Source: Microbacterium gubbeenense DSM 15944
GTDB lineage: Bacteria > Actinomycetota > Actinomycetes > Actinomycetales > Microbacteriaceae
Direction of reading: 5' to 3'
Assembly (NCBI RefSeq): GCF_000422745.1
Contig: NZ_AUGQ01000011.1
Coordinates: 1-64,000 of the forward strand
Length of the DNA stretch: 64,000 nucleotides
In this document: positions 1-64,000 of the stretch, one piece after another
Numbering within the stretch: the first letter of the stretch is position 1
Layout of the letters: each line of letters starts with the position of its first letter
Notes under the pieces: generated by a model
What the model was told of the DNA's origin: nothing
Databases searched by the model: none
The model's input: the letters and a program-made list of their open reading frames with translations, nothing else
Program-made: the position numbers and the translations under genes

Positions 1-1
1 C

Positions 2-319
2 GTCGCCGCCTACCGGCACAAGAAGCCGGGCACGGGGAAGAAGATCTTCACGCGCGTCATCGCCCAGCTCGCCGGCGGCATCCCACAGGATCTGCCCGAG
101 TTGATCACCCTCGGGCGGACGATCAAGCGGCGCGCGGGCGACATCCTCGCGTTCTTCGACCATCCCGGCACGAGCAATGGGCCGTCCGAGGCGATCAACG
201 GCAGGCTCGAGCATCTCCGCGGCACCGCCCTGGGCTTCAGGAACCTGACCCACTACATCGCGAGGAGCTTGCTCGAGACCGGCGGGTTCAGGCCGCTACT
301 ACACCCTCAAACACGATGA
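2..319 (+). CDS. ISL3-family transposase, C-terminal part (5' end outside window)
   Basis: The open frame enters from the left edge and ends at TGA 317-319, giving about 105 residues. It shows the typical end of DDE ISL3 transposases: a segment with SNGPSEAINGRLEHLRG (the region around the last acidic catalytic residue) followed by GFRNLTHYIARSLLETGGFRP. The protein would catalyse cut-and-paste movement of the element. The N-terminal zinc finger and the first two acidic residues are not in view. The frame is open throughout the visible part, so this copy could be functional. Confidence 0.85.
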   Translation, partial: VAAYRHKKPGTGKKIFTRVIAQLAGGIPQDLPELITLGRTIKRRAGDILAFFDHPGTSNGPSEAINGRLEHLRGTALGFRNLTHYIARSLLETGGFRPLLHPQTR

Positions 320-830
320 GCCCCTTCACCCCCTCGAAGCGGTGCTCCTCGTCGATCAGCACCCGCTTGCCCTCGGCCATAACGGCGTCGTTGGCGGTGT
401 CCCAGGCCACCCCGAGCCCCTCGGCGACCCGAGCCACGGTCAGGTGCTGGACCACGATCCCTTCCAGCGCCCACCGCAGAGCGCGCCGAGACAACTTGGC
501 CCGGGGCTCGGCCGCGGCGGTGGTGTCCTGGCGCCACACATACCCGCAGCCGCTGCAGCGGTAACGGCGCACGACGACCTCCAGCGTCGTGGGCCGCCAG
601 CCCAGTGGTTCGTGGGCAAGCCGTCGGACCACGGTGTCACGTGGTCTCCCTTCGCAGCCGCAGCGCCGGCACCACTGGTCGGGCTCGACCACCTGACAGG
701 CCAATACGGCACGATCCGGCTCGAGTCGCTGCCCGGTGACAACGAGGCCGAGTTCGTCGAGGCGGCAGAAGGCAGTCAGGTCGGGGCTGGCGAACGCATC
801 AGCGCGCCCGCCGACGGTAGCGTCGTGCAC
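288..830 (-). pseudogene. ISL3-family transposase, N-terminal part, interrupted
   Basis: The 180-codon frame encodes the ISL3 N-terminal zinc-binding domain, with CRRCGCEG and YRCSGCGYVW as paired cysteine motifs about 40 residues apart. A helix-turn-helix segment follows (LTVARVAEGLGVAWDTAND), and the frame reaches DEEHRFEGVK where the catalytic domain should begin. There it runs into the end of the other element: the last eleven residues (GLIVFEGVVAA) are encoded by that element's terminal repeat and flanking codons. All catalytic acidic residues are missing, so the product cannot transpose DNA. A truncated product could still bind its own ends and act as an inhibitor, but that is speculation. 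Confidence 0.85.
299..322 (+). repeat. Right terminal inverted repeat of the nested ISL3 element
   Basis: This 24-base sequence begins CTACACCCTC and ends GAGCC. It matches the other ISL3 end at 929-952 at 18 of 24 positions, with both outer blocks conserved and the middle different. This indicates two related but distinct ISL3 elements. It marks the exact right border of the nested element. Confidence 0.75.
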
Positions 831-952
831 GTCGAGGTCTTTCGGGCTGAGTGTGTAGGAGCTCTCATCCTCGGGAGACCTCGACCCTCACCCCGACACC
901 GACGCGCCGGCCCGCCGCGCGACGTGCGCTACACCCTCATCTGGGAAGAGCC
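323..952 (-). mobile_element. Second ISL3-family element, interrupted, left part
   Basis: On the minus strand this segment carries a left terminal inverted repeat (929-952), a short leader and the first 169 codons of an ISL3 transposase. It then stops at the border of the other element. Its remaining part would lie left of the window if the two were nested. The outer border at 952/953 sits only 16 bp upstream of the -35 box of the TetR operon. No GGATCC hexamer occurs in the first 960 bases although it is common elsewhere, consistent with imported DNA. Confidence 0.75.
929..952 (-). repeat. Left terminal inverted repeat of the interrupted ISL3 element
   Basis: Read on the minus strand this 24-base end starts GGCTCTTCCC and finishes GAGGGTGTAG. 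It lies about 100 bp upstream of the transposase start, the usual place for an ISL3 left end. It pairs with the partly different end at 299-322. Confidence 0.7.
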
Positions 953-968
953 CTGAATCATCGAGGCA

Positions 969-998
969 TTGACAACGTACTGAACGAGTGTTTAATGT
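969..998 (+). promoter_or_regulatory. Promoter of the TetR-ABC exporter operon, apparently leaderless
   Basis: A consensus -35 box TTGACA (969-974) is followed by the -10 candidates TTTAAT (991-996, 16-bp spacer) or TAATGT (993-998, 18-bp spacer). Transcription would start at or next to the ATG at 1006, so no ribosome binding site is expected. This favours ATG 1006 over the in-frame GTG at 988, which lies upstream of the predicted start of transcription. Confidence 0.65.
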
Positions 999-1016
999 GT
1001 TGAACATGCGTTCAGT
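979..1016 (+). promoter_or_regulatory. Inverted repeat over the promoter, likely TetR operator
   Basis: The perfect arms ACTGAACG (979-986) and CGTTCAGT (1009-1016) are separated by 22 bases and flank the -10 box and start codon. A TetR-family dimer or pair of dimers bound here would block transcription, so autoregulation of the operon by its first gene is the likely role. The arms are from the sequence; the assignment to this regulator is inferred from position. Confidence 0.6.
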
Positions 1017-1653
1017 TAATGTCGACGACCTGACCACTCGGGCCCGGATCCGCAATTCGGCCATCGAGCTGATCGGCGCGCACGGCTTCGACCGGGCGAG
1101 CATGCGAATGATCGCGCAGGCCGCGGAGGTGAGTCCGGCACTCGTCGTTCACCACTTCGGAGACAAGGACGGCCTGCGGGCGGCGTGCAATGCGCATGTC
1201 GCTGCGATGTTCACAGTCGAGCGCGAGGGGGCGGATGGGGCACAAATCACCATCCAGGCCATTCAGACGGCGCTGGGCGATCTCGACGCCTACGGACCCG
1301 CGCTCAACTACCTCGCGCGGATGCTGTCCGATGGCAGCTCGCGCTCGGCGGATGATCTGTTCGACGGCATCCTTCAGGGCACGCTCCAATCGGTTCGAGA
1401 GCAAGAGCAATCCGGAGTGATCCATCCGCAGAGCGACCCGGCGGGCACCGCGCTGATCCTCACGCTCTTCGGCCTCGCGCCCATCGTCCTGGCTCGCCAT
1501 TTCTCACGGTCCCTCGGCGTGCAAGAGCTCACGCCCGCGGCCATCGCACGCATCACCGTCCCGCTGCTGGAACTGTTCACACACGGCTTCTACGCAGACG
1601 ATTCGATCTTGAACGCGGCGAAGACCGCGATGGAGAACGAGGAGCAGCCATGA
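1006..1653 (+). CDS. TetR-family transcriptional regulator
   Basis: The 215-residue protein has an N-terminal helix-turn-helix at about residues 10-58, with RASMRMIAQAAEVSPALVVH followed by HFGDKDGL, the TetR hallmark. The C-terminal part is a helical ligand-binding and dimerisation domain. It probably represses its own operon through the inverted repeat overlapping the promoter, and is released by a small molecule, perhaps a substrate of the exporter encoded next. The stop codon overlaps the start of the ATPase gene (ATGA), so the two are translationally coupled. ATG 1006 is chosen because the promoter places the transcription start there; a GTG at 988 would add six residues. Confidence 0.88.
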   Translation: MRSVNVDDLTTRARIRNSAIELIGAHGFDRASMRMIAQAAEVSPALVVHHFGDKDGLRAACNAHVAAMFTVEREGADGAQITIQAIQTALGDLDAYGPALNYLARMLSDGSSRSADDLFDGILQGTLQSVREQEQSGVIHPQSDPAGTALILTLFGLAPIVLARHFSRSLGVQELTPAAIARITVPLLELFTHGFYADDSILNAAKTAMENEEQP

Positions 1654-2579
1654 CAACGCCTCCGATCATCCACTGCGACAAGCTGACCAAGAGATTCGGC
1701 AGCTTCACCGCCGTGCATGACCTCGAGCTCGACCTTTTGCCGGGAACCGTGCTCGGCTTCCTCGGTCCGAACGGGGCGGGTAAGAGCACCACGATTCGTA
1801 TGATGCTCGGGCTTTCGAAGCCGACGTCGGGCACGGTGCGTCTCTTCGGTGAGGATCCGTTGCGCGGTCGAGCGGTGCGCGCGCGGGTCGGATACTCGCC
1901 GGGAGAGCTCCGCTTGGACGACCGACTGACCGTGGCCGCGACGCTGAGAAGCTGGGCGCGACTCCGCGGCGGCGTCGATGAGGCGTTCCGCGATCGCCTC
2001 ATCGATCGGCTCGGGGTGCAGGTGGATCGGCACGTGCGCGGCCTCTCGACCGGGAATCGCCGCAAGGTCGCACTCGTCGGCGCGCTGATGTCGCGCCCGG
2101 AACTGCTGATTCTCGATGAGCCCACGAACGGGCTCGATCCGCTCGTGCAGCACGAGTTCATGTGCATCCTCGAAGAGGTCACGGCATCTGGCACGAGCGT
2201 GCTCCTGTCGTCGCACATTCTCAGTGAGGTCGAACGCATTGCCGACCGAATCGTCGTCATCCGGGCGGGTGCGGTCGTGGCGGATGGGGCCACCGACGAA
2301 CTGCGCAGGGGTGCGTCTCAGGAGTACAGGGCCGTGTTCACGGACACCGCACCCGCACCATCCGCACTGGAGTCGCTCTCTGGGTCGCGATCGGTCGATT
2401 CTCCTCAAGCCGGTGAGCTGAGGGTCCAGTGGGCGGGACCGCCGCGCGAGCTCCTGCGGAAACTCAGCGAGTACGACCTCGAGTCGCTCACGGCGCCCGA
2501 GCCCGACCTGGGAACGGCGTTCATGTCGTACTACCGCAACGATCACAGTCCTGAGCTGTCGGAGAGGGGCGCATGGTGA
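1650..2579 (+). CDS. ABC transporter ATP-binding protein (drug/antibiotic exporter type)
   Basis: The 309-residue cytoplasmic ATPase energises export together with the permease that follows. Walker A is GPNGAGKST (39-47), the signature is a variant LSTGN (132-136) instead of LSGGQ, Walker B is LLILDEPT (152-159) with D-loop GLDP, and the switch histidine is in LLSSHIL. An additional domain of about 90 residues follows residue 215, as in CcmA/DrrA/YhaQ-type exporters. It overlaps the TetR gene by 4 bp and the permease gene by 7 bp. The substrate is unknown; linkage to TetR suggests a toxic or signalling compound. Confidence 0.88.
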   Translation: MTTPPIIHCDKLTKRFGSFTAVHDLELDLLPGTVLGFLGPNGAGKSTTIRMMLGLSKPTSGTVRLFGEDPLRGRAVRARVGYSPGELRLDDRLTVAATLRSWARLRGGVDEAFRDRLIDRLGVQVDRHVRGLSTGNRRKVALVGALMSRPELLILDEPTNGLDPLVQHEFMCILEEVTASGTSVLLSSHILSEVERIADRIVVIRAGAVVADGATDELRRGASQEYRAVFTDTAPAPSALESLSGSRSVDSPQAGELRVQWAGPPRELLRKLSEYDLESLTAPEPDLGTAFMSYYRNDHSPELSERGAW

Positions 2580-3373
2580 ACGCAGAACTTCTCAACCGAG
2601 GCCTCGGCGCACAGCGCCGCGGTGCTCTCGTCTGGGCGATCGCCCTGGTCGGCCTCACGGCGTCGGTGCTGGCGGTCTGGCCGGCGATGAGCGAGTCCGA
2701 CTCCCTCGACTCGCTCGCCTCGGGCATGTCGCCGGAACTGGTCTCGGCGCTCGGTCTCGAAGCGTTGTCATCCCCCGCGGGATTCCTCAACGGCAACCTT
2801 TATGCGATCTTCCTTCCGCTGCTCTTCGCGGTGCTCGGCATCATGCACATGAACGCCCTCACTGCGGCAGACGAAGACTCCGGGCGTCTCGAACTGCTGC
2901 TCGCCCTCCCCGTCAGTCGCGTCAGCGTCTACCTCAGTCGGTTCGTCGCGGTCGTGCTCGTTCTGGTCGTTGTTGCGCTTCTCGTCGGAGCAACCGTCGC
3001 ATTCGGGGGAGCGACTCTTGACATGGACCTCGAGGCCGCGGGAGTAGCGGCCGCGACCGTGAGCGTCCTTCTTCTCGCGCTGTTCCATGCCGCTCTCGCG
3101 CTGGCTCTGTCGGGCGCCGGACTGCGCGCGGGGGTCGTGGTCTCCGCGTCGTTCGGGGTGCTTGTCGTGGGGTACCTGATCTATGCGCTGCTGCCGATGA
3201 TCGAGTCTTTCGATGATCTGGCGGCGGCATCGCCCTGGCACTGGGCGCTCGGTGGGCAACCCCTTGAAAGCGGATTCGACGGCACAGGTCTCGCGCTGTT
3301 GGGCGGCGGCACCACCGTGCTCGTTCTCGTGGGTCTCGTCGCAGTGCGTGAGCGAACTATCCGAACCGCCTAA
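2573..3373 (+). CDS. ABC exporter permease (ABC-2 type)
   Basis: The 266-residue integral membrane protein has about six predicted membrane segments, near residues 18-36, 76-96, 122-146, 157-178, 184-208 and 240-258. The extracytoplasmic loop after the first segment is rich in Ser, Leu and acidic residues. The LELLLALPVSR stretch between segments 2 and 3 resembles the coupling region of ABC-2 permeases. Its start overlaps the end of the ATPase gene by 7 bp, so the pair forms one exporter. No terminator is obvious after the stop. Confidence 0.83.
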   Translation: MVNAELLNRGLGAQRRGALVWAIALVGLTASVLAVWPAMSESDSLDSLASGMSPELVSALGLEALSSPAGFLNGNLYAIFLPLLFAVLGIMHMNALTAADEDSGRLELLLALPVSRVSVYLSRFVAVVLVLVVVALLVGATVAFGGATLDMDLEAAGVAAATVSVLLLALFHAALALALSGAGLRAGVVVSASFGVLVVGYLIYALLPMIESFDDLAAASPWHWALGGQPLESGFDGTGLALLGGGTTVLVLVGLVAVRERTIRTA

Positions 3374-3379
3374 CGTCGA

Positions 3380-3557
3380 GCGTGGGCCGCTCGCGCAAAG
3401 CCTGCGTGCCATCGCGGCGGAGATCGGCGTGAGCCACACTGCCACGCGCCATCATGTCGGTTCGAACGCCGGGCTGCTCCCCGCGATCGCGCCAGAAGAG
3501 TTCGGCATACTGCGATCGCGGCGCGCAGTACCGCTGCGGATGCCGCCGCCACGCTGA
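3380..3557 (+). pseudogene. Relic of a TetR-family regulator (helix-turn-helix only)
   Basis: Directly after the permease, the reading frame starting near 3380 encodes LAQSLRAIAAEIGVSHTATR followed by HHVGSNAGLLPAIA, a recognisable TetR DNA-binding domain. It has no usable start in this frame after the permease stop, and the frame ends at 3557 without a ligand-binding domain. It looks like the remains of a second regulator, or of a regulator that once stood at the end of this operon. The similarity is strong over about 40 residues only. Confidence 0.6.
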
Positions 3558-3783
3558 CAGTCGGCGGCGAGACAGCAGGTACGCTCACGCCACGTCATCC
3601 TGGCCCGGTCGCCGCGCTCGCGGCTGCAAGTTCCGAAGGCACTGTTCGGAGCGAACTCGCGTTCCCCGTCGATGGAGGTCAGCCGAGCGCGCTTCTCGTC
3701 GAGCCGGCGGACGGAGCCGAGGTCGGTCCGACGCTCCGTTGCGATTCCGGAAACGCCGGGCGCGCCGTGACATCCTGAATCTT
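3558..3783 (+). other. Intergenic stretch, probably decayed coding sequence
   Basis: This stretch before the YeiH-like gene contains no convincing gene. One frame (about 3551-3778) is free of stops and has ordinary composition but no start codon and no recognisable domain. It may be further debris of the TetR relic region. A short GC hairpin (GCCGCCG...CGGCGGC around 3542-3568) has no T-run. No clear promoter for the following gene was found. Confidence 0.35.
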
Positions 3784-4821
3784 GTGCAGTTCGCCCCCGT
3801 TCAGACTCTCCCGAAACGCTTCGTCGATCGGGGGAACGATGTCTGGCCGGGATTGCTCGTGTGCCTCGGAATCGCGGGCGTCGCGACGGTGATCGGCCGG
3901 TTCGTGCCGCTCGTCGGGTCGGCAATTCCCGCCGTGATCCTCGGCGTCGTCATCGCACTGGTGCGCCGGCCCAGCGGTCGTATCGCGCCGGGTGTGACGT
4001 ATTCGGGCAAGTTCGTGCTGCAGTGCGCGGTCGTGCTGCTCGGATCCCAGCTGTCGCTCACGAGCATCGTGACAGTCGGCGCCGAATCGCTGCCGGTCAT
4101 GCTCGTCTCGCTCGGGGTGTGCCTGATTGGCGCTTGGCTCATCGGCCGCGCAATGCGGATCGAGCGCGACATCACGACGCTCATCGGCGTCGGCACGGGC
4201 ATCTGCGGTGCGTCCGCGATCGCCGCCGTCTCACCGATCATCAAGGCACGCAACGCGGACATCTCGTATGCGATCTCGACCGTGTTCCTGTTCAACATTC
4301 TCGCCGTCATGATCTTCCCGTTCGTCGGCCACGCGCTCGGCATGACGCCGCACGCGTTCGGGCTGTTCGCCGGAACCGCCGTGAACGACACGAGCTCGGT
4401 CGTGGCCGCCGCGAGCGTGTTCAGCGCCTCGGCGCTCGGCTTCGCGGTCGTGGTAAAGCTCGTGCGCACGCTCATGATCATCCCGATCAGCGTGACGCTC
4501 GCGGTTGTCGAAGCACGTCGATCCGGTCGGGGCGAACGCATGAGCCTCGCGCGGATCCTCACGCTCGTTCCCTGGTTCCTCATCGGTTTCGTGCTCGTCG
4601 CCTGTGTCGCATCGACCGGAGTCATCACGCCCGCAGCCACATCGGTGATCAGCGAGATCAGCGTCTTTCTCGTGGCGACGGCGCTTGCGGGAATCGGGCT
4701 GTCGACCGACCTGGCCGCGATCCGCACAGCGGGCCTGCGCCCGCTCGCGCTCGGCGGAATCCTGTCGTTGCTCGTGGCCATGAGCACTCTCAGCATGATG
4801 TTCGTGACGGGGCATATCTGA
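3784..4821 (+). CDS. YeiH/UPF0324 family putative sulfate exporter
   Basis: The 345-residue membrane protein, close to the usual family length of about 350, has roughly ten hydrophobic segments and the conserved stretches PAVILGVVIALV, KFVLQCAVVLLGSQLS, GVGTGICGASAIAAVSP and FAGTAVNDTSSVVAA. The family is annotated as putative sulfate or sulfur-anion exporters on limited evidence. The frame extends further upstream, but that extension is arginine-rich and unlike the family, so GTG 3784 just before FAPVQTLPKR is chosen. It is a single gene with no LysR regulator next to it, unlike yeiH in enterobacteria. Confidence 0.82.
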   Translation: MQFAPVQTLPKRFVDRGNDVWPGLLVCLGIAGVATVIGRFVPLVGSAIPAVILGVVIALVRRPSGRIAPGVTYSGKFVLQCAVVLLGSQLSLTSIVTVGAESLPVMLVSLGVCLIGAWLIGRAMRIERDITTLIGVGTGICGASAIAAVSPIIKARNADISYAISTVFLFNILAVMIFPFVGHALGMTPHAFGLFAGTAVNDTSSVVAAASVFSASALGFAVVVKLVRTLMIIPISVTLAVVEARRSGRGERMSLARILTLVPWFLIGFVLVACVASTGVITPAATSVISEISVFLVATALAGIGLSTDLAAIRTAGLRPLALGGILSLLVAMSTLSMMFVTGHI

Positions 4822-4833
4822 CGCAAATACTCC

Positions 4834-4862
4834 TTGATCTGATCGTAGATATGTTCTAAACT
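4834..4862 (+). promoter_or_regulatory. Leaderless promoter of the DUF222/HNH gene
   Basis: TTGATC (4834-4839), a 17-bp spacer and TAAACT (4857-4862) precede the ATG at 4869 by exactly six bases. The geometry puts the transcription start on or within a base of the ATG. The AT-rich stretch 4821-4862 is unlike the surrounding DNA. Confidence 0.7.
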
Positions 4863-4868
4863 GAAGAC

Positions 4869-6368
4869 ATGGCAAAGGCGTCGATATTCGAATCTCTCGC
4901 GGATGGTGTGCGCGAGCGAGTATCGGCGGCCGTGCCGGTCGTTGAGAGCCAGACGGCGGCCGTGTCCGCGCTGTCTGATAGCGATCTCGTGGCGACGGCG
5001 CAGGATCTCGAGGCGCTGGGGCGCCACGTCGATGCGCTGCGCGTGCGAGTTGCGGGCGAGATCGATGCCCGCTCCGATCGCGAGGGGTCGGGGCGCGCGA
5101 ACGAGGATCGGCTCTCGGTGCGGTTCGACTGCGCGAACGCGGTCGAGGTGCTCGAGCGGGCGACGCTGGTCTCGGTTCGCGAGGCGCGTTCACGGATCCG
5201 CCTCGACCGTCGCACGCGCGAGCGTACGACGCTCACGGGCGTCCAGCGACCGGCGGAGTATCCGGCCGTTGCCGCGGCGCTGCACGACGGCGCGATCGGC
5301 GTCGAGACGGCTCACTACCTCACCGACGAGTTCGAGCGTCTCGAGCGTCGTGGGGGAGTGTCCCACGACGAGAAGGAGACGGGCGAGCGCGAGATCATCG
5401 AAGCCGCGGTGACGGGGTTCAGTGACGCGGACTGCTCGTCGGACGAGGTGCTGCCGCAGACGTTCGACGAGTTTCGCGTTATGGTCGGCGCCTGGGCCGA
5501 GTTCCTGACTCGCGACGGCGTCGAGCCGGATGCTGAGCTCGCGGCCCGCTTTCGTGGGATCCGGCTCGGTCGAGCCCGCGATGGGCTCGTGCCGCTGAGT
5601 GGAAGCCTGATGCCCGAGGCGGCGGCCGGTCTGCAACGACTGTTCGACGCGCACCGCGGCTCCTCTCCGAGATTCAGCACGATGCCCGAGCATGCGGCCG
5701 AGGGCGACGCGTGGGGCGACGAGATGATCGTCGACCCGCGCACGGTTCCGCAGATCCGGCACGACGTGTTCGTCTCGATGATTCAGACGGCGGCGGCATC
5801 GTCCGATGCGCCATCGCTCGGCGGCGCCGCGCCGACGCTCGTCGTGACCGTGAGCGCCGACGATCTAGACGGCGGCGTCGCCGATATTGAGGGAGTCGAC
5901 ATCCCGGTACCGGCGTCGGTCGCGCATCGAATCGCGTGCACCGGCGCGGTGCAGAAGGTGGTGTTCGATCAGGCGGGCCGAATCATCGACCTCGGCGCGC
6001 GGGAACGCCTGTTCAGCGCGCATCAGCGTCGAGCGATCGGCGTCCGCGACGGCGGTTGCATCATTCCAGGCTGTTCGATTCCGGCCGCATGGTGCGAGGT
6101 CCACCACGTCGACGAACACTCGCACGGCGGTCCGACGCACACCGACAACGGGGTGCTGCTCTGCTGGAGCCACCACCACAATCTGGATCGATCCGAGTGG
6201 CAGATCCAGATGCGTGACGGCGTGCCGTTCGTGAAGGCGCCGCGATGGGTCGATCATCGACGAATCTTCCGGCCGGTACGTTCTCGGAACGCCGAACGGG
6301 AGCGGATTCGACGACGACGGCGGGAGAAGACTGAGTCGCATCGCGAGGCGCCGGTGCTCGAGGTGTGA
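4869..6368 (+). CDS. DUF222 domain and HNH endonuclease signature protein
   Basis: The 499-residue protein belongs to the 13E12-repeat family that occurs in many copies in actinobacteria. Residues 20-350 form the DUF222 region. The C-terminal HNH segment at about residues 397-440 contains CIIPGCSIPAAWCEVHHVD and LLCWSHHHNLDR, with the cysteine and histidine residues expected for a metal-bound HNH fold. Nuclease activity is implied by the fold but the biological role is unknown. The C-terminus is very basic (RRRRREK), suiting nucleic acid binding. It is a single gene with its own leaderless promoter. Members of this family often spread by recombination between copies. Confidence 0.87.
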   Translation: MAKASIFESLADGVRERVSAAVPVVESQTAAVSALSDSDLVATAQDLEALGRHVDALRVRVAGEIDARSDREGSGRANEDRLSVRFDCANAVEVLERATLVSVREARSRIRLDRRTRERTTLTGVQRPAEYPAVAAALHDGAIGVETAHYLTDEFERLERRGGVSHDEKETGEREIIEAAVTGFSDADCSSDEVLPQTFDEFRVMVGAWAEFLTRDGVEPDAELAARFRGIRLGRARDGLVPLSGSLMPEAAAGLQRLFDAHRGSSPRFSTMPEHAAEGDAWGDEMIVDPRTVPQIRHDVFVSMIQTAAASSDAPSLGGAAPTLVVTVSADDLDGGVADIEGVDIPVPASVAHRIACTGAVQKVVFDQAGRIIDLGARERLFSAHQRRAIGVRDGGCIIPGCSIPAAWCEVHHVDEHSHGGPTHTDNGVLLCWSHHHNLDRSEWQIQMRDGVPFVKAPRWVDHRRIFRPVRSRNAERERIRRRRREKTESHREAPVLEV

Positions 6369-6409
6369 CCTCAGCTCAGGTCATCTCGGCATGCTCCGCG
6401 CACGAAAAC

Positions 6410-6446
6410 GGGCCGCCGCGACGCGATATCTGCGTCCCGGCGGCCC
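6410..6446. terminator. Bidirectional terminator between convergent genes
   Basis: A 15-bp stem (6410-6424 with 6432-6446, one mismatch) encloses a seven-base loop. On the minus strand it is followed by GTTTT, a good intrinsic terminator for the antitoxin-like gene. On the plus strand the tail is weaker (TCTCG) but the hairpin may still serve the HNH gene. Confidence 0.75.
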
Positions 6447-6463
6447 TCTCGTTCGGTCGAGTG

Positions 6464-6646
6464 TTACTCGTTCCCGATCTTGCCGTCGATGTTGTTGCGG
6501 ATGTCGGCCGCCTGATCGGCATACTTGCCGTCGCCTACCTTGCCCGCAAGCCCCTCAGCCTTGTCGAGAACCGAGTCGCTGATCTCCTCGGCCTTTTCTG
6601 AATTCAGCGCATCCTTTGCGTTGTTCACAAGATCGTCGAAACCCAT
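6464..6646 (-). CDS. MT0933-type antitoxin-like small protein, orphan
   Basis: This 60-residue, lysine- and aspartate-rich helical protein starts MGFDDLVNNAKDAL and contains LAGKVGDGKYADQAADIRN. It resembles the Rv0909/MT0933 antitoxin family, whose members have a short helical pattern with a GGKYADQ-like motif. In mycobacteria the partner toxin Rv0910 is encoded next to it; here neither neighbour is such a toxin, so a toxin-antitoxin role is doubtful and a general stress-protein role is possible. GGAAGGGG about six bases before the ATG supports the start. Confidence 0.68.
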   Translation of the reverse strand: MGFDDLVNNAKDALNSEKAEEISDSVLDKAEGLAGKVGDGKYADQAADIRNNIDGKIGNE

Positions 6647-6739
6647 TGGCGGCCCCTTCCGTGTGCGTAAGGCGGTGCGAGCGCGCCGCTGGCACCAGTG
6701 TGCGTCAGAGATGGCACCGTTGTCCAGACCTTTCGCGAG

Positions 6740-7563
6740 TCAGCGCAGCGACGTGTGGCGCTGCACTGAGCGCGCACCCCACCACGCGAACAGGCACGAC
6801 GCCGCGACGCTCACGAGCAGAATCCCGAGGCCGAACACCTCCGGCGCCTCGCCCGACGTGCCGCCCGCGACCTCATCGACGAAGGTGCGGAACATGCCCT
6901 CCGCAACGAACGAGCCTGCGTCGGGGCCCGTGAGCCGCGCGCCGAGCGGGACAAAGAGCATCGCCGCGAACCCGACGACCGTCACGGCGACGTACATGAG
7001 CACGGCGCCGATCACCGGCGCGCCGAAGCCGAGATGGTTGAAGCGCGCGCGTGCGCCGACCGACATGATTCCGGCGCCCACAATCACGAGGTAGACGAGC
7101 TGCAGCACGACGCATCCGACGAAGAACCAGGTCATGCTGGCTCCGAGCTGTTCGAGTCCGAGCCGCAGGAACTCGAAGACGTCCTGGCCGACAGACTGCG
7201 CGAATACCGCGGCGCACGCGAACAGCCCGAGCGCGGTCAGCACGACCGCCGCGAGCGATGCCGCGATGCCGTACAGCACCTTCGCCGAGAACAGCGCGCG
7301 CCCCGTTGCGGGAACGACCATCGTGAAGTAGCCCTCGCGGCCGTACATCGTGCGCCAGTAGTTCTCCGCGAGGATGCCGAGCACGATCGGTGTGAGGGCG
7401 ATCATGGCGATGATCGCCACCCCCAGACCGATCCCGCCGAGCACCGGTACCTCGAGCACGAGATGACGAGCGATACGGTCGCGACGAGCATCAGAATTCC
7501 GACCGTGCTCGAGAGCGATTTCCACGTTGCGCTGAGGTCCTGCGCAAAGATCTTGCGGATCAT
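6740..7563 (-). pseudogene. ABC transporter permease of the GntR-linked operon, frameshifted near 7450-7470
   Basis: The true start is ATG 7563-7561, which overlaps the ATPase stop as ATGA and encodes MIRKIFAQDLSATWKSLSST and then a membrane segment (VGILMLVATVSLVIS). Near 7450-7470 this frame ends its similarity, and the protein continues in another frame with LEVPVLGGIGLGVAIIAMIA. The rest is a normal multi-spanning permease of about 240 residues with WRTMYGREGYFTMVVPATG, the usual motif of YtrC/D-like permeases. A single-base insertion or deletion would restore one protein of about 275 residues. Either the gene is inactive or the base call is wrong; the downstream frame shows no further damage. 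Confidence 0.75.
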
Positions 7564-8261
7564 GATGCATACACCTTTCGGAACAGAGAGTCGAGGCTCG
7601 TGCCGTGCTCGTCGCGCAGATCGTCTGCGGCGCCGCTCAGGAGTACTGAGCCGTCCTTGAGGAAGACGACGGCGTCGACGATCTGCTCGACGTCCTGGAT
7701 CAGGTGGGTCGACACCACGAGCAGTGCGTCGTCGTCGAGGTTTCCGAGAATGCCGCGCAGGATCACGTCCCGCGACGCCGGATCCACGCCGGAGATCGGC
7801 TCGTCGAGGAGGTATACGCGCGCCCGGCGCGACATCGCGAGGGAGATCTGCACCTTCTCGCGCATGCCCTTCGACATCTCCTTGAGCGTTCGATCCCAGG
7901 GCAGCCCGAAGAAATCAATCATTTCGCGGGCCTTCGCCGCGTCGAAATCGGCGAAGAATCGTTCGAACAGGGCTATCGAGTCGGCTGCGCGGTGCGTATC
8001 GGGCAGGAACGAGGCGTCGGGAAGGAAAGAGACGAGCGCCTTCGATTCGGGGCCGGGCACGTGCCCGGCGACGCGCACCGAGCCGTCCCAGTCCGACAGC
8101 ACGCCCGCGAGGATCTTGAGGAGCGTCGTCTTGCCGGATCCGTTGTCGCCCATGAGACCGACGATGCGGCCCGACGGGAGGCTGAGATCCAGCCCGCGCA
8201 GCGCTGCGCGCCCGCGGTAGGCCTTCGTGAGGTTCGTCACCTCGATGGCGGGAATGTTCAT
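7560..8261 (-). CDS. ABC transporter ATP-binding protein, YtrB-like
   Basis: The 233-residue ATPase has Walker A GDNGSGKTT (about 38-46), a variant signature MSKGM in place of LSGGQ, Walker B VYLLDEPISGVDP and switch histidine VVSTHLIQD. It lies between a GntR-family regulator and a permease, with 4-bp ATGA overlaps on both sides. This layout is the same as the YtrA-type systems that respond to cell-wall-active peptides in firmicutes and occur widely in actinobacteria. The transported compound is unknown. Because the permease is frameshifted in this sequence, the system may not work. Confidence 0.87.
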   Translation of the reverse strand: MNIPAIEVTNLTKAYRGRAALRGLDLSLPSGRIVGLMGDNGSGKTTLLKILAGVLSDWDGSVRVAGHVPGPESKALVSFLPDASFLPDTHRAADSIALFERFFADFDAAKAREMIDFFGLPWDRTLKEMSKGMREKVQISLAMSRRARVYLLDEPISGVDPASRDVILRGILGNLDDDALLVVSTHLIQDVEQIVDAVVFLKDGSVLLSGAADDLRDEHGTSLDSLFRKVYAS

Positions 8262-8629
8262 CGGTCTTCCTTTCGTGAGTTCCAGCGTTGCGCGAGCAGA
8301 GCAGTCGCCTCGTCGAGGCTCATGCCGAGACCCGCCGCGGCGGCGGCGAACCCATCAGCCGTCGTCGCGGCCAGCACGGCGCGCGCCTCGTCGATCGCGG
8401 CCGTGGTCCGGGTGACGAAGCGGCCTGCTGTGCGCTCCGTGGTGGTGAGTCCTAAGCGGTCCACTTCAGCGAGCGACTTCTGCACGGTGTTGGGATTCAC
8501 ACCGAGTTCGAGGGCGAGCTCGCGAACGGCCGGGACCTTCTGTCCGGGTCGCCAATCGCCGACGGCGATCCGTCGCCGGAACTCGTCGACGAGCTGCGCC
8601 CAGATCGGCCGCGCGTCATCGATCTGCAT
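8258..8629 (-). CDS. GntR-family regulator, YtrA subfamily
   Basis: The 123-residue protein has the short YtrA architecture: a winged helix at residues 8-70 (PIWAQLVDEFRRRIAVGDWR, KVPAVRELALELGVNPNTVQ) and a C-terminal tail of about 50 residues with two helices for dimerisation instead of a large effector domain. It is the first gene of the operon and most likely represses it through the inverted repeat between the -35 and -10 boxes. GGAGGA seven bases before the ATG supports the start. The stop overlaps the ATPase start (ATGA). Confidence 0.9.
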   Translation of the reverse strand: MQIDDARPIWAQLVDEFRRRIAVGDWRPGQKVPAVRELALELGVNPNTVQKSLAEVDRLGLTTTERTAGRFVTRTTAAIDEARAVLAATTADGFAAAAAGLGMSLDEATALLAQRWNSRKEDR

Positions 8630-8669
8630 GGGGAATCCTCCGTATGGGAATCGTGGTGACGTCTGTGTG

Positions 8670-8699
8670 ATTATATTACGACACTAATACAGATGGCAA
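8670..8699 (-). promoter_or_regulatory. Promoter and YtrA-type operator of the GntR operon
   Basis: On the minus strand TTGCCA (8699-8694) is followed after 18 bases by a perfect TATAAT (8675-8670). The inverted repeat TATTA-N6-TAATA (8674-8689) lies between and overlaps the -10 box, the expected position for an autorepressor site. This is one of the most AT-rich points of the window. Confidence 0.75.
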
Positions 8700-8778
8700 G
8701 GGCGGAATGCCGATCGCCGCGGTGGCGCGAACGCACGTCTCGTCACATTTACAGCTGGGAGGGTGCGACGATTGACGT

Positions 8779-10002
8779 ATGTCCGGTGAGCTCCTCATCC
8801 TGATCCTCGTGGTCGTCACAGCGATCGCATTCGACTTCACGAACGGATTCCATGACACCGGCAATGCGATGGCGACGTCCATCGCCACCGGCGCGCTGAA
8901 GCCGAAGGTCGCCGTCTCGATCTCGGCTGTGCTCAACCTGATCGGCGCGTTCCTCTCGGTCGAGGTAGCCACGACGATCACCAGAGACGTGCTGATGATT
9001 CAGACGGATACGGGGGATCTCGTCGCCGGGCTGAATCCGCAGACCGCGATGATGATCATCTTCGCGGGACTCGTGGGCGGCATCCTCTGGAACATCCTCA
9101 CGTGGCTGCTCGGCCTGCCGTCCTCCTCCTCGCACGCGCTCTTCGGCGGCCTGATCGGCGCCGGTCTCGCGGGCATCGGGTTCGCCGGCGTCAACTGGGG
9201 AGGAATCGCCTCGAAGATCATTGTTCCGGCGTTCTTCTCGCCCGTGATCGCCTGCCTCATCGCGGCGATCGGCACGTGGTGCGTGTACCGCCTCACGCGT
9301 CGCGTGGCCACCAAGAGGCGCGAGACCGGCTTCCGCTGGGGTCAGATCGGAACCGCGTCCCTCGTCTCGCTCGCGCACGGCACGGGCGATGCGCAGAAGA
9401 CGATGGGCGTGATCGCTCTCGCGCTCATCGCACACGGATCCCTGACGACCACGAGCATCGAGGAGCACGGCCTTCCGGTCTGGATCATCTTCGTCTGCGG
9501 CCTCGCGATCGCGCTCGGCACCTACCTCGGCGGATGGCGCATCATCCGCACGCTCGGCAAGGGACTCGTCGAGATCGAATCGCCCCAGGGCATGGCCGCC
9601 GAGGCGTCATCGGCCGCGATCATCCTCACGTCGTCGTCGATGGGCATGGCGCTGTCGACGACGCACGTCGCGACCGGATCGATTCTGGGATCCGGCGTCG
9701 GGCGCCCCGGAGCGACCGTTCGGTGGGGCGTCGCGGGACGCATGGCGTCGGCCTGGCTCATCACGATGCCGGCTGCGGGTATCGTCGGAGCTCTGTGCTT
9801 CTTCCTCGAACATGCGATCGGCGGGATCGTGGGAGCGCTCGTCGTGTTCGCACTCCTCGTCGCGGCGGCGCTGTACATGTACCTGCACAGCCGCCGGCAG
9901 AAGGTCGACGCGTCGAACGTCAACGCCGACTGGGACGAGGGCACACCGGCGAAGCGTTCCGACAGCGCGACGACGCCCGCTGAGACACAACTCGGAGAAT
10001 GA
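8779..10002 (+). CDS. Inorganic phosphate transporter, PiT family
   Basis: The 407-residue membrane protein carries the two PiT signature repeats: DFTNGFHDTGNAMATSIATG near the N-terminus and SLAHGTGDAQKTMGVIALAL in the second half. It also has SSSSHALFGGLIGAGLAG and STTHVATGSILGSGVG, the paired re-entrant segments of the family. It would import phosphate, probably as a metal-phosphate complex driven by protons. Its stop overlaps the start of a small membrane protein (ATGA), with a DUF3349 protein next, so the three form one unit. The C-terminal 30 residues are polar and probably cytoplasmic. No DUF47 accessory gene is nearby. Confidence 0.93.
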   Translation: MSGELLILILVVVTAIAFDFTNGFHDTGNAMATSIATGALKPKVAVSISAVLNLIGAFLSVEVATTITRDVLMIQTDTGDLVAGLNPQTAMMIIFAGLVGGILWNILTWLLGLPSSSSHALFGGLIGAGLAGIGFAGVNWGGIASKIIVPAFFSPVIACLIAAIGTWCVYRLTRRVATKRRETGFRWGQIGTASLVSLAHGTGDAQKTMGVIALALIAHGSLTTTSIEEHGLPVWIIFVCGLAIALGTYLGGWRIIRTLGKGLVEIESPQGMAAEASSAAIILTSSSMGMALSTTHVATGSILGSGVGRPGATVRWGVAGRMASAWLITMPAAGIVGALCFFLEHAIGGIVGALVVFALLVAAALYMYLHSRRQKVDASNVNADWDEGTPAKRSDSATTPAETQLGE

Positions 10003-10289
10003 TCATGAACATCGACTTTGCGGAGATCGGCCTGGCGGCAGTCCGCGTGCTGGGCATCGGCCTGGTGTTCGGCGCCGGGCTGCCGGCACTGTTCGCGCTC
10101 GGCATGAAGCTCCACGCCGTGGGCGCCGGTACGACCGACGACGGCGTGGTGGCGCGCCGCAACCCGTTCGCGACCGTCGGCGCATATGCCCTCTACGCCG
10201 TCGTGATCGCCGCCGTGATCCTCGGCGTGCTGTTCGTGACGCGGCACACACTCGACCATTACTTCGGCCTCACACTGTTCGGATTCTGA
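9999..10289 (+). CDS. Small membrane protein linked to the phosphate transporter
   Basis: The protein has 96 residues, with two predicted membrane segments (about 13-36 and 60-82) joined by a loop containing TTDDGVVARRNPF. It overlaps the transporter gene by 4 bp and is followed by the DUF3349 gene one base later. Small proteins of this kind are common beside actinobacterial PiT genes, so a role in assembly or control of the transporter is possible. No motif reveals a function. A second ATG at 10005 with GAGAAT upstream is an alternative start. Confidence 0.75.
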   Translation: MIMNIDFAEIGLAAVRVLGIGLVFGAGLPALFALGMKLHAVGAGTTDDGVVARRNPFATVGAYALYAVVIAAVILGVLFVTRHTLDHYFGLTLFGF

Positions 10290-10290
10290 C

Positions 10291-10665
10291 ATGGCAGAGA
10301 ACATCATCAGCTCCGTCCTCAACTGGCTGCGTGCGGGATATCCCGAGGGCATCCCGCCGAAGGACTCCTTCCCGCTCATCGCGCTGCTCCGGCGCACGCT
10401 GATCGACGAGGACTACGAAGCGATCGTCGCCGAGCTCGCGGCCGACGAGGAGAAGAAGATCCGCGTGCGTCACATCCGGAGCGCGATCGAGCGCGCGACC
10501 TCCGAAGATCCCGCCGAAGAGGATGTGCGGGAGGTCGCCGCGCGCCTCGCTGCTGGGGGATGGCCCCTGAGCGGAAAGGCGATGCGCCTCGCCGAGGAGA
10601 CCGAGACCGACGCGGCGGCGGATGACGCGGACGCGAAGGGTGCGGGAGGGCCGCCGACCCCGTAG
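10291..10665 (+). CDS. DUF3349 domain protein
   Basis: The 124-residue soluble protein has the DUF3349 fold at residues 1-90, with SSVLNWLRAGYPEGIPPKDS and FPLIALLRRTLIDEDYEAIV typical of this actinobacterial family, whose function is unknown. The tail from residue 95 is acidic and alanine-rich and probably disordered. It is the third gene of the phosphate transporter unit, one base after the preceding stop. The family's HTH-like fold hints at protein or nucleic acid binding, but nothing in the sequence decides this. Confidence 0.85.
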   Translation: MAENIISSVLNWLRAGYPEGIPPKDSFPLIALLRRTLIDEDYEAIVAELAADEEKKIRVRHIRSAIERATSEDPAEEDVREVAARLAAGGWPLSGKAMRLAEETETDAAADDADAKGAGGPPTP

Positions 10666-10686
10666 TCCTCTGGTTCCGTGCGGTCC

Positions 10687-11253
10687 TCAACCGCCGAGCG
10701 GCTCGCCCCAGGAATCGAGCGACTGGCGAGTATCGATCACGAAGGCCTGCGGGTGATTCGGCAGGTAGCGCACCACCAGGTCCTCGGATCCCGAGACGAA
10801 CGCGTCGCGGTCCGGGTACGTGACCGGCGAGAAGAACGGCAGGTTGAGCGTGTACCGGTGCCCGTTGTCGGCATCGAAGGTGACGGTCTCGAACGAGCCC
10901 ATGTCATCCGTCTGGATGGCGACGGCTCTCTCGCCGTGCTCGTAGATGTAGCCGCGCGTGATCGGGCCGAAGATGAGGCTCGCGATCGCGATGACGAAGC
11001 CCGAGAACACGACGAGCGCGAGCAGGAAGAAGAACCAGCTCTGCACCTTCGCGGCGACTCTCGAGGCGGCGGGGAACTCGGGCCCGGCCATGCCGCGCTC
11101 GACGCGCAGCTGATCGAGCCGTGATCGCTTCGGGACACTCTGTCTGGCGGCGACGACGAGGCCCAGGGCGCTGAACGCCCCGAGGAAGACCATCTCGTAC
11201 GCGTGCGTGGCGGGGAAGTTCGCGAGCCACACGAGCGAGTCCATGACGTTCAT
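10687..11253 (-). CDS. Membrane protein of unknown function, DUF3592-like
   Basis: The 188-residue protein has membrane segments at about 15-32 and 70-95. Its C-terminal half contains beta-type sequence (FDADNGHRYTLNLPF, DLVVRYLPNHPQAFVID) that resembles DUF3592-type domains, where a small beta sandwich sits outside the membrane. It overlaps the upstream gene by 4 bp (ATGA at 11253-11250), so the two proteins probably act together. The much longer frame on this strand (to 12219) belongs to another reading of the upstream gene and is not used. Confidence 0.65.
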   Translation of the reverse strand: MNVMDSLVWLANFPATHAYEMVFLGAFSALGLVVAARQSVPKRSRLDQLRVERGMAGPEFPAASRVAAKVQSWFFFLLALVVFSGFVIAIASLIFGPITRGYIYEHGERAVAIQTDDMGSFETVTFDADNGHRYTLNLPFFSPVTYPDRDAFVSGSEDLVVRYLPNHPQAFVIDTRQSLDSWGEPLGG

Positions 11254-12059
11254 GCGAGGCCCTCCTGTCGCTGGATGGTCATGTGGACGCGCTCGGGATG
11301 CGCGGGCTCGTACGTCGCGAACACGGGGGAGCCGACCTGCACGTGCGAGAGCGCATCGGGGTGCACGAAGACGGTCGAGTCGGCTTCGAACGCCGCGGAC
11401 CCGTCGGCCGGTGTGATGAGCAGGCGGGTCGTGATCTGAACCTGCCCCTCGCGCTGCGCGCCCGTCGGGCGCAGGGCGAGCACGCTCGCGGGCTGAGAGA
11501 TGCCGCGCGTCCGCGCGGAGATCAGCTCGTCGGCGACGAGCCCGTGGGCGATGCGCCAGCGCAGCATCATCTGCTCGACGCCGTGCGTGCTCGGATCCGC
11601 GAGCGCGACGTGATCCGGGTCTCCGGGCCGGAACAGCACGGGCAGCATGCCGCGCGGCTGCACGTGGATGACCTCGGGCGCCGACAGGACCTGCCTGAAG
11701 CTCGACACGAACGCTTCGCCCTCCACCGGCTGCACGTCGAGGAAGATCTCGTACTGCGGCACCTCGTTGATCGTCATGCCCGTGCGACGCGTCTCGATGA
11801 CGGTCGCGGGGGCGAGCTGCTGCGGGCCTCGCGCTGACCTGCGACGGCGGGGCCTCCCGGCGCCCACGAGGACCCCGAACGTCAGAAGTACTCCCCAGGC
11901 GACTCCGCCCACGATGAAGAAGACATCGACCGATCCCGTGATGGACGGGATCGGAAGGATCGACGTCGTCTGATCGACGCCGAAGAGCGACTCTGCGATC
12001 CGCACGAGGAGCAACGCGCTGAGGACGAGCCAGACGATGCGTATGATCCACGTGAACAT
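11250..12059 (-). CDS. Membrane protein of unknown function
   Basis: The 269-residue protein has two N-terminal membrane segments (about 5-24 and 46-66), a basic stretch (GRPRRRRSARG) and a C-terminal beta-rich domain of about 190 residues. That domain contains two similar halves around ATVIETRRTGMTINEVPQYE and VQITTRLLITPADGS. No known family is recognised with confidence. It is the first gene of a two-gene unit with the protein encoded at 10687-11253 and has a leaderless promoter. The paired halves suggest an internal duplication. Confidence 0.7.
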   Translation of the reverse strand: MFTWIIRIVWLVLSALLLVRIAESLFGVDQTTSILPIPSITGSVDVFFIVGGVAWGVLLTFGVLVGAGRPRRRRSARGPQQLAPATVIETRRTGMTINEVPQYEIFLDVQPVEGEAFVSSFRQVLSAPEVIHVQPRGMLPVLFRPGDPDHVALADPSTHGVEQMMLRWRIAHGLVADELISARTRGISQPASVLALRPTGAQREGQVQITTRLLITPADGSAAFEADSTVFVHPDALSHVQVGSPVFATYEPAHPERVHMTIQRQEGLA

Positions 12060-12065
12060 GACTTG

Positions 12066-12071
12066 ATCGTA
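12066..12071 (-). promoter_or_regulatory. Leaderless -10 box of the membrane protein pair
   Basis: On the minus strand TACGAT lies exactly six bases before the ATG at 12059. No -35 consensus is seen. Confidence 0.55.
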
Positions 12072-12151
12072 CGGCGGCCGGATCGGCTCCCGGTCGCGGG
12101 TTCTCGCCGTCGTTCCAGGTTCTGCGGGGTCGCCCGGGTAGCGTAGAGCGC

Positions 12152-13447
12152 ATGCCTGCTGAGGAGCTCCCCGAAGTCGTGCGCCTCGCGCGCGACCTGA
12201 TCCGCATCGACACCACCAACTACGGCGGCGGTCGCGCGAACGGCGAGCGCGAAGCCGCCCGGTACGTCGGGGCGTTCCTCGAAGGCCTCGGGCTCGAGCC
12301 CGAATACTACGAACCGGTGGAGCGCCGGACGAACGTCATGGCGCGCGTCGAGGGCGCCGACCCGTCGAAGCCCGCCCTCGTGCTGCACGGACACCTCGAC
12401 GTCGTGCCCGCCGTTGCCGCCGACTGGTCGGTGGATCCGTTCGCGGGCGAGATCAGGGACGGCCTGCTCTGGGGCCGCGGCGCGGTCGACATGAAGGACA
12501 TGGACGCGATGATTCTCGCGTCGGTCGCCGACCTGATCCGCTCGGGCGAGAAGCCGGCGCGCGACCTGATCCTCGTCTTCTTCAGCGACGAGGAGAACGG
12601 CGGCGTCGAGGGGTCGGCGCGCGTGGTCAAGGAGCGTCCCGAGTGGTTCCGCGGCGCGACCGAGGCCATCAGCGAGGTCGGCGGCTACTCGATTCCGGTC
12701 GGCGACAAGAGCGCCTACCTGCTGCAGGTGGGGGAGAAGGCGCTCATGTGGATCACGCTGCGCGCCCGCGGCCGTGCCGGTCACGGCAGCCGCGTGCACC
12801 CCGACAACGCGATCACTCGGCTTGCGCGCGCCGTCGAGAAGATCGGATCCGCGACGTGGCCCGTCGAGCTCACCGACACGACGCGTGCGCTGCTCGACGG
12901 GATGACGGGCGTGTGCGGATCCGACAGCGACGACCCGGATGAGATCGCGCGGCTCGCGGGTCCGGCCGAGGCGTTCCTCGCCTCGACGTGGCGCACGACG
13001 GCGAACCCGACCGGGCTGACCGCCGGGTACAAGCACAACGTCATCCCCGACGCGGCGAGCGCGACGCTCGACGTGCGGGTTCTGCCGGGCACCGAGGAGC
13101 GCGTGCTCGCGGAGCTTTCCGAGCTCGTCGGCGACGACGTCGAGATCGAGATCTTCCACCGCGACATCGGGCTCGAGGCGCCGTTCGAGGGCGCCCTCGT
13201 CGAGGCGATGGTCGGCGCACTCGGGGCGCACGACCCCGGGGTTCCCGTGCTGCCGTACCTGCTCGGCGCCGGGACGGACAACAAGGCCCTGTCGACGATC
13301 GGCATCACCGGATACGGTTTCGCGCCGCTGCAGCTGCCGCGCGACCTCGACTTCACAGGAATGTTCCACGGCGTCGACGAGCGCGTGCCGACGGCCGCCC
13401 TCGAGTTCGGCCAGAAGGTCCTCACGGACCTCATTCGCACCTACTGA
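12152..13447 (+). CDS. M20 family metallopeptidase
   Basis: The 431-residue zinc peptidase of the M20/ArgE/DapE family carries the metal-site motifs VLHGHLDVVPA (His, Asp), GRGAVDMKDM (bridging Asp), FFSDEENGG (catalytic Glu pair) and a late histidine in the C-terminal lobe. The dimerisation domain is inserted at about residues 190-315, with GRAGHGSRVHPDNA at its entry. The family cleaves dipeptides or N-acyl amino acids in the cytoplasm; the exact substrate cannot be read from the sequence. It has its own promoter (TAGCGT seven bases before the ATG), and uppP follows after 18 bases. Confidence 0.9.
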   Translation: MPAEELPEVVRLARDLIRIDTTNYGGGRANGEREAARYVGAFLEGLGLEPEYYEPVERRTNVMARVEGADPSKPALVLHGHLDVVPAVAADWSVDPFAGEIRDGLLWGRGAVDMKDMDAMILASVADLIRSGEKPARDLILVFFSDEENGGVEGSARVVKERPEWFRGATEAISEVGGYSIPVGDKSAYLLQVGEKALMWITLRARGRAGHGSRVHPDNAITRLARAVEKIGSATWPVELTDTTRALLDGMTGVCGSDSDDPDEIARLAGPAEAFLASTWRTTANPTGLTAGYKHNVIPDAASATLDVRVLPGTEERVLAELSELVGDDVEIEIFHRDIGLEAPFEGALVEAMVGALGAHDPGVPVLPYLLGAGTDNKALSTIGITGYGFAPLQLPRDLDFTGMFHGVDERVPTAALEFGQKVLTDLIRTY

Positions 13448-13465
13448 CCACCAGAAGGATCACGC

Positions 13466-14308
13466 ATGAACATCATCGAGGCGATCATCCTCGGCCTCGT
13501 GCAGGGGCTCACGGAGTTCCTGCCGATCTCGTCGAGCGCCCACCTCCGCATCGTCGGCGTGTTCCTGCCGTCGCAGTCGGATCCGGGCGCGACGTTCACT
13601 GCGATCACGCAGATCGGCACCGAGATCGCCGTTCTCGTCTACTTCTGGGCGAAGATCGTGCGCATCGTGAAGCGCTGGGCGCTGTCGCTCGCGGGGAAGG
13701 TGCCCCGCGACGATCCGGATGCGCGCATGGGCTGGCTCGTGATCGTCGCGTCCGTGCCGATCGGCATCCTCGGCTTCACGCTGCAGGACTATATCCGCGA
13801 CGTGTTCCGGAACCTCTGGCTCGTCGCCGCCGTGCTGATCATCTTCGGCCTGATCCTCGGGGCGGCCGATCGGTACGGGGCGCGCAAGCGCGACATGGAC
13901 GAGGTGACGTACCCGCAGGGCATCACGATCGGCGTCGCGCAGGCCCTCGCGCTCGTGCCCGGCGTCTCGCGCTCCGGGGCGACAACGACGGCCGCACGCC
14001 TGTTCGGGTTCAAGCGCACGACGGCGGCCGAGTTCTCGTTCCTGATGGCGATTCCGGCGGTCATGGGATCCGGGCTGTTCGAGGTCGTGCACGGGCTCGA
14101 GCACAACGACCCCGGCCCCTACGGGTGGAGCGGCGTGATCGTTGCGACGGTCGTCGCGTTTCTCGTCGGCTGGTTCGTCGTGGCCTACCTCATGCGCTAC
14201 CTCGAGCGCGGCAGCTTCATGCCGTTCGTGATCTACCGGATCCTGCTCGGCGTCGCCATCATGGTGATGCTCGGCTTCGGCGTCCTCACGCCGTTCGCCA
14301 ATTCCTGA
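13466..14308 (+). CDS. uppP: Undecaprenyl-diphosphate phosphatase
   Basis: The 280-residue membrane enzyme recycles undecaprenyl pyrophosphate to the monophosphate for cell-wall synthesis and confers bacitracin tolerance. Both family motifs are present: GLTEFLPISSSAHL near the N-terminus and PGVSRSGATTTAARLFGFKR in the centre, with about eight membrane segments. AGAAGGA before the ATG is the ribosome binding site. It probably shares a transcript with the M20 peptidase gene. It converges with the PAC2 gene, 6 bp away. Confidence 0.95.
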   Translation: MNIIEAIILGLVQGLTEFLPISSSAHLRIVGVFLPSQSDPGATFTAITQIGTEIAVLVYFWAKIVRIVKRWALSLAGKVPRDDPDARMGWLVIVASVPIGILGFTLQDYIRDVFRNLWLVAAVLIIFGLILGAADRYGARKRDMDEVTYPQGITIGVAQALALVPGVSRSGATTTAARLFGFKRTTAAEFSFLMAIPAVMGSGLFEVVHGLEHNDPGPYGWSGVIVATVVAFLVGWFVVAYLMRYLERGSFMPFVIYRILLGVAIMVMLGFGVLTPFANS

Positions 14309-14314
14309 CGCGGA

Positions 14315-15169
14315 TCAGCCGCGGCGGCCCTTGCCCGGGCCGCCGTCGCCGCGCAGGTAGCGCTCGAACGCCTGCGCGATCGCGTCGCCGGACGCCTCGG
14401 GGGAGTCCCACGTGTCGCGCGTCTCCTCGAGCTGGTGGATGTAGTCGGTCATCTCGTCGTCGTCGGCCGCGGCCGCATCGACGGTGGCCTCCCACGTCGC
14501 CGCATCCTTCGGGAGCGATCCGAGGTCGAGCTCGCGGCCCGTCAGATCGCCGAGCTTCTCGAGCAGCGCCAGCGACGCCTTGGGCGACGGCGTCGCGCCC
14601 GCGACGTAGTGCGGCACGCTCGCCCAGAGCGAGAGGGTCGGGATCCCCGCGCGCTCCGCGCCGTCGGCGAGCACGCCGAGGATGCCGGTCGGGCCCTCGT
14701 AGCGGCTGCGGTCGAGGTCGAGCCCGCCGCGGATCAGCTCGTTCTCACTCGACGCGTGCACCGCGATCGGCCGCGTGTGCGGCACGTCGCTCATCATCGC
14801 CCCGACGGTGACGAACGAGGTCACGTCCTCGGCGAGCAGCCCGTCGATGAACTCCGCGGTGAAGCTGCGCCACGCGCGCGCCGGCTCGACGCCGTGCAGC
14901 GTCCAGAAGCCCGAGGCGTCGGCCGGGCGCTTGAGCGTCGCCTCCGGCCATTCGAGCTCGCGACGGCCCTCGCCGTCCATGCGCATGAACGGCCGGGTGT
15001 ACTGATAGTCGAAGAACAGCTCGGGGTCGACCGAGACGACCTCGGTGCTCGGCTGAAGCTGCCTCAGCACGCGCACGCACTGGGACGCGGCCTCTCCGGC
15101 GTCGTTCCAGCCGTCGAACGCGGCGACCGCCACGCGCGGTCCGAGAAGCTGCTGTGACTGCTCGTCCAT
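14315..15169 (-). CDS. PAC2 family protein
   Basis: The 284-residue protein has PAC2 features: VAVAAFDGWNDAGEAASQCV at the start, FDYQYTRPFMRMDGEGRRE, and FVTVGAMMSDVPHTRP in the middle. The family is named after the proteasome assembly chaperone 2 fold, but actinobacterial members stand alone and have no proven function. An N-terminal GGAGGGATCCCG supports the start. It is a single gene, convergent with uppP and divergent from the HAD gene. Confidence 0.88.
   Translation of the reverse strand: MDEQSQQLLGPRVAVAAFDGWNDAGEAASQCVRVLRQLQPSTEVVSVDPELFFDYQYTRPFMRMDGEGRRELEWPEATLKRPADASGFWTLHGVEPARAWRSFTAEFIDGLLAEDVTSFVTVGAMMSDVPHTRPIAVHASSENELIRGGLDLDRSRYEGPTGILGVLADGAERAGIPTLSLWASVPHYVAGATPSPKASLALLEKLGDLTGRELDLGSLPKDAATWEATVDAAAADDDEMTDYIHQLEETRDTWDSPEASGDAIAQAFERYLRGDGGPGKGRRG
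14323..14344. terminator. GC hairpin at the uppP/PAC2 junction
   Basis: GGCGGCCC (14323-14330) and GGGCCGCC (14337-14344) form an 8-bp stem with a six-base loop. It lies within the last codons of the minus-strand PAC2 gene and 15 bp after the uppP stop. It has no T-run and may stop plus-strand transcription only weakly. Confidence 0.35.
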
Positions 15170-15221
15170 CGGGATCCCTCCTGAAGGTCTTCTTCCAGGC
15201 TATCGCTCCGGCGCACAACAC

Positions 15222-15227
15222 TAGGCT
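15222..15227 (+). promoter_or_regulatory. Leaderless -10 box of the HAD-trmI unit
   Basis: TAGGCT lies exactly six bases before the GTG at 15234, indicating a transcript that starts at the start codon. Confidence 0.55.
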
Positions 15228-15233
15228 GGTGCG

Positions 15234-15923
15234 GTGACTCTCACCGACTTCGCCCTGCCCAAGGCTGTCCTCTGGGACATGGACGGCACGCTCGTCGATA
15301 CCGAGCCGTACTGGATCGCCGGCGAGAAGACGCTCGTCGCTCGCTTCGGCCGGATCTGGACCGACGAGGACTCGCTGCAGCTCGTGGGCAACGACCTCGA
15401 GGGGTCCGCCGCGGTCCTGCAGTCGGCCGGCGTCGACATGCCCGTGCCCGAGATCGTCGAGCACCTGACCGATCAGGTGCTCGCGCAACTGACCGAGCAC
15501 GGCGTGCCGTTCCGCCCCGGCGCCAAGGAACTGCTCCTCGCCCTTCGAGACGCCGGCGTGAAGACGGCGATCGTGACGATGTCGCGGCACCGCATGGCCG
15601 AGCAGGTCGTCAGCAGCATCGACTTCGACGCGTTCGACGCGATCCTCGGCGGCGACAACGTCGCGCGCCCGAAGCCCTTCCCGGATCCGTACCTCGCCGG
15701 CGCCGAGGCGCTCGGCGTCGACATCCGCGACTGCGTCGCGCTCGAAGACTCGCCGACGGGCCTGCGAGCCGCGGTTGCGTCGGGCGCGACGAGCATCGGC
15801 ATCGAGCACTTCGTGTCGCTGGAGGGCCTCGGTGCGGCGGACGTCTGGAAGACCCTCGCGGGTCGCGGACCGGACGACCTGGCGCGGCTCTGGAATTCAG
15901 GCCGCGCGGAGGGCGGCGCGTGA
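15234..15923 (+). CDS. HAD-family phosphatase
   Basis: The 229-residue hydrolase of the beta-phosphoglucomutase/phosphatase type has motif I DMDGTLVDTEP (nucleophile and acid Asp), motif II around IVTMSRHRMA, motif III RPKPFPDPYLAGAEALGV (Lys) and motif IV ALEDSPTGLRAA. A four-helix cap lies between motifs I and II, at about residues 20-85. The substrate is likely a small phosphorylated metabolite. The GTG start is supported by the leaderless -10 box. The stop overlaps the trmI start (GTGA), a pairing common in actinobacteria. Confidence 0.9.
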   Translation: MTLTDFALPKAVLWDMDGTLVDTEPYWIAGEKTLVARFGRIWTDEDSLQLVGNDLEGSAAVLQSAGVDMPVPEIVEHLTDQVLAQLTEHGVPFRPGAKELLLALRDAGVKTAIVTMSRHRMAEQVVSSIDFDAFDAILGGDNVARPKPFPDPYLAGAEALGVDIRDCVALEDSPTGLRAAVASGATSIGIEHFVSLEGLGAADVWKTLAGRGPDDLARLWNSGRAEGGA

Positions 15924-16942
15924 GCGCGGTGAGGGGTCCGTTCGTCTACGGCGACCGCGTGCAGCTGACCGGCCCGAAGGGCAAGCTGCAGACGATCACC
16001 CTCGTCGAGGACGGCGAGCTGCACACTCACCTGGGCGTCCTGCGCCACAGCGCGATCGCGGGCGAGCCCGACGGATCCGTTGTGACCAACAGCGAGGGCC
16101 ACGAGTACCTGTGCCTGCGCCCGCTGCTGCGCGACTTCGTCATGTCGATGCCGCGCGGGGCTGCGATCGTGTACCCGAAGGACGCGGCGCAGATCGTCGC
16201 CCAGGCCGACATCTTCCCGGGCGCGGTCGTCGTGGAGGCGGGCGTCGGATCCGGCGCGCTGTCGATGTCGCTCCTGCGAGCGGTCGGCGAGCGCGGCGAG
16301 CTGCACTCGTTCGAGCGCCGCGCGGAGTTCGCCGAGGTGGCGCGCGCGAACATCACGACCTTCTTCGGCGGGGTGCCGGATCAGTGGGAGATCCATTTCG
16401 GCGACCTCGCGGAGGCGCTCCCGCGCGACATGGCGGACGGATCCGTCGATCGCGTCGTGCTCGACATGCTCGCCCCGTGGGAGGTGCTGCCGGCCGTCAG
16501 TGACGCCCTCGCGCCGGGCGGCGTGGTCACCTGCTACGTCGCAACGGCGACCCAGCTCAGCCGCGTCGCGGAGTTCATCCGGGGCCTCGGCTGCTTCACC
16601 GAGCCCGAGTCGAGCGAGACGATGGTGCGCGGCTGGCACGTCGACGGGCTCGCGGTGCGGCCCGATCACCGCATGGTCGGACACACGGGCTTCCTGATCT
16701 CATCGCGCCGGCTGGCACCCGGATCCCTCGCCCCCGAGGTGAAGCGCCGGGCGTCGAAGCGCAGCTACGGCGACGCCGACGAGAACGAGTGGACCCCGGG
16801 ATCGGTCGGAGATCGCGAGATCACCGACAAGAACCTGCGCAAGCGCGTGCGCGACGCGGAGAAGGCCGCGGCGGGCGCAGAACGCGCCGCTGCGCTGCGC
16901 GGCGACGACCAGGTGGGCGGATCCTCATCCGCATCGGTTTAG
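15920..16942 (+). CDS. trmI: tRNA (adenine-58-N1)-methyltransferase
   Basis: The 340-residue enzyme methylates A58 of tRNA using S-adenosylmethionine. An N-terminal beta domain (GPFVYGDRVQLTGPKGKL) is followed by a Rossmann domain with VVEAGVGSGALSMSLLRAVG as the SAM loop, then LDMLAPWEVL and GGVVTCYVATATQLSR. The C-terminal 45 residues are basic and charged. In many actinobacteria trmI is followed by the ATPase Arc/Mpa and the pupylation genes; here the FKBP-like lipoprotein comes next instead. Confidence 0.95.
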   Translation: MSAVRGPFVYGDRVQLTGPKGKLQTITLVEDGELHTHLGVLRHSAIAGEPDGSVVTNSEGHEYLCLRPLLRDFVMSMPRGAAIVYPKDAAQIVAQADIFPGAVVVEAGVGSGALSMSLLRAVGERGELHSFERRAEFAEVARANITTFFGGVPDQWEIHFGDLAEALPRDMADGSVDRVVLDMLAPWEVLPAVSDALAPGGVVTCYVATATQLSRVAEFIRGLGCFTEPESSETMVRGWHVDGLAVRPDHRMVGHTGFLISSRRLAPGSLAPEVKRRASKRSYGDADENEWTPGSVGDREITDKNLRKRVRDAEKAAAGAERAAALRGDDQVGGSSSASV

Positions 16943-16945
16943 ACT
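16940..16945 (+). promoter_or_regulatory. Leaderless -10 box of the FKBP-like lipoprotein gene
   Basis: TAGACT overlaps the end of trmI and lies exactly six bases before GTG 16952. This selects GTG 16952 over the in-frame GTG at 16946, which directly abuts the box. Confidence 0.55.
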
Positions 16946-16951
16946 GTGCCG

Positions 16952-17923
16952 GTGCGCAAGACGACAGCCGTAGCCAGTGTTCTGGGCCTCGCCGCCCTCG
17001 CCCTCGTAGGATGCTCCGCCGCTCCTGAGACTCCGGAGACGTGCGGTCGCGCCGACGACAGCGCGCTGGCGTCGATCGACGTCTCGGGCGACTTCGGCGC
17101 CGACATGACGGTCGACGCCCCCGCGGGCTTCCGCTCCGCCGACGTCGCCGTCGGCGACATCGTGGTGGGCGATGGCCCCGTCATCGAGTCGATGAACCAG
17201 GGCGTCGCGTTCGACGTCCTCTTCGTCGACCCCGCAACCGGGGCGAAGATTCCGCTGTGGGACGGCCCCGGCAGCATGATGCGCGTCGCGACCCCGACGG
17301 CGGTCTCGCAGCAGATGCTCCCCGCCATCGAGGACGCGCTCGCCTGCGCGAGCGAGGGCTCGCGCATCGTCGCATCGCTCGGCGAGGACGGCGTGACCGA
17401 GGAATTCGGTGCGCAGCTGCAGAGCGTGCTGCAGCAGGTCGGTCAAGCGGCGGGTGCGGGGGACGCCGAGGCGCCGGATCTTGACAGCGTGCTGCTCGTC
17501 ATCGACGTGAACCGCGTGCTTCCGGCCGCGGCCGACGGCACCCCCGTGTACAACTCGGCGTTCGGCATGCCGAGCGTCGTGCGCGACACGAACGGCGTTC
17601 CCGGAATCACGGTGCCGATCGCGGATGCGCCCACCGAGCAGACGACGCAGACCCTGCTCAAGGGCGACGGCGCGGTGCTCGGTGAGTCCGACGCCGTCAC
17701 GGTGCAGTACACGAACGTCAGCTGGACGTCGCGTTCGGTCACCACCTCGACATGGGAGAGCGGCGCGCCCGAGACGAGCGCGCTCGCCGACCTTCCCGAG
17801 GGCTTCGCGGAGGCGCTCAAGGGCGCCACGGTCGGATCCCAGGTGCTCACGGTCGTGCCGGGCGAGTCCGGCGAGGCGACCGTGTCGGTCATCGACGTGC
17901 TCGGAGCGGTCCCCGCCGCCTGA
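16952..17923 (+). CDS. FKBP-like peptidyl-prolyl isomerase lipoprotein
   Basis: The 323-residue exported lipoprotein has a signal sequence ending in the lipobox LVGC and two FKBP-like halves (about 45-150 and 200-315), each with the G-D-V hairpin and A-L-x-G-x-x-V-G patterns. The aromatic residues that line an active FKBP pocket are only partly kept (for example VTVQYTNVSWTSR in the second half), so isomerase activity is uncertain and a chaperone or binding role is possible. An FKBP-type protein at this place between the pupylation locus and pafBC is usual in actinobacteria. Confidence 0.8.
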   Translation: MRKTTAVASVLGLAALALVGCSAAPETPETCGRADDSALASIDVSGDFGADMTVDAPAGFRSADVAVGDIVVGDGPVIESMNQGVAFDVLFVDPATGAKIPLWDGPGSMMRVATPTAVSQQMLPAIEDALACASEGSRIVASLGEDGVTEEFGAQLQSVLQQVGQAAGAGDAEAPDLDSVLLVIDVNRVLPAAADGTPVYNSAFGMPSVVRDTNGVPGITVPIADAPTEQTTQTLLKGDGAVLGESDAVTVQYTNVSWTSRSVTTSTWESGAPETSALADLPEGFAEALKGATVGSQVLTVVPGESGEATVSVIDVLGAVPAA

Positions 17924-17932
17924 GCCGCACCG

Positions 17933-17938
17933 TAAGAT
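17933..17938 (+). promoter_or_regulatory. Leaderless -10 box of pafBC
   Basis: TAAGAT lies exactly six bases before the GTG at 17945; no -35 consensus is present. Confidence 0.55.
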
Positions 17939-17944
17939 TGCCGC

Positions 17945-19936
17945 GTGGCACAGCGGATCCCGCCCGAAGAGCGGCTCATGAATCTCACGGTCGCCCTCCT
18001 GGGCACCGAGATCGGGCTGACGCGCGCCGAGATCTTCTCGTCGGTGACCGGCTACGTCGAGCAGGTGAGCGCGGGCTCCGATGAGGCGGCGATGGGCCGC
18101 ATGTTCGAGCGCGACAAGGAGACGCTCGTCGAGCTCGGCACGCGCATCGAGGTGATCGGCGACGTCGTCAACCCGCGCAACATGCGCGACGCGCGCTATC
18201 GCATCCCCCGGGAGGACAACTCCCTGCCCGACGATCTCGAGTTCACACCCGGCGAGCTCGCCGTGCTGAGCCTCGCGGCCGACGCGTGGAGCGAGGCCGC
18301 GATGTCGCGCGAGGCGCGCTCGGGGCTGCGCAAGATCCGCGCGCTGGGCTACGACGTCGACGAGCCGATCCTCGGGTTCACGCCGCGCCTCGACGCGCGC
18401 GACGAATCGTTCGCCCCGCTCGAGGACGCGATCGCGCGCGGGGCCGAAGTGACGTTCGACTACCTGCGGCCGGGCTCTCAGCGGGTTCGGACCCGGCGCG
18501 TGCGCCCGCGCGCGCTCGTGATGTTCGAGTCGCGCTGGCACCTGCGCGGGCGCGACGAGGCGCTGGGGGAGGACCGCACGTTCCTGCTCAGCCGCATCGT
18601 GTCGGACGTCCGGACGACCGGCGTGCGGTTCGACCCGGACGACGGCGACCAGAGCGCGGAGCAGACGCTCGAGGGGCTCCGCGCGCTCGCGGATGGGCAG
18701 CGCGCGAGGATCGCGGCGGTTCCGGGATCCGAAGCCGCGCTGCGACTCGGCCGGCGATCCCTTGCGGGTCGCGACGCCGACGAGCTCGTGGTGCCGTACG
18801 TCGACGCGTACGTGCTCGCCGACGAGATCGCCTCGTACGGGCCCGAGGCGCGCGTGATCGAGCCCCACGAACTGCGCGAACTCGTGCGCGACCGGCTCCG
18901 CGCGGTGCGGATCCTGCACTCGCGCCCGGCGGATCTGCGCGACGCAGACGAGGCCGTCGCCGTGCGGCCCGCGCGCCGCCGCAGCACTGACGGGGCCGAG
19001 CGAGTGCGCATCTATCTGACCCTCGTGCCGTGGCTGCTGGAGCGCGCGGACGTGACGGTCGCCGACGCGGCCGCGGAGTTCGGCGTCACGCCCGCCGAGC
19101 TGCGCAAGATGCTCGCCACGCTGTCGATGGTGGGCGAGCCGACCGCTGGGTTCTACTCGGGCGAGATGTTCGACATCGACTGGGACGCGCTCGACGGGCA
19201 CGACACCATCCGTTTGACGCACACGGTCGGCGTCGAGCGCGTGCAGCGGTTCACGACGCGCGAGGTCGCCGCCCTCGTCGCCGGCCTGCAGCTCGTCGCC
19301 GCCGTGCCGGGAGTCGCGGACGCCGGAACCCTGCGCGACCTGCGGGCGAAGCTCGCGCGCGGCGCGGGGACCGCCGACCGGGCCGATCAGGTGCTCGTCG
19401 ACGAACCGGTCGACGCCGCGCGCGCCGAGCTCGCCCGTGCCGTTCAGGAGCGCGTCGAGGTGACGTTCGAGTACCGCCGCCCGGGCGGGGAGACCACGAC
19501 GCGCACGGTGGATCCGTCGGGCCTCCTGATCGCGGGCGGCCAGTGGTACCTGCGGGGCTGGTGCCACCTGCGCGAGGCGACCCGCACGTTCCTCATCGAA
19601 CGGATCGACGGCCTCGTGGTCACGTCGGTGCCGGCGCGGCACTCGGCCGAACCGCAACCGGGCCTGTTCACGCCGGGAGACGACGACATCGTCGCGACCC
19701 TGCGGTTCCCGACGCACGTGCGGCCGCTGATCGCGGGCTTCCTCGAACACGCCGAGCTCGCCGAGCGCGATCACGAGACGTTCGCGCGGATCCCGGTCGC
19801 CGATGTCGCGACGCTCCGCCGCCTGGCGGCGCGCGGGGGAGGCGATATCGAGGTGCTCTCGCCGCGCGACGCGAGGGACGCCGCGCGCGACTGGGCGCGA
19901 TCCGGAGAAGAACATCTCGACGAGTCGCCGGTGTAA
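17945..19936 (+). CDS. pafBC: PafB-PafC fusion, WYL-domain DNA-damage regulator
   Basis: The 663-residue protein joins two homologous regulators in one chain. Each half has a winged helix (residues about 5-60 and 345-400), a WYL domain (RVRPRALVMFESRWHLRGRD and VDPSGLLIAGGQWYLRGWC) and a WCX extension. PafB and PafC form a heterodimer in mycobacteria that activates the LexA-independent DNA-damage response. A natural fusion is known from other Micrococcales and gives a fixed 1:1 ratio. The protein should bind single-stranded DNA or a similar signal through its WYL domains. tatA and tatC follow, as in most actinobacteria. Confidence 0.92.
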   Translation: MAQRIPPEERLMNLTVALLGTEIGLTRAEIFSSVTGYVEQVSAGSDEAAMGRMFERDKETLVELGTRIEVIGDVVNPRNMRDARYRIPREDNSLPDDLEFTPGELAVLSLAADAWSEAAMSREARSGLRKIRALGYDVDEPILGFTPRLDARDESFAPLEDAIARGAEVTFDYLRPGSQRVRTRRVRPRALVMFESRWHLRGRDEALGEDRTFLLSRIVSDVRTTGVRFDPDDGDQSAEQTLEGLRALADGQRARIAAVPGSEAALRLGRRSLAGRDADELVVPYVDAYVLADEIASYGPEARVIEPHELRELVRDRLRAVRILHSRPADLRDADEAVAVRPARRRSTDGAERVRIYLTLVPWLLERADVTVADAAAEFGVTPAELRKMLATLSMVGEPTAGFYSGEMFDIDWDALDGHDTIRLTHTVGVERVQRFTTREVAALVAGLQLVAAVPGVADAGTLRDLRAKLARGAGTADRADQVLVDEPVDAARAELARAVQERVEVTFEYRRPGGETTTRTVDPSGLLIAGGQWYLRGWCHLREATRTFLIERIDGLVVTSVPARHSAEPQPGLFTPGDDDIVATLRFPTHVRPLIAGFLEHAELAERDHETFARIPVADVATLRRLAARGGGDIEVLSPRDARDAARDWARSGEEHLDESPV

Positions 19937-19989
19937 CGGCCGATCGGCGTTAGACTGACCGAAACGTTCCCCAGAGCTTGGAGTACCTC

Positions 19990-20244
19990 GTGCACCTCCC
20001 CGGTGGAGTTCAGATCCTTCTGATACTCGTCGTCATCCTGCTGATCTTCGGCGCGTCGCGTCTGCCCGCCCTCGCGAAGAGCATGGGACAGTCCGCGCGC
20101 GTCTTCAAGAGCGAGATCAAGCAGATGAAGGACGACGGCACGGCGCAGAACGAGGCGGCGGACGAGACGGATGGTTCGTCGACCGCGGCAACATCGACAC
20201 CGCCCTCTTCTGAGGGCGCGTCTCCTGACACGCCAAAGCAGTAG
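19990..20244 (+). CDS. tatA: Sec-independent protein translocase subunit TatA
   Basis: The 84-residue subunit has one membrane segment (QILLILVVILLIFGASRLPA), the amphipathic helix LAKSMGQSARVFKSEIKQMK and a polar tail rich in Thr, Ser and acidic residues. It forms the pore-like part of the twin-arginine export system with TatC. The frame opens at TTG 19978, but TTGGAG at 19978-19983 is the ribosome binding site of GTG 19990, which also gives the usual family length. A TAGACT box at 19951-19956 is the likely promoter. Confidence 0.93.
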   Translation: MHLPGGVQILLILVVILLIFGASRLPALAKSMGQSARVFKSEIKQMKDDGTAQNEAADETDGSSTAATSTPPSSEGASPDTPKQ

Positions 20245-20250
20245 CTGAGG

Positions 20251-21078
20251 ATGGCAGGCTCCCTCCCGAGCGAGGGTGCCGCAGGCGAGCGCGGCTTGCC
20301 GAAGGAACGACGGATGACGCTTGCGGGGCATCTCCGCGAACTTCGGCGTCGGCTCATCATCGCGGCGCTCGCGCTCCTCGCGGGCATGATCGCGTCGGCG
20401 TTCCTGACCGACTGGATCATCACCTGGCTCACCTTCCCGATCCAGAAGGTGGCCGAGAACATCGGCGATTCCGACTTCACGCGGCTGACGTTCACGACGG
20501 TCACCGGGCCGTTCGACATGCGCTTCCGCATCGCACTGATCGCGGGAATCGTGATCTCCTCGCCCGTGTGGCTCTGGCAGATCTGGCGGTTCATCACCCC
20601 CGGTCTCACGCGCCGCGAGTTCTGGTATGCGATCGGGTTCGTCGGCGCGGCGATCCCTTTGTTCCTCGGCGGCGTCGTGCTGGCGCTGTTCCTGCTGCCG
20701 AACATCATCACGGTGATGTCGTCGTTCTTCCCGGACGACATCGCTCAGGTCGGCCAGCTGTTCACCGCGATCGAGTACTACAACTTCGTCTTCCGCACGC
20801 TCGTGATCGTCGGCATCGGGTTCGTCACTCCGGTGTTCATCGTCGCGCTCAACCTCGCCGGCGTGATCCGCGGCAAGCAGGTCATCCTGGCGTGGCGCTG
20901 GGTGCTGATCGTGTGCCTCGTCTTCGGCATGCTCGTCTCGCCGCCGGCCGACGTCATCACCATGGTGCTCGTGGCGAGCATCCTGTTCGTGCTCTACATG
21001 CTGGCCGCGCTGCTGTGCGTGCTGTTCGACTGGCGCCGGCGCAAGAAGAACCCCGACCTGTTCGTCGACGTCGACTGA
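20251..21078 (+). CDS. tatC: Sec-independent protein translocase subunit TatC
   Basis: The 275-residue membrane protein has six segments. It recognises the twin-arginine signal peptide. Conserved parts are MTLAGHLRELRRRL at the N-terminal cytoplasmic face, a PVWLWQIWRFITPGL loop and LFGMLVSPPADVITM near the end. It follows tatA by six bases. The first 21 residues before MTLAGHL are polar and variable. tatB is absent, as is common in actinobacterial loci of this form. A strong hairpin terminator follows the stop, separating it from the accessory block. Confidence 0.95.
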   Translation: MAGSLPSEGAAGERGLPKERRMTLAGHLRELRRRLIIAALALLAGMIASAFLTDWIITWLTFPIQKVAENIGDSDFTRLTFTTVTGPFDMRFRIALIAGIVISSPVWLWQIWRFITPGLTRREFWYAIGFVGAAIPLFLGGVVLALFLLPNIITVMSSFFPDDIAQVGQLFTAIEYYNFVFRTLVIVGIGFVTPVFIVALNLAGVIRGKQVILAWRWVLIVCLVFGMLVSPPADVITMVLVASILFVLYMLAALLCVLFDWRRRKKNPDLFVDVD

Positions 21079-21079
21079 A

Positions 21080-21109
21080 GAGGGACGCCCGCTCGCGCGG
21101 GCGTCCCTC
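21080..21109. terminator. Perfect hairpin terminator after tatC
   Basis: The 13-bp perfect stem (21080-21092 with 21097-21109) has a TCGC loop. It stands between convergent tatC and the AhpD-like gene and can serve both strands. It also marks the left edge of the 12-kb accessory block. Confidence 0.75.
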
Positions 21110-21120
21110 GATCGTCGGTC

Positions 21121-21462
21121 TCAGTGCTTGTGGGGCTCGCCGAGCTTGAACGCGAGGCGGCCGTGGGCGTACGCGCCGCCGGCCTTGAGCGCCGAGGCGA
21201 CCCACGCGGCCTCCGCGATCTCGGCCTCGGTCGCGCCCGCCTTCATCGCATTGGCGGTGTGGCCGTCGATGCAGTAGACGCACTGCGTCGTGATCGCCAC
21301 GGCCACCGCGATCAGCTCGCGGTACTTCAGCGGAACCTCGCGGCCCTCGGGCGCGAACACGGCGCTGTTGAAGTCGTTGAACGCCTTCAGCACGTCGGGC
21401 GTGTGCTCCTTGTAGGTCGAGACGTACTGCTTGTCGGACGGGTCGAGATAGTGATCGCTCAT
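21121..21462 (-). CDS. Carboxymuconolactone decarboxylase/AhpD-like protein
   Basis: The 113-residue protein has the AhpD-type motif at TTQCVYCIDGHTANAMKAG: two redox cysteines (CxxC) followed by a histidine three residues later. This supports a peroxidase or thiol-disulfide role rather than lactone decarboxylation. It is a single gene with its own leaderless -10 box and is divergent from the monooxygenase operon. Placed beside flavin monooxygenases that leak peroxide, it may protect against by-products, but this is inference from context. Confidence 0.87.
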   Translation of the reverse strand: MSDHYLDPSDKQYVSTYKEHTPDVLKAFNDFNSAVFAPEGREVPLKYRELIAVAVAITTQCVYCIDGHTANAMKAGATEAEIAEAAWVASALKAGGAYAHGRLAFKLGEPHKH

Positions 21463-21468
21463 GTGGCG

Positions 21469-21474
21469 ATCGTA
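21469..21474 (-). promoter_or_regulatory. Leaderless -10 box of the AhpD-like gene
   Basis: On the minus strand TACGAT lies exactly six bases before the ATG at 21462. Confidence 0.55.
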
Positions 21475-21607
21475 TCGGTGCGCCCGCGGGCCGCGGCGAT
21501 TCTGCGGGCATCTTTCGCTATGTGACGGACGGTTTCTCCCGCACGGCGGTGCGCGGATAGCGTCGCCGACGAAGGACGAGAATCCGATTGCGAAAGGGGG
21601 TGGCGCC

Positions 21608-22762
21608 GTGACCGAAGAGGGTATCCGGCTTCACTGGTATCTGCCGACAGCGGGAGAATCGCGCGACGTGCAGCGCGGCGGCACGAACGTGCGCACCGTC
21701 GATGACGCCGCCCCGCGCTCGCCGTTCCGCGCGCCGACGCTGTCGTACCTGACGCAGGTCGCCCTCGCCGTGGAGGAGGCCGGTTTCGACTCCGTGCTCG
21801 TGCCGACGGGCTCGTACTGCGAGGATCCGTGGGTCGTCGCTTCCGCCCTCGCGGCGGTGACGAGGCGCCTGCGCCTGCTCGTCGCGCTGCACCCGCGCAC
21901 CGCGACCGCCGTCTCGTTCGCGCACCGCGCCGCCAGCCTGCAGCGGCTCAGCGGCGGGCGCCTCGCCCTCAACGTGGTCACGGGCGAGCCCGGCGCGGAG
22001 GCCGAACAGCACGGCGACTTCGGCGACAAGGCCGATCAGTACCTGCGCACGGGCGAGTTCCTCGACGCCTACCGTGCGCTCTTCCGCGGCGAGCGGATCG
22101 ACCGCGACGGCACGCACGTCGCGCTGCGGGGCGCGGACCTCGACCAGGTGCCGTCCGTTGAGATCCCCGAACGGCCCGAGGTGTGGTTCGGCGGCTCGTC
22201 GAGCTACGCCGGCGACGTCGCCGCGCGCTACGCGGACGTCTACCTGTCGTGGCTCGAGCCGCTCGACCAGCTGCGCGAGAAGGTCGAGTGGATCCGCTCG
22301 CTCGCGGCCGCCCAGGGGCGCGAGGTGCGCTTCGGCGTGCGCGGGTGGATCCTGGCGCGCGACACGCACGAGCAGGCGGAGCGCGACGCGCTCGCTCTGC
22401 TCGACGGCATCGACCACGAGCGCCAGGCGGCGCTGCGCGAGCAGCTCCTCGCCCGGCAGTCGGTCGGACAGCAGCGCGGCCAGGCGCTCATCGCGAACGC
22501 GAACGTCGACGACCCGACCTCGCTGTGGGTCGCGCCCGGCATCTGGGGCGGCTTCGGGCTGCTCGCGGGCGGCGCCGCGACGGGATTCGTCGGCAGCCAC
22601 GCCGCCATCGCCGATCGCTTGACGGAACTCGCCGACATCGGCATCCACGACGTGATCGTGTCGGGCTTCCCCAACCTCGAAGAGACGCGGTGGATGGCCG
22701 ACGGGCTCGCGCCCGAGCTCGCCCGCCGCGGGCTGCTCGACCGCGGCGGCCGTCGGACGTAA
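21608..22762 (+). CDS. LLM-class flavin-dependent monooxygenase, SsuD-like
   Basis: The 384-residue protein has the luciferase-like TIM barrel. SsuD-type landmarks are LHWYLPTAGESR at the start, LVALHPRTATAVSFAHRAA, LSGGRLALNVVTG and DQYLRTGEFLDAYRALF. SsuD enzymes use reduced FMN and oxygen to release sulfite from alkanesulfonates; related LLM enzymes oxidise other substrates, so the substrate is open. AAAGGGGG before GTG 21608 supports this start over upstream GTG codons in a non-conserved extension. It is the first gene of the accessory operon, 49 bp before the binding-protein gene. No flavin reductase is nearby. Confidence 0.87.
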   Translation: MTEEGIRLHWYLPTAGESRDVQRGGTNVRTVDDAAPRSPFRAPTLSYLTQVALAVEEAGFDSVLVPTGSYCEDPWVVASALAAVTRRLRLLVALHPRTATAVSFAHRAASLQRLSGGRLALNVVTGEPGAEAEQHGDFGDKADQYLRTGEFLDAYRALFRGERIDRDGTHVALRGADLDQVPSVEIPERPEVWFGGSSSYAGDVAARYADVYLSWLEPLDQLREKVEWIRSLAAAQGREVRFGVRGWILARDTHEQAERDALALLDGIDHERQAALREQLLARQSVGQQRGQALIANANVDDPTSLWVAPGIWGGFGLLAGGAATGFVGSHAAIADRLTELADIGIHDVIVSGFPNLEETRWMADGLAPELARRGLLDRGGRRT

Positions 22763-22811
22763 GGCCCTTCGGGCACGACACGACCGCGAACCCTTACGAC
22801 AGGACCCTCCC

Positions 22812-24452
22812 ATGACGTCACGAATCCTCCGCACGGCGACCGCCGCCGCGGTGGCGATCGTCTCCGCGACGCTGCTCGCGGGCTGCGGTGACGCCTCCGG
22901 TCCTGCGGCGACGGACACGCCCGCCGAGGGCGGCACCGTCACGTGGGGCGTGAGCATCGAGCCCGACTGCTACGACCCGCACGCCTCGAGCCAGCAGAAC
23001 GCCTTCCCGATCATCCGCAACTACGCGGAGTCGCTCGTCGGCAAGCAGCTCGATGGCAGCTACGTGCCGTGGCTCGCCGAGTCGTGGGAGATCTCTGACG
23101 ACGAGACGGTCTACACCTTCCACCTGCGCGACGACGTCACGTTCAGCGACGGCACGAGACTCGACGCCGAGATCGTGAAGACGAACTACGACGCCATCAC
23201 GGCGGAGGACTCGACGCTGAGCGGCAAGACGTCGTTGAGCTCGTACGCGTCGAGCCGCGTGGTCGACGACCACACGATCGAGATGACGCTGACCGAGCCC
23301 GATGCGGCGTTCCTCGACGCCGCGTCCGACGTGTGGACGTCGATCCTCGCCCCCGCGGCGTTCGATCAGGGCGGCGACCACTGCCGCGCCGACGACCCGA
23401 CGCTCATCACGACGGGTCCGTTCGTCATCGACGAGTGGATCCCGGGCCAGAGCGTGTCGTTCTCCGCGCGGGACGACTACGACTGGGCGCCCGGCTATGC
23501 GGCGCACACGGGGCGCGCCCACGTCGACGAGGCGGTCTACCGGTTCCTGCCCGAGGCGACCGTGCGCACGGGAGCGCTGACCGCCGATCAGGTCGACGTC
23601 ATCGAGAACGTGCAGGTCACCGACACGCAGGTCTTCGAGGACGTGCCCGGGTTCCAGTACCTGCGCGGGCCGTCCACCGGAACGGCGTTCAGCCTCAACG
23701 TCAACATCAACCACGCGCCCGCCGACGACGTGCGCGTGCGCCAGGCGCTCCGCGACGGCGTCGACCTCGACGCGATCGTGCGCGGCCAGTACCTCGGCAC
23801 GGTCGAGCGCGCGTACTCGAGCCTCGGCCCCGACAACGAGTACTTCGACGAGGATCTCGTCGGCGCGTGGGGCAACGACGTCGACGGGGCGAATGCGCTG
23901 CTCGACGAGGCCGGCTGGACCGGACGCGACGCGCAGGGCTACCGCACGAAGGACGGCGAGCGGCTGACGATCGAGGTCGGCTATCCCGAGCCGTACGTGC
24001 GCGATGAGCGCGACATCCTGCTGCAGGCGATCCAGTCGTCGCTGCGCGACGACATCGGCATGGATCTCGACCTGCAGATCATCACCGCGGCGCAGTACAG
24101 CGACGAGAACGCGAAGGGCACGTGGTCGATCTACCCGAACACGCTGCAGACCGCCGACCCGACCACGATGTTCCGCAGCCTGTTTACGAGCGCGGGGTTC
24201 CTGTACCTCGACGACCCCGACGCGACCGGTGATCTCGACGATCTCGTGGAGGAGAGCAAGCGCTCGACCGATCCCGCCGCGCGCAAGGCCGTGTTCGACG
24301 AGATTCAGGAGTCGGTCGTGTCGGACGCCCGATACATTCCGCTCTTCCACCCCGTGTACACGATCGCGGCGAGCGACCGCGTGGGCGGGCTGGGCTTCGA
24401 GGCGAAGACCAACGGACCCGCGAGCTCCTACGACGTGTGGGTCGCCGAATGA
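22812..24452 (+). CDS. ABC importer substrate-binding lipoprotein, dipeptide/oligopeptide type
   Basis: The 546-residue family 5 binding protein has signal peptide and lipobox LLAGC (lipid-modified Cys25), then the SBP_bac_5 pattern: NYAESLVGKQLDGSYVPWLA, WEISDDETVYTFHLRDDVTF and, late in the chain, KAVFDEIQESVVSDARYIPL. Anchored outside the membrane, it would capture a peptide-like, opine-like or similar substrate and hand it to the two permeases encoded next. Its stop overlaps the first permease start (ATGA). Confidence 0.92.
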   Translation: MTSRILRTATAAAVAIVSATLLAGCGDASGPAATDTPAEGGTVTWGVSIEPDCYDPHASSQQNAFPIIRNYAESLVGKQLDGSYVPWLAESWEISDDETVYTFHLRDDVTFSDGTRLDAEIVKTNYDAITAEDSTLSGKTSLSSYASSRVVDDHTIEMTLTEPDAAFLDAASDVWTSILAPAAFDQGGDHCRADDPTLITTGPFVIDEWIPGQSVSFSARDDYDWAPGYAAHTGRAHVDEAVYRFLPEATVRTGALTADQVDVIENVQVTDTQVFEDVPGFQYLRGPSTGTAFSLNVNINHAPADDVRVRQALRDGVDLDAIVRGQYLGTVERAYSSLGPDNEYFDEDLVGAWGNDVDGANALLDEAGWTGRDAQGYRTKDGERLTIEVGYPEPYVRDERDILLQAIQSSLRDDIGMDLDLQIITAAQYSDENAKGTWSIYPNTLQTADPTTMFRSLFTSAGFLYLDDPDATGDLDDLVEESKRSTDPAARKAVFDEIQESVVSDARYIPLFHPVYTIAASDRVGGLGFEAKTNGPASSYDVWVAE

Positions 24453-25420
24453 GCGCCGTCGCGGTCGAGGCGCCCCGTCGTGCGGGCGTGCACCCGCTGC
24501 TCGCGGTGCTTGTGCGCCGCGTGATCTCGGGCGTCATCGTGCTGTGGCTCACGGCGAGCGCGGCGTTCTGGACGCTGCAGCTCGTGCCGGGCTCGCCCAT
24601 CGACATCCTGGCGGGAGACCTCGCCGACGCCGAGCTGCGCGCCTCGCTCGCCCGCGACTGGGGCCTCGATCAGTCGGCCTGGCAGCAGTACGTCGAGTTC
24701 CTCGGCCGCCTCGCGACCGGCGACCTCGGCACGTCCTACGTGCAGCGCCAGCCCGTCACCGCGATCCTCGCCGACCAGCTCGGCTCGACCTTCGTGCTCG
24801 CGCTCACGGCCGGCATCCTCGCCGTGATCATCGCCGTGGTGCTCTCGACCGCCTCGGTCGGCCGGGCCCGCGTGCGCCGCGGGGTGCTCTCGACCCTCGA
24901 GCTCGTGTTCGTCTCGGTCCCCGTGTTCTGGTCGGGCCTGCTCCTGCTGTTCCTGTTCTCCTTCCAGCTCGGCTGGTTCCCGGCCGCCGGCGCCGGGAGC
25001 GTGCGCTCGCTCGTGCTCCCCGCGCTCACCCTCGCTCTGCCGACGGCGGGCCTGCTCAGCCAGGTGCTGCGCGAATCGATGGAGCGCACGCTGACCGAGC
25101 CGTTCATCGTGACCGTGCGCTCGCGCGGCGTGCGCGAATCGCTCGTCGTGTGGCGCCACGCGCTGCGCCACGCCGCACTGCCCGGGATGACCGTGATCGG
25201 CAGCCTCGTCGGCGGCCTGCTCGGCGGCGCCGTGATCACGGAGACCGTGTTCGGCCGTCCCGGCATCGGATCCATCAGCCTGCAGGCCGTCAGCAACAAG
25301 GACGTTCCCGTCGTGATCGGTGTCGTGCTGCTCGCGGCCGCCATCTACGTCGTCGTGTCCACGCTGCTCGACCTGCTCTACACGCTCGCGGATCCGCGGC
25401 TGCGAGGAGGCGCGCGATGA
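24449..25420 (+). CDS. ABC importer permease, DppB type
   Basis: The 323-residue permease has six membrane segments and the DppB/OppB landmarks LQLVPGSPIDILAGDLA, FVSVPVFWSGLLLLFLF and the coupling loop REMS-like SRGVRESLVVWRHALRHAAL. ATG 24449 overlaps the binding-protein stop by 4 bp and is preferred over GTG 24437. Together with the next gene it forms the membrane channel of the importer. The stop overlaps the next start (ATGA). Confidence 0.92.
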   Translation: MSAVAVEAPRRAGVHPLLAVLVRRVISGVIVLWLTASAAFWTLQLVPGSPIDILAGDLADAELRASLARDWGLDQSAWQQYVEFLGRLATGDLGTSYVQRQPVTAILADQLGSTFVLALTAGILAVIIAVVLSTASVGRARVRRGVLSTLELVFVSVPVFWSGLLLLFLFSFQLGWFPAAGAGSVRSLVLPALTLALPTAGLLSQVLRESMERTLTEPFIVTVRSRGVRESLVVWRHALRHAALPGMTVIGSLVGGLLGGAVITETVFGRPGIGSISLQAVSNKDVPVVIGVVLLAAAIYVVVSTLLDLLYTLADPRLRGGAR

Positions 25421-26325
25421 GCGTCACGAACCTGGTGCGTCGGCCGAAGGTCGAGATATCCGCGGATGGCGGCCTGAAGCCCCGCGGCGGACGGCCCGCG
25501 CCGACGCCGACCGTCATCGCCGCGGCCGCCGTGCTCGCGCTGATCGCGCTCTTCGTCGTGTGGCCCGGGCTGTTCACGGGGTGGGATCCGATCCGCAGCG
25601 ACGTCGCCAACAGCCTGCGCGGGCCGTCGGGCGAGCACTGGTTCGGAACCGACCGGCTCGGGCGCGACGTGTATTCGCGCGTCGTGCACGGCGCGCGGTA
25701 CTCGATCCTGATCGGCATCGCGGCCACGGCGATCGGTGTGGTCGGCGGCACGATCCTCGGCATCGGCGCGGGACTGTCCGGCGCGTTCCTGCGCGGCGCG
25801 GTGGGGCGGCTGCTCGACGAGGCGCTCACCCGCGTGATCGACGTGTTCTCGTCGCTTCCCGCGATCCTGCTCGCCATGCTCGTCGTGACGTTCACCGGGC
25901 CGGGCATCGGCAATATCGCCATCGCGATCGGCATCGCCGGAATGCCGCTGTACGCCCGCGTCGTGCGCAGCCAGACGATGATCGTGACCCGCACCGACTA
26001 CGTCGCACACTCCGCCGTCTACGGCAGGTCGCGCGCCGCGGTGCTCATCGAGCACGTGCTGCCGAACGCCCTGACCGCGGTGCCGGTGCTCGCGGCGATC
26101 GACATCGGAACGTCGATCCTCGCGGTGAGCGGGCTCAGCTTCCTCGGACTCGGGCCACAGCCCCCGACGCCCGAGTGGGGAGTCATGCTCTCCGAGGGCC
26201 GCGACATCCTGCGCATCGCGCCGTGGGCGGGACTGTTCCCCGGATTGTTCATCACCGTGACGGTCATCGCCGTCACAATCGTCGGCCGCTGGTTCCAGCA
26301 CGTCGCGGACAGGAGATTCTCGTGA
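25417..26325 (+). CDS. ABC importer permease, DppC type
   Basis: The 302-residue permease carries the DppC/OppC N-terminal segment followed by HWFGTDRLGRDVYSRVVHGA, the hallmark of this subunit. The coupling loop is YVAHSAVYGRSRAAVLIEHV with LPNALTAVPVL, and the end contains PPTPEWGVMLSEGRDIL. ATG 25417 overlaps the previous stop, and the stop overlaps the ATPase start as GTGA. It pairs with the DppB-type subunit. Confidence 0.92.
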   Translation: MSVTNLVRRPKVEISADGGLKPRGGRPAPTPTVIAAAAVLALIALFVVWPGLFTGWDPIRSDVANSLRGPSGEHWFGTDRLGRDVYSRVVHGARYSILIGIAATAIGVVGGTILGIGAGLSGAFLRGAVGRLLDEALTRVIDVFSSLPAILLAMLVVTFTGPGIGNIAIAIGIAGMPLYARVVRSQTMIVTRTDYVAHSAVYGRSRAAVLIEHVLPNALTAVPVLAAIDIGTSILAVSGLSFLGLGPQPPTPEWGVMLSEGRDILRIAPWAGLFPGLFITVTVIAVTIVGRWFQHVADRRFS

Positions 26326-27959
26326 GCCTCGACCCCCTCGTCGCCGTCGAGAACCTCTCGGTGAGCTTCGGCGCGCCGGTGAAGCGCGCACCGCGCACGA
26401 CGGTCGTGAGCGGCGTGACGTTCTCGGTCCTGCCCGGACAGTGCGTCGCGATCGTGGGGGAATCGGGATCCGGCAAGTCGGTCACCGCGCGCACCCTCCT
26501 CGGGCTCGAGGGCCCGAACGGACGGGTCTCGGCCGACCTGATCGACATCGGCGGGCGCGATGCGCGATCCTTCAGCGAGACCGACTGGCGCCGCGTGCGC
26601 GGCGGGCAGATCGGCATGGTGCTGCAGGACGCGCTCGTCTCGCTCGATCCGCTGCGCACGGTCGGCGCCGAGATCGCGGAGGTGCTGCACACCCACCACA
26701 TCGTGCCGCGCCAGGCGTCGCGCGCCCGCGCGATCGAGCTGCTCGAACAGGTGGGCGTGCCCCGCGCGGACGAGCGCATCGACCAGCACCCGCACGAGCT
26801 GTCGGGCGGGCTGCGCCAGCGCGCGCTCATCGCCGCGGCGATCGCGGCGAACCCGCGGCTGATCATCGCGGACGAGCCCACCACGGCGCTCGACGTGACG
26901 GTGCAGCGGCAGGTGCTCGACACGCTGCGGCGCCGCGTGGACGCGGGCAGCGGGCTGCTTCTGATCTCGCACGACCTCGCCGTCGTCGCGGGGATCGCCG
27001 ACCACGTCATCGTGATGAAGGACGGCGTCGTCGTCGAACAGGGCCCGGCGCACGAGGTGCTCGGCGCCCCCACGACCGAGTACACGCGACGGCTGATCGC
27101 GGCGGTCCCGTCGGCCGACTCGCGCGGCCTGCGGCTGTCCCGCGCGGACGACGGCGGCAAGGCGGCGCGCGAGCCGCTTCCTCTGCGGACGATCGACCGC
27201 GGGGAGATCGTGCTGGAGGCCACGGGGCTGAAGAAGGCGTTCCGGCGCAGCGTCGCGGTCGACGACGTGTCGCTCGACCTCGCGCGGGGCGAGACCCTCG
27301 GCATCGTCGGCGAGTCGGGATCCGGCAAGTCGACGGTCGTGAACCTGCTGCTCGGCCTCACGGATCCCGATGCGGGCGAGGTACGGCTCGAGGGCGAGGC
27401 GTGGGCGCCGCTGCCCGAACGGGATCGCCGCCGCCGGCGCCGTGCGGTGCAGCTCATCTCGCAGGATCCGCTGAGCTCGTTCGACCCGCGCTGGGACGTC
27501 GCGCGCGTGATCGCCGAGTCGACGAGGGCGACGGGGCTCACGGGGCGCGCCGCGCGGGAGCGCGCCGAGTGGCTGCTCGACCGCGTCGGGCTGCCGGCCG
27601 CCGTGCTCGAACGCCACCCGCGCTCGCTGTCCGGCGGCCAGCGGCAGCGCGTCGCGATCGCGCGGGCGCTCGCGCCGGATCCGCTCGTGCTCGTGTGCGA
27701 CGAGCCCACGAGCGCGCTCGACGTCTCGGTGCAGGCGCAGGTGCTTGACCTGCTCGCGGAGATCCAAGCGGAGCGGGGCATGTCGCTCGTGTTCGTCTCG
27801 CACGACCTCGGCGTCGTGCATCACGTGGCCGATAGGGTCATCGTCATGAAGGATGCCCGAATCGTCGAGCACGGCGACGTCGACGACGTGTTCCTGCGGC
27901 CGCGCGAGGCCTACACCCGTCGGCTCGTCGACGCGCTGCCCGAGGTGGTGGCCTCGTGA
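26322..27959 (+). CDS. Double ABC ATPase (DppD-DppF type fusion)
   Basis: The 545-residue protein has two full ATPase domains. The first has Walker A GESGSGKSV, signature LSGGLRQR and Walker B LIIADEPTTALDV. The second has Walker A GESGSGKST, signature LSGGQRQR and Walker B LVCDEPTSALDV. Both have the switch histidine (ISHDLAVV, VSHDLGVV). The linker is at about residues 268-290. It energises the importer in the cytoplasm without needing a second ATPase gene. It overlaps its neighbours by 4 bp on each side (GTGA). Confidence 0.93.
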   Translation: MSLDPLVAVENLSVSFGAPVKRAPRTTVVSGVTFSVLPGQCVAIVGESGSGKSVTARTLLGLEGPNGRVSADLIDIGGRDARSFSETDWRRVRGGQIGMVLQDALVSLDPLRTVGAEIAEVLHTHHIVPRQASRARAIELLEQVGVPRADERIDQHPHELSGGLRQRALIAAAIAANPRLIIADEPTTALDVTVQRQVLDTLRRRVDAGSGLLLISHDLAVVAGIADHVIVMKDGVVVEQGPAHEVLGAPTTEYTRRLIAAVPSADSRGLRLSRADDGGKAAREPLPLRTIDRGEIVLEATGLKKAFRRSVAVDDVSLDLARGETLGIVGESGSGKSTVVNLLLGLTDPDAGEVRLEGEAWAPLPERDRRRRRRAVQLISQDPLSSFDPRWDVARVIAESTRATGLTGRAARERAEWLLDRVGLPAAVLERHPRSLSGGQRQRVAIARALAPDPLVLVCDEPTSALDVSVQAQVLDLLAEIQAERGMSLVFVSHDLGVVHHVADRVIVMKDARIVEHGDVDDVFLRPREAYTRRLVDALPEVVAS

Positions 27960-29356
27960 GCGCGGTTCTGAGCGCGCTGCGGGGCGTGCTCGGGCCCGAC
28001 GAGATCCTGCCGGTCGACGACCGATACCAGACGGACGAGACGGGCGTGGCGCCCGCGTCGCCCGCGGCGGCCGTGGTCGCGCCGCGCTCGGTCGCGGCCG
28101 TGCAGGCCGTCGCGCGCGTCGCCACGTCCCTCCGCACGCCCATCGTCGTGCGCGGCGCGGGAACAGGCCTGTCCGGGGGCGCCATCGCGACGCCGGGAGG
28201 CATCGTGCTCTCGACCGAGCGCCTCGACGCCATCGCGGTCGATCCGGACGACCAGGTCGCCGTCGTCGGACCGGGCGCGATCACGGCCCGGATCGACGCC
28301 GCGGCGCGGCAGCACGGCCTCATGTACGCGCCCGATCCGGCCTCGAGCGCGCGCAGCTCGATCGGCGGAAACATCGCCACGGGCGCCGGCGGCCTGCGCT
28401 GCGTGAAGTACGGGGTGACGCGCGACGCGGTGCTCGCCCTCGACGTCGTGCTCGCCGACGGCGAGCTGCTCTCGACCGGTCACCGCGCCGTCAAGGGCGT
28501 GACCGGGCTCGACCTCACCGCGCTCTTCGTCGGCAGCGAGGGAACCCTCGGCATCGTCGTGGGCGCGACGCTGCGCCTCGTGCCGGCGCCCGCCCGCGAG
28601 CGCTCGCTGATCGTGTCGGCGGCGAACCTCGATGAGGCGGGCCGGGCGATCCGCGCGGCGACGGGATCCGGCGTGCGTCCGTCGGGCGTCGAGCTGATCG
28701 ACCGCGGCGCGCTGCAGAACATCGACGAGAACCTCGGCACCGACCTCGAGCGCCGGCACGGCGACGCCCTCGTGCTCGTGAGCACCGATGGGCCCGGCGC
28801 CGACGTCGAGATCGACGAGATCACGCGCGCGCTCGCGGCCGACGGCCTCGCGCCCGAGGTGCTGTCCCCGGAGGACGGGCTGCGATACGCGGAGCTGCGC
28901 CGCTCGGGCAGGGGATCGCGGCCCGGCACATGGAAGATCGGCGAGGACATGGCGGTGCCGCGATCGCAGGTCGTGCCCGCGCTCGCCGCGCTGCGCGAGA
29001 TCGGCGCCGAGTTCGGGGTGTCGACCGAGGTCGTCGCGCACGCCGGCGACGGCAACCTGCACCCCACCGTGTTCACGCCGCAGCAGCCGGGCGAGACCGA
29101 GCCCCCGGAGCGGCTCGTGCGGGCGGCCGATGCCCTCGTGCGCCGCGCCCTCGACCTCGGGGGGACGCTGTCCGGCGAGCACGGCATCGGCCGCGCGAAG
29201 CGCCCGTGGCTGGCCGACGAGCTGGGCGAGGCGCAGCTCGCGCTGCAGCGCCGCCTCAAGGCCGTGTTCGACCCGCACGGGCTGCTCGCGCCCGACGGCT
29301 TCCTCTCCGAGGACCACACGACGACCGTTCTGACGAGACACGAGGTTCCCGCATGA
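27956..29356 (+). CDS. FAD-linked oxidoreductase, D-2-hydroxyacid dehydrogenase/GlcD type
   Basis: The 466-residue flavoprotein has the PCMH-type FAD domain (VVRGAGTGLSGGAIATPGGI, SSIGGNIATGAGGLRCVKYG, GLDLTALFVGSEGTLGIVVG) and the FAD-oxidase C domain (EVVAHAGDGNLHPTVF, GGTLSGEHGIGRAKRPWL). The family oxidises D-lactate, glycolate, 2-hydroxyglutarate and similar acids to 2-oxo acids. In this operon it may act on a hydroxyacid released from the imported compound, and the neighbouring aminotransferase could then convert or use the oxo acid. The coupling is an inference from gene order and overlaps. Confidence 0.9.
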   Translation: MSAVLSALRGVLGPDEILPVDDRYQTDETGVAPASPAAAVVAPRSVAAVQAVARVATSLRTPIVVRGAGTGLSGGAIATPGGIVLSTERLDAIAVDPDDQVAVVGPGAITARIDAAARQHGLMYAPDPASSARSSIGGNIATGAGGLRCVKYGVTRDAVLALDVVLADGELLSTGHRAVKGVTGLDLTALFVGSEGTLGIVVGATLRLVPAPARERSLIVSAANLDEAGRAIRAATGSGVRPSGVELIDRGALQNIDENLGTDLERRHGDALVLVSTDGPGADVEIDEITRALAADGLAPEVLSPEDGLRYAELRRSGRGSRPGTWKIGEDMAVPRSQVVPALAALREIGAEFGVSTEVVAHAGDGNLHPTVFTPQQPGETEPPERLVRAADALVRRALDLGGTLSGEHGIGRAKRPWLADELGEAQLALQRRLKAVFDPHGLLAPDGFLSEDHTTTVLTRHEVPA

Positions 29357-30552
29357 CGAACCACACCCTGCAGCTTGCCGACCGCGTGCGCGGCCTTACG
29401 GCGCCGACGACCTTCGGGCGGGTGTTGGGCGTGCCGCCTGAGGGATCCGTCGCGCTCACGAGCGGATCGCCGGACGTCGGTCTCCTGCCTGCCGACGAGA
29501 TCGCTGACGCCACGGCGGCCGTGATCGCGGATCCTGTTCGTCGCGCGCGGGCGCTCGACTACGCGGCGCGACCCGGCAGCCTCGAGCTGCGCGAATGGAT
29601 CGCGGCTCGCGAGGGCGTCGATCCGTCGCGCGTGTTCATCACGAACGGTGCCCTGCACGCGATCTCGGTGTCGCTGCAGTCCACGGTCAACCCCGGCGAC
29701 GTGCTCGTCGTGGAGAGCCCGCTGTACCCGCTCGCGCTGTCGGTCGCCCAGCTCACGGGCGCCGTCGTCGAGACGGTGCCGACCGACGCGCACGGGCTCG
29801 ACGTCGACGCGCTCGAGGCGAAGCTGTCGGCCGGTCTGCGCCCGGCGGCCGTGTACGTCGTGCCCGACTTCCAGAACCCCTCTGGCGCCGTGCTCGCCCC
29901 GGAGCGCCGCGTGCGCCTCGTCGAGCTCGCGGAGCGCTACGGCTTCGTCGTCGTCTCCGACAACCCGTACGCGACGCTGCGGTGGGCGGGGGAAGTCATC
30001 CCCGACCTCGACCCGGCGAGCGATCGCGTCATCCACGCGAACACGTTCTCGAAGGTGCTCGGGCCGGGGCTGCGCGTGGGCTGGCTCGTGCTGCCCGAGT
30101 GGGCGTACCCGGGCGCGGTCGACATCCGCGCGCGCACCGACCAGCACCCGTCGAGCCTCATTCAGGAGATCGTCGCCGAGATCGCGGCGCGCCGCGGCCG
30201 GTTCGACGAGATCGCTCGCCGCGCGACCGCCGAGTACGCCGTGCGGGCCGAGGCGCTCATCGGCGGGCTGCGCGACGGCCTCGGCGACGCGATCGACGTG
30301 GCAACCCCAGAGGGCGGCCTCTTCGCCTGGGTCAGGCTGAACCGGGTCGGCGCGGACGAGCTCGCCGAGCACCTCGCGAACCGCGGAATCCTCGTGAATC
30401 CGGGAAGCCAGTTCTCGCCCGCGGGGACCGCGACGGCCGACACGCTCGCGCGGATCCGCCTGACGTTCGCGCGCCACGACGCCGATACGCTGAGACAGGC
30501 CGCGCGATCGATCTCCGAGGCCCATCACGACCTGGAGGCCGCACGCCGATGA
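29353..30552 (+). CDS. PLP-dependent aminotransferase, class I/II
   Basis: The 399-residue fold-type I enzyme resembles the aminotransferase half of MocR proteins but has no helix-turn-helix. Key parts are GALHAISVSLQSTVNPGDVL, VVPDFQNPSGAVL, the Asp-Asn-Pro-Tyr segment SDNPYATLRW and the PLP lysine in NTFSKVLGPGLRVGWL. The substrate is unknown; the family includes 2-aminoadipate and branched-chain aminotransferases and C-S lyases. It overlaps the oxidoreductase gene and the GNAT fusion gene by 4 bp each. Confidence 0.88.
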   Translation: MTNHTLQLADRVRGLTAPTTFGRVLGVPPEGSVALTSGSPDVGLLPADEIADATAAVIADPVRRARALDYAARPGSLELREWIAAREGVDPSRVFITNGALHAISVSLQSTVNPGDVLVVESPLYPLALSVAQLTGAVVETVPTDAHGLDVDALEAKLSAGLRPAAVYVVPDFQNPSGAVLAPERRVRLVELAERYGFVVVSDNPYATLRWAGEVIPDLDPASDRVIHANTFSKVLGPGLRVGWLVLPEWAYPGAVDIRARTDQHPSSLIQEIVAEIAARRGRFDEIARRATAEYAVRAEALIGGLRDGLGDAIDVATPEGGLFAWVRLNRVGADELAEHLANRGILVNPGSQFSPAGTATADTLARIRLTFARHDADTLRQAARSISEAHHDLEAARR

Positions 30553-31961
30553 GCGTTCAGATCACCCGCACCGACTGGTTCGACGAGCACGTCACCGCGT
30601 TCCGCGACCAGATGGACGCCGAGATCCAGCCGCGCTACGCGCACGTGCGCGATCAGGTGCCGCGCGTCGAGGTCGACACCGACACGATCCTCGTCACCCT
30701 CATCGCGACGTCCGGCGGCGAGCCCGTCGGCACGGTCGCCCTCAAGCGCACCGGCGACTTCGGCGAGGTCAAGCGGCTCTTCGTGCACGAGCGCGGCCGC
30801 CGCCTCGGCGTCGCGGTCGCGCTGATGACCGCGATCGAGCAGGCGGCGAGCGAGGAGGGCTTCCGCGAGCTGTTCCTGCAGACCGGCAGCGAGCAGCCGC
30901 AGGCCATGGCGCTGTACGAGCGCGAGGGGTGGATCCCCGTGACCCCGTTCGGCCCGTACGCGGGCGACACGATCCTCAGCCGCTGCTACGTCAAGAACCT
31001 CGTGTCGCCGATCGTGGCGGCCGAGGTGCGGCAGGACGGATCCGTTGACGGCGTGCTCTCGACGATCACCGCGCTCGACGAGGCGGGCGCCGACCTCGCG
31101 CTCGTCGATGACGGCACGCTCGACGGCGCGGGCGGATCCTCGCTCGACGCGCCGCTCGTCGCGGCCGCGGCCGTCACCGAGGCGCCCCGGATCGCGGTCG
31201 CGCCGCGCGTGCGCGTCACGCACACCGAACCGTTCAACGTCGCCAAGGCGATCCAGAGCCTCGACTGGAGCTCGGCCGGCCGCGCCGGCTGGCTCGTCGG
31301 CGTCTCGGAGACGGCGGCAGAGGCTTCCGCCGTCGGACGCCGCCCCGCGCCCGAATCCGAGACCGCTTGGGCGGAGGCGGCCGCGGTCATCGACACGTCG
31401 CGCCGTCTGTGGGACTCGTGGGAGGACGACGCCGAGATCCGTGATGAGTCGACCGGTCGGTTCATCGACGCCGGCCGCGTGCACTACGTCGACGTCGAGA
31501 CCGAGTGGTTCAGCGTCAAGGGCCCCTCGATCGTGCCGCGCTCGCCGCAGGGCCAGATCCCCGTGATCGTCGAGGCGGCGCTCGACGATTCATCGCTCGA
31601 GGTCGCGGCCGCCGAGGCCGACATCGTGCGCGTTTCGGGTCCGCGCGCGGGGGAGACCGCCCGCCGCGTGCGGGAGCTCGCCGGCGCCCGCCCCGTGCGG
31701 GTGCTGGTCGATCTCGATCCCGAGAGCGTGATCGCCGCCCCGCACGCGCGCTCCGACGACGAGCAGTTCGCGGCGTGGGCCGCGTTCGTGCGCGCGGCGT
31801 CGGGCGCCGACGGCGTCGTGCTGACCGGATCCGCCGCCGCGAACGCGCGCGCCGCACGCGCGATCGCCGGGGCCCGCGGATCCGCGCGCACGCTGCGCGA
31901 GAGAATCGGGCTCGAACGGCCCGCCAGCAGATACGCGGCACCGGAAGGAACGACCCGATGA
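30549..31961 (+). CDS. GNAT acetyltransferase fused to a luciferase-like monooxygenase domain
   Basis: The 470-residue protein has two enzyme domains. Residues 1-157 are a GNAT fold with GEVKRLFVHERGRRLGVAVA (acetyl-CoA loop, a variant of RxxGxG/A) and ALYEREGWIPV. Residues 160-470 form a compact NtaA/SnaA-like LLM barrel with EPFNVAKAIQSLDWSSAGRA, LWDSWEDDAEI, VHYVDVETEWFSVKGPSIVP and SPQGQIPVI. It would acetylate an amino group and may also oxidise the product. The barrel lacks part of the usual C-terminal region and ordinary family length is about 430, so it could be a degenerate partner of the next gene's enzyme. 4-bp overlaps on both sides. Confidence 0.85.
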   Translation: MSVQITRTDWFDEHVTAFRDQMDAEIQPRYAHVRDQVPRVEVDTDTILVTLIATSGGEPVGTVALKRTGDFGEVKRLFVHERGRRLGVAVALMTAIEQAASEEGFRELFLQTGSEQPQAMALYEREGWIPVTPFGPYAGDTILSRCYVKNLVSPIVAAEVRQDGSVDGVLSTITALDEAGADLALVDDGTLDGAGGSSLDAPLVAAAAVTEAPRIAVAPRVRVTHTEPFNVAKAIQSLDWSSAGRAGWLVGVSETAAEASAVGRRPAPESETAWAEAAAVIDTSRRLWDSWEDDAEIRDESTGRFIDAGRVHYVDVETEWFSVKGPSIVPRSPQGQIPVIVEAALDDSSLEVAAAEADIVRVSGPRAGETARRVRELAGARPVRVLVDLDPESVIAAPHARSDDEQFAAWAAFVRAASGADGVVLTGSAAANARAARAIAGARGSARTLRERIGLERPASRYAAPEGTTR

Positions 31962-33241
31962 CGAAGCGCCAGGTTCACCTCGGGGCGCACTTCCCGGGCG
32001 TCAACGCGACGACGATCTGGACGCGCCCGGAATCGGGCAGCCAGATCGACCCGGCCTCGTTCGCGCACCTCGCCCGCACCGCCGAGCGCGGCTTCATGGA
32101 CCTCATGTTCCTCGCCGAGGGGCTGCGCCTGCGCGAGCATGCGGGCGAGATCCACGACCTCGACGTCGTCGGCCGCCCCGACACGCTCGTGCAGCTCGCG
32201 CAGGTGGCGCGCCAGACCTCGCACATCGGGCTCGTCGCGACGCTCAGCACGACCTTCAACGAGCCGGCGGAGTTCGCGCGCCAGCTCGCAACGCTCGACG
32301 CGCTGTCGAACGGGCGCGCCGCGTGGAACCTCGTCACGAGCCACGGCGCCTTCTTCGGGGCGAACTTCCGCCGGGGCGGCTTCCTCGCCGACGACGACCG
32401 CTACGCGCGGGCCGAGTCGTTCACCGACGCCGTGTTCGCGCTGTGGGACGCGGCGGGAACGGGCGAAGAGGTGCGCGTGTCGGACGAGTTCTTCGACATC
32501 GCCGCCCGGCCGACCGTTCCGCCGACCCCGCAGGGCCGCCCGGTCGTGATGCAGGCCGGTGTGTCGCCCGAGGGGCGCGAGATCGCCGCCCGCTACGCCG
32601 ACGCGATCTTCTCGCCGTTCGCCGCCGGTCCCGCCGCGGAGGACTTCGCGGCCGATATGCGTCGCCGGCTCACGGCGCACGGCCGCGCGGACGACGCGCT
32701 CAAGATCCTGCCCGGCACCGGGTTCGCCCTCGGCGACACGCACGAGGAGGCGCTCGAGCAGGCCGAGCGCGACCGGTGGGATCAGGTGAGCCCCGCGACC
32801 GCGGTGCGCCAGATCGAGACGATCTGGGGCCGCCGCTTCGAGGGCTTCGACGCCGAGGGCGCGCTGCCGCCGATCGGCGACGTCGTCGAGGGCGTGGAGC
32901 TGTCGGCGGGGCGCGCGAAGGTACACACGGACAATCGCGCGCAGGCGGCCGAGCTCATCGAGCGGGCCGAGGCAGAGGGCCTGACCGCACGTGCCGTCGT
33001 GGTCGCGACGACGACGCGTCGCTCGCCGCTGGTGGGAACCGCGTCCGAGGTCGCGCAGATCATCGACGAGTCGGTGCAGGAGCGCCGGAGCGACGGGTTC
33101 ATGATCATTCCGTCGATCACTCCGACCGGCCTCGATCGCTTCGTCGACGAGGTCGTGCCCGAGCTGCAGAACCGCGGCTCGTACCGCACGGAATGGACGG
33201 GCCGCACGCTGCGGGAGAACCTCGGATCCACCGGAGCGTGA
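31958..33241 (+). CDS. NtaA/SnaA/CmoJ-family flavin-dependent monooxygenase
   Basis: The 427-residue LLM enzyme is of full family length. Landmarks are LGAHFPGVNATTIWTRPES, FMDLMFLAEGLRLRE, LDALSNGRAAWNLVTSHG, RYARAESFTDAVFALWD and QAGVSPEGREIAARYADAIF. The family, which includes nitrilotriacetate monooxygenase and DszA, uses reduced FMN supplied by a separate reductase. The B. subtilis relative CmoJ cleaves a C-S bond in N-acetylated S-succinocysteine, which fits the acetyltransferase encoded just before, but the substrate here is not proven. It is the last gene of the overlapping operon; helY starts 22 bp later. Confidence 0.87.
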   Translation: MTKRQVHLGAHFPGVNATTIWTRPESGSQIDPASFAHLARTAERGFMDLMFLAEGLRLREHAGEIHDLDVVGRPDTLVQLAQVARQTSHIGLVATLSTTFNEPAEFARQLATLDALSNGRAAWNLVTSHGAFFGANFRRGGFLADDDRYARAESFTDAVFALWDAAGTGEEVRVSDEFFDIAARPTVPPTPQGRPVVMQAGVSPEGREIAARYADAIFSPFAAGPAAEDFAADMRRRLTAHGRADDALKILPGTGFALGDTHEEALEQAERDRWDQVSPATAVRQIETIWGRRFEGFDAEGALPPIGDVVEGVELSAGRAKVHTDNRAQAAELIERAEAEGLTARAVVVATTTRRSPLVGTASEVAQIIDESVQERRSDGFMIIPSITPTGLDRFVDEVVPELQNRGSYRTEWTGRTLRENLGSTGA

Positions 33242-33263
33242 CCCGCCGTGGTGAGATGGGGGA

Positions 33264-35669
33264 ATGAGCTCCGCGACGCCCGCTGAAAACTACGCCGAGG
33301 CGCGCGCCGAGCGCGACTACCCCGAGACGGCGGCGTTCGCTCGCGCGCAGCGCTTCGACCTCGATCCGTTCCAGCTCGAGGGCTGCCGCGCGCTCGAGCG
33401 CGGATCGAGCGCGCTCGTGGCCGCCCCGACGGGGGCGGGGAAGACGATCGTCGGCGAGTTCGCGATCCACCTCGCGATGGCCTCCGCGCGCGACAAGGCG
33501 TTCTACACGACGCCCATGAAGGCGCTGTCGAACCAGAAGTTCCGCGAGCTGCAGGAGGTGTACGGCGCCGACAACGTCGGCCTGCTCACCGGCGACACGA
33601 ACATCAACTCGCACGCGCGCGTCGTCGTGATGACGACCGAGGTCCTGCGCAACATGATCTACGCCGGATCGGGCGCCCTCGACGACCTCCGCTACGTCGT
33701 CATGGACGAGGTGCACTACCTCGCGGACCGGTTCCGCGGCGCGGTGTGGGAGGAGGTCATCATCCACCTCCCGCAGAGCGTTCGGCTCGTGGGGCTGTCG
33801 GCGACGGTGTCGAACGCCGAGGAGTTCGGCGACTGGATCGGCACCGTGCGCGGCGGCACCGAGGTCATCGTCTCGGAGATCCGGCCCGTGCCGCTCGAGC
33901 AGCACGTGCTCGCCCGCGGCGAGCTGGTGCCCCTGTTCGACGGCCGCGGCACCGACGTGAACCGCGAGCTCCTGCGCATGGGCCCGGGGCTGAGCTCGGG
34001 CGGCGGCGGTCACCACCGCGGCCGGGGGCGGGGAAAGCAGGTCGTCCGGCCGCCGCGCGGGGGCGGACGGCTCGACCGCGCCCGCGCGATCGAGCTGCTG
34101 GATCGCCAGCACCTGCTGCCCGCGATCTTCTTCATCTTCAGCCGCGTCGGGTGCGACCAGGCGGTCGTGCAGACGCGGCACGCGGGGATCCGCGTCACGA
34201 CGCCCGAGGAGCGCAGCGAGATCCGCCGCATCGTGCACGAGCGCACGGCGGCGCTGCAGGACGAGGACCTGGGCGTGCTGGGCTTCTACGAGTGGTCGAG
34301 GGACCTCGAGCGCGGCATCGCGGCGCACCACGCGGGCCTCCTCCCGGCGTTCAAGGAGGTCGTTGAGGAGCTCTTCCAGAAGAAGCTCGTGAAGGTCGTC
34401 TTCGCGACCGAGACGCTCGCGCTCGGCATCAACATGCCGGCTCGCACGGTCGTGCTCGAGAAGCTCGAGAAGTTCAACGGCGAGACGAGGGCGCCGATCA
34501 CGTCGGGGGAGTACACGCAGCTGACGGGCCGCGCGGGCCGGCGCGGAATCGATGTCGAGGGACACGCGGTCGTGCACTGGTCGGACGGCATGAACCCCGA
34601 GGCGGTGGCCTCGCTCGCCTCGCGCCGCACCTACCCGCTGAACTCGTCGTTCCGGCCGACGTACAACATGGCCGTGAACCTCATCGACCAGTACGGCCGG
34701 CCCGCCGCGCGCGACATCCTCGAGTCGTCGTTCGCGCAGTTCCAGGCCGACCGCGCGGTGGTCGACATCGCGCGGGAGGTCAAGCGGGCCGAGGAATCGC
34801 TCGACGGGTACCTCGAGGCGATGACCTGCCACCTGGGCGACTTCGCCGAGTATGCGGGGATCCGGCGCGAGCTGAGCGACCTCGAGAAGAAGGCGCGCAA
34901 GGACGTCTCGGCGTCGAAGGCGCGCACGGAGCAGCGGCGCCAGAAGATGGCGCGGCTGAAGAAGAACATGCAGCGACACCCCTGCCACCAGTGCGCCGAC
35001 CGCGAGAAGCACGCGCGCTGGGGCGAGCGGTACTACCACCTGAAGCGGCGCACCGACAAGCTGCGCCGCGAGATCGACACGCGCACGGGCACGGTCGCAC
35101 GCCAGTTCGACCGGATCGTCGATGTGCTCGTCGTGCTCGACTACGTGGCGATCGAGAAGGGCGAGGCGACCCTGACGGATACGGGCGCCCGCATGAAGCG
35201 CATCTACGGCGACCGCGACCTGCTCGTGGCCGAGTCGCTGCGGCAGGAGCTGTGGACGAGCCTCGATCCCGCCTCGCTCGCGGCGCTCGCGTGCTGCCTC
35301 GTCTACGAGCCGCGGCGCACTGAGCAGGGCGAGGGCCCGCTGCCGCGCGGACCGTTCCGCGATGCCCTCGACGCGACCGACCGGCTGTGGGCCGATCTCG
35401 ATGACCTCGAGCAGCAGCACCGGCTGCCCGGCACATCGCCGATCGCGCCGGGCCTGGCGCAGGCGATGCACATGTGGGCGAACGGCCAGCTGCTCGATCG
35501 CGTGCTCGGCGCGGCTGACATGGCCGCCGGCGACTTCGTGCGCTGGACGAAGCAGACGATCGACCTGCTCGACCAGATCTCGATGGTCGCCGAGGGCGAC
35601 CTCTCCCGCACGGCTCGCCGGTCCCTGGACGCGGTGCGCCGAGGAATCGTGGCCTACTCGGCGGTCTGA
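33264..35669 (+). CDS. helY: Ski2/Mtr4-like DEVH-box helicase HelY
   Basis: The 801-residue helicase has motif I AAPTGAGKTIVGEF, motif II VMDEVHYL, motif III GLSATVSN and motif VI QLTGRAGRRGID, plus the C-terminal DSHCT-type region. Related proteins unwind RNA with a single-stranded tail. In most actinobacteria helY directly follows tatC; here the accessory block separates them. The sequence upstream (TGAGAT six bases before the ATG, plus GGGGGAA) allows its own start of transcription. It is shorter than the mycobacterial protein of about 900 residues, mainly because variable segments are absent. Confidence 0.93.
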   Translation: MSSATPAENYAEARAERDYPETAAFARAQRFDLDPFQLEGCRALERGSSALVAAPTGAGKTIVGEFAIHLAMASARDKAFYTTPMKALSNQKFRELQEVYGADNVGLLTGDTNINSHARVVVMTTEVLRNMIYAGSGALDDLRYVVMDEVHYLADRFRGAVWEEVIIHLPQSVRLVGLSATVSNAEEFGDWIGTVRGGTEVIVSEIRPVPLEQHVLARGELVPLFDGRGTDVNRELLRMGPGLSSGGGGHHRGRGRGKQVVRPPRGGGRLDRARAIELLDRQHLLPAIFFIFSRVGCDQAVVQTRHAGIRVTTPEERSEIRRIVHERTAALQDEDLGVLGFYEWSRDLERGIAAHHAGLLPAFKEVVEELFQKKLVKVVFATETLALGINMPARTVVLEKLEKFNGETRAPITSGEYTQLTGRAGRRGIDVEGHAVVHWSDGMNPEAVASLASRRTYPLNSSFRPTYNMAVNLIDQYGRPAARDILESSFAQFQADRAVVDIAREVKRAEESLDGYLEAMTCHLGDFAEYAGIRRELSDLEKKARKDVSASKARTEQRRQKMARLKKNMQRHPCHQCADREKHARWGERYYHLKRRTDKLRREIDTRTGTVARQFDRIVDVLVVLDYVAIEKGEATLTDTGARMKRIYGDRDLLVAESLRQELWTSLDPASLAALACCLVYEPRRTEQGEGPLPRGPFRDALDATDRLWADLDDLEQQHRLPGTSPIAPGLAQAMHMWANGQLLDRVLGAADMAAGDFVRWTKQTIDLLDQISMVAEGDLSRTARRSLDAVRRGIVAYSAV

Positions 35670-35679
35670 CCCCCCAAAC

Positions 35680-35736
35680 CTTCATTTCTGGCACGTCTCT
35701 TCATCTGCCAGATGAAGAGACGTGCCAGAAATGAGG
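35680..35736. repeat. Long near-perfect palindrome between helY and trmD
   Basis: Two 25-base arms (35683-35707 and 35709-35733) are exact inverted copies separated by a single base; a T-A, a G-T and a C-G pair extend it to 57 bases. Its composition is far poorer in G and C than the surroundings. It begins 11 bp after the helY stop and ends two bases before the -10 box of trmD. It has no T-run, so it is not a classical terminator. It could be an operator, a REP-like element or an mRNA-end protector for helY. Confidence 0.85.
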
Positions 35737-35738
35737 AA

Positions 35739-35744
35739 TAGCAT
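35739..35744 (+). promoter_or_regulatory. Leaderless -10 box of trmD
   Basis: TAGCAT lies exactly six bases before the GTG at 35751. The -35 position falls inside the right arm of the palindrome, so a protein bound to the palindrome would affect this promoter. Confidence 0.55.
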
Positions 35745-35750
35745 CGGGGG

Positions 35751-36437
35751 GTGCGCATCGATATCGTGACCATCTTCCCGTCCTTCTTCGATGTCCTCGA
35801 TGTCTCGCTCATCGGCAAGGCGCGCGAATCCGGAGTGCTCGACCTGCGCGTCAAGGACCTCCGCGATCACGCCCACGATCGCCACCGCACCGTCGACGAC
35901 ACGCCGTACGGCGGCGGGGCCGGCATGGTGATGAAGCCCGAGCCGTGGGGCGAGGCGCTCGACGAGATCCTCGGCGACGACTCGGTGCTCGTCGTACCGA
36001 CCCCGTCCGGCGAGGTGTTCACCCAGTCCACGGCGCGCGAGCTCGCCGAGGAGAGCCACCTCGTGTTCGCGTGCGGCCGCTACGAGGGCATCGACCAGCG
36101 CGTGCTCGACCACTACGCCTCCCGCGGGCGCGTACGGCAGGTGAGCATCGGCGATTACGTGCTCAACGGCGGCGAGGTGGCGTCGATGGCCATGATCGAG
36201 GCGATCGGTCGGCTCATCCCCGGCGTCGTCGGCAACCCCGAGAGCCTCGTCGAGGAATCGCACGAGCTCGGCATGCTCGAGTACCCGATCTACACCAAGC
36301 CGGCCGAATGGCGCGGCCTCACCGTGCCCGACGTGCTGCTCAGCGGCCACCACGCGAAGATCGCCGACTGGCGCCGCGACCAGTCGCTCGAGCGCACGCG
36401 CGAGCGCCGCCCCGACCTGCTGGATCGCCCCGAGTGA
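35751..36437 (+). CDS. trmD: tRNA (guanine-37-N1)-methyltransferase
   Basis: The 228-residue SPOUT methyltransferase makes m1G37, preventing frameshifting. Landmarks are [52 protein letters not shown] and [10 protein letters not shown], which build the SAM-binding knot. In many bacteria trmD is next to rimM and rplS; here rplS is about 6 kb away with the molybdenum cofactor genes between. The stop overlaps the mogA start (GTGA). Confidence 0.96.
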
Positions 36438-36904
36438 TCCGCGCCGCCGTCATCACCGTGAGCGACCGCTCCTTCGCGGGGCAGCGCGAGGATCTCGCGG
36501 GACCCGCGGCGGTTCAGGCGCTCGCCGACCAGGGATGGCAGGCGGATCTCCGCGTCGTCCCCGACGGATCCGCGAGCGTCTCAGGCGCCATCCGCGCGGC
36601 GATCGCATCGGGCGCGCGCCTCGTCGTCACGACGGGAGGTACGGGCATCGCCCCGCGCGATGAGACCCCCGAGGGCACGCGCGAGGTCATCGACCGCGAG
36701 ATCCCCGGGATCTCGGACGCCCTGCGCGCGCTCGGATCCGAGGCGCCCGGCGCGCTGCTGTCCCGAGGCGTCGCGGGCGCGTCGGGCGATGCGCTCGTCG
36801 TGAATCTGCCCGGATCCCCGCGGGCGGTCACCGAGTCGATGCCGCTGATCCTCCGCGTCGCGCCGCACGCGCTCGCGCAGCTCAGCGGCGAGGATCACGC
36901 CTGA
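36434..36904 (+). CDS. mogA: Molybdenum cofactor biosynthesis protein, MogA/MoaB family
   Basis: The 156-residue protein is of the MPT-binding fold. Landmarks are [60 protein letters not shown] and [10 protein letters not shown]. It adenylylates molybdopterin before metal insertion. The GTG start overlaps the trmD stop by 4 bp, so its translation is tied to a tRNA-modification gene. The remaining cofactor genes follow on the opposite strand. Confidence 0.9.
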
Positions 36905-36907
36905 CGC

Positions 36908-37141
36908 TCACCCGCCCGCGAACGGCGGCAGCACGTCGATCGTCTCGGATCCGCAGAGCGCGACGTCGTCGTCGTGACGGGATCCGTCGACGAGCACGGC
37001 GCAGCGCGGCAGGATGCCGGCAAGACCCGCGTGGTCGGCGACGATGCCGAGGCGGAGCGCGTCGAGCGTCGGCTCCGTGCGCCGCTCGGAGGCGAGGCCG
37101 GCGGCCTCCTCAGCGGCCGCGAAGTAGCGAACCGTCGTCAT
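36908..37141 (-). CDS. moaD: MoaD-like sulfur carrier protein
   Basis: The 77-residue ubiquitin-fold protein begins TTVRYFAAAEEAAG and ends LPPFAGG, with the free Gly-Gly C-terminus that is adenylylated by MoeB and thiocarboxylated. It carries the sulfur for molybdopterin synthase. The catalytic partner MoaE is not encoded in this cluster. It overlaps the DUF6457 gene by 4 bp (ATGA) and is the last gene of the minus-strand operon. Confidence 0.88.
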   Translation of the reverse strand: MTTVRYFAAAEEAAGLASERRTEPTLDALRLGIVADHAGLAGILPRCAVLVDGSRHDDDVALCGSETIDVLPPFAGG

Positions 37142-37386
37142 GCGTTCCACCCCTTCGCGAGCGCCGTGACCCGGGATATCGCCCCGGCCGCGTCGCCGTC
37201 GCGCCCGGCCGCGAGGCCCGCGAGGAAGGCCGTGAGCGGCGCCGCGGGGCGGGCAACCCCGTGTGCGACGTCGCGGGCGAGGTCGAGCACGAGCGCGATA
37301 TCGACGTCGGCGGGGCTCAGCCCGAGCTCGGCGCAGGCGGCGCGCGTCCACTCGTCGAGCGCCTCGGGAGGCAGATGCTCGGCCAT
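37138..37386 (-). CDS. DUF6457 family protein in the molybdenum cofactor cluster
   Basis: The 82-residue helical protein has LPPEALDEWTRAACAELGL, VLDLARDVAHGVARPAAPL and TAFLAGLAAG, matching the small domain often found beside or fused to MobA in actinobacteria. Function unknown; the context points to cofactor synthesis or attachment. It overlaps moaD by 4 bp and moaC by 1 bp. Confidence 0.78.
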   Translation of the reverse strand: MAEHLPPEALDEWTRAACAELGLSPADVDIALVLDLARDVAHGVARPAAPLTAFLAGLAAGRDGDAAGAISRVTALAKGWNA

Positions 37387-37868
37387 CAGAACCCCTCTCC
37401 GTCGCGGACCCAGTCGCCGCTGCGACCGCCCGTCTTCTTCACGATGCGGGCGCTCTCGATGAGCGCCGTGCGATCGATGCCCTTGACCATGTCGAGCACG
37501 GCGAGCGCCGCGACCGTGACGGCCGTGATGGCCTCCATCTCGACCCCCGTGCGGTCGGCGGTCCGGCACGTCGCCTCGATGAAGACGCCGTCGTCGTCGA
37601 CGCGCAGATCGACGCTCGCCCCGTGCACGCCGATCACGTGCGCGAGCGGCAGGAGCTCGGGCGTGCGCTTCACGGCCTGGATCCCCGCGACGCGCGCCAC
37701 GGCGAGCACGTCCCCCTTGGGCACGGATCCGTCGCGCAGCGCCGCGATCGTCGAGGCGGCTGCGCGCACGAATCCGCGCGCCGTGGCGGCGCGGACCGTC
37801 GGCTGTTTCTGCGTGACGTCGACCATGCGGGCATGGCCGGAGGCATCGAGGTGGGTGAAAGTGCTCAT
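37386..37868 (-). CDS. moaC: Cyclic pyranopterin monophosphate synthase
   Basis: The 160-residue enzyme has HLDASGHARMVDVTQKQPT, GDVLAVARVAGIQAVKRTPE, LPLAHVIGVHGASVDLRV, GVEMEAITAVTVAALAVLDM and the catalytic Lys-rich end IVKKTGGRSGDW. It converts the MoaA product to cyclic pyranopterin monophosphate. ATG 37868 overlaps the moeA stop (ATGA). Confidence 0.95.
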   Translation of the reverse strand: MSTFTHLDASGHARMVDVTQKQPTVRAATARGFVRAAASTIAALRDGSVPKGDVLAVARVAGIQAVKRTPELLPLAHVIGVHGASVDLRVDDDGVFIEATCRTADRTGVEMEAITAVTVAALAVLDMVKGIDRTALIESARIVKKTGGRSGDWVRDGEGF

Positions 37869-39067
37869 GCGAACAGCATGACATCCACGACGTCGCCCGG
37901 CGCGACGAACGCCGTCTCGGCGTCGACGATCGCGTAGGCGTCGGCGAGCCCGAGGCCGCCGGCGAGGTGGGATCCGGAACCCCCCGCGGTCGCGGGGCGC
38001 ACGCCCGCGCCGTCCCACGCGACGGGGATGACCTGCGTGCGGCCGACGGGCGTGCGCCAGCCCTCGGTCGCCGGGAACCTCCCGCGCGGCCGATCGATCT
38101 GGGCGCGCCCCTGGAGCGCGAGCAGTGCGGGCCGCACGAACATCTCGAACGACACCGCGACGCTCACGGGGTTGCCGGGGAGGCCGAAGAACAGCGCGCC
38201 GTCTTCCAGCACGCCAAACGCCTGCGGTTTGCCGGGCTGCATCGCGACCCGGTCGAAGCGGATCCGCTTATCGAGCGCGAGCTTGACGGGTTCGTACGCG
38301 CCGGCGCTGACGCCGCCCGAGGTGATCACGACGTCGGCCGCCGTGTGCTCCAGCCGCTCGAGCAGCTCTGCGGGATCATCGCCGACGTGCGCTCTGACGA
38401 CGACCTCGGCGCCGGCCTGGGCGCACAGGCGTTCGAGCAGGGTCGAGTTCGAGTCGGGGATCTCGCTGGCGCCCGGCACGACACCGGGCGCGGTGAGTTC
38501 CGCGCCGGTCGAGACGACGGCGACGCGGGGTCGGCGCGCGACCGCGACGGAGGTCACCCCGGAAGCGATGAGCGAGGAGATCTGGAGGGGGCCGAGCGGC
38601 CGGCCGGCCGGAAGGGCGATGTCGCCCGCCGCGAGATCCTCCGCGCGACGCCGGATGTGCGCGCCGCGGGCGCGGGGTGCGCGCGTGACGCGGATGGATC
38701 CGAGCGAGTCGGCCAGGCCGCCCGCCGTGTCCTCGAACGGCACGATCGCATCGGCTTCTGTCGGTACCGGCGCGCCCGTCATGATCCTCGCCGCGTCTCC
38801 CGCGGCGAGGCGGGGATCGTCCGCGGATCCGGCGGGCACGTCCGCGACGACCCGCAGCGTCGCACCACCGGCCTTGACGTCATCGAAGCGCACCGCGAAC
38901 CCGTCCATCGCCGAGTTGTCGAAGGCGGGGATATCGAGAAGGGAGAGCGCATCGGCGACGAGCGTGCGGCCCTCGGCGCCGGTGACCGGCAGCTCCTCGG
39001 AGCCGAGGCGTGAGACGGCCGCGAGGATCCGCTCGCGATGCTCGCCGATCGGGACGAGCGCGCTCAT
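37865..39067 (-). CDS. moeA: Molybdopterin molybdenumtransferase
   Basis: The 400-residue enzyme inserts molybdate into adenylylated molybdopterin. Landmarks are IPAFDNSAMDGFAVRFDDV, RIMTGAPVPTEADAIVPFED, VAVVSTGAELTAPG, EIPDSNSTLLERLCAQAG, VVITSGGVSAGAYEPVKLAL and FGLPGNPVSVAVSFEMFV, covering all four domains. It overlaps moeB and moaC by 4 bp each. Confidence 0.94.
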   Translation of the reverse strand: MSALVPIGEHRERILAAVSRLGSEELPVTGAEGRTLVADALSLLDIPAFDNSAMDGFAVRFDDVKAGGATLRVVADVPAGSADDPRLAAGDAARIMTGAPVPTEADAIVPFEDTAGGLADSLGSIRVTRAPRARGAHIRRRAEDLAAGDIALPAGRPLGPLQISSLIASGVTSVAVARRPRVAVVSTGAELTAPGVVPGASEIPDSNSTLLERLCAQAGAEVVVRAHVGDDPAELLERLEHTAADVVITSGGVSAGAYEPVKLALDKRIRFDRVAMQPGKPQAFGVLEDGALFFGLPGNPVSVAVSFEMFVRPALLALQGRAQIDRPRGRFPATEGWRTPVGRTQVIPVAWDGAGVRPATAGGSGSHLAGGLGLADAYAIVDAETAFVAPGDVVDVMLFA

Positions 39068-40191
39068 GCGCCCGCGCGATCGCCGGCCGGATCCGCGGAT
39101 CCGAGCGCGTTCCAGGCCGCGATTCCGCCGGCGAGCGACCGGGTTCTGAGGCCCTCCCGCGCGAGCACGGCCGTCGCGCGCGCCGAACGGACGCCAGCCG
39201 CGCAGACGGTGACGATGTCGCGGCCCGCGGCGCGTTCGCTGATCCGCTCGGCAGCCGCGCGCGGGTCGCGCAGGATCTCGGGGAGAGGCAGCGCCATCGC
39301 GCCGGTAACGCCCGATCTCTCCCGCTCGCCCGCCGCGCGCACGTCGATGAGGAGCATCGTGTCGGGTATCAGGTCGGCCGCGCGGATCTCGACGGGCTCG
39401 GGAGACGCCGCGCCCGGGCGGCCCGAGGATCCCGTGAGCGGCACCTCGCGCGTGGTGCCGCGCAGCGCATCGACGAGGGCGATGCGCCCGACGAGCGGCT
39501 CGCCGATACCGGTGATCAGCAGGATCGCCTGCGTCGCCATGATCGATCCGACGTGCATCACGAGCGCGCCGAGCACGCCGACGTCGGCGCAGCTCGGGAG
39601 GTCGCCGGCCGACCCGGCGGGGTACAGGTCGCTGAGCCTCGTCGCGGTCGTGCCCGCGGGCGGCGCCGACCAGAAGACCGTGACCTGCGCGTGGAACTCC
39701 TGCACGACGCCCCACACGAGGGGCACGCCGAGGCTCTCGCAGGCGGCCGCGACGAGGAGGCGGGTGTCGAACGAGTCGGTGCCGTCGAGCACGAGGTCGG
39801 CCCCGCTCAGCACCTCCGCGGCGTTGTCGGCGGTGAGCCTTCTCGCGACGGCCGCGACGGTGCACTCGGGGGCGAGGTCGGCGGCCGCTCGGACCGCGCT
39901 GTCGACCTTCGGGGCGTCCACGTCGCGCACGCGGTGGATCACCTGGCGCTGCAGGTTGGAGTGCTCGACCACATCGTCGTCGATGACGGTGATCCTGCCC
40001 ACGCCCGCGGCGGCGAGCGCGAGGACGGCGGGGGATCCGAGGCCGCCGGCGCCGACGATCGCGACGTGTGCGGCGCGCAGCCGGCGCTGCCCGATCTCGC
40101 CGAGCGGATAGAGCGCGGCGTGGCGGGCGGTGCGCGCCGCTTCGGCGCCCGAGAGGCGGTCCGCGGGTGCCACGAGCGGGGGGAGAGACAT
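39064..40191 (-). CDS. moeB: MoeB/MoeZ-like adenylyltransferase with C-terminal rhodanese domain
   Basis: The 375-residue protein has a ThiF/MoeB domain (1-250) with HVAIVGAGGLGSPAVLALAA, the nucleotide-binding DDDVVEHSNLQRQVIH arginine-containing motif and GTDSFDTRLLVA. The rhodanese domain (about 275-370) has its active-site cysteine in VTVCAAGVRSARAT. It adenylylates and sulfurates the MoaD C-terminus. The CxxC pairs that bind structural zinc in E. coli MoeB are not evident. ATG 40191 is set by the leaderless box; an upstream extension is arginine-rich and not conserved. Confidence 0.9.
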   Translation of the reverse strand: MSLPPLVAPADRLSGAEAARTARHAALYPLGEIGQRRLRAAHVAIVGAGGLGSPAVLALAAAGVGRITVIDDDVVEHSNLQRQVIHRVRDVDAPKVDSAVRAAADLAPECTVAAVARRLTADNAAEVLSGADLVLDGTDSFDTRLLVAAACESLGVPLVWGVVQEFHAQVTVFWSAPPAGTTATRLSDLYPAGSAGDLPSCADVGVLGALVMHVGSIMATQAILLITGIGEPLVGRIALVDALRGTTREVPLTGSSGRPGAASPEPVEIRAADLIPDTMLLIDVRAAGERERSGVTGAMALPLPEILRDPRAAAERISERAAGRDIVTVCAAGVRSARATAVLAREGLRTRSLAGGIAAWNALGSADPAGDRAGA

Positions 40192-40197
40192 GATTCG

Positions 40198-40203
40198 AGA
40201 GTA
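40198..40203 (-). promoter_or_regulatory. Leaderless -10 box of the moeB-moaD operon
   Basis: On the minus strand TACTCT lies exactly six bases before the ATG at 40191. It faces away from the moaA box 33 bp further on, so the cofactor genes start from a compact divergent promoter region. Confidence 0.55.
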
Positions 40204-40235
40204 CTCACGCGCGAGCCGGCGGGCGCGCAGGGGCT

Positions 40236-40241
40236 TACGGT
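40236..40241 (+). promoter_or_regulatory. Leaderless -10 box of moaA
   Basis: TACGGT lies exactly six bases before the ATG at 40248. No molybdenum cofactor riboswitch fold was seen in the 56-bp divergent region, which is too short for one. Confidence 0.5.
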
Positions 40242-40247
40242 GGGGAG

Positions 40248-41306
40248 ATGACAGCCGTCCCGATCGTCCTGGCAGAGCGCGCGGATCTCGCATTCGCCGA
40301 TGCGCCGGGATCCGGGCCGCTCGTCGACCGGTTCGGGCGCGTGCACCGCGACCTGCGGATCTCGCTCACTGACCGGTGCTCGCTGCGCTGCACCTACTGC
40401 ATGCCCGAACAGGGCAACGAGTGGCTCGCCCGGCAGAGCATCTTGGGCACCGTCGAGATCGAACGCGTGGCGCGAATCGCCGCGTCGCTCGGCATCTCGA
40501 CGTTCCGCCTCACGGGCGGCGAGCCGCTGCTCCGGCGCGACCTGGAGGAGGTCATCGGCCGGCTGTCGGCGCTTGAAACCCCCGATGGGCCCGTCGAGAT
40601 CGCCATGACGACGAACGCGATCGGCCTGGATGAGCGGCTGCCGCGGCTCATCGACGCGGGGCTCGGCCGGCTCAACATCTCGGTCGACACGATCCGCGCC
40701 GACCGGTTCTCCGACCTCACGAGGCGCGACCGTCTGGGCGACGTGCTGGCGGGGATCCGCGCCGCATCGGAATCGGCGCTCACGCCGCTGAAGCTCAACG
40801 CCGTCGCCATGCGGGGCGTCAACGACGACGAGCTGGCGGATCTCGTGCAGTTCGCGATCGACCACGGCGCCCAGATGCGGTTCATCGAGCAGATGCCGCT
40901 TGACGCGGGGCACACGTGGGACCGCGCGCGGATGGTCACGCGGGACGAGATCCTCGAGGCGCTCGCCGAGCGCTGGGAGCTGACGGCGGTTCCCGGCCGG
41001 GGCGGCGCCCCCGCCGAATCCTGGCGCCTCGACGGATCCGCGCACACCGTTGGCGTCATCGCATCGGTCACCGCGCCGTTCTGCGGCGCGTGCGATCGGG
41101 TGCGCCTGACGGCCGACGGTCAGATGCGCAACTGCCTGTTCTCGAACAGCGAGTTCGACCTCGTGCCGATTCTGCGCGGCGGCGGATCCGATGCCGACAT
41201 CGAAGACCTGCTGCGGCGCTGCATCTGGAAGAAGCTGCCGGGGCACGCGATCAACGACCCCAGCTTCCTCCAGCCCGCGAGAGGGATGAACGCGATCGGC
41301 GGCTAG
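40248..41306 (+). CDS. moaA: GTP 3',8-cyclase
   Basis: The 352-residue radical-SAM enzyme starts cofactor synthesis. The N-terminal Fe-S cluster motif is CSLRCTYCMPEQ, the SAM motif FRLTGGEPLLRRDL, and the C-terminal second cluster CGACDRVRLTADGQMRNCLF. The chain ends in the functional Gly-Gly. It is transcribed divergently from moeB, and its stop codon overlaps the map stop on the other strand. Confidence 0.96.
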   Translation: MTAVPIVLAERADLAFADAPGSGPLVDRFGRVHRDLRISLTDRCSLRCTYCMPEQGNEWLARQSILGTVEIERVARIAASLGISTFRLTGGEPLLRRDLEEVIGRLSALETPDGPVEIAMTTNAIGLDERLPRLIDAGLGRLNISVDTIRADRFSDLTRRDRLGDVLAGIRAASESALTPLKLNAVAMRGVNDDELADLVQFAIDHGAQMRFIEQMPLDAGHTWDRARMVTRDEILEALAERWELTAVPGRGGAPAESWRLDGSAHTVGVIASVTAPFCGACDRVRLTADGQMRNCLFSNSEFDLVPILRGGGSDADIEDLLRRCIWKKLPGHAINDPSFLQPARGMNAIGG

Positions 41307-42070
41307 GCCTGCGACAGGATCAGGGGCCCGTCGGCGGTGATCGCGATCGTGTGCTCGCTGTGCGCGCCGCGGGATCCGTCGGCGCTCTTGAGCGTCCAGC
41401 CGTCGCCCTCATCGGTGATGAGCTTGTCGGTCGTCTGCAGGAACCACGGCTCGATCGCGACGACGAGGCCGGGCTTCAGCGGAAAGCCGCGCCCAGCGCG
41501 CCCGTTGTTCGGAATGTGCGGGTCGCCGTGCATCGTGCGGCCGACGCCGTGGCCGCCGAAGTCGGTGTTGATCTTCAGGCCCTCGGCGTGCGCGATCTCC
41601 GCGATCGCGGCCGAGATGTCGCCGACCTTGCCGCCGGGCTGGGCGGCGGCGATACCCGCCGCGAGGGCGCGCTCGGTCGTGTCGATGAGCCTGAGATCCT
41701 CGTCGCGCGGCGTGCCGACGACGAACGAGACGGCGGAGTCGGCGACCCAGCCGTTCACGGACACCGCGAAGTCGAGGGTGACGAGGTCGCCGTCCTGGAT
41801 GCGGTAGTCGAACGGCTTTCCGTGCAGCACGGCGTCGTTGATCGAGGTGCAGATCACGTAGCCGAACGGGCCGGATCCGAACGAGGGCGCGTAGTCGAGG
41901 TAGCAGCTCTCGGCGCCCGCGGCGCGGATCAGCTCGTGGGCGCGACGGTCGATGTCGAGCAGGTTCGTGCCGACCTTCGTCTCACCGCGGAGGGTCTTGA
42001 GCGTCTCGGCGACGAATCGGCCAGCAGGCCGCATCTCGTCGATCTCCGCGGGCGTGCGCAACTCGATCAT
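41303..42070 (-). CDS. map: Type I methionine aminopeptidase
   Basis: The 255-residue enzyme removes initiator methionine. Metal ligands are in VTLDFAVSVNGWVADSAVSF (two Asp), GGHGVGRTMHGDPHIPN (His), VVAIEPWF (Glu) and the final HSEHTIAI (Glu). AAAGGAA before ATG 42070 supports the start; longer frames upstream are not conserved. Map genes in actinobacteria are often near secY-adk; here it is beside moaA. Confidence 0.95.
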   Translation of the reverse strand: MIELRTPAEIDEMRPAGRFVAETLKTLRGETKVGTNLLDIDRRAHELIRAAGAESCYLDYAPSFGSGPFGYVICTSINDAVLHGKPFDYRIQDGDLVTLDFAVSVNGWVADSAVSFVVGTPRDEDLRLIDTTERALAAGIAAAQPGGKVGDISAAIAEIAHAEGLKINTDFGGHGVGRTMHGDPHIPNNGRAGRGFPLKPGLVVAIEPWFLQTTDKLITDEGDGWTLKSADGSRGAHSEHTIAITADGPLILSQA

Positions 42071-42323
42071 GGAATTCCTTTCGCGTGTCCGACCATTGTC
42101 GCGCACCCGCCCGGGTGCGCGCTGATCCCGGCGTTTCGCGTCGGTCGCCGGATGTGGCAGAATAGATCTTCGTGCCGTGATCGGTGCGCCCGTTGGTGCA
42201 CCAGGTTTCGACTCTGCCACAGGGGAGTCGAGGGAGGATCCGCGAGGATCGCCTCACGAGCACCGCTCTTCTTTCTTCCTTTTCACGCGGCCGACCTGTG
42301 GCGACTGCAGAGAGCGATTCATC
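42071..42323 (+). promoter_or_regulatory. map-rplS intergenic region with structured rplS leader
   Basis: A 20-base hairpin (42101-42120, GCGCACCC arms) lies between the divergent genes. CAGAAT at 42158-42163 is a plausible rplS -10 box, giving a 5' leader of about 150 bases. The leader has a 7-bp stem (42208-42214 with 42225-42231, loop TGCCACAGGG), smaller GC hairpins and a pyrimidine-rich run (about 42266-42283). The layout suits translational feedback by L19, but no known leader family was recognised. Confidence 0.45.
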
Positions 42324-42674
42324 ATGAACATCATCGATGCCGTCGACGCAGCCTCGCTGCGCACCGACATCCCCGCGTTCGGCCCGGGCGACACCGTCAA
42401 GGTGCACGTCAACATCATCGAGGGCAGCCGCTCGCGCGTTCAGGTGTTCCAGGGCGTCGTGCTCGGCCGTCAGGGCGCGGGCCTCGGCGAGACCTTCACG
42501 GTCCGCAAGGTCAGCTTCCAGGTGGGCGTCGAGCGCATGTTCCCGGTGCACTCGCCCGTCATCGAGAAGATCGAGCGCGTCAGCCGCGGCGACGTGCGCC
42601 GCGCGAAGATCTACTACCTGCGCGGTCTCACCGGCAAGAAGGCGAAGATCCGCGAGAAGCGCGACAACGCCTGA
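42324..42674 (+). CDS. rplS: 50S ribosomal protein L19
   Basis: The 116-residue ribosomal protein is at the 30S-50S interface. Landmarks are [55 protein letters not shown] and [20 protein letters not shown] 42324 gives the usual length. It is monocistronic or followed by partial read-through, since a strong terminator follows. Confidence 0.97.
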
Positions 42675-42693
42675 TCTCCGATCAGATTCATAG

Positions 42694-42733
42694 AGATCGC
42701 CCCGTGACGCCTGCGTCACGGGGCGATCTTCTT
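42694..42733 (+). terminator. Intrinsic terminator after rplS
   Basis: A 16-bp perfect stem (42694-42709 with 42714-42729) and a CCTG loop are followed by TCTT. It ends the rplS transcript 22 bp before lepB. Confidence 0.85.
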
Positions 42734-42750
42734 GTGGGAACCTGGAGCCG

Positions 42751-43482
42751 ATGACAAGCGAATCACCGACCTCGCCGCCCGCCCGACCGCCTCGGGGCCG
42801 GGGTGCGCTGGCGTTCGTGCGCGACGTCATCGTCATCGTCGTCGTCGCGGTGCTCGTCTCGGTGCTCATCAAGGCCTTCGTCGTGCGATCGTTCTACATC
42901 CCCTCCGCCTCGATGGAGCAGACGCTGATGGTCGACGACAAGATCCTCGTCGACGAGCTCACGGTCGATTGGACCGGATACGAGCGCGGCGATGTCGTCG
43001 TGTTCGAAGATCCGGGCGGGTGGCTGGAGGGCGCCGAGACCGAACCGCCCGGTGGGATCACCGGCGCGATCGACTGGGCGCTAAATGCCGTTGGCCTGTC
43101 CGCATCCGACTCCGAGGACCACCTCGTCAAGCGCATCATCGGCATGCCCGGCGACCACGTCCAGTGCTGCAACCAGCTCGGGCAGGTGACGGTGAACGGC
43201 GCCGGAATCGACGAGCTCGACTACCTCAACCTGCCGGACGGATCCACGCTCGCCTCGACGCAGGACTTCGACGTGACGGTGCCCGAGGGGGCCGTCTGGG
43301 TCATGGGTGACAACCGCAACAGGTCGCGCGACTCGCGGTACCACAACGAGCAGCCCGGCGGCGGCTTCGTGCCGATCGACAAGATCGTCGGGCGGGTCGT
43401 GCTGCGCACTTGGCCGCTCGACCGGTTCGGCACGCTCGAACACTCGACGGCCGCCGTGGGCGTTCCGGACGCGGCTCAGTGA
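42751..43482 (+). CDS. lepB: Signal peptidase I
   Basis: The 243-residue membrane-anchored peptidase cleaves secretory signal peptides. One segment (about 23-45) is followed by the catalytic serine in SFYIPSASMEQTL and the catalytic lysine in HLVKRIIGMPGDHV; the family box VWVMGDNRNRSRDSRYH is complete. An adjacent cysteine pair (CCNQ) is present in the beta domain. GGAG precedes the ATG by three bases. The stop overlaps rnhB (GTGA). Confidence 0.94.
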   Translation: MTSESPTSPPARPPRGRGALAFVRDVIVIVVVAVLVSVLIKAFVVRSFYIPSASMEQTLMVDDKILVDELTVDWTGYERGDVVVFEDPGGWLEGAETEPPGGITGAIDWALNAVGLSASDSEDHLVKRIIGMPGDHVQCCNQLGQVTVNGAGIDELDYLNLPDGSTLASTQDFDVTVPEGAVWVMGDNRNRSRDSRYHNEQPGGGFVPIDKIVGRVVLRTWPLDRFGTLEHSTAAVGVPDAAQ

Positions 43483-44141
43483 GCCCGGTCGCACCCACCC
43501 TCGAGCTCGAGACGCGGCTGCTCGACGAGGCGCCATTGCTGTTCGGCCTCGACGAGGTCGGTCGGGGCGCGCTGGCCGGACCGGTAACGGTCGGCGCCGC
43601 GGTCATCGACTCCTCGGCGTTGCGAGCCGGCGTGCCCGAGGGGCTGCGCGACTCGAAGCTCGTCACCGAGAAGAGGCGGCCGCAGGTCGCCGAGCGCACG
43701 GCCGCCTGGGTGCGCGGCACGGGGCTCGGGTGGGCGACGCCCGGCGAGGTCGACGAGGTCGGCATCATCGGCGCGCTCGGCCTGGCGGCGACCCGCGCGC
43801 TCGAGACCCTGCGCTCGCGCGGCTTCGATCCGGCGGAAGGGATCAGCCTGCTCGACGGCAACCACGACTATCTCTCGCGGATCGCGCTGCCGAGCCTCGG
43901 GAAGATCGACGTGCGCACCGTCATCAAGGGCGACCGCGACCAGGCCGTCATCTCCGCGGCCTCGATCGCGGCGAAGGTCTCGCGGGATGCCCTGATGGTC
44001 GATCTGCACGACCAGCACGAGGCGTACGCGTGGAACCGCAACAAGGGATACGCGAGCGCGGCCCATCGCGCGGCCATCGACGCGCACGGGCTCACGAACC
44101 ACCATCGGCGGTCGTGGGCGATCGGCCCGGCGCTGACCTGA
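43479..44141 (+). CDS. rnhB: Ribonuclease HII
   Basis: The 220-residue nuclease removes ribonucleotides from DNA-RNA hybrids. Active-site motifs are LFGLDEVGRGALAGPV (Asp-Glu), a later Asp in LLDGNHDYL and KGDRDQAVISAASIAAKVSRD. GTG 43479 overlaps the lepB stop; a longer frame upstream is out of register with the family. Gene order lepB-rnhB-DUF2469 is standard in actinobacteria. Confidence 0.95.
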   Translation: MSPVAPTLELETRLLDEAPLLFGLDEVGRGALAGPVTVGAAVIDSSALRAGVPEGLRDSKLVTEKRRPQVAERTAAWVRGTGLGWATPGEVDEVGIIGALGLAATRALETLRSRGFDPAEGISLLDGNHDYLSRIALPSLGKIDVRTVIKGDRDQAVISAASIAAKVSRDALMVDLHDQHEAYAWNRNKGYASAAHRAAIDAHGLTNHHRRSWAIGPALT

Positions 44142-44168
44142 GGCGAAGCCTCGTAGGATGGAACGACC

Positions 44169-44495
44169 ATGGATGAAGATGCATTTGAGGACTTCGATCG
44201 CGAGCTCGAGCTCTCGCTGTATCGCGAGTACCGCGACGTCGTCGGACAGTTCCAGTACGTGGTCGAGACCGAGCGCCGCTTCTACCTTGCCAACGACGTC
44301 AACGTCGTTCGGCACGACACCGAGCACGACTTCTACTTCGAGCTCACGATGCGCGACGTATGGGTGTGGGACATCTACCGCGCCGACCGCTTCGTGACGT
44401 CGGTGCGGGTGCTCACGTTCAAGGACGTCAACGTCGAAGAGCTCTCGCGGCGCGACTTCGAGCTGCCCGACGACCTGTCGATCGGCAAGCCCTGA
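44169..44495 (+). CDS. DUF2469 family protein
   Basis: The 108-residue acidic soluble protein has DRELELSLYREYRDVVGQF, RRFYLANDVNVV and WVWDIYRADRFVTSVRVLTF, which define this actinobacterial family of unknown function. TAGGAT at 44154-44159 may give it an extra promoter. Its fixed position between rnhB and yraN across actinobacteria suggests a nucleic-acid-related role, but nothing in the sequence proves it. Confidence 0.92.
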   Translation: MDEDAFEDFDRELELSLYREYRDVVGQFQYVVETERRFYLANDVNVVRHDTEHDFYFELTMRDVWVWDIYRADRFVTSVRVLTFKDVNVEELSRRDFELPDDLSIGKP

Positions 44496-44548
44496 CGACG
44501 CGCTCAGCGCGCTAACATTCGCGGATCTTCCGGATCCGTCCACACCAT

Positions 44549-44564
44549 CCGCGTGATCACGCGG
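44549..44564. promoter_or_regulatory. 16-bp perfect palindrome upstream of yraN
   Basis: CCGCGTGATCACGCGG reads the same on both strands. It is followed at 44567-44580 by a small hairpin (GCCCG and CGGGC with an AAAG loop). The 112-bp gap between DUF2469 and yraN holds TAACAT at 44513-44518 as a -10 candidate. A regulator site is possible; no family assignment. Confidence 0.4.
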
Positions 44565-44607
44565 GAGCCCGAAAGCGGGCCCGCGCCGGAAACGGCACGG
44601 TGGGGTC

Positions 44608-44970
44608 ATGTCACACAACCTGACCCTCGGGCGCGCGGGGGAAGAACGCGCCGCGGAACACCTCGTGGGCGAGGGCTACGAGATCGTCGATCGCAACTGG
44701 CGGTGCTCAGACGGCGAGCTCGACATCGTCGCGGTACGCGGATCCGACATTGCGGTCGTCGAGGTCAAGACCCGGTCGTCCACGCGGTACGGGCACCCTC
44801 TCGAGGCGCTGGACGACAGGAAGACCGCCCGGCTGTGGCGGCTCGCCCACATGTGGGCCCGCGCGCATCCGAATCACGCGCGGGGCCGGCGCGTGCGCGT
44901 CGACGCGATCGCCATCACCGGCGCCGACCCGGCGCGGGCGAGCATCGAGCACCTGAAGGGCATCGGATGA
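44608..44970 (+). CDS. YraN family nuclease-like protein (UPF0102)
   Basis: The 120-residue protein has the restriction-endonuclease-like fold of the family: GRAGEERAAEHLVGEGYEIV, then DGELDIVA and VVEVKTRSSTRYGHPLEAL, with Asp, Glu and Lys of a PD-(D/E)xK site. Function is unproven, probably in DNA processing given the neighbours yifB and dprA. It overlaps yifB by 4 bp (ATGA). Confidence 0.92.
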   Translation: MSHNLTLGRAGEERAAEHLVGEGYEIVDRNWRCSDGELDIVAVRGSDIAVVEVKTRSSTRYGHPLEALDDRKTARLWRLAHMWARAHPNHARGRRVRVDAIAITGADPARASIEHLKGIG

Positions 44971-46502
44971 TCGTCGTGCGCACGTGGGCGGTCGCGCTCA
45001 CGGGGCTCAGCGGCGAACTCATCGAGGTCGAGGCCGACATCACGCAGCATCGGCCGGACTTCCGGCTGATCGGCATGCCCGACAAGGCCCTCGGCGAGGC
45101 CGTGCGCCGCGTGATGAACGCGTGCGAGAACAGCGGGCTGTCGCTTCCCGACCGGCGCCTGACGGTGAACCTCTCGCCCGCGAGCCTGCCGAAGCAGGGG
45201 TCAGGCTTCGACCTTGCCGTTGCCCTCGCCGCCGTCGCGACCGACGGGCGGCTCGATCCGTCGTCGCTCGCGCGCACGGTGCACATCGGCGAGCTCGGGC
45301 TCGACGGCCGCGTCCGGGCCGTCGCGGGGGTGCTGCCCTCGGTCATCGCCGCGGTGTCCGCCGGCCGGGACCGCGTGGTCGTGCCGGCCGATAACGCCGA
45401 CGAGGCGCGGCTCGTCACGGGCGCGGACGTGATCGCCGTGCGCACGCTCGCCGAGGCCGCCCGCCTGCACGGGGCCGAGGTCGACGATCAGGTGCTGACC
45501 GCCGATGAGCCGCCCGAGGCCCGCCCGGAGCCGGCGCCGAGCGAGCCGCCCCCGGGCGACCTCGCGGACGTCGTCGGACAGCCCGAGGCGGTCGAGGCGC
45601 TGCTCGTCGCGGCCGCGGGAGGCCATCATCTGCTCATGTCCGGGCCGCCGGGCGCGGGGAAGACGATGCTCGCACGCCGGCTTCCGGGCATCCTCCCGGC
45701 GCTCGACGACGAGGCCGCGCTCGAGGTCGCGTCGGTCAGGTCGCTCGCGGGGCGGGCAGTTTCCTCGCTCTCGCGCGTGCCGCCGTTCGAGGCGCCGCAC
45801 CACTCCGCGACGCTGGCGGCGCTCGTCGGCGGGGGATCCCGCAGGGCGAGCCCCGGCGCGATCGCGCGTGCGTCGCGCGGCGTGCTGTTCATCGACGAGG
45901 TCGCCGAGGCGCCGCGCTCGCTGCTCGACGCGCTCCGGCAGCCGCTCGAGCACGGGTCGATCTCCATCCACCGTGTGGGGTTCACCGCGAGCTTCCCGGC
46001 GCGGTTCCAGCTCGTGCTGGCCATGAACCCGTGCCCGTGCGGCGAGTTCGGCGTGGTCGGCGGCACCTGCACCTGTTCGCCCGCCGACGTGCGCCGATAC
46101 GCGGGCAAGATCTCGGGCCCGCTGCGCGACCGGGTCGACATCGACCTGCGGCTGCAGCGGGTCTCGCGGCTCGACGGCGCGACGGGGCGCCGAACCTCGA
46201 GCGACGAGGCGCGCTCCCGGGTCGTCGCCGCGCGCGAGCGCGCCGCCGAACGGCTCGCGGATACCCCGTGGCGCACGAACGCCGAGACGACCGGCACGTG
46301 GCTGCGCGACGGGCCGTACGCGCTGTCCGGCCCGCCTCGATACTCGCTCGAGTCGGCGCTGAGCCGCGGCGTGCTGACCCTGCGCGCGCACGACCGCGTG
46401 CTGCGGGTGGCGTGGACGATCGCCGACTTGGCCGGGCGAGAGACGCCGACGGCGGCGGACGTGGGCCGGGCGCTGTTCCTCAAGAAGGGAGTCACCTCAT
46501 GA
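44967..46502 (+). CDS. YifB/ComM family AAA ATPase (Mg-chelatase-like)
   Basis: The 511-residue protein has an N-terminal Lon-protease-like domain (RPDFRLIGMPDKALGEAVRR), the Walker A GPPGAGKTMLARRLPGILP, a sensor region with HHSATLAALVGGG, Walker B GVLFIDEVAEA and the cysteine motif NPCPCGEFG...CTCS, then a Mg_chelatase C domain. Relatives such as ComM are branch-migration helicases that extend DNA integration during transformation. It is placed between yraN and dprA, with ATGA overlaps on both sides, which favours a DNA uptake or recombination role. Confidence 0.94.
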   Translation: MIVVRTWAVALTGLSGELIEVEADITQHRPDFRLIGMPDKALGEAVRRVMNACENSGLSLPDRRLTVNLSPASLPKQGSGFDLAVALAAVATDGRLDPSSLARTVHIGELGLDGRVRAVAGVLPSVIAAVSAGRDRVVVPADNADEARLVTGADVIAVRTLAEAARLHGAEVDDQVLTADEPPEARPEPAPSEPPPGDLADVVGQPEAVEALLVAAAGGHHLLMSGPPGAGKTMLARRLPGILPALDDEAALEVASVRSLAGRAVSSLSRVPPFEAPHHSATLAALVGGGSRRASPGAIARASRGVLFIDEVAEAPRSLLDALRQPLEHGSISIHRVGFTASFPARFQLVLAMNPCPCGEFGVVGGTCTCSPADVRRYAGKISGPLRDRVDIDLRLQRVSRLDGATGRRTSSDEARSRVVAARERAAERLADTPWRTNAETTGTWLRDGPYALSGPPRYSLESALSRGVLTLRAHDRVLRVAWTIADLAGRETPTAADVGRALFLKKGVTS

Positions 46503-47647
46503 CTGATCGCCTCAGGATCGACCGGCTGCTGCCTGCCGAGGTGCGCCGGGCCGCGAGATCGTGGCTCGGACCGGGCGATATCGACGACCGGATCGCGCGC
46601 GTCGCCTGGTCGGTGCTCGTCGAGCCGGGCGACGGCATCGCCGGGCAGCTGATCGCGCGCCATGGGCCGGCCGCCGCGCTCGAGGCCATCGCGGGCGCCG
46701 ATGCGGACTCAGCCGATATCCGTGCCGCCGCCGATCGCTGGCGACCGCGCTGGGACGCGGGTCTTGTCGCGGGGGCGATCGACGCCGCCGCGCGACGTGG
46801 GTGCTCGTTCGTCGTCGCGGGAGACGATGGGTGGCCCACGGGGCTCGACGACCTCGGGCCGCACGCTCCGGTGGGGCTCTGGATCCGGGGCGACGCCGCG
46901 GTCCTCACGAGCGCATCCGTCGCCATCGTCGGGGCGCGCGCGGCCACGCCTTACGGAGAGCACGTGGCGGGCAGCCTCGCGAGCGACCTTTCAGCCGACG
47001 GGTTCACGGTCGTGTCCGGCGCGGCCTACGGGATCGACGGCGCCGCTCACGGGTCCGCGCTCGCCGCGGGCGGGCGCACGGCGGCCTTCGTCGCGGGCGG
47101 CGCAGACCGCGTGTATCCGTCCGGGCACGCGAACCTCCTGCAGCAGATCGCCGCGAGCGGCGCGGTCGTCGCGGAGTGTCCGCCCGGCACCACGCCGACG
47201 CGCTGGCGATTTCTCGCACGCAATCGGAACATCGCTGCCGCAACTCTCGGCACCGTCGTGGTCGAGGCGGGCGCCCGCAGCGGCAGCATCAACACGGCTG
47301 GGCACGCGGGCACCCTCGGCCGGCCCCTCGGCGCAGTGCCGGGACCAGTCACGAGCTCGACGTCGTCCGGGTGCCACCGCTTGCTGCGCGAATACGACGC
47401 AGTCTGCGTGACGTGCGCCGCCGACGTGAGAGAGCTCGTCGGCGCGGGCACGGATCCCCAGCCGCTCGTGTACGACTCGCCCGACGCGATCCGGGTCGGC
47501 GACGCGCTCAGCCGCCGGCCGCGCACTCTCGACGATCTCGCCCGGCGCAGCGGCCTCGCGCCCGACGACGTGGCCGCCGTGCTCGGGCTGCTCGCGCTCG
47601 AGGGGCGGGCCGAAGCCCGCGCCGACGGGTGGGTGGGCGCGTCGTAG
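46499..47647 (+). CDS. dprA: DNA processing protein DprA
   Basis: The 382-residue protein delivers incoming single-stranded DNA to RecA. The Rossmann-like core contains [49 protein letters not shown] and [20 protein letters not shown]. An N-terminal helical region (1-110) and a C-terminal winged-helix region (about 315-380) flank it. Whether this strain is competent cannot be judged because no uptake pilus or ComEC gene is in view. Confidence 0.94.
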
Positions 47648-47696
47648 TGCCGCGTGGCGATCGGGCAGTGACGGCGATCCGCGCGATGCTGGGGGA

Positions 47697-48596
47697 GTGA
47701 GACTGTCCCAGGCGATCGACGCGTACGCGGCGCATCTCGGCGATGTGCGCCGGCTGTCGCCCGCGACGGTGCGCGCCTACCGTGCCGACCTCGTTGATCT
47801 TATGTCGGCGAGCGGCGACATCGACATCCGGGCCGTCGATCTCGGCGGCCTGCGCGACTGGCTGTGGCGCGCGTCGCAGCGCGGAGACGCCCGGTCGACC
47901 CTCGCCCGGCGCACGTCGTCGGCGCGGGGCATGTTCTCGTGGGCGCTCGACAACGAGCTGATCGACGTCGATCCGAGCCTGCGGCTGGTGACGCCGAAGA
48001 AGCCGCAGACGCTGCCGCGGGTCGCCAGTGCGGAGGGCCTCGACGAGCTGCTCGGTCGGGCACAAGCGGCAGCCTCCGAGGGCGATCCGGTGGCGCTGCG
48101 CGACCACGCGATCCTCGAGGCGCTGTACGCGACGGGCATTCGCGTGTCGGAACTGTGCGGGATCGACCTCGACGATCTCGACCTATCGAGCGCGACCGCG
48201 GTCGTGATGGGCAAGGGATCGAAACAGCGCGTCGTGCCTTTCGGGGCACCCGCCCGCCGGGCGATCGAGGCCTACCTCGCGCGCGGCCGGGGCGCGCTCG
48301 CGGCCCGCGCGGAGACGCCGACACCGGCGGTGTTCCTCGGCGTCCGCGGTGGCCGGGTCGGCCCGCGGACCGTGTACGACCTCGTCGCGCGCAGCATCAG
48401 CCCGATCGTGGGACAGTCCGCCGGTCCGCACGCGCTGCGCCATTCCGCCGCGACCCACCTGCTCGACGGCGGGGCCGACCTGCGCGCGGTGCAGGAGCTG
48501 CTCGGGCACGCGAGCCTCGGCACGACCCAGGTCTACACCCACGTCTCGAGCGAACGGCTGCGCGCCGCCTACCGCCTCGCGCACCCGCGGGCCTAG
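47697..48596 (+). CDS. xerC: Tyrosine recombinase XerC
   Basis: The 299-residue recombinase resolves chromosome dimers with XerD. It has an N-terminal SAM-like domain (1-95) and a catalytic domain with Arg in [10 protein letters not shown], Lys in [22 protein letters not shown] (His, Arg), [15 protein letters not shown] (His, nucleophile Tyr). Its position after dprA is the usual one for xerC in actinobacteria. A GTG start with GGGGGA before it. Confidence 0.9.
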
Positions 48597-48608
48597 CTCG
48601 GCCGGGCA

Positions 48609-49187
48609 TCACCCGCAGCACGGCAGCAGAACGGGGCGTTCGAGCGCTCCGAGCAGCGCGAGCGGATTGATGTATTCGCCGTCGAGCCTCGCACCGAGGT
48701 GCAGGCCGCCCGCCGGGGTGTGCCCTCCCTCGGCGAGCGTGCCCACGACGGAACCCTGGGCGACGGGGGCACCGGGCGAGAGGTCGCTCTCGACCGGCTC
48801 CAGTGTCGAGACGAGTCCGCCGCCGTGATCGATCGTGATCAGCGGTCGGTCCACGACGACGCCGCGGAACGCGATGACGCCGTCGTCCGGCGCGAGGATG
48901 TCGTCCCCGGAGACGGCGACGTCGATGCCTCGGTGACCCGGCCCGTACGGATTCTCCGGAGCCTCGAACGCCCTCACGACCTCCGGCACCCCGCCCGGCC
49001 AGATCCAGCGCGGCGCCTCGCTCTCGTCGGCCGCGGACGGGGCGCTCTCGCGGGCGGAGGCCGGATCGGCACACGGCGGCACGAGCAGAACCACGGCGAA
49101 GACGATGCCGGCGACGGCGAGTGCACGGGCGCGACGGGCGGGGGAGGACGGTCGGATCGGGGAGCGCATAGCGCCAGGAAACCGCAT
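48609..49187 (-). CDS. M23 (LytM-like) peptidase domain protein, exported
   Basis: The 192-residue protein has a signal-peptide-like segment (about 20-42) and a C-terminal LytM domain with GHRGIDVAVSGDDILAP (zinc His and Asp), VSTLEPVE and GGLHLGARLDGEYINPLALL. In the second motif the first His of the usual HxH is Gly while the metal-binding His is kept, a substitution seen in many actinobacterial homologues, so peptidoglycan cleavage is uncertain. ATG 49187 is chosen; ATG 49169 is an equal alternative. It is convergent with xerC and divergent from rpsB, a location common for this gene. Confidence 0.85.
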   Translation of the reverse strand: MRFPGAMRSPIRPSSPARRARALAVAGIVFAVVLLVPPCADPASARESAPSAADESEAPRWIWPGGVPEVVRAFEAPENPYGPGHRGIDVAVSGDDILAPDDGVIAFRGVVVDRPLITIDHGGGLVSTLEPVESDLSPGAPVAQGSVVGTLAEGGHTPAGGLHLGARLDGEYINPLALLGALERPVLLPCCG

Positions 49188-49290
49188 CCGAGAAGACCCC
49201 GCTCGGCCGCACCCCGCGATTGGGGACGGATCCGCCGGATCCGCCCGCTGTGAGCGCGCTGACCCGCGCTTTTCTCGCGGATCGGTGCTG

Positions 49291-49481
49291 TACACTGAAG
49301 GTCGCATCCCGCACTGCGGGGTGACTTCGCGTGTCTCAGCGGCTTCGGCCGCGTCGCTTCTTCCACCGGTCCCTCCCCGCGAGGGCGGAAGTGCGTCGGG
49401 CACCAGGCTCGCCAGCGGCTCGCTGGCATCTCAACCGAAACCGGCGCGCACTGAGCGCGCCTCGATACAAGGAGTACGACC
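49291..49481 (+). promoter_or_regulatory. rpsB promoter and structured 5' leader
   Basis: TACACT (49291-49296) is a good -10 box and gives a leader of about 180 bases. The leader folds into several small hairpins: CCCGC/GCGGG (49308-49320), GCCAGCG/CGCTGGC (49411-49427) and GGCGCGC/GCGCGCC (49443-49461), the last just before AAGGAG (49469-49474). Such a leader before rpsB-tsf suggests feedback by protein S2, as known for other rpsB leaders; no known family was matched. Confidence 0.5.
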
Positions 49482-50351
49482 ATGGCCGTCGTCACAATTC
49501 GCCAGCTGCTCGACAGCGGCGTCCACTTCGGACACCAGACCCGCCGGTGGAACCCGAAGGTGAAGCGCTTCATCCTCACGGATCGCTCGGGCATCCACAT
49601 CATCGACCTGCAGCAGTCGCTCGGCTACATCGACAGCGCCTACGACTTCGTCAAGGAGACCGTTGCCCACGGCGGCACGATCCTCTTCGTCGGCACCAAG
49701 AAGCAGGCCCAGGAAGTGCTCGCCGAGCAGGCGACGCGCGTCGGTCAGCCCTACGTCAACCAGCGCTGGCTCGGTGGCCTCCTCACCAACTTCCAGACGG
49801 TGTCGAAGCGCCTCGCACGCATGAAGGAGCTCGAGGAGCTCGACTTCGACAACCCCTCCGAGTCCGGCTTCACGAAGAAGGAGCTCCTGCTCAAGAAGCG
49901 CGAGCTGACCAAGCTGCACAAGTCGCTCGGCGGCATCCGCAACCTCACGAAGACGCCGTCGGCCCTCTGGGTCGTCGACGCCAAGCGCGAGCACCTCGCG
50001 ATCGACGAGGCGCGCAAGCTGGGCATCCCGGTCATCGGCATCCTCGACACGAACATCGACCCCGACGACCTCGCGTACCCGATCCCGGGCAACGACGACG
50101 CGATCCGCTCCGTCGGTCTGCTCACGCGGATCATCGCGGACGCGGCCGCCGATGGCCTGCAGCAGCGCCACAACCCGACCGAGGGCGGCACCGAGGAGCC
50201 CCTCGCCGAGTGGGAGCAGGAGCTCCTGACGCAGGGCACCGACGAGGCGCCCGCCGCCGAGGCAGCTGCCGAGAAGGCTGACGCCGAGGCGCCCGCTGCT
50301 GAGGCCGCCTCCGAAGAGGCGCCCGCCGCGGACGCGCCCGCAGCCGAGTAA
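49482..50351 (+). CDS. rpsB: 30S ribosomal protein S2
   Basis: The 289-residue protein contains all S2 landmarks: [80 protein letters not shown] and [20 protein letters not shown]. After residue 230 it has a 55-residue tail of Ala, Glu, Asp and Pro, low in complexity and probably flexible, of the kind seen in this family of actinobacteria. tsf follows after 29 bp. Confidence 0.97.
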
Positions 50352-50380
50352 TCGAAACCGACATCAAGGGGAACTCACTC

Positions 50381-51208
50381 ATGGCAAAGGTCAGCATCGC
50401 CGACATCAAGACGCTGCGCGAGCAGCTCGGCACCGGCATGGTGGACACCAAGAAGGCGCTCGAGGAAGCCGATGGCGACCTCGAGAAGGCCGTCGAGATC
50501 CTGCGTCTGCAGGGCGCGAAGGGCAACGCGAAGCGGGCCGACCGCGCCGCGACCGAGGGCCTCGTCGCCGCGGTCGAGAACGCGGGTTCGGCAACGATCA
50601 TCGAGCTCGCGTGCGAGACCGACTTCGTTGCGAAGAACGAGAAGTTCATCGCCCTCGCCGACAAGGTGCTCGCCGCGGTCGCCGCAGCGGGCGCGAACGG
50701 TGTGGACTCGGCCGCTGCGGCCGACGTCGACGGCAAGACCGTCGCCGACACGATCTCCGACGAGGCGGCCGTGCTCGGTGAGAAGATCGAGCTGCGCGGA
50801 GCGACGACCCTTACGGGCGACGCGTTCCAGATCTACCTGCACAAGACGAACAAGGACCTGCCCGCGCAGGTCGGCGTCGTCGTCGCCTACACGGGCGCCG
50901 ACGCGGAGACGGCTCGCTCCATCGCGCAGCACATCTCCTTCGCCGCTCCCGAGTACCTCACGCGCGACGAGGTTCCCACGGAGGTCGTCGACAAGGAGCG
51001 TGACATCGTCACCGAGATCTCGCGCAGCGAGGGCAAGCCCGAGGCTGCCCTGCCGAAGATCATCGAGGGTCGTGTCGGCGCGTTCTTCAAGCAGGTCGTG
51101 CTGCTCGACCAGCCGTACGCGAAGGACAACAAGCTGTCGATCCAGAAGGTCGCCGACGCCGCGGGGATCACGATCTCCGGCTTCGAGCGCTTCAAGGTCG
51201 GCGCGTAA
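50381..51208 (+). CDS. tsf: Elongation factor Ts
   Basis: The 275-residue nucleotide exchange factor for EF-Tu has an N-terminal UBA domain (IADIKTLREQLGTGMVDTKK, ALEEADGDLEKAVEILR) and the core motif ACETDFVAKNEKFIALADKV, followed by two subdomains typical of the short form. AAGGGG before the ATG is the ribosome binding site. It is co-transcribed with rpsB and ended by the hairpin after it. Confidence 0.97.
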   Translation: MAKVSIADIKTLREQLGTGMVDTKKALEEADGDLEKAVEILRLQGAKGNAKRADRAATEGLVAAVENAGSATIIELACETDFVAKNEKFIALADKVLAAVAAAGANGVDSAAAADVDGKTVADTISDEAAVLGEKIELRGATTLTGDAFQIYLHKTNKDLPAQVGVVVAYTGADAETARSIAQHISFAAPEYLTRDEVPTEVVDKERDIVTEISRSEGKPEAALPKIIEGRVGAFFKQVVLLDQPYAKDNKLSIQKVADAAGITISGFERFKVGA

Positions 51209-51227
51209 GCACCCGCAGGCCGGTCAA

Positions 51228-51264
51228 GGGCCCGGAATCCGCGCGAGCGGGTTCCGGGCCCTTT
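51228..51264 (+). terminator. Intrinsic terminator after tsf
   Basis: A 15-bp stem with one mismatch (51228-51242 with 51247-51261) and a GCGA loop are followed by TTT. It separates rpsB-tsf from pyrH. Confidence 0.8.
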
Positions 51265-51359
51265 CGCGTTCCCCCGGGCGTCTTCGCAGAAATCCGGCGA
51301 CCCGACTGCGGTAGCGTTATGGGCACTGCCTGTACGGCGCTCGAGAGGAAGAAATCATC

Positions 51360-52070
51360 GTGACCAGCACCACCCGCCGCGTACTGCTCAAGCTTTCAGG
51401 AGAGGCATTCGGGGGTGGCCAGCTCGGCGTCGCGCCTGACGTCGTCAGCGAGATCGCCCGTGCGATCGCCACGGCCGCGACCGAGGTCGAGATCGCCGTG
51501 GTGGTCGGCGGCGGCAACTTCTTCCGCGGCGCGGAGCTGTCCAAGAGCGGCATGGAGCGCGCCCGCGCCGACTACATGGGCATGCTCGGAACCGTGATGA
51601 ACGCGCTCGCGCTGCAGGACTTCCTCGAGCAGGCGGGCACCGAGACCCGCGTGCAGTCGGCGATCGAGATGCGCCAGGTCGCCGAGCCGTACATCCCGCG
51701 CAAGGCCGAGCGCCACCTCGAGAAGGGGCGCGTCGTCATTTTCGGCGCCGGAGCGGGGCTGCCGTACTTCTCAACCGACACCGTCGCGGCGCAGCGCGCG
51801 CTGGAGGTGCGCGCCGATGAGGTGCTCGTCGCCAAGAACGGCGTCGACGGCGTGTACTCGGCCGACCCCCGCATCGACCCGACCGCCGTCAAGCTCGACC
51901 ACGTCTCGTACAACGATGCGCTCGTGGGCGGCCTCAAGGTCGTCGACTCGACCGCGCTCAGCCTCTGCATGGACAACGGCATGGGCATGCGCGTGTTCGG
52001 CATGGAGCCCGCCTCGAACATCACGAGCGCGCTGCGCGGCGACAAGATCGGCACGAGCGTCACCATCTGA
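51360..52070 (+). CDS. pyrH: UMP kinase
   Basis: The 236-residue hexameric kinase of pyrimidine synthesis has [63 protein letters not shown] and [21 protein letters not shown] precedes the GTG. TAGCGT (about 51312-51317) is a promoter candidate after the tsf terminator. frr follows. Confidence 0.97.
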
Positions 52071-52150
52071 CCGGCGCGCCGCGCCCCGGAGCCCGGGGTG
52101 CGGAGCCGCAACCGTAGAATCGTCTACACACCCCGATGAATGGAGTCCCC

Positions 52151-52705
52151 GTGATCGCCGACGTCCTGTCCGAAGCCACGAGCCGCATGGAGCGCGCCGT
52201 CGAATCGGCGAAGGAAGACTTCGCGACCGTCCGCACCGGCCGCGCGAACCCCCAGCTCTTCCAGAAGCTCATCGTCGACTACTACGGTTCTCCGACGCCC
52301 CTGCAGCAGCTGGCCGCGCTCGCGAACCCCGAGGCGCGCACGCTTCTCGTGACGCCCTACGACAAGTCGGCCCTCGGCGCGATCGAGCAGGCCATTCGCG
52401 ACATGCCGAACCTCGGGGCGAACCCGACCAACGACGGCACCATCGTTCGCGTGACGATGCCCGAGCTCACCGAGGAGCGCCGCAAGGAGTACGTCAAGCT
52501 CGTCCGCGCCAAGGCCGAGGACGCGCGCGTGCGCGTGCGCGGCGTCCGCCGCCAGGTGAAGGACGACCTGACCGCGCTGAAGGACGAGGTCGGCGAAGAC
52601 GACGTCGCTCGCGGCGAGAAGGACCTCGACGCGCTGACGAAGAAGCACGTCGACCTGATCGACGAGGCCCTCGCGCGCAAGGAAGCCGAGCTGCTCGAGG
52701 TCTGA
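52151..52705 (+). CDS. frr: Ribosome recycling factor
   Basis: The 184-residue factor releases ribosomes after termination. Landmarks are [44 protein letters not shown]-like [20 protein letters not shown] and [14 protein letters not shown]. An ATG at 52136 is in frame, but GGAG (52142-52145) is correctly spaced for GTG 52151, which gives the exact family length. The stop overlaps cdsA by one base (TGATG). Confidence 0.96.
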
Positions 52706-53721
52706 TGATGACGGGCGCAGGCGACGACGATCCTCAGCGGGAGACCCCCGCTGAGGATCCGTCGCGCCCGGAGGCGGGTTCCGCCTCGCTCCAGGCACGG
52801 CTGACGACCGCGCGCGACGATTTCGAGAATCGCGTCGATCGCGCTCGCGAACAGATCGACGCGACGAACGCCCGGATCATGAAGCGCACCGGCCGCGACC
52901 TCTTCGCGGCGATCGGCGTGGGCGTCATCGCCGGGGCGGCCGTCATCGGGTCTCTGCTGTTCCTGAAGTGGGTCTTCGCGATCCTCGCGCTCGCGATCGC
53001 GGGTCTCGGCGTGTTCGAGATCACGCGGGCGCTGCAGGCGCGGGGTCGTCGCATCGACCTCGTGCCGCAGCTGGTCGCCGTGGTCATCATCATCTCGGCC
53101 GCGTTCTGGTTCCATTCGGCGGTGCACTGGACGGCGCTGTTCCTCGCGCTCGCGTTCATCGTCGTGTGGCGCGTCGTGGCGCAGATGTCCGGCAGCGACG
53201 GGCGCGTGTACGCCTCGATCTTCACCGACATCATCGTCGGCTGCTTCATCTCGATCTACGTGCCGTTCCTCGCGAGCTCTGCGCTCGTGCTGCTGCGCCA
53301 CGAGGGTGGGGAATGGTGGATCCTCGCGTTCCTCCTCGTCGTCGTGGCCGCCGACACGGGCGCGTACGCGACCGGCCTCGCCTTCGGCCGCCACAAGATG
53401 GCGCCGCGGATCAGCCCGGGCAAGACCTGGGAGGGCTTCGCGGGCGGGGCGGTCGTCTCGCTCATCGCGGGCGCGCTGGCGGGCGAGTTCATGCTCGGCA
53501 TCCCGTGGTGGGCGGGCGCGATCTTCGCCGCGCCGCTCGTGCTGTCGGCCATGATGGGCGACCTCGGCGAATCGATGATCAAGCGCGACCTCGGCATCAA
53601 GGACATGAGTTCCTGGCTGCCGGGTCACGGCGGCGTGCTCGACCGGCTCGACAGCATCCTGCCGTCGGCCGTCGTCGCCCTCGCCATGTTCCAACTGTTG
53701 GCACCCCTCGGAGCGTCATGA
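52705..53721 (+). CDS. cdsA: Phosphatidate cytidylyltransferase
   Basis: The 338-residue membrane enzyme makes CDP-diacylglycerol. The signature is intact: ESMIKRDLGIKDMSSWLPGH followed by GGVLDRLDSI. About eight membrane segments lie in residues 65-335. The first 65 residues are polar, acidic then helical (ARLTTARDDFENRVDRAREQ), a cytoplasmic extension seen in related genera. ATG 52705 or 52708 may be used. The stop overlaps the DivIVA-like gene (ATGA). Confidence 0.94.
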   Translation: MMTGAGDDDPQRETPAEDPSRPEAGSASLQARLTTARDDFENRVDRAREQIDATNARIMKRTGRDLFAAIGVGVIAGAAVIGSLLFLKWVFAILALAIAGLGVFEITRALQARGRRIDLVPQLVAVVIIISAAFWFHSAVHWTALFLALAFIVVWRVVAQMSGSDGRVYASIFTDIIVGCFISIYVPFLASSALVLLRHEGGEWWILAFLLVVVAADTGAYATGLAFGRHKMAPRISPGKTWEGFAGGAVVSLIAGALAGEFMLGIPWWAGAIFAAPLVLSAMMGDLGESMIKRDLGIKDMSSWLPGHGGVLDRLDSILPSAVVALAMFQLLAPLGAS

Positions 53722-54272
53722 CCACTCAGAGCACCGGAGCGCCGTTCGCGCACGCCGCGCGGGGCGTCCGCGGGTACGACGCCCAGGCTGTCGACGCCTT
53801 CCTCGAGCGCGCCCGCGTCTCGTTCCAGGGCGGCGGAGGGCTCACGAGCGACGACGTGCGCACGGCGTCCTTCCCTCTGGTCCGCGGCGGGTTCGACGTT
53901 CCGAGCGTCGACGCCGCGCTCGCCCGACTCGAGGACGCGATGGCGGCCCGCGAGCGCGATGCGCGGATCCGCGAGACCGGCGCCGGCGCCTGGGTCGCGG
54001 GCGCGAAGAGCGAGGCGCAGGAACTGCTCGGGCGCATGTCCCGCCCGGAGGGGCACCGGTTCGACCGCGTGGCGTGGCACCGCTCGGGCTACTCGGTCGT
54101 CGAGGTCGACATCGTCGCGACCCGCATTTCTCGTTATTTCGCCGCAGGAGAGCCGATCACGGCCGACCAGGTGCGCTCCGCGGCATTCCACCCGCAGCGC
54201 GGCGGCTACCGCGAAGAGCAGGTGGACGCGGCCCTCGATGCGGCCGTGCGCGTGATCCTCGCGGTGCGATAA
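53718..54272 (+). CDS. DivIVA-domain repeat protein
   Basis: The 184-residue protein consists of four short DivIVA/SepF-like sequence units: ARGVRGYDAQAVDAFLERA, LVRGGFDVPSVDAALARLED, HRSGYSVVEVDIVATRISRY and HPQRGGYREEQVDAALDAAV. Each has the G-Y/F-x-x-x-x-V-D pattern found in the DivIVA N-terminal domain. There is no long coiled coil, so it is not the polar scaffold DivIVA. Translation is coupled to cdsA, suggesting a link to membrane or cell-pole growth. Function unknown. Confidence 0.82.
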   Translation: MTTQSTGAPFAHAARGVRGYDAQAVDAFLERARVSFQGGGGLTSDDVRTASFPLVRGGFDVPSVDAALARLEDAMAARERDARIRETGAGAWVAGAKSEAQELLGRMSRPEGHRFDRVAWHRSGYSVVEVDIVATRISRYFAAGEPITADQVRSAAFHPQRGGYREEQVDAALDAAVRVILAVR

Positions 54273-54314
54273 CGACGCCATTCTCAGAATATCGTCCGAA
54301 TGTCCCAATAGGAT

Positions 54315-54343
54315 GTCACGTTCGGGTAACAGTCAGGTAGACT
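54315..54343 (+). promoter_or_regulatory. Promoter of the transglycosylase-like gene with MtrA-like repeats
   Basis: TAGACT (54338-54343) is the -10 box. GTCAC (54315-54319) and GTAAC (54326-54330) are direct repeats one helical turn apart that overlap the -35 region, resembling the paired GTAAC half-sites bound by the actinobacterial response regulator MtrA, which controls cell-wall hydrolases. The assignment rests on pattern only. Confidence 0.4.
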
Positions 54344-54353
54344 CACGATCACT

Positions 54354-55136
54354 GTGACTTCTGAGAACAACGATTCCCGTCCCCAATCTCGTCGAGAGGC
54401 CCGCTCGATCGAGCGCTCGGCCATCGCCGAAGGGCGGCGCACGACTCGCTCGCTCGAAGCGGGACGGCGCCATCGTTCGCACCCGACCCCCGTGGCATCG
54501 CGCGCGCGTCGTGCGGCCATCGCGGTGGTCGGAGGCGTCGCCGTCGTGGGGTTCCTCGCCGCGACGCTCGCGCCCGTGATCGGATCGCAGGTCGCCGAGG
54601 CGAGCCAGGATCCCGCCGCATCGCGGTACGCGACCGCGGCCGATGAGGCGCAGCTGTTCGCCGCGGCGAACGCCGGCAGCCTGAACGCGCTCGGCACCGT
54701 GTCCTACGAGGCCGAGCTGCGCACGCCGACGCCGACCCCCACGCCCGCGCCCGCCGCGATCGCCGCCCCGGGCCAGCAGCCCGAGGCGCCCGCGGAAGAG
54801 GGCCAGCCGTCGGGCGAGGTCCCCGCGCCGTACTCGGCTCCCGCACCGTTCTCGGGCGGCGGTTCGCCCGCCGAGTGGATGGCGGCCGCTGGCATCGCCG
54901 AAAGCGACTGGGGCTACGTCGACTACGTCGTCAGCCGCGAGAGCGGATGGAACCCGAACGCCACGAACCCCTCCTCCGGTGCATGCGGCCTCGTGCAGGC
55001 ATACCCGTGCAGCAAGGTTCCGGGCGGCGGGTACGACCCGGTCGCCAACCTGCAGTGGGCCAACGGCTATGCGGTCGGACGCTACGGCAGCTGGGCGGGC
55101 GCGTACGCGTTCTGGGTGTCGAACAACTGGTGGTGA
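54354..55136 (+). CDS. Exported transglycosylase-like protein
   Basis: The 260-residue protein has a basic cytoplasmic N-terminus (1-50), a membrane or signal segment (about 52-78), a Pro/Thr/Ala-rich linker with repeated TP units (about 120-170) and a lysozyme-like C-terminal domain: WGYVDYVVSRESGWNPNATN, the catalytic Glu in SRESGW, then SGACGLVQAYPCSKVPGGG and WANGYAVGRYGSWAGAYAFW. It probably cleaves or remodels peptidoglycan at the cell surface, like the resuscitation-type transglycosylases of actinobacteria. A leader of only a few bases precedes the GTG. Confidence 0.86.
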   Translation: MTSENNDSRPQSRREARSIERSAIAEGRRTTRSLEAGRRHRSHPTPVASRARRAAIAVVGGVAVVGFLAATLAPVIGSQVAEASQDPAASRYATAADEAQLFAAANAGSLNALGTVSYEAELRTPTPTPTPAPAAIAAPGQQPEAPAEEGQPSGEVPAPYSAPAPFSGGGSPAEWMAAAGIAESDWGYVDYVVSRESGWNPNATNPSSGACGLVQAYPCSKVPGGGYDPVANLQWANGYAVGRYGSWAGAYAFWVSNNWW

Positions 55137-55142
55137 TCCCGC

Positions 55143-55427
55143 ATGGGCAGGTCGCGCAAGCGCCGGCCCGAGCGCCGCTCGCCTGACGACAGCCTCGATC
55201 GCCTGATCTCCGGCTGGCGCAGGACCGAGTCGCGCCGGGGCTCGGAATGGAATGTGCAGCCCGTGGGGCAGGGGCGCAGCGACAAGCGCTACTCGTGCCC
55301 CGGGTGCTCGCGCACGATCGAACCGGGCACCGCCCACCTCGTCACGTGGCGCGCCGACGGCGTGCTCGGCGATCGAGCCGATCTCGAAGCGCGGCGGCAC
55401 TGGCACGCGCACTGCTGGAACCTCTAG
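55143..55427 (+). CDS. Conserved actinobacterial protein with CxxC/HxxC zinc-finger pattern
   Basis: The 94-residue basic protein has YSCPGCSRTIEPGTAHLVTW followed by RRHWHAHCWNL. The two cysteines plus histidine and cysteine could bind one zinc ion. The N-terminal 35 residues are arginine-rich. It follows the transglycosylase-like gene by 6 bp and precedes a hydrolase gene. Homologues are often mislabelled as ATP/GTP-binding proteins; no nucleotide motif is present. Confidence 0.75.
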   Translation: MGRSRKRRPERRSPDDSLDRLISGWRRTESRRGSEWNVQPVGQGRSDKRYSCPGCSRTIEPGTAHLVTWRADGVLGDRADLEARRHWHAHCWNL

Positions 55428-55442
55428 GTCAGGAGCATCATC

Positions 55443-56156
55443 GTGGAGATTCGGGGAGCGGCCGTTCTGCCGGGACGGCGCGAAGACGTCGAGCTGCGCA
55501 CCGACGACGGGCTCACGCTCGTCGGCGAGCTGGCGCTGCCGCTCGACCGGGATCCCGTGGCGACGCTCGTCACGCTGCACCCGCTTCCGACGCACGGCGG
55601 GTTTATGGACTCGCACATCATCCGCAAGGCCGCGGCGCGGCTGCCCGCGCTCGCGGATCTTGCGGTGCTGCGGTTCAATACGCGCGGCACGAGCTCGCCG
55701 CGCGGCACGAGCGATGGATCCTTCGGCGAGGGCATCGAGGAGCGCGCCGACGTCGCGGCCGCGGTGCAGTTCGTCGCGGACCGCGGCCTGCCCGTGCCGT
55801 GGCTGCTCGGTTGGTCGTTCGGCACGGAGCTCGCGCTCAAGTACGGCAGCGAGCACGATATCGCCGGGGCGATCCTCCTGTCGCCGCCGCTGCACCGCGC
55901 GACCGACGCGGAGGTCGCGGCGTGGGCGGCGGCCGAGGTGCCGCTCGTCGTCGTCGTTCCGGAGTTCGACGACTACCTGCGCCCCGACGAGGCGCGCGAG
56001 CGATTCGCCACGGTCCCGGATGCTCAGCTCATCGCCGTCGACGGAGGAAAGCACCTCTGGGTCGGCGAGAAGCAGACGACGCGGGTGCTCGACGAGATCG
56101 TCGGGGCCGTGAACCCCGCCGCACTGCCGCTTCCGACCGAGTGGCCCGACGCCTGA
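55443..56156 (+). CDS. Alpha/beta hydrolase
   Basis: The 237-residue hydrolase of the dienelactone-hydrolase-like group has TLVTLHPLPTHGGFMDSHII (oxyanion region), RFNTRGTSSPRG, the nucleophile elbow GWSFGTELALKYG (Ser), the acid in VVPEFDDYLRP and the histidine in GGKHLWVGE. Substrate unknown. GTG start with AGGAG before it; 15 bp after the previous gene, so probably one unit. Confidence 0.88.
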   Translation: MEIRGAAVLPGRREDVELRTDDGLTLVGELALPLDRDPVATLVTLHPLPTHGGFMDSHIIRKAAARLPALADLAVLRFNTRGTSSPRGTSDGSFGEGIEERADVAAAVQFVADRGLPVPWLLGWSFGTELALKYGSEHDIAGAILLSPPLHRATDAEVAAWAAAEVPLVVVVPEFDDYLRPDEARERFATVPDAQLIAVDGGKHLWVGEKQTTRVLDEIVGAVNPAALPLPTEWPDA

Positions 56157-56162
56157 TCGGCG

Positions 56163-57212
56163 TTATCGGGTATTCATGCGGGGGATCAGCACCTGGCGGT
56201 AGATGATCAGGATGCTCGCGGCGACGGGGATCGCGATGAGCGCGCCGAGCAGCCCGAGCAGCGCGCCGCCCGATAGCGCCGCCACGACGACGACGCCGCC
56301 GGGAACCGCGACCGCGCGGCTCATGATGCGCGGCGAGAGCACGTACGCCTCGATCTGCATGTACACGAGGTAGTAGATCGCGGCGATCAGCGCGGTCGTC
56401 GTGTCGCCGACGCCGGGGATCAGGCAGACGAGCACGATGATCGCCGAGCCCGTGATCGTTCCGACGAGCGGGATCATCGACCCGAGGAAGGCGATCACCG
56501 CGAGCACCATCGCGAACGGGGCGTCGATGATCGACAGGAAGATCGCGCTCAGCACGCCGTTGGTTGCGGCGAGCGTGACCTGCCCCATCACGTAGTAGCC
56601 GACCGACCCCGTGATCTGCTCGGCGATGTCGATGAACGACGTGCGGCGCGAGGCCGGCACGATCTGATAGATCGCGGTCTTCAGCGACGGCGTGGACGCC
56701 GTGAAGTAGATCGTGAGGATCAGTACGATGAACGCGCCGAACAGGCCGTTCGCGACGCCGACCGTGACGCTGACGAGGCTCTCGCTGATCGAGAAGATAT
56801 TGTTCGTGAGCCAGTCATTGACCGCGTCGATCACGACGGGCAGGTCGAGGTTCGGGAACGTCTCGGTCGCCCACTTCTCGAAGTCCGACTGCCATCCCGA
56901 CCTGTTGAGCTGGAACGTGATGCGGCGCACCAGCTGCGTGATCTGATCGATCAGCACGGGCAGGACGATGAGGAGGATGCCCGCGAAGATCGCGAGCACG
57001 CCGATGATCGCGATCGCGACGGCCGACCAGCGCGGCAGCTTGCGTCTCGACAGCCACGACACGACCGGATCGAGGCCGAGCGAGATGAACAGGGCGGTGC
57101 CGATGTACAGCAGCACCGTCGAGAGGCTGCCGATGCTCTGCAGGAGGATGTAGGCGAGCCCGACGCCGAGGGTCGCGATGAAACCCAGTCGGAACGGGTT
57201 GTGGATCTTCAT
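56163..57212 (-). CDS. AI-2E family transporter
   Basis: The 349-residue membrane protein has about eight segments. Family landmarks include LFISLGLDPVVSWLSRRKLP, TIYFTASTPSLKTAIYQIVP, SGSV-like ITGSVGYYVMGQVTLAATNG and YLVYMQIEAYVLSPRIMSRA. The family exports varied small molecules; only TqsA is linked to autoinducer 2, so the substrate is unknown. AGGAG seven bases before ATG 57212 supports this start over upstream codons. Single gene, convergent with the hydrolase. Confidence 0.9.
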   Translation of the reverse strand: MKIHNPFRLGFIATLGVGLAYILLQSIGSLSTVLLYIGTALFISLGLDPVVSWLSRRKLPRWSAVAIAIIGVLAIFAGILLIVLPVLIDQITQLVRRITFQLNRSGWQSDFEKWATETFPNLDLPVVIDAVNDWLTNNIFSISESLVSVTVGVANGLFGAFIVLILTIYFTASTPSLKTAIYQIVPASRRTSFIDIAEQITGSVGYYVMGQVTLAATNGVLSAIFLSIIDAPFAMVLAVIAFLGSMIPLVGTITGSAIIVLVCLIPGVGDTTTALIAAIYYLVYMQIEAYVLSPRIMSRAVAVPGGVVVVAALSGGALLGLLGALIAIPVAASILIIYRQVLIPRMNTR

Positions 57213-57401
57213 GGGGCTCCTGCTGCGAAGTGCGCCGGGAAACGGTGGCCTGAGGTGAGAGTACCCGGAATCGATAACGTCACCGTGCACCGCGCGCCCG
57301 TCGCCCGATTCTCTGCGACTCCCAGGCTTGCGCCGTTAGTCTTTACGCAACTGTGACATCCGGGCATCCGCTCGCGGTGCGTGATTGAGGAGATGTGATT
57401 C

Positions 57402-59225
57402 GTGCGATTCGTCTGGGCTGTCGTCGCCTTCCTCGCCGGAGTGGGCCTGATCGGGGCCGGGGTCGTTCAGCTCGACGACGCCAAGAGCGCCGATGAGATC
57501 ACGAGCCAGATCGAGGCGCCCGACCAGTCGCTGCCCTACACCGTGATCGACGCGGAGGTGCTGTCGGCCTACCCGGGGCAGCAGGGGCTCAAGATCACCG
57601 GCACCGACGAGGAGATCTTCGCCTCCTACGGGCGCACCTCCGACATCCAGGCCTGGCTGTCCGACACGACGTACAACCACGCGACGCTGGCCGGCACGAC
57701 GAGCGAGTCGGGCGAGCCCCGTGTGGAGTCCGATGTCGTCGAGCCGACGAACGACTACGCCGACACGGGCGAGCGCGTGTGGTGGAACCCGCGCGACTCC
57801 GACCTGTGGATCGAGCAGATGGTCGCCGACGACGAGCTCGATCACACGTTCGCGCTGCCCGAGGGCATGAGCCTGCTCATCGCGACCGACGGCACCGCGC
57901 CCGCGCCCAGCGACGTGAGCGTGACCTGGACGACCGCCCCCGTGACCACCCCGTGGGCGGGTCCGCTGATCGCCGCGGGCGGCCTCGCGCTGCTGATCGG
58001 GATCGTCCTGTGGATCCTGGGCTTCATCCACATGCGCCGTCGCCGCGGACCGCGCCGCAAGGGTTCGAAGGCGTCCGCCGGATCGAACAGGCGCGGCTCC
58101 GGCCGCAAGCAGATCACCGGCACCGCGGAGAGCCGCCGCTCGCCGGGCGCCCGGCGCGCGCTGGTCGGGATCCCGGCTCTCGCCGTGGGCGGTGCGCTGC
58201 TCGCGGGCTGCACGCCGTCGGCATGGCCCGAGTTCGGTGCGGATCCGACGCCGACTCCCACGCCCGAGGCAACCGAATCCGCCGAGACCGAGATGCCCGC
58301 GCTGACCGACGCGCAGGCACAGCGCCTCGTCTCGAGCATGGCCACTGTCATGGACGACGCCGACCGCGAGGGCAACGCCGAGCTCGGCGAGAAGCGCCTG
58401 TCCGGGGTCGCCCTCGACGTGCGCAAGATCGCCTACGAGATCCGCGCCGATGTCGAGGACTGGACCATTCCCACGCCTCTCCCGGACGGCGAGGTCAGCG
58501 TGCTCCTGCCGCAGGCGAACGACGGCTGGCCGCGCACCGCGCTGCTCGTGATCGGCGACGAGGAATCGGAGAAGAACCCGACGATCCTCATCGCGACGCA
58601 GTCGAGCCCGTGGGAGACCTACAAGATGTCGTACATGGGGTCGATCACCCCGAGCACGGAGATCCCCGAGCTCGCGCCGGCCTGGCTGGGCGCGGCACTC
58701 GTGCCGCCGGACTCGTCGTTCCTGCAGATCGCGCCCGACGAGCTCGCCGCGGCGTACGCCGACGTGATCGATCAGGGCGAGGACAGCGAGTACGCCGAGC
58801 TGTTCGACGTCGGAAACGACCCGTTCATCGCGGCGCTGACGGACAAGCGCGCGCAGACGAAGGACACCTTCGAGGAGACCGCGAAGGACACGGCGGAGAT
58901 CACCTTCGATCAGCAGGCAGGCTCGTCGGATCCCGTCGCACTCGCGACCTTCAACAGCGGCGCGATCGTCGCGGTGTCGCTCGGCGACAGCGAGACCCTC
59001 AAGCCGACGGACGAGGACGGCGTCATCAAGATTCCCGATGCCCCCGAGATCCAGCACTTCGTGGGCGAGGACGAGACCACGACCGGGCTGACGACCAGCT
59101 ACACCAGTCAGCTCTTCTTCTCGGTTCCCGCCAAGGCGTCGGACGAACCGATCCGCGTTCTCGGGTACTCGTACGCGCTGACCGGCAGCGAACTGCTCCC
59201 GGAGCCCGAAGACGAGGAAGAATAG
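57402..59225 (+). CDS. Large membrane protein with an internal lipoprotein-like segment
   Basis: The 607-residue protein has a first membrane segment (3-23), an outside domain (about 25-185), a second segment (about 189-210), a very basic cytoplasmic linker (RRRRGPRRKG...RRSPGARR, about 211-253) and a third hydrophobic segment ending ALLAGCTPSAWPEF (about 255-271), which looks exactly like a lipoprotein signal. A second outside domain of about 330 residues follows, with a TPTPTPE linker and an acidic end (EPEDEEE). No catalytic motif is recognised. It is placed before the thioredoxin-TPR gene with 35 bp between. Confidence 0.75.
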   Translation: MRFVWAVVAFLAGVGLIGAGVVQLDDAKSADEITSQIEAPDQSLPYTVIDAEVLSAYPGQQGLKITGTDEEIFASYGRTSDIQAWLSDTTYNHATLAGTTSESGEPRVESDVVEPTNDYADTGERVWWNPRDSDLWIEQMVADDELDHTFALPEGMSLLIATDGTAPAPSDVSVTWTTAPVTTPWAGPLIAAGGLALLIGIVLWILGFIHMRRRRGPRRKGSKASAGSNRRGSGRKQITGTAESRRSPGARRALVGIPALAVGGALLAGCTPSAWPEFGADPTPTPTPEATESAETEMPALTDAQAQRLVSSMATVMDDADREGNAELGEKRLSGVALDVRKIAYEIRADVEDWTIPTPLPDGEVSVLLPQANDGWPRTALLVIGDEESEKNPTILIATQSSPWETYKMSYMGSITPSTEIPELAPAWLGAALVPPDSSFLQIAPDELAAAYADVIDQGEDSEYAELFDVGNDPFIAALTDKRAQTKDTFEETAKDTAEITFDQQAGSSDPVALATFNSGAIVAVSLGDSETLKPTDEDGVIKIPDAPEIQHFVGEDETTTGLTTSYTSQLFFSVPAKASDEPIRVLGYSYALTGSELLPEPEDEEE

Positions 59226-59260
59226 AACCGACTCCCGTTCCTCTCCACGAAAGGTGATCG

Positions 59261-60202
59261 ATGTCTGACGCCTCTCTCGGCCCCGCCCTGCGCGGAGCCG
59301 TCGACCTCTCGTCCCTGCGCAACCGTCCGGCCGCGCCGCAGGGTCAGGCCCCCGATTCCCAGACCGCTGTCGGCAGCGCGCCCGACGTGGTCATGGAGGT
59401 CACCGACCAGACCTTCTCGCAGGTGCTCGAGCTCTCGCGCCAGGTTCCGGTCGTCGTCGACCTATGGGCGACGTGGTGCGAGCCCTGCAAGCAGCTCAGC
59501 CCGATCATCGAGAAGGTGGCGCGCGAGATGCAGGGGCGCGTGGTGCTGGCCACGGTCGACATCGACCAGAACCCGCAGATCCAGCAGGCGTTCCAGGCCC
59601 AGTCGATCCCTCTCGTGGTCGCCCTGCTCGGGGGCCGACCGGTTCCCCTGTTCACCGGAGCGGTGCCCGAACAGCAGGTGCGCGAGGTGTTCGCACAGCT
59701 GCTCGAGGTCGCGGCCCAGCAGGGCGTGACCGGCACGATCTCGGTCGGCGACCAGCCCGCCGACGACGCGCCCGCGGAGGAGCCGCCGCTGCCGCCGCTG
59801 CACCAGGAGGCGTTCGACGCCATCCAGCGCGGCGACAACCAGGCCGCGATCAATGCGTACGAGAAGGCGCTCACCGAGAACCCGCGCGACGAGCAGGCCT
59901 CGGCCGGGCTCGCGCAGGTCAGGCTCCTCCAGCGCATCGAGGGTGCGGACCTCCAGGCCGCACGGCAGGCCGCGGCCGACGCGCCGGGCGACGTCGACGC
60001 GCAGATGCTGGCCGCCGATCTCGACATCGCGGGCGGTCACGTCGACGACGCGTTCGCGCGGCTGCTCGACCTGTTCGCGGCGACATTCGGCGACGAGCGC
60101 ACGCCGATCAAGGATCGCCTGGTCGAGCTGTTCGGTCTCATCGGCGCGTCGGATCCTCGCGTCATGCAGGCGCGCACGCGACTGACCAGCCTCCTGTTCT
60201 GA
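59261..60202 (+). CDS. Thioredoxin-TPR co-chaperone, YbbN/CnoX-like
   Basis: The 313-residue protein has a thioredoxin fold (about 48-150) with the active-site motif WCEPC, and a C-terminal TPR-like helical region (about 180-313; DAIQRGDNQAAINAYEKALT). Relatives hold unfolding proteins for chaperones under oxidative stress. WCEPC keeps both cysteines, unlike E. coli CnoX with SxxC, so redox activity is possible. GAAAGGTGA before the ATG supports the start. The cysteine desulfurase gene follows after five bases. Confidence 0.9.
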   Translation: MSDASLGPALRGAVDLSSLRNRPAAPQGQAPDSQTAVGSAPDVVMEVTDQTFSQVLELSRQVPVVVDLWATWCEPCKQLSPIIEKVAREMQGRVVLATVDIDQNPQIQQAFQAQSIPLVVALLGGRPVPLFTGAVPEQQVREVFAQLLEVAAQQGVTGTISVGDQPADDAPAEEPPLPPLHQEAFDAIQRGDNQAAINAYEKALTENPRDEQASAGLAQVRLLQRIEGADLQAARQAAADAPGDVDAQMLAADLDIAGGHVDDAFARLLDLFAATFGDERTPIKDRLVELFGLIGASDPRVMQARTRLTSLLF

Positions 60203-60207
60203 ACCGG

Positions 60208-61365
60208 ATGATCTACCTCGACCACGCGGCGACGACGCCCCTGCGCGACGAGGCGCGCGACGCGTGGCTCGAGGCGCAGCGGGTGACCGGCAACGCGTCG
60301 TCCGTGCACGGTGCCGGTCAGAATGCGCGCCGCGTGCTCGAGGAGGCGCGGGAGAGGGTCGCCGCGACCCTCGGCGCCGAGCCGATCGAGGTGGTCTTCA
60401 CCTCGGGCGGAACCGAGTCGGTCGGGTCGGCCCTGCAGGGCCTTTGGCGGCGCCGGGCGGCCGATGAGAGCCGCATCGTGCTGCCGGACGGCGAGCATCA
60501 CGCGACGCTCGACACGGTCGCATGGCTCGCCTCGCACGAGGGCGCGGACGTCTCGCCCGTCGCCCTCGATGCCGCGGGACGGATCCCGGTGGATGCGTTC
60601 GGCGCGGCCGTCGACGGTGCGGCGCTCGCGACCGCCCTCGTCGCCGGGAATGAGACCGGCACGGTGAACGACGCCGCAGGGCTCGCGGCGACCGCGGCGC
60701 GAGCGCGGGTGCCGCTGCACCTCGACGCCGTCGCGGCGCTCGGCCGCACGCGGGTCGATTTCGCCGCCTGGCGGGGGGATGCCCCCGCGGGGAGCGGCCT
60801 CGTCGCGATGAGCGTGTCCGGGCACAAGATCGGCGCGCCCGTCGGCACGGGCGCGCTCGTGGTCTCGCGCACCGCCGCCCTCGAGCCGCTACTGCACGGC
60901 GGCGGGCAGCAGCGGGGGATCCGCGCTGGCACGCAGGACGTCGCCGGCGCCGTCGCCCTCGCCACGGCGGCCGAGCTCGCGGAGGCCGAGCGCGTCGAAG
61001 AGTCCGCTCGGCTGGAGGCGCTCCGCGAGCGCCTCGTCGCCGACCTCGCCCGGCGGATCCCCGCGGCGATCGTGCTCGGAGACCGCGAGCACCACCTTCC
61101 CGGCACGGTGCACGTGATGCTGCCGTGGGCGGCGGGGGAGTCGGTGCTGTTCCTGCTGGATCAGCGCGGCATCTCGGTCTCGACGGGATCCGCGTGCCAG
61201 GCGGGCGTCGCGGAGCCCTCGCACGTGGTCATGGCGCTCGGATACACGGCGCACCAGGCGCGCGAGGTGGTGCGGATCTCGATGGGCACGAGCACGACGG
61301 CCGCCGACCTCGAGGCGCTCGCGGACGGGCTCGTCGAGGCGTACGACCGCATCGCCGCTGACTGA
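60208..61365 (+). CDS. Cysteine desulfurase (NifS/IscS family)
   Basis: The 385-residue PLP enzyme provides sulfur, here most likely for tRNA 2-thiolation by the MnmA encoded next. Landmarks are [41 protein letters not shown], the PLP lysine in [18 protein letters not shown] and the catalytic Cys in [16 protein letters not shown]. Cysteine desulfurase next to mnmA is standard in actinobacteria. Confidence 0.93.
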
Positions 61366-61400
61366 CCCCGCATCCAGAGTCCGCGCGTACCCTGGAAGGT

Positions 61401-64000
<2,600 letters not shown>

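Follow-up and report, generated by a model that had tools for sequence, protein, structure and literature searches.

A perfect palindrome between helY and trmD

Between a helY-type helicase gene (33264–35669, plus strand; DEAD and DSHCT domains) and trmD (35751–36437, plus strand; called by NCBIfam), the genome of Microbacterium gubbeenense carries a long palindrome, which raises the question of whether this sequence serves the promoter of trmD, the end of the helY mRNA or its own propagation. In the window (the whole 64,000-nucleotide stretch of DNA analysed), the near-perfect 57-base palindrome of the original prediction was confirmed at 35680–35736. Its exact arms, predicted at 25 bases, are 26 bases long (35682–35707 and 35709–35734, the right arm being the exact reverse complement of the left), while the predicted one-base centre, C35708, and the perfect pairing both stood. 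One T-G pair and one C-G pair extend the arms to the 57-base hairpin, which has 27 RNA pairs and a 3-base loop. The left arm comprises a conserved outer part, TCATTTCTGGCAC, followed by a copy-specific half of the variable core; in this copy, the two halves of the core (35695–35721, 27 bases) are fully complementary to each other across C35708. The palindrome has no T-run and is far poorer in GC than its surroundings (47% versus 70.4% for the window), both as predicted.

The hairpin begins 10 bases past the helY stop codon (last base of helY, 35669), and 14 bases separate it from the trmD start (GTG at 35751). A C-run at 35670–35675 (plus strand) is predicted by folding to pair with the G-run at 35746–35751 and thus to close an outer stem. 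The RNA of 35670–35755 folds at −57.7 kcal/mol (z = −11.1; equalled by none of 200 shuffles), which makes the helY 3′ end the strongest fold of the 34 window gene 3′ ends tested (median −35.85); among 400 random 85-mers, none reached −57. Among the matches listed (25 of the 41 pairs in the window), the palindrome is also the longest fully complementary inverted repeat.

A dispersed repeat family, mainly in a few Microbacterium species

The arm that the original prediction had singled out for a wider search proved to be present in multiple copies, in M. gubbeenense itself and in relatives. In the M. gubbeenense genome (G000; 3.02 Mb, 99.96% complete), 14 places were found by Blast and 14 copies by a covariance model (28 matches, both strands), and the pattern CATTTCTGGCACN{15,40}GTGCCAGAAATG occurred 13 times, with no occurrence in 37 other genomes. 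With up to two mismatches, the 14-mer TTCATTTCTGGCAC gave 30 hits in this genome, of which the arms of the 14 copies account for 28; the other two are two-mismatch matches elsewhere, so that no single arm was found. The 14 copies support a dispersed palindromic repeat, and the helY–trmD palindrome is a member of a scattered family of such symmetric elements, whose known members come chiefly from a few Microbacterium species. The mobile-repeat reading of the original prediction thus held as regards dispersal, and two of the defining features of classical REPs (repetitive extragenic palindromes) fail, as described below.

A wide scan of genome contigs returned, among the matches listed, many copies in M. 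halotolerans (HT), M. halophytorum (HP), M. suaedae (SU), Candidatus M. stercoravium (ST) and 'Frigoribacterium sp. JB110' (JB). Copies with exact arms numbered 13 in M. gubbeenense, 26 in JB, 23 in HT, 11 in HP, 7 in ST and 5 in SU; the covariance model, which was trained on the collected copies themselves, counted 14 in M. gubbeenense, 26 in HT, 14 in HP, 8 in ST and 10 in SU, a total of 72 over these five genomes, 59 of them with exact arms. Weak SU matches came in addition, and the one examined was an unrelated hairpin. Across the five relatives, the copy number therefore ranges from 8 to 26. In a genus-wide scan (119 genomes, E≤1), six genomes matched, of which G000, G041 (JB) and G058 (SU) did so well and three others weakly; in a family-wide scan under stricter filters (398 genomes, E≤0.001), the seven matching genomes were G000, G058, G198 (two places, best 1.3e-9), G241 (8.4e-8), G294, G346 and G421. 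The two places in G198, a member of another genus of the family, are long perfect palindromes (L270 and L277) that share GAGATGTCC outer arms, have inner arms close to those of the M. gubbeenense family and both follow stop codons.

Beyond the family, isolated matches, among those listed, were seen in Olsenella (two species), an Atopobiaceae metagenome-assembled genome (MAG; two copies), Demequina (two species), Duganella/Rugamonas and others; these may be distant relatives or chance. The same 10-base arms occur in the Atopobiaceae MAG (L059 4481–4526 and L132, which share GTGAG outer bases), in Olsenella (L058/L120) and in Demequina (L047/L052), and the palindromes have a length of 46 in the Coriobacteriia, as against 37 in Demequina. 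The family consensus had no match in plasmids and phages. A viral-contig search returned two stretches, in nearly identical low-GC phage-like contigs and inside a coding frame, which were judged to be chance. The 19 Rfam matches up to E = 10 all lay under the gathering scores and were mostly microRNA hairpins, and the open-access literature yielded no report of such a repeat in Microbacterium.

The copies consist of arms CTTCATTTCTGGCAC/GTGCCAGAAATGAAG that flank a variable, mostly self-complementary core, with the consensus (Y)AAYTCTTCATTTCTGGCAC, a core of 27–28 bases and GTGCCAGAAATGAAGAGTT(R). A total of 86 copies were collected by the arm pattern TTTCTGGCAC ... GTGCCAGAA[A/C] (L028 being the sole non-exact one), so the invariance of the arms is in part by construction; lengths of 33–63, and later of 37–56, were allowed, and the segment from TTTCTGGCAC to GTGCCAGAAA was 48 long in 77 of the 86 copies and 47 in the other 9. 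The element as a whole measures 57 bases between helY and trmD and can reach about 84 where C/G-rich outer arms are counted in; the C-rich and G-rich flanks seen at helY–trmD are also present in the copies of M. gubbeenense, ST and SU.

The JB110 records (NZ_FUIA01, for example L044) have orthologous flanks that are mostly about 88–95% identical to M. halotolerans, and the genome is classed in the same genus as the window. Since JB110 thus behaves like a genome closely related to M. halotolerans, its 'Frigoribacterium' label is probably wrong.

Most copies lie behind stop codons

Gene ends were taken from a codon-usage gene caller, which gave a position to 84 of the 86 copies: the neighbouring genes are convergent for 41 and tandem for 43, and no copy has divergent neighbours or falls within a called gene. 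In the window and the 8-kb loci around copies, the 220 element-free gaps of at least 70 bases comprise 130 tandem, 68 divergent and 22 convergent ones, against 38 tandem, 0 divergent and 31 convergent gaps with elements in the same loci (Fisher's test, P = 6e-10 for divergent and 1e-9 for convergent; the counts are not independent, because the loci are partly orthologous across species and were chosen for holding copies). In tandem gaps, the median distance from the upstream stop codon to the first base of TTTCTGG is 18 bases; 39 of the 43 copies are closer to the upstream stop than to the next start, and 41 begin within 50 bases of the stop (the exceptions at 93 and 127). Among 11 further non-exact copies (HT, HP and SU), six are tandem, four convergent and one divergent, the last being the copy before trmD in SU, and two (L310 and L316) lie far from the upstream stop. 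The genes next to the M. gubbeenense copies (20 of 27 distinct ones scanned, three without a match) include metX, a sulfhydrylase gene, nhaA, mazG, an adenosine deaminase gene, rpsT, nadA, a Clp-type ATPase gene and others.

No U-tract follows the stem: in 125 tails of 10 bases, the longest T-run was 3 and there were at most five T. A canonical intrinsic terminator was rejected on this count, in agreement with the original prediction that the palindrome does not look like a standard terminator.

These positions bear directly on whether the palindrome is an operator or promoter part of trmD. A −10-like TAGCAT (35739–35744, plus strand) lies outside the hairpin and is the same in three species, trmD would have a leaderless start, and a −35 at 17-base spacing from TAGCAT would sit inside the right arm, where it had been predicted; the spacing agrees with this, yet a promoter scan of 30000–45000 gave zero sites, so that the overlap is to be taken as geometry. 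In favour of a role at trmD, the copy before this gene is kept in M. gubbeenense, ST and SU, with its right end and TAGCAT conserved, and in SU it is kept although the upstream neighbour there is not helY. However, 13 further copies lie elsewhere in the M. gubbeenense genome, the placed exact-arm copies avoid divergent regions, and no exact or near copy was seen ahead of trmD in HT, JB, HP or the other relatives compared. Since the copies are placed after stop codons rather than in promoter regions, the trmD operator was rejected as highly improbable, and the suggested dimer-of-dimers operator found no support. The same placement makes a role at the helY 3′ end plausible, so the palindrome is better read as a gene-end element than as an operator of trmD; of the suggestion that it stabilizes the helY mRNA, the 3′-end location thus held up, and protection itself would be one of the possible consequences. 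The gene helY precedes trmD in M. gubbeenense and ST, not in M. suaedae, and in several other relatives the coding sequence reaches to a few bases from trmD. A TGGCAC, which we take to resemble a sigma-54 box, was set aside as coincidence.

Pairing within the core

Covariation was measured on 60 of 72 reference copies; L099 (JB), whose outer arms differ, was excluded though it is among the 86 copies. Pair changes on both sides filled 105 cells, against 67.3 ± 6.2 in shuffled alignments (reached in 0 of 500), and 86.8% of cells were paired, against 83.6 after shuffling (0 of 500). The number of pairs with changes in both partners (115 of 500) and that of pair types (85 of 500) were not significant in these 60 copies. 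In addition, core halves fit their own partner better than the partners of other copies in M. gubbeenense (25 of 5,000 permutations), ST (184) and SU (432), with 0 of 5,000 when pooled across the three species, a test in which the pooling mixes species. For HT, JB and HP, ungapped arm identity is misleading owing to a one-base bulge, and core halves were compared by folding; no covariation was found there (pooled, 4,236 of 5,000).

History at orthologous sites

The copy before trmD is common to M. gubbeenense, ST and SU: ATGAGGAATAGCATCG is identical in all three, and the left half of the core differs. The M. gubbeenense copy is a perfect palindrome and that of ST an imperfect one; because the right half, TGAAGRGA, is shared, the left half of the M. 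gubbeenense copy appears to have been rewritten to match the right.

The comparison with ST covered the M. gubbeenense loci other than L034 and the two L035 copies; 11 of the 14 were located there. Seven of them hold a family copy there, that of L033 being degenerate, and four do not (L028, L031, L038 and L040). The L028 site is empty in both ST and SU, where the stop codons lie a few bases apart, and holds a hairpin in M. gubbeenense; at this one site, no target duplication was evident by eye. At the sites of L031, L038 and L040, ST carries other predicted hairpins instead of family copies. All eight ST copies adjoin an M. gubbeenense copy by at least one flank, but the neighbours have changed at two (L065 and L069). 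When the M. gubbeenense genome was searched for the sequence across the L040/L065 breakpoint, nothing was found. L034 and L039 of M. gubbeenense are different loci with identical cores, and the ST ortholog of L039 has a different core (0.54).

Among 19 JB–HT pairs, 18 differ at 0–2 of 30 arm positions, 20 of which were fixed by the search, and one matched by a single flank (L099/L116) has six arm differences. Twelve pairs of cores match directly (0.82–1.00), three match only when inverted (L084/L119, L087/L128 and L087/L054; 0.96–1.00), one matches better inverted (0.82 versus 0.68) and three match poorly in both orientations. Across a wider distance, HT, JB and HP likewise carry an element at the site of the M. 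gubbeenense copy at C5:73.0 kb, where the two flanks are 67–76% identical, and the site at C5:69.8 kb has a one-flank match in HT and JB; at both sites the cores are clade-specific. Errors of replication at hairpins could by themselves also have inverted cores and perfected arms.

A candidate role at mRNA 3′ ends

We consider it moderately probable that the family is a REPIN-like repeat that acts as a bidirectional 3′-end element, which would end transcription without a U-tract and/or protect mRNA 3′ ends. Read from either strand, a copy would fold into one long RNA hairpin some 10–20 bases past a stop codon, and this hairpin would stop transcription, shield the 3′ end or do both. The copy between helY and trmD would close the helY mRNA and keep helY transcription out of trmD, whose start lies directly beyond. 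An RNA hairpin at mRNA 3′ ends is proposed because of the position, symmetry and pairing of the copies and because other hairpins occur at the same sites. The 41 convergent and 0 divergent copies out of 84 (68 of 220 element-free gaps being divergent), the 39 of 43 tandem copies nearer to the upstream stop than to the next start, the covariation and the fit of the M. gubbeenense core halves all speak for it, as do the 14 copies in M. gubbeenense, the other long hairpins predicted at three of the same sites in ST, the nearest relative, the empty L028 site in two relatives and the mycobacterial U-less hairpins described as terminators. Against it stand the absence of a U-tract, the dispute over termination by such hairpins, the two non-significant covariation measures, the HT, JB and HP core halves without covariation, the SU copy between divergent genes and the two copies far from a stop. 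Moreover, a plain hairpin needs neither fixed arm bases nor a fixed length, and the combination of arm-base conservation, constant length and exchange of cores calls for a sequence-specific factor or copying. Copies might thus spread or swap sequence in the manner of REPINs, with a putative sequence-specific factor keeping the arms.

A purely selfish miniature repeat of the MITE or REPIN type, spread by a putative recombinase and found at 3′ ends as harmless insertion sites, would account for the fixed length with inverted conserved ends, for the filled L028 site and for the identical cores of L034 and L039. It is nonetheless rather unlikely, as the M. gubbeenense genome has no partner element bearing these ends, a Y1 transposase was found in none of 12 genomes, the sole empty site gave no evident target duplication, and old sites have been retained down to 67–76% flank identity. 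Within the M. gubbeenense genome, where the 14 copies account for 28 of the 30 arm hits, a MITE derived from a resident element that carries such ends was rejected. A DNA site at which an architectural or roadblock protein recognizes both arms by sequence at fixed spacing, with the RNA hairpin incidental, would explain the conserved arm bases, the 47–48 spacing and why arms are always paired in M. gubbeenense; yet the core halves of M. gubbeenense, ST and SU keep a pairing that a DNA site does not need, and the copies are tied to gene ends, which leaves this reading improbable. As for how a 3′-end element could keep its arms while its core changes, a RAYT-independent exchange system is a speculative and quite unlikely option: a putative sequence-specific factor would recognize the paired arms, and cores would be copied, perfected or flipped between fixed 3′-end sites. 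If so, hairpins at gene ends would undergo concerted evolution, forming a pool of modules that can replace one another.

Relation to known repeats

In the available excerpt of PMC3116915, REPINs are inverted REP doublets associated with RAYTs, with invariant inverted ends, a length-conserved spacer with compensatory changes, an extragenic location and a single hairpin. Inverted invariant ends, a constant spacer and compensatory changes were likewise found here, some covariation measures not being significant. Unlike REPINs, the Microbacterium family has no Y1/RAYT gene (Y1_Tnp, PF01797: 0 of 12 genomes, six of them carriers; the control was detected in 5 of 14), no single arms in M. gubbeenense, 8–26 copies and no GTAG tag. 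REPs, as the excerpt of PMC3733652 describes them, are 20–40 bp long with GTAG or CGTC end tags, and most of them occur past the ends of coding regions, where the neighbouring genes are tandem or convergent; the location is the same here, whereas the element has 57 or more bases and, on inspection, its arm consensus lacks either tag. By analogy, the family may work like a REP/REPIN, with REPIN anatomy and REP location, and it is not filed as one because it has no Y1 transposase, no GTAG/CGTC tag and no single arm; a RAYT-driven REP was rejected, with no Y1 transposase in the 12 genomes.

Mycobacterial U-less (I-shaped) hairpins within 50 bp of the stop codon have been described as terminators, a function that is disputed (PMC12288462, in part). 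The 41 of 43 tandem copies within 50 bases of a stop resemble them in position and in lacking a U-tract, but what characterizes I-shaped terminators in that excerpt is their shape and position rather than membership in a repeat with a conserved sequence and a conserved length. Paired DNA uptake sequences are also conserved short inverted pairs that form gene-end hairpins; there are about 1000 or more of these sequences, single ones included (PMC1852404, as excerpted), in contrast to the 14 pairs and zero single arms of M. gubbeenense, and were rejected on this ground. Families of stem-loop containing repeats likewise share an intergenic stem-loop, and the high-GC genomes named in the excerpt of PMC2267715 are Corynebacterium and Mycobacterium, not Microbacterium.

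REPs are usually accompanied by a Y1 transposase, and paired uptake sequences by many single ones. The present family keeps its arm bases and length while the core changes, with neither a Y1 transposase nor single arms where these were tested, and its 14 copies in M. gubbeenense offer a small, countable set for the old question of selfish spread versus service to mRNA 3′ ends. An integron attC site was considered for the AAC/GTT flanks, which presumably resemble attC features, and was set aside; these flanks are only weakly conserved.

Other gene-end hairpins were seen alongside the family. Palindromes of another type, with arms GGTCGCCA/TGGCGAC, occur in ST (L235 838–973), where two follow each other at the site of the M. 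gubbeenense L031 copy, and once in M. suaedae (L113 5769–5822); they are possibly a second family of gene-end hairpins. In the window, a loop-less perfect inverted repeat of 18 bases at 42694–42729, after a gene ending at 42674, is an ordinary gene-end hairpin of the M. gubbeenense genome without the family arms.
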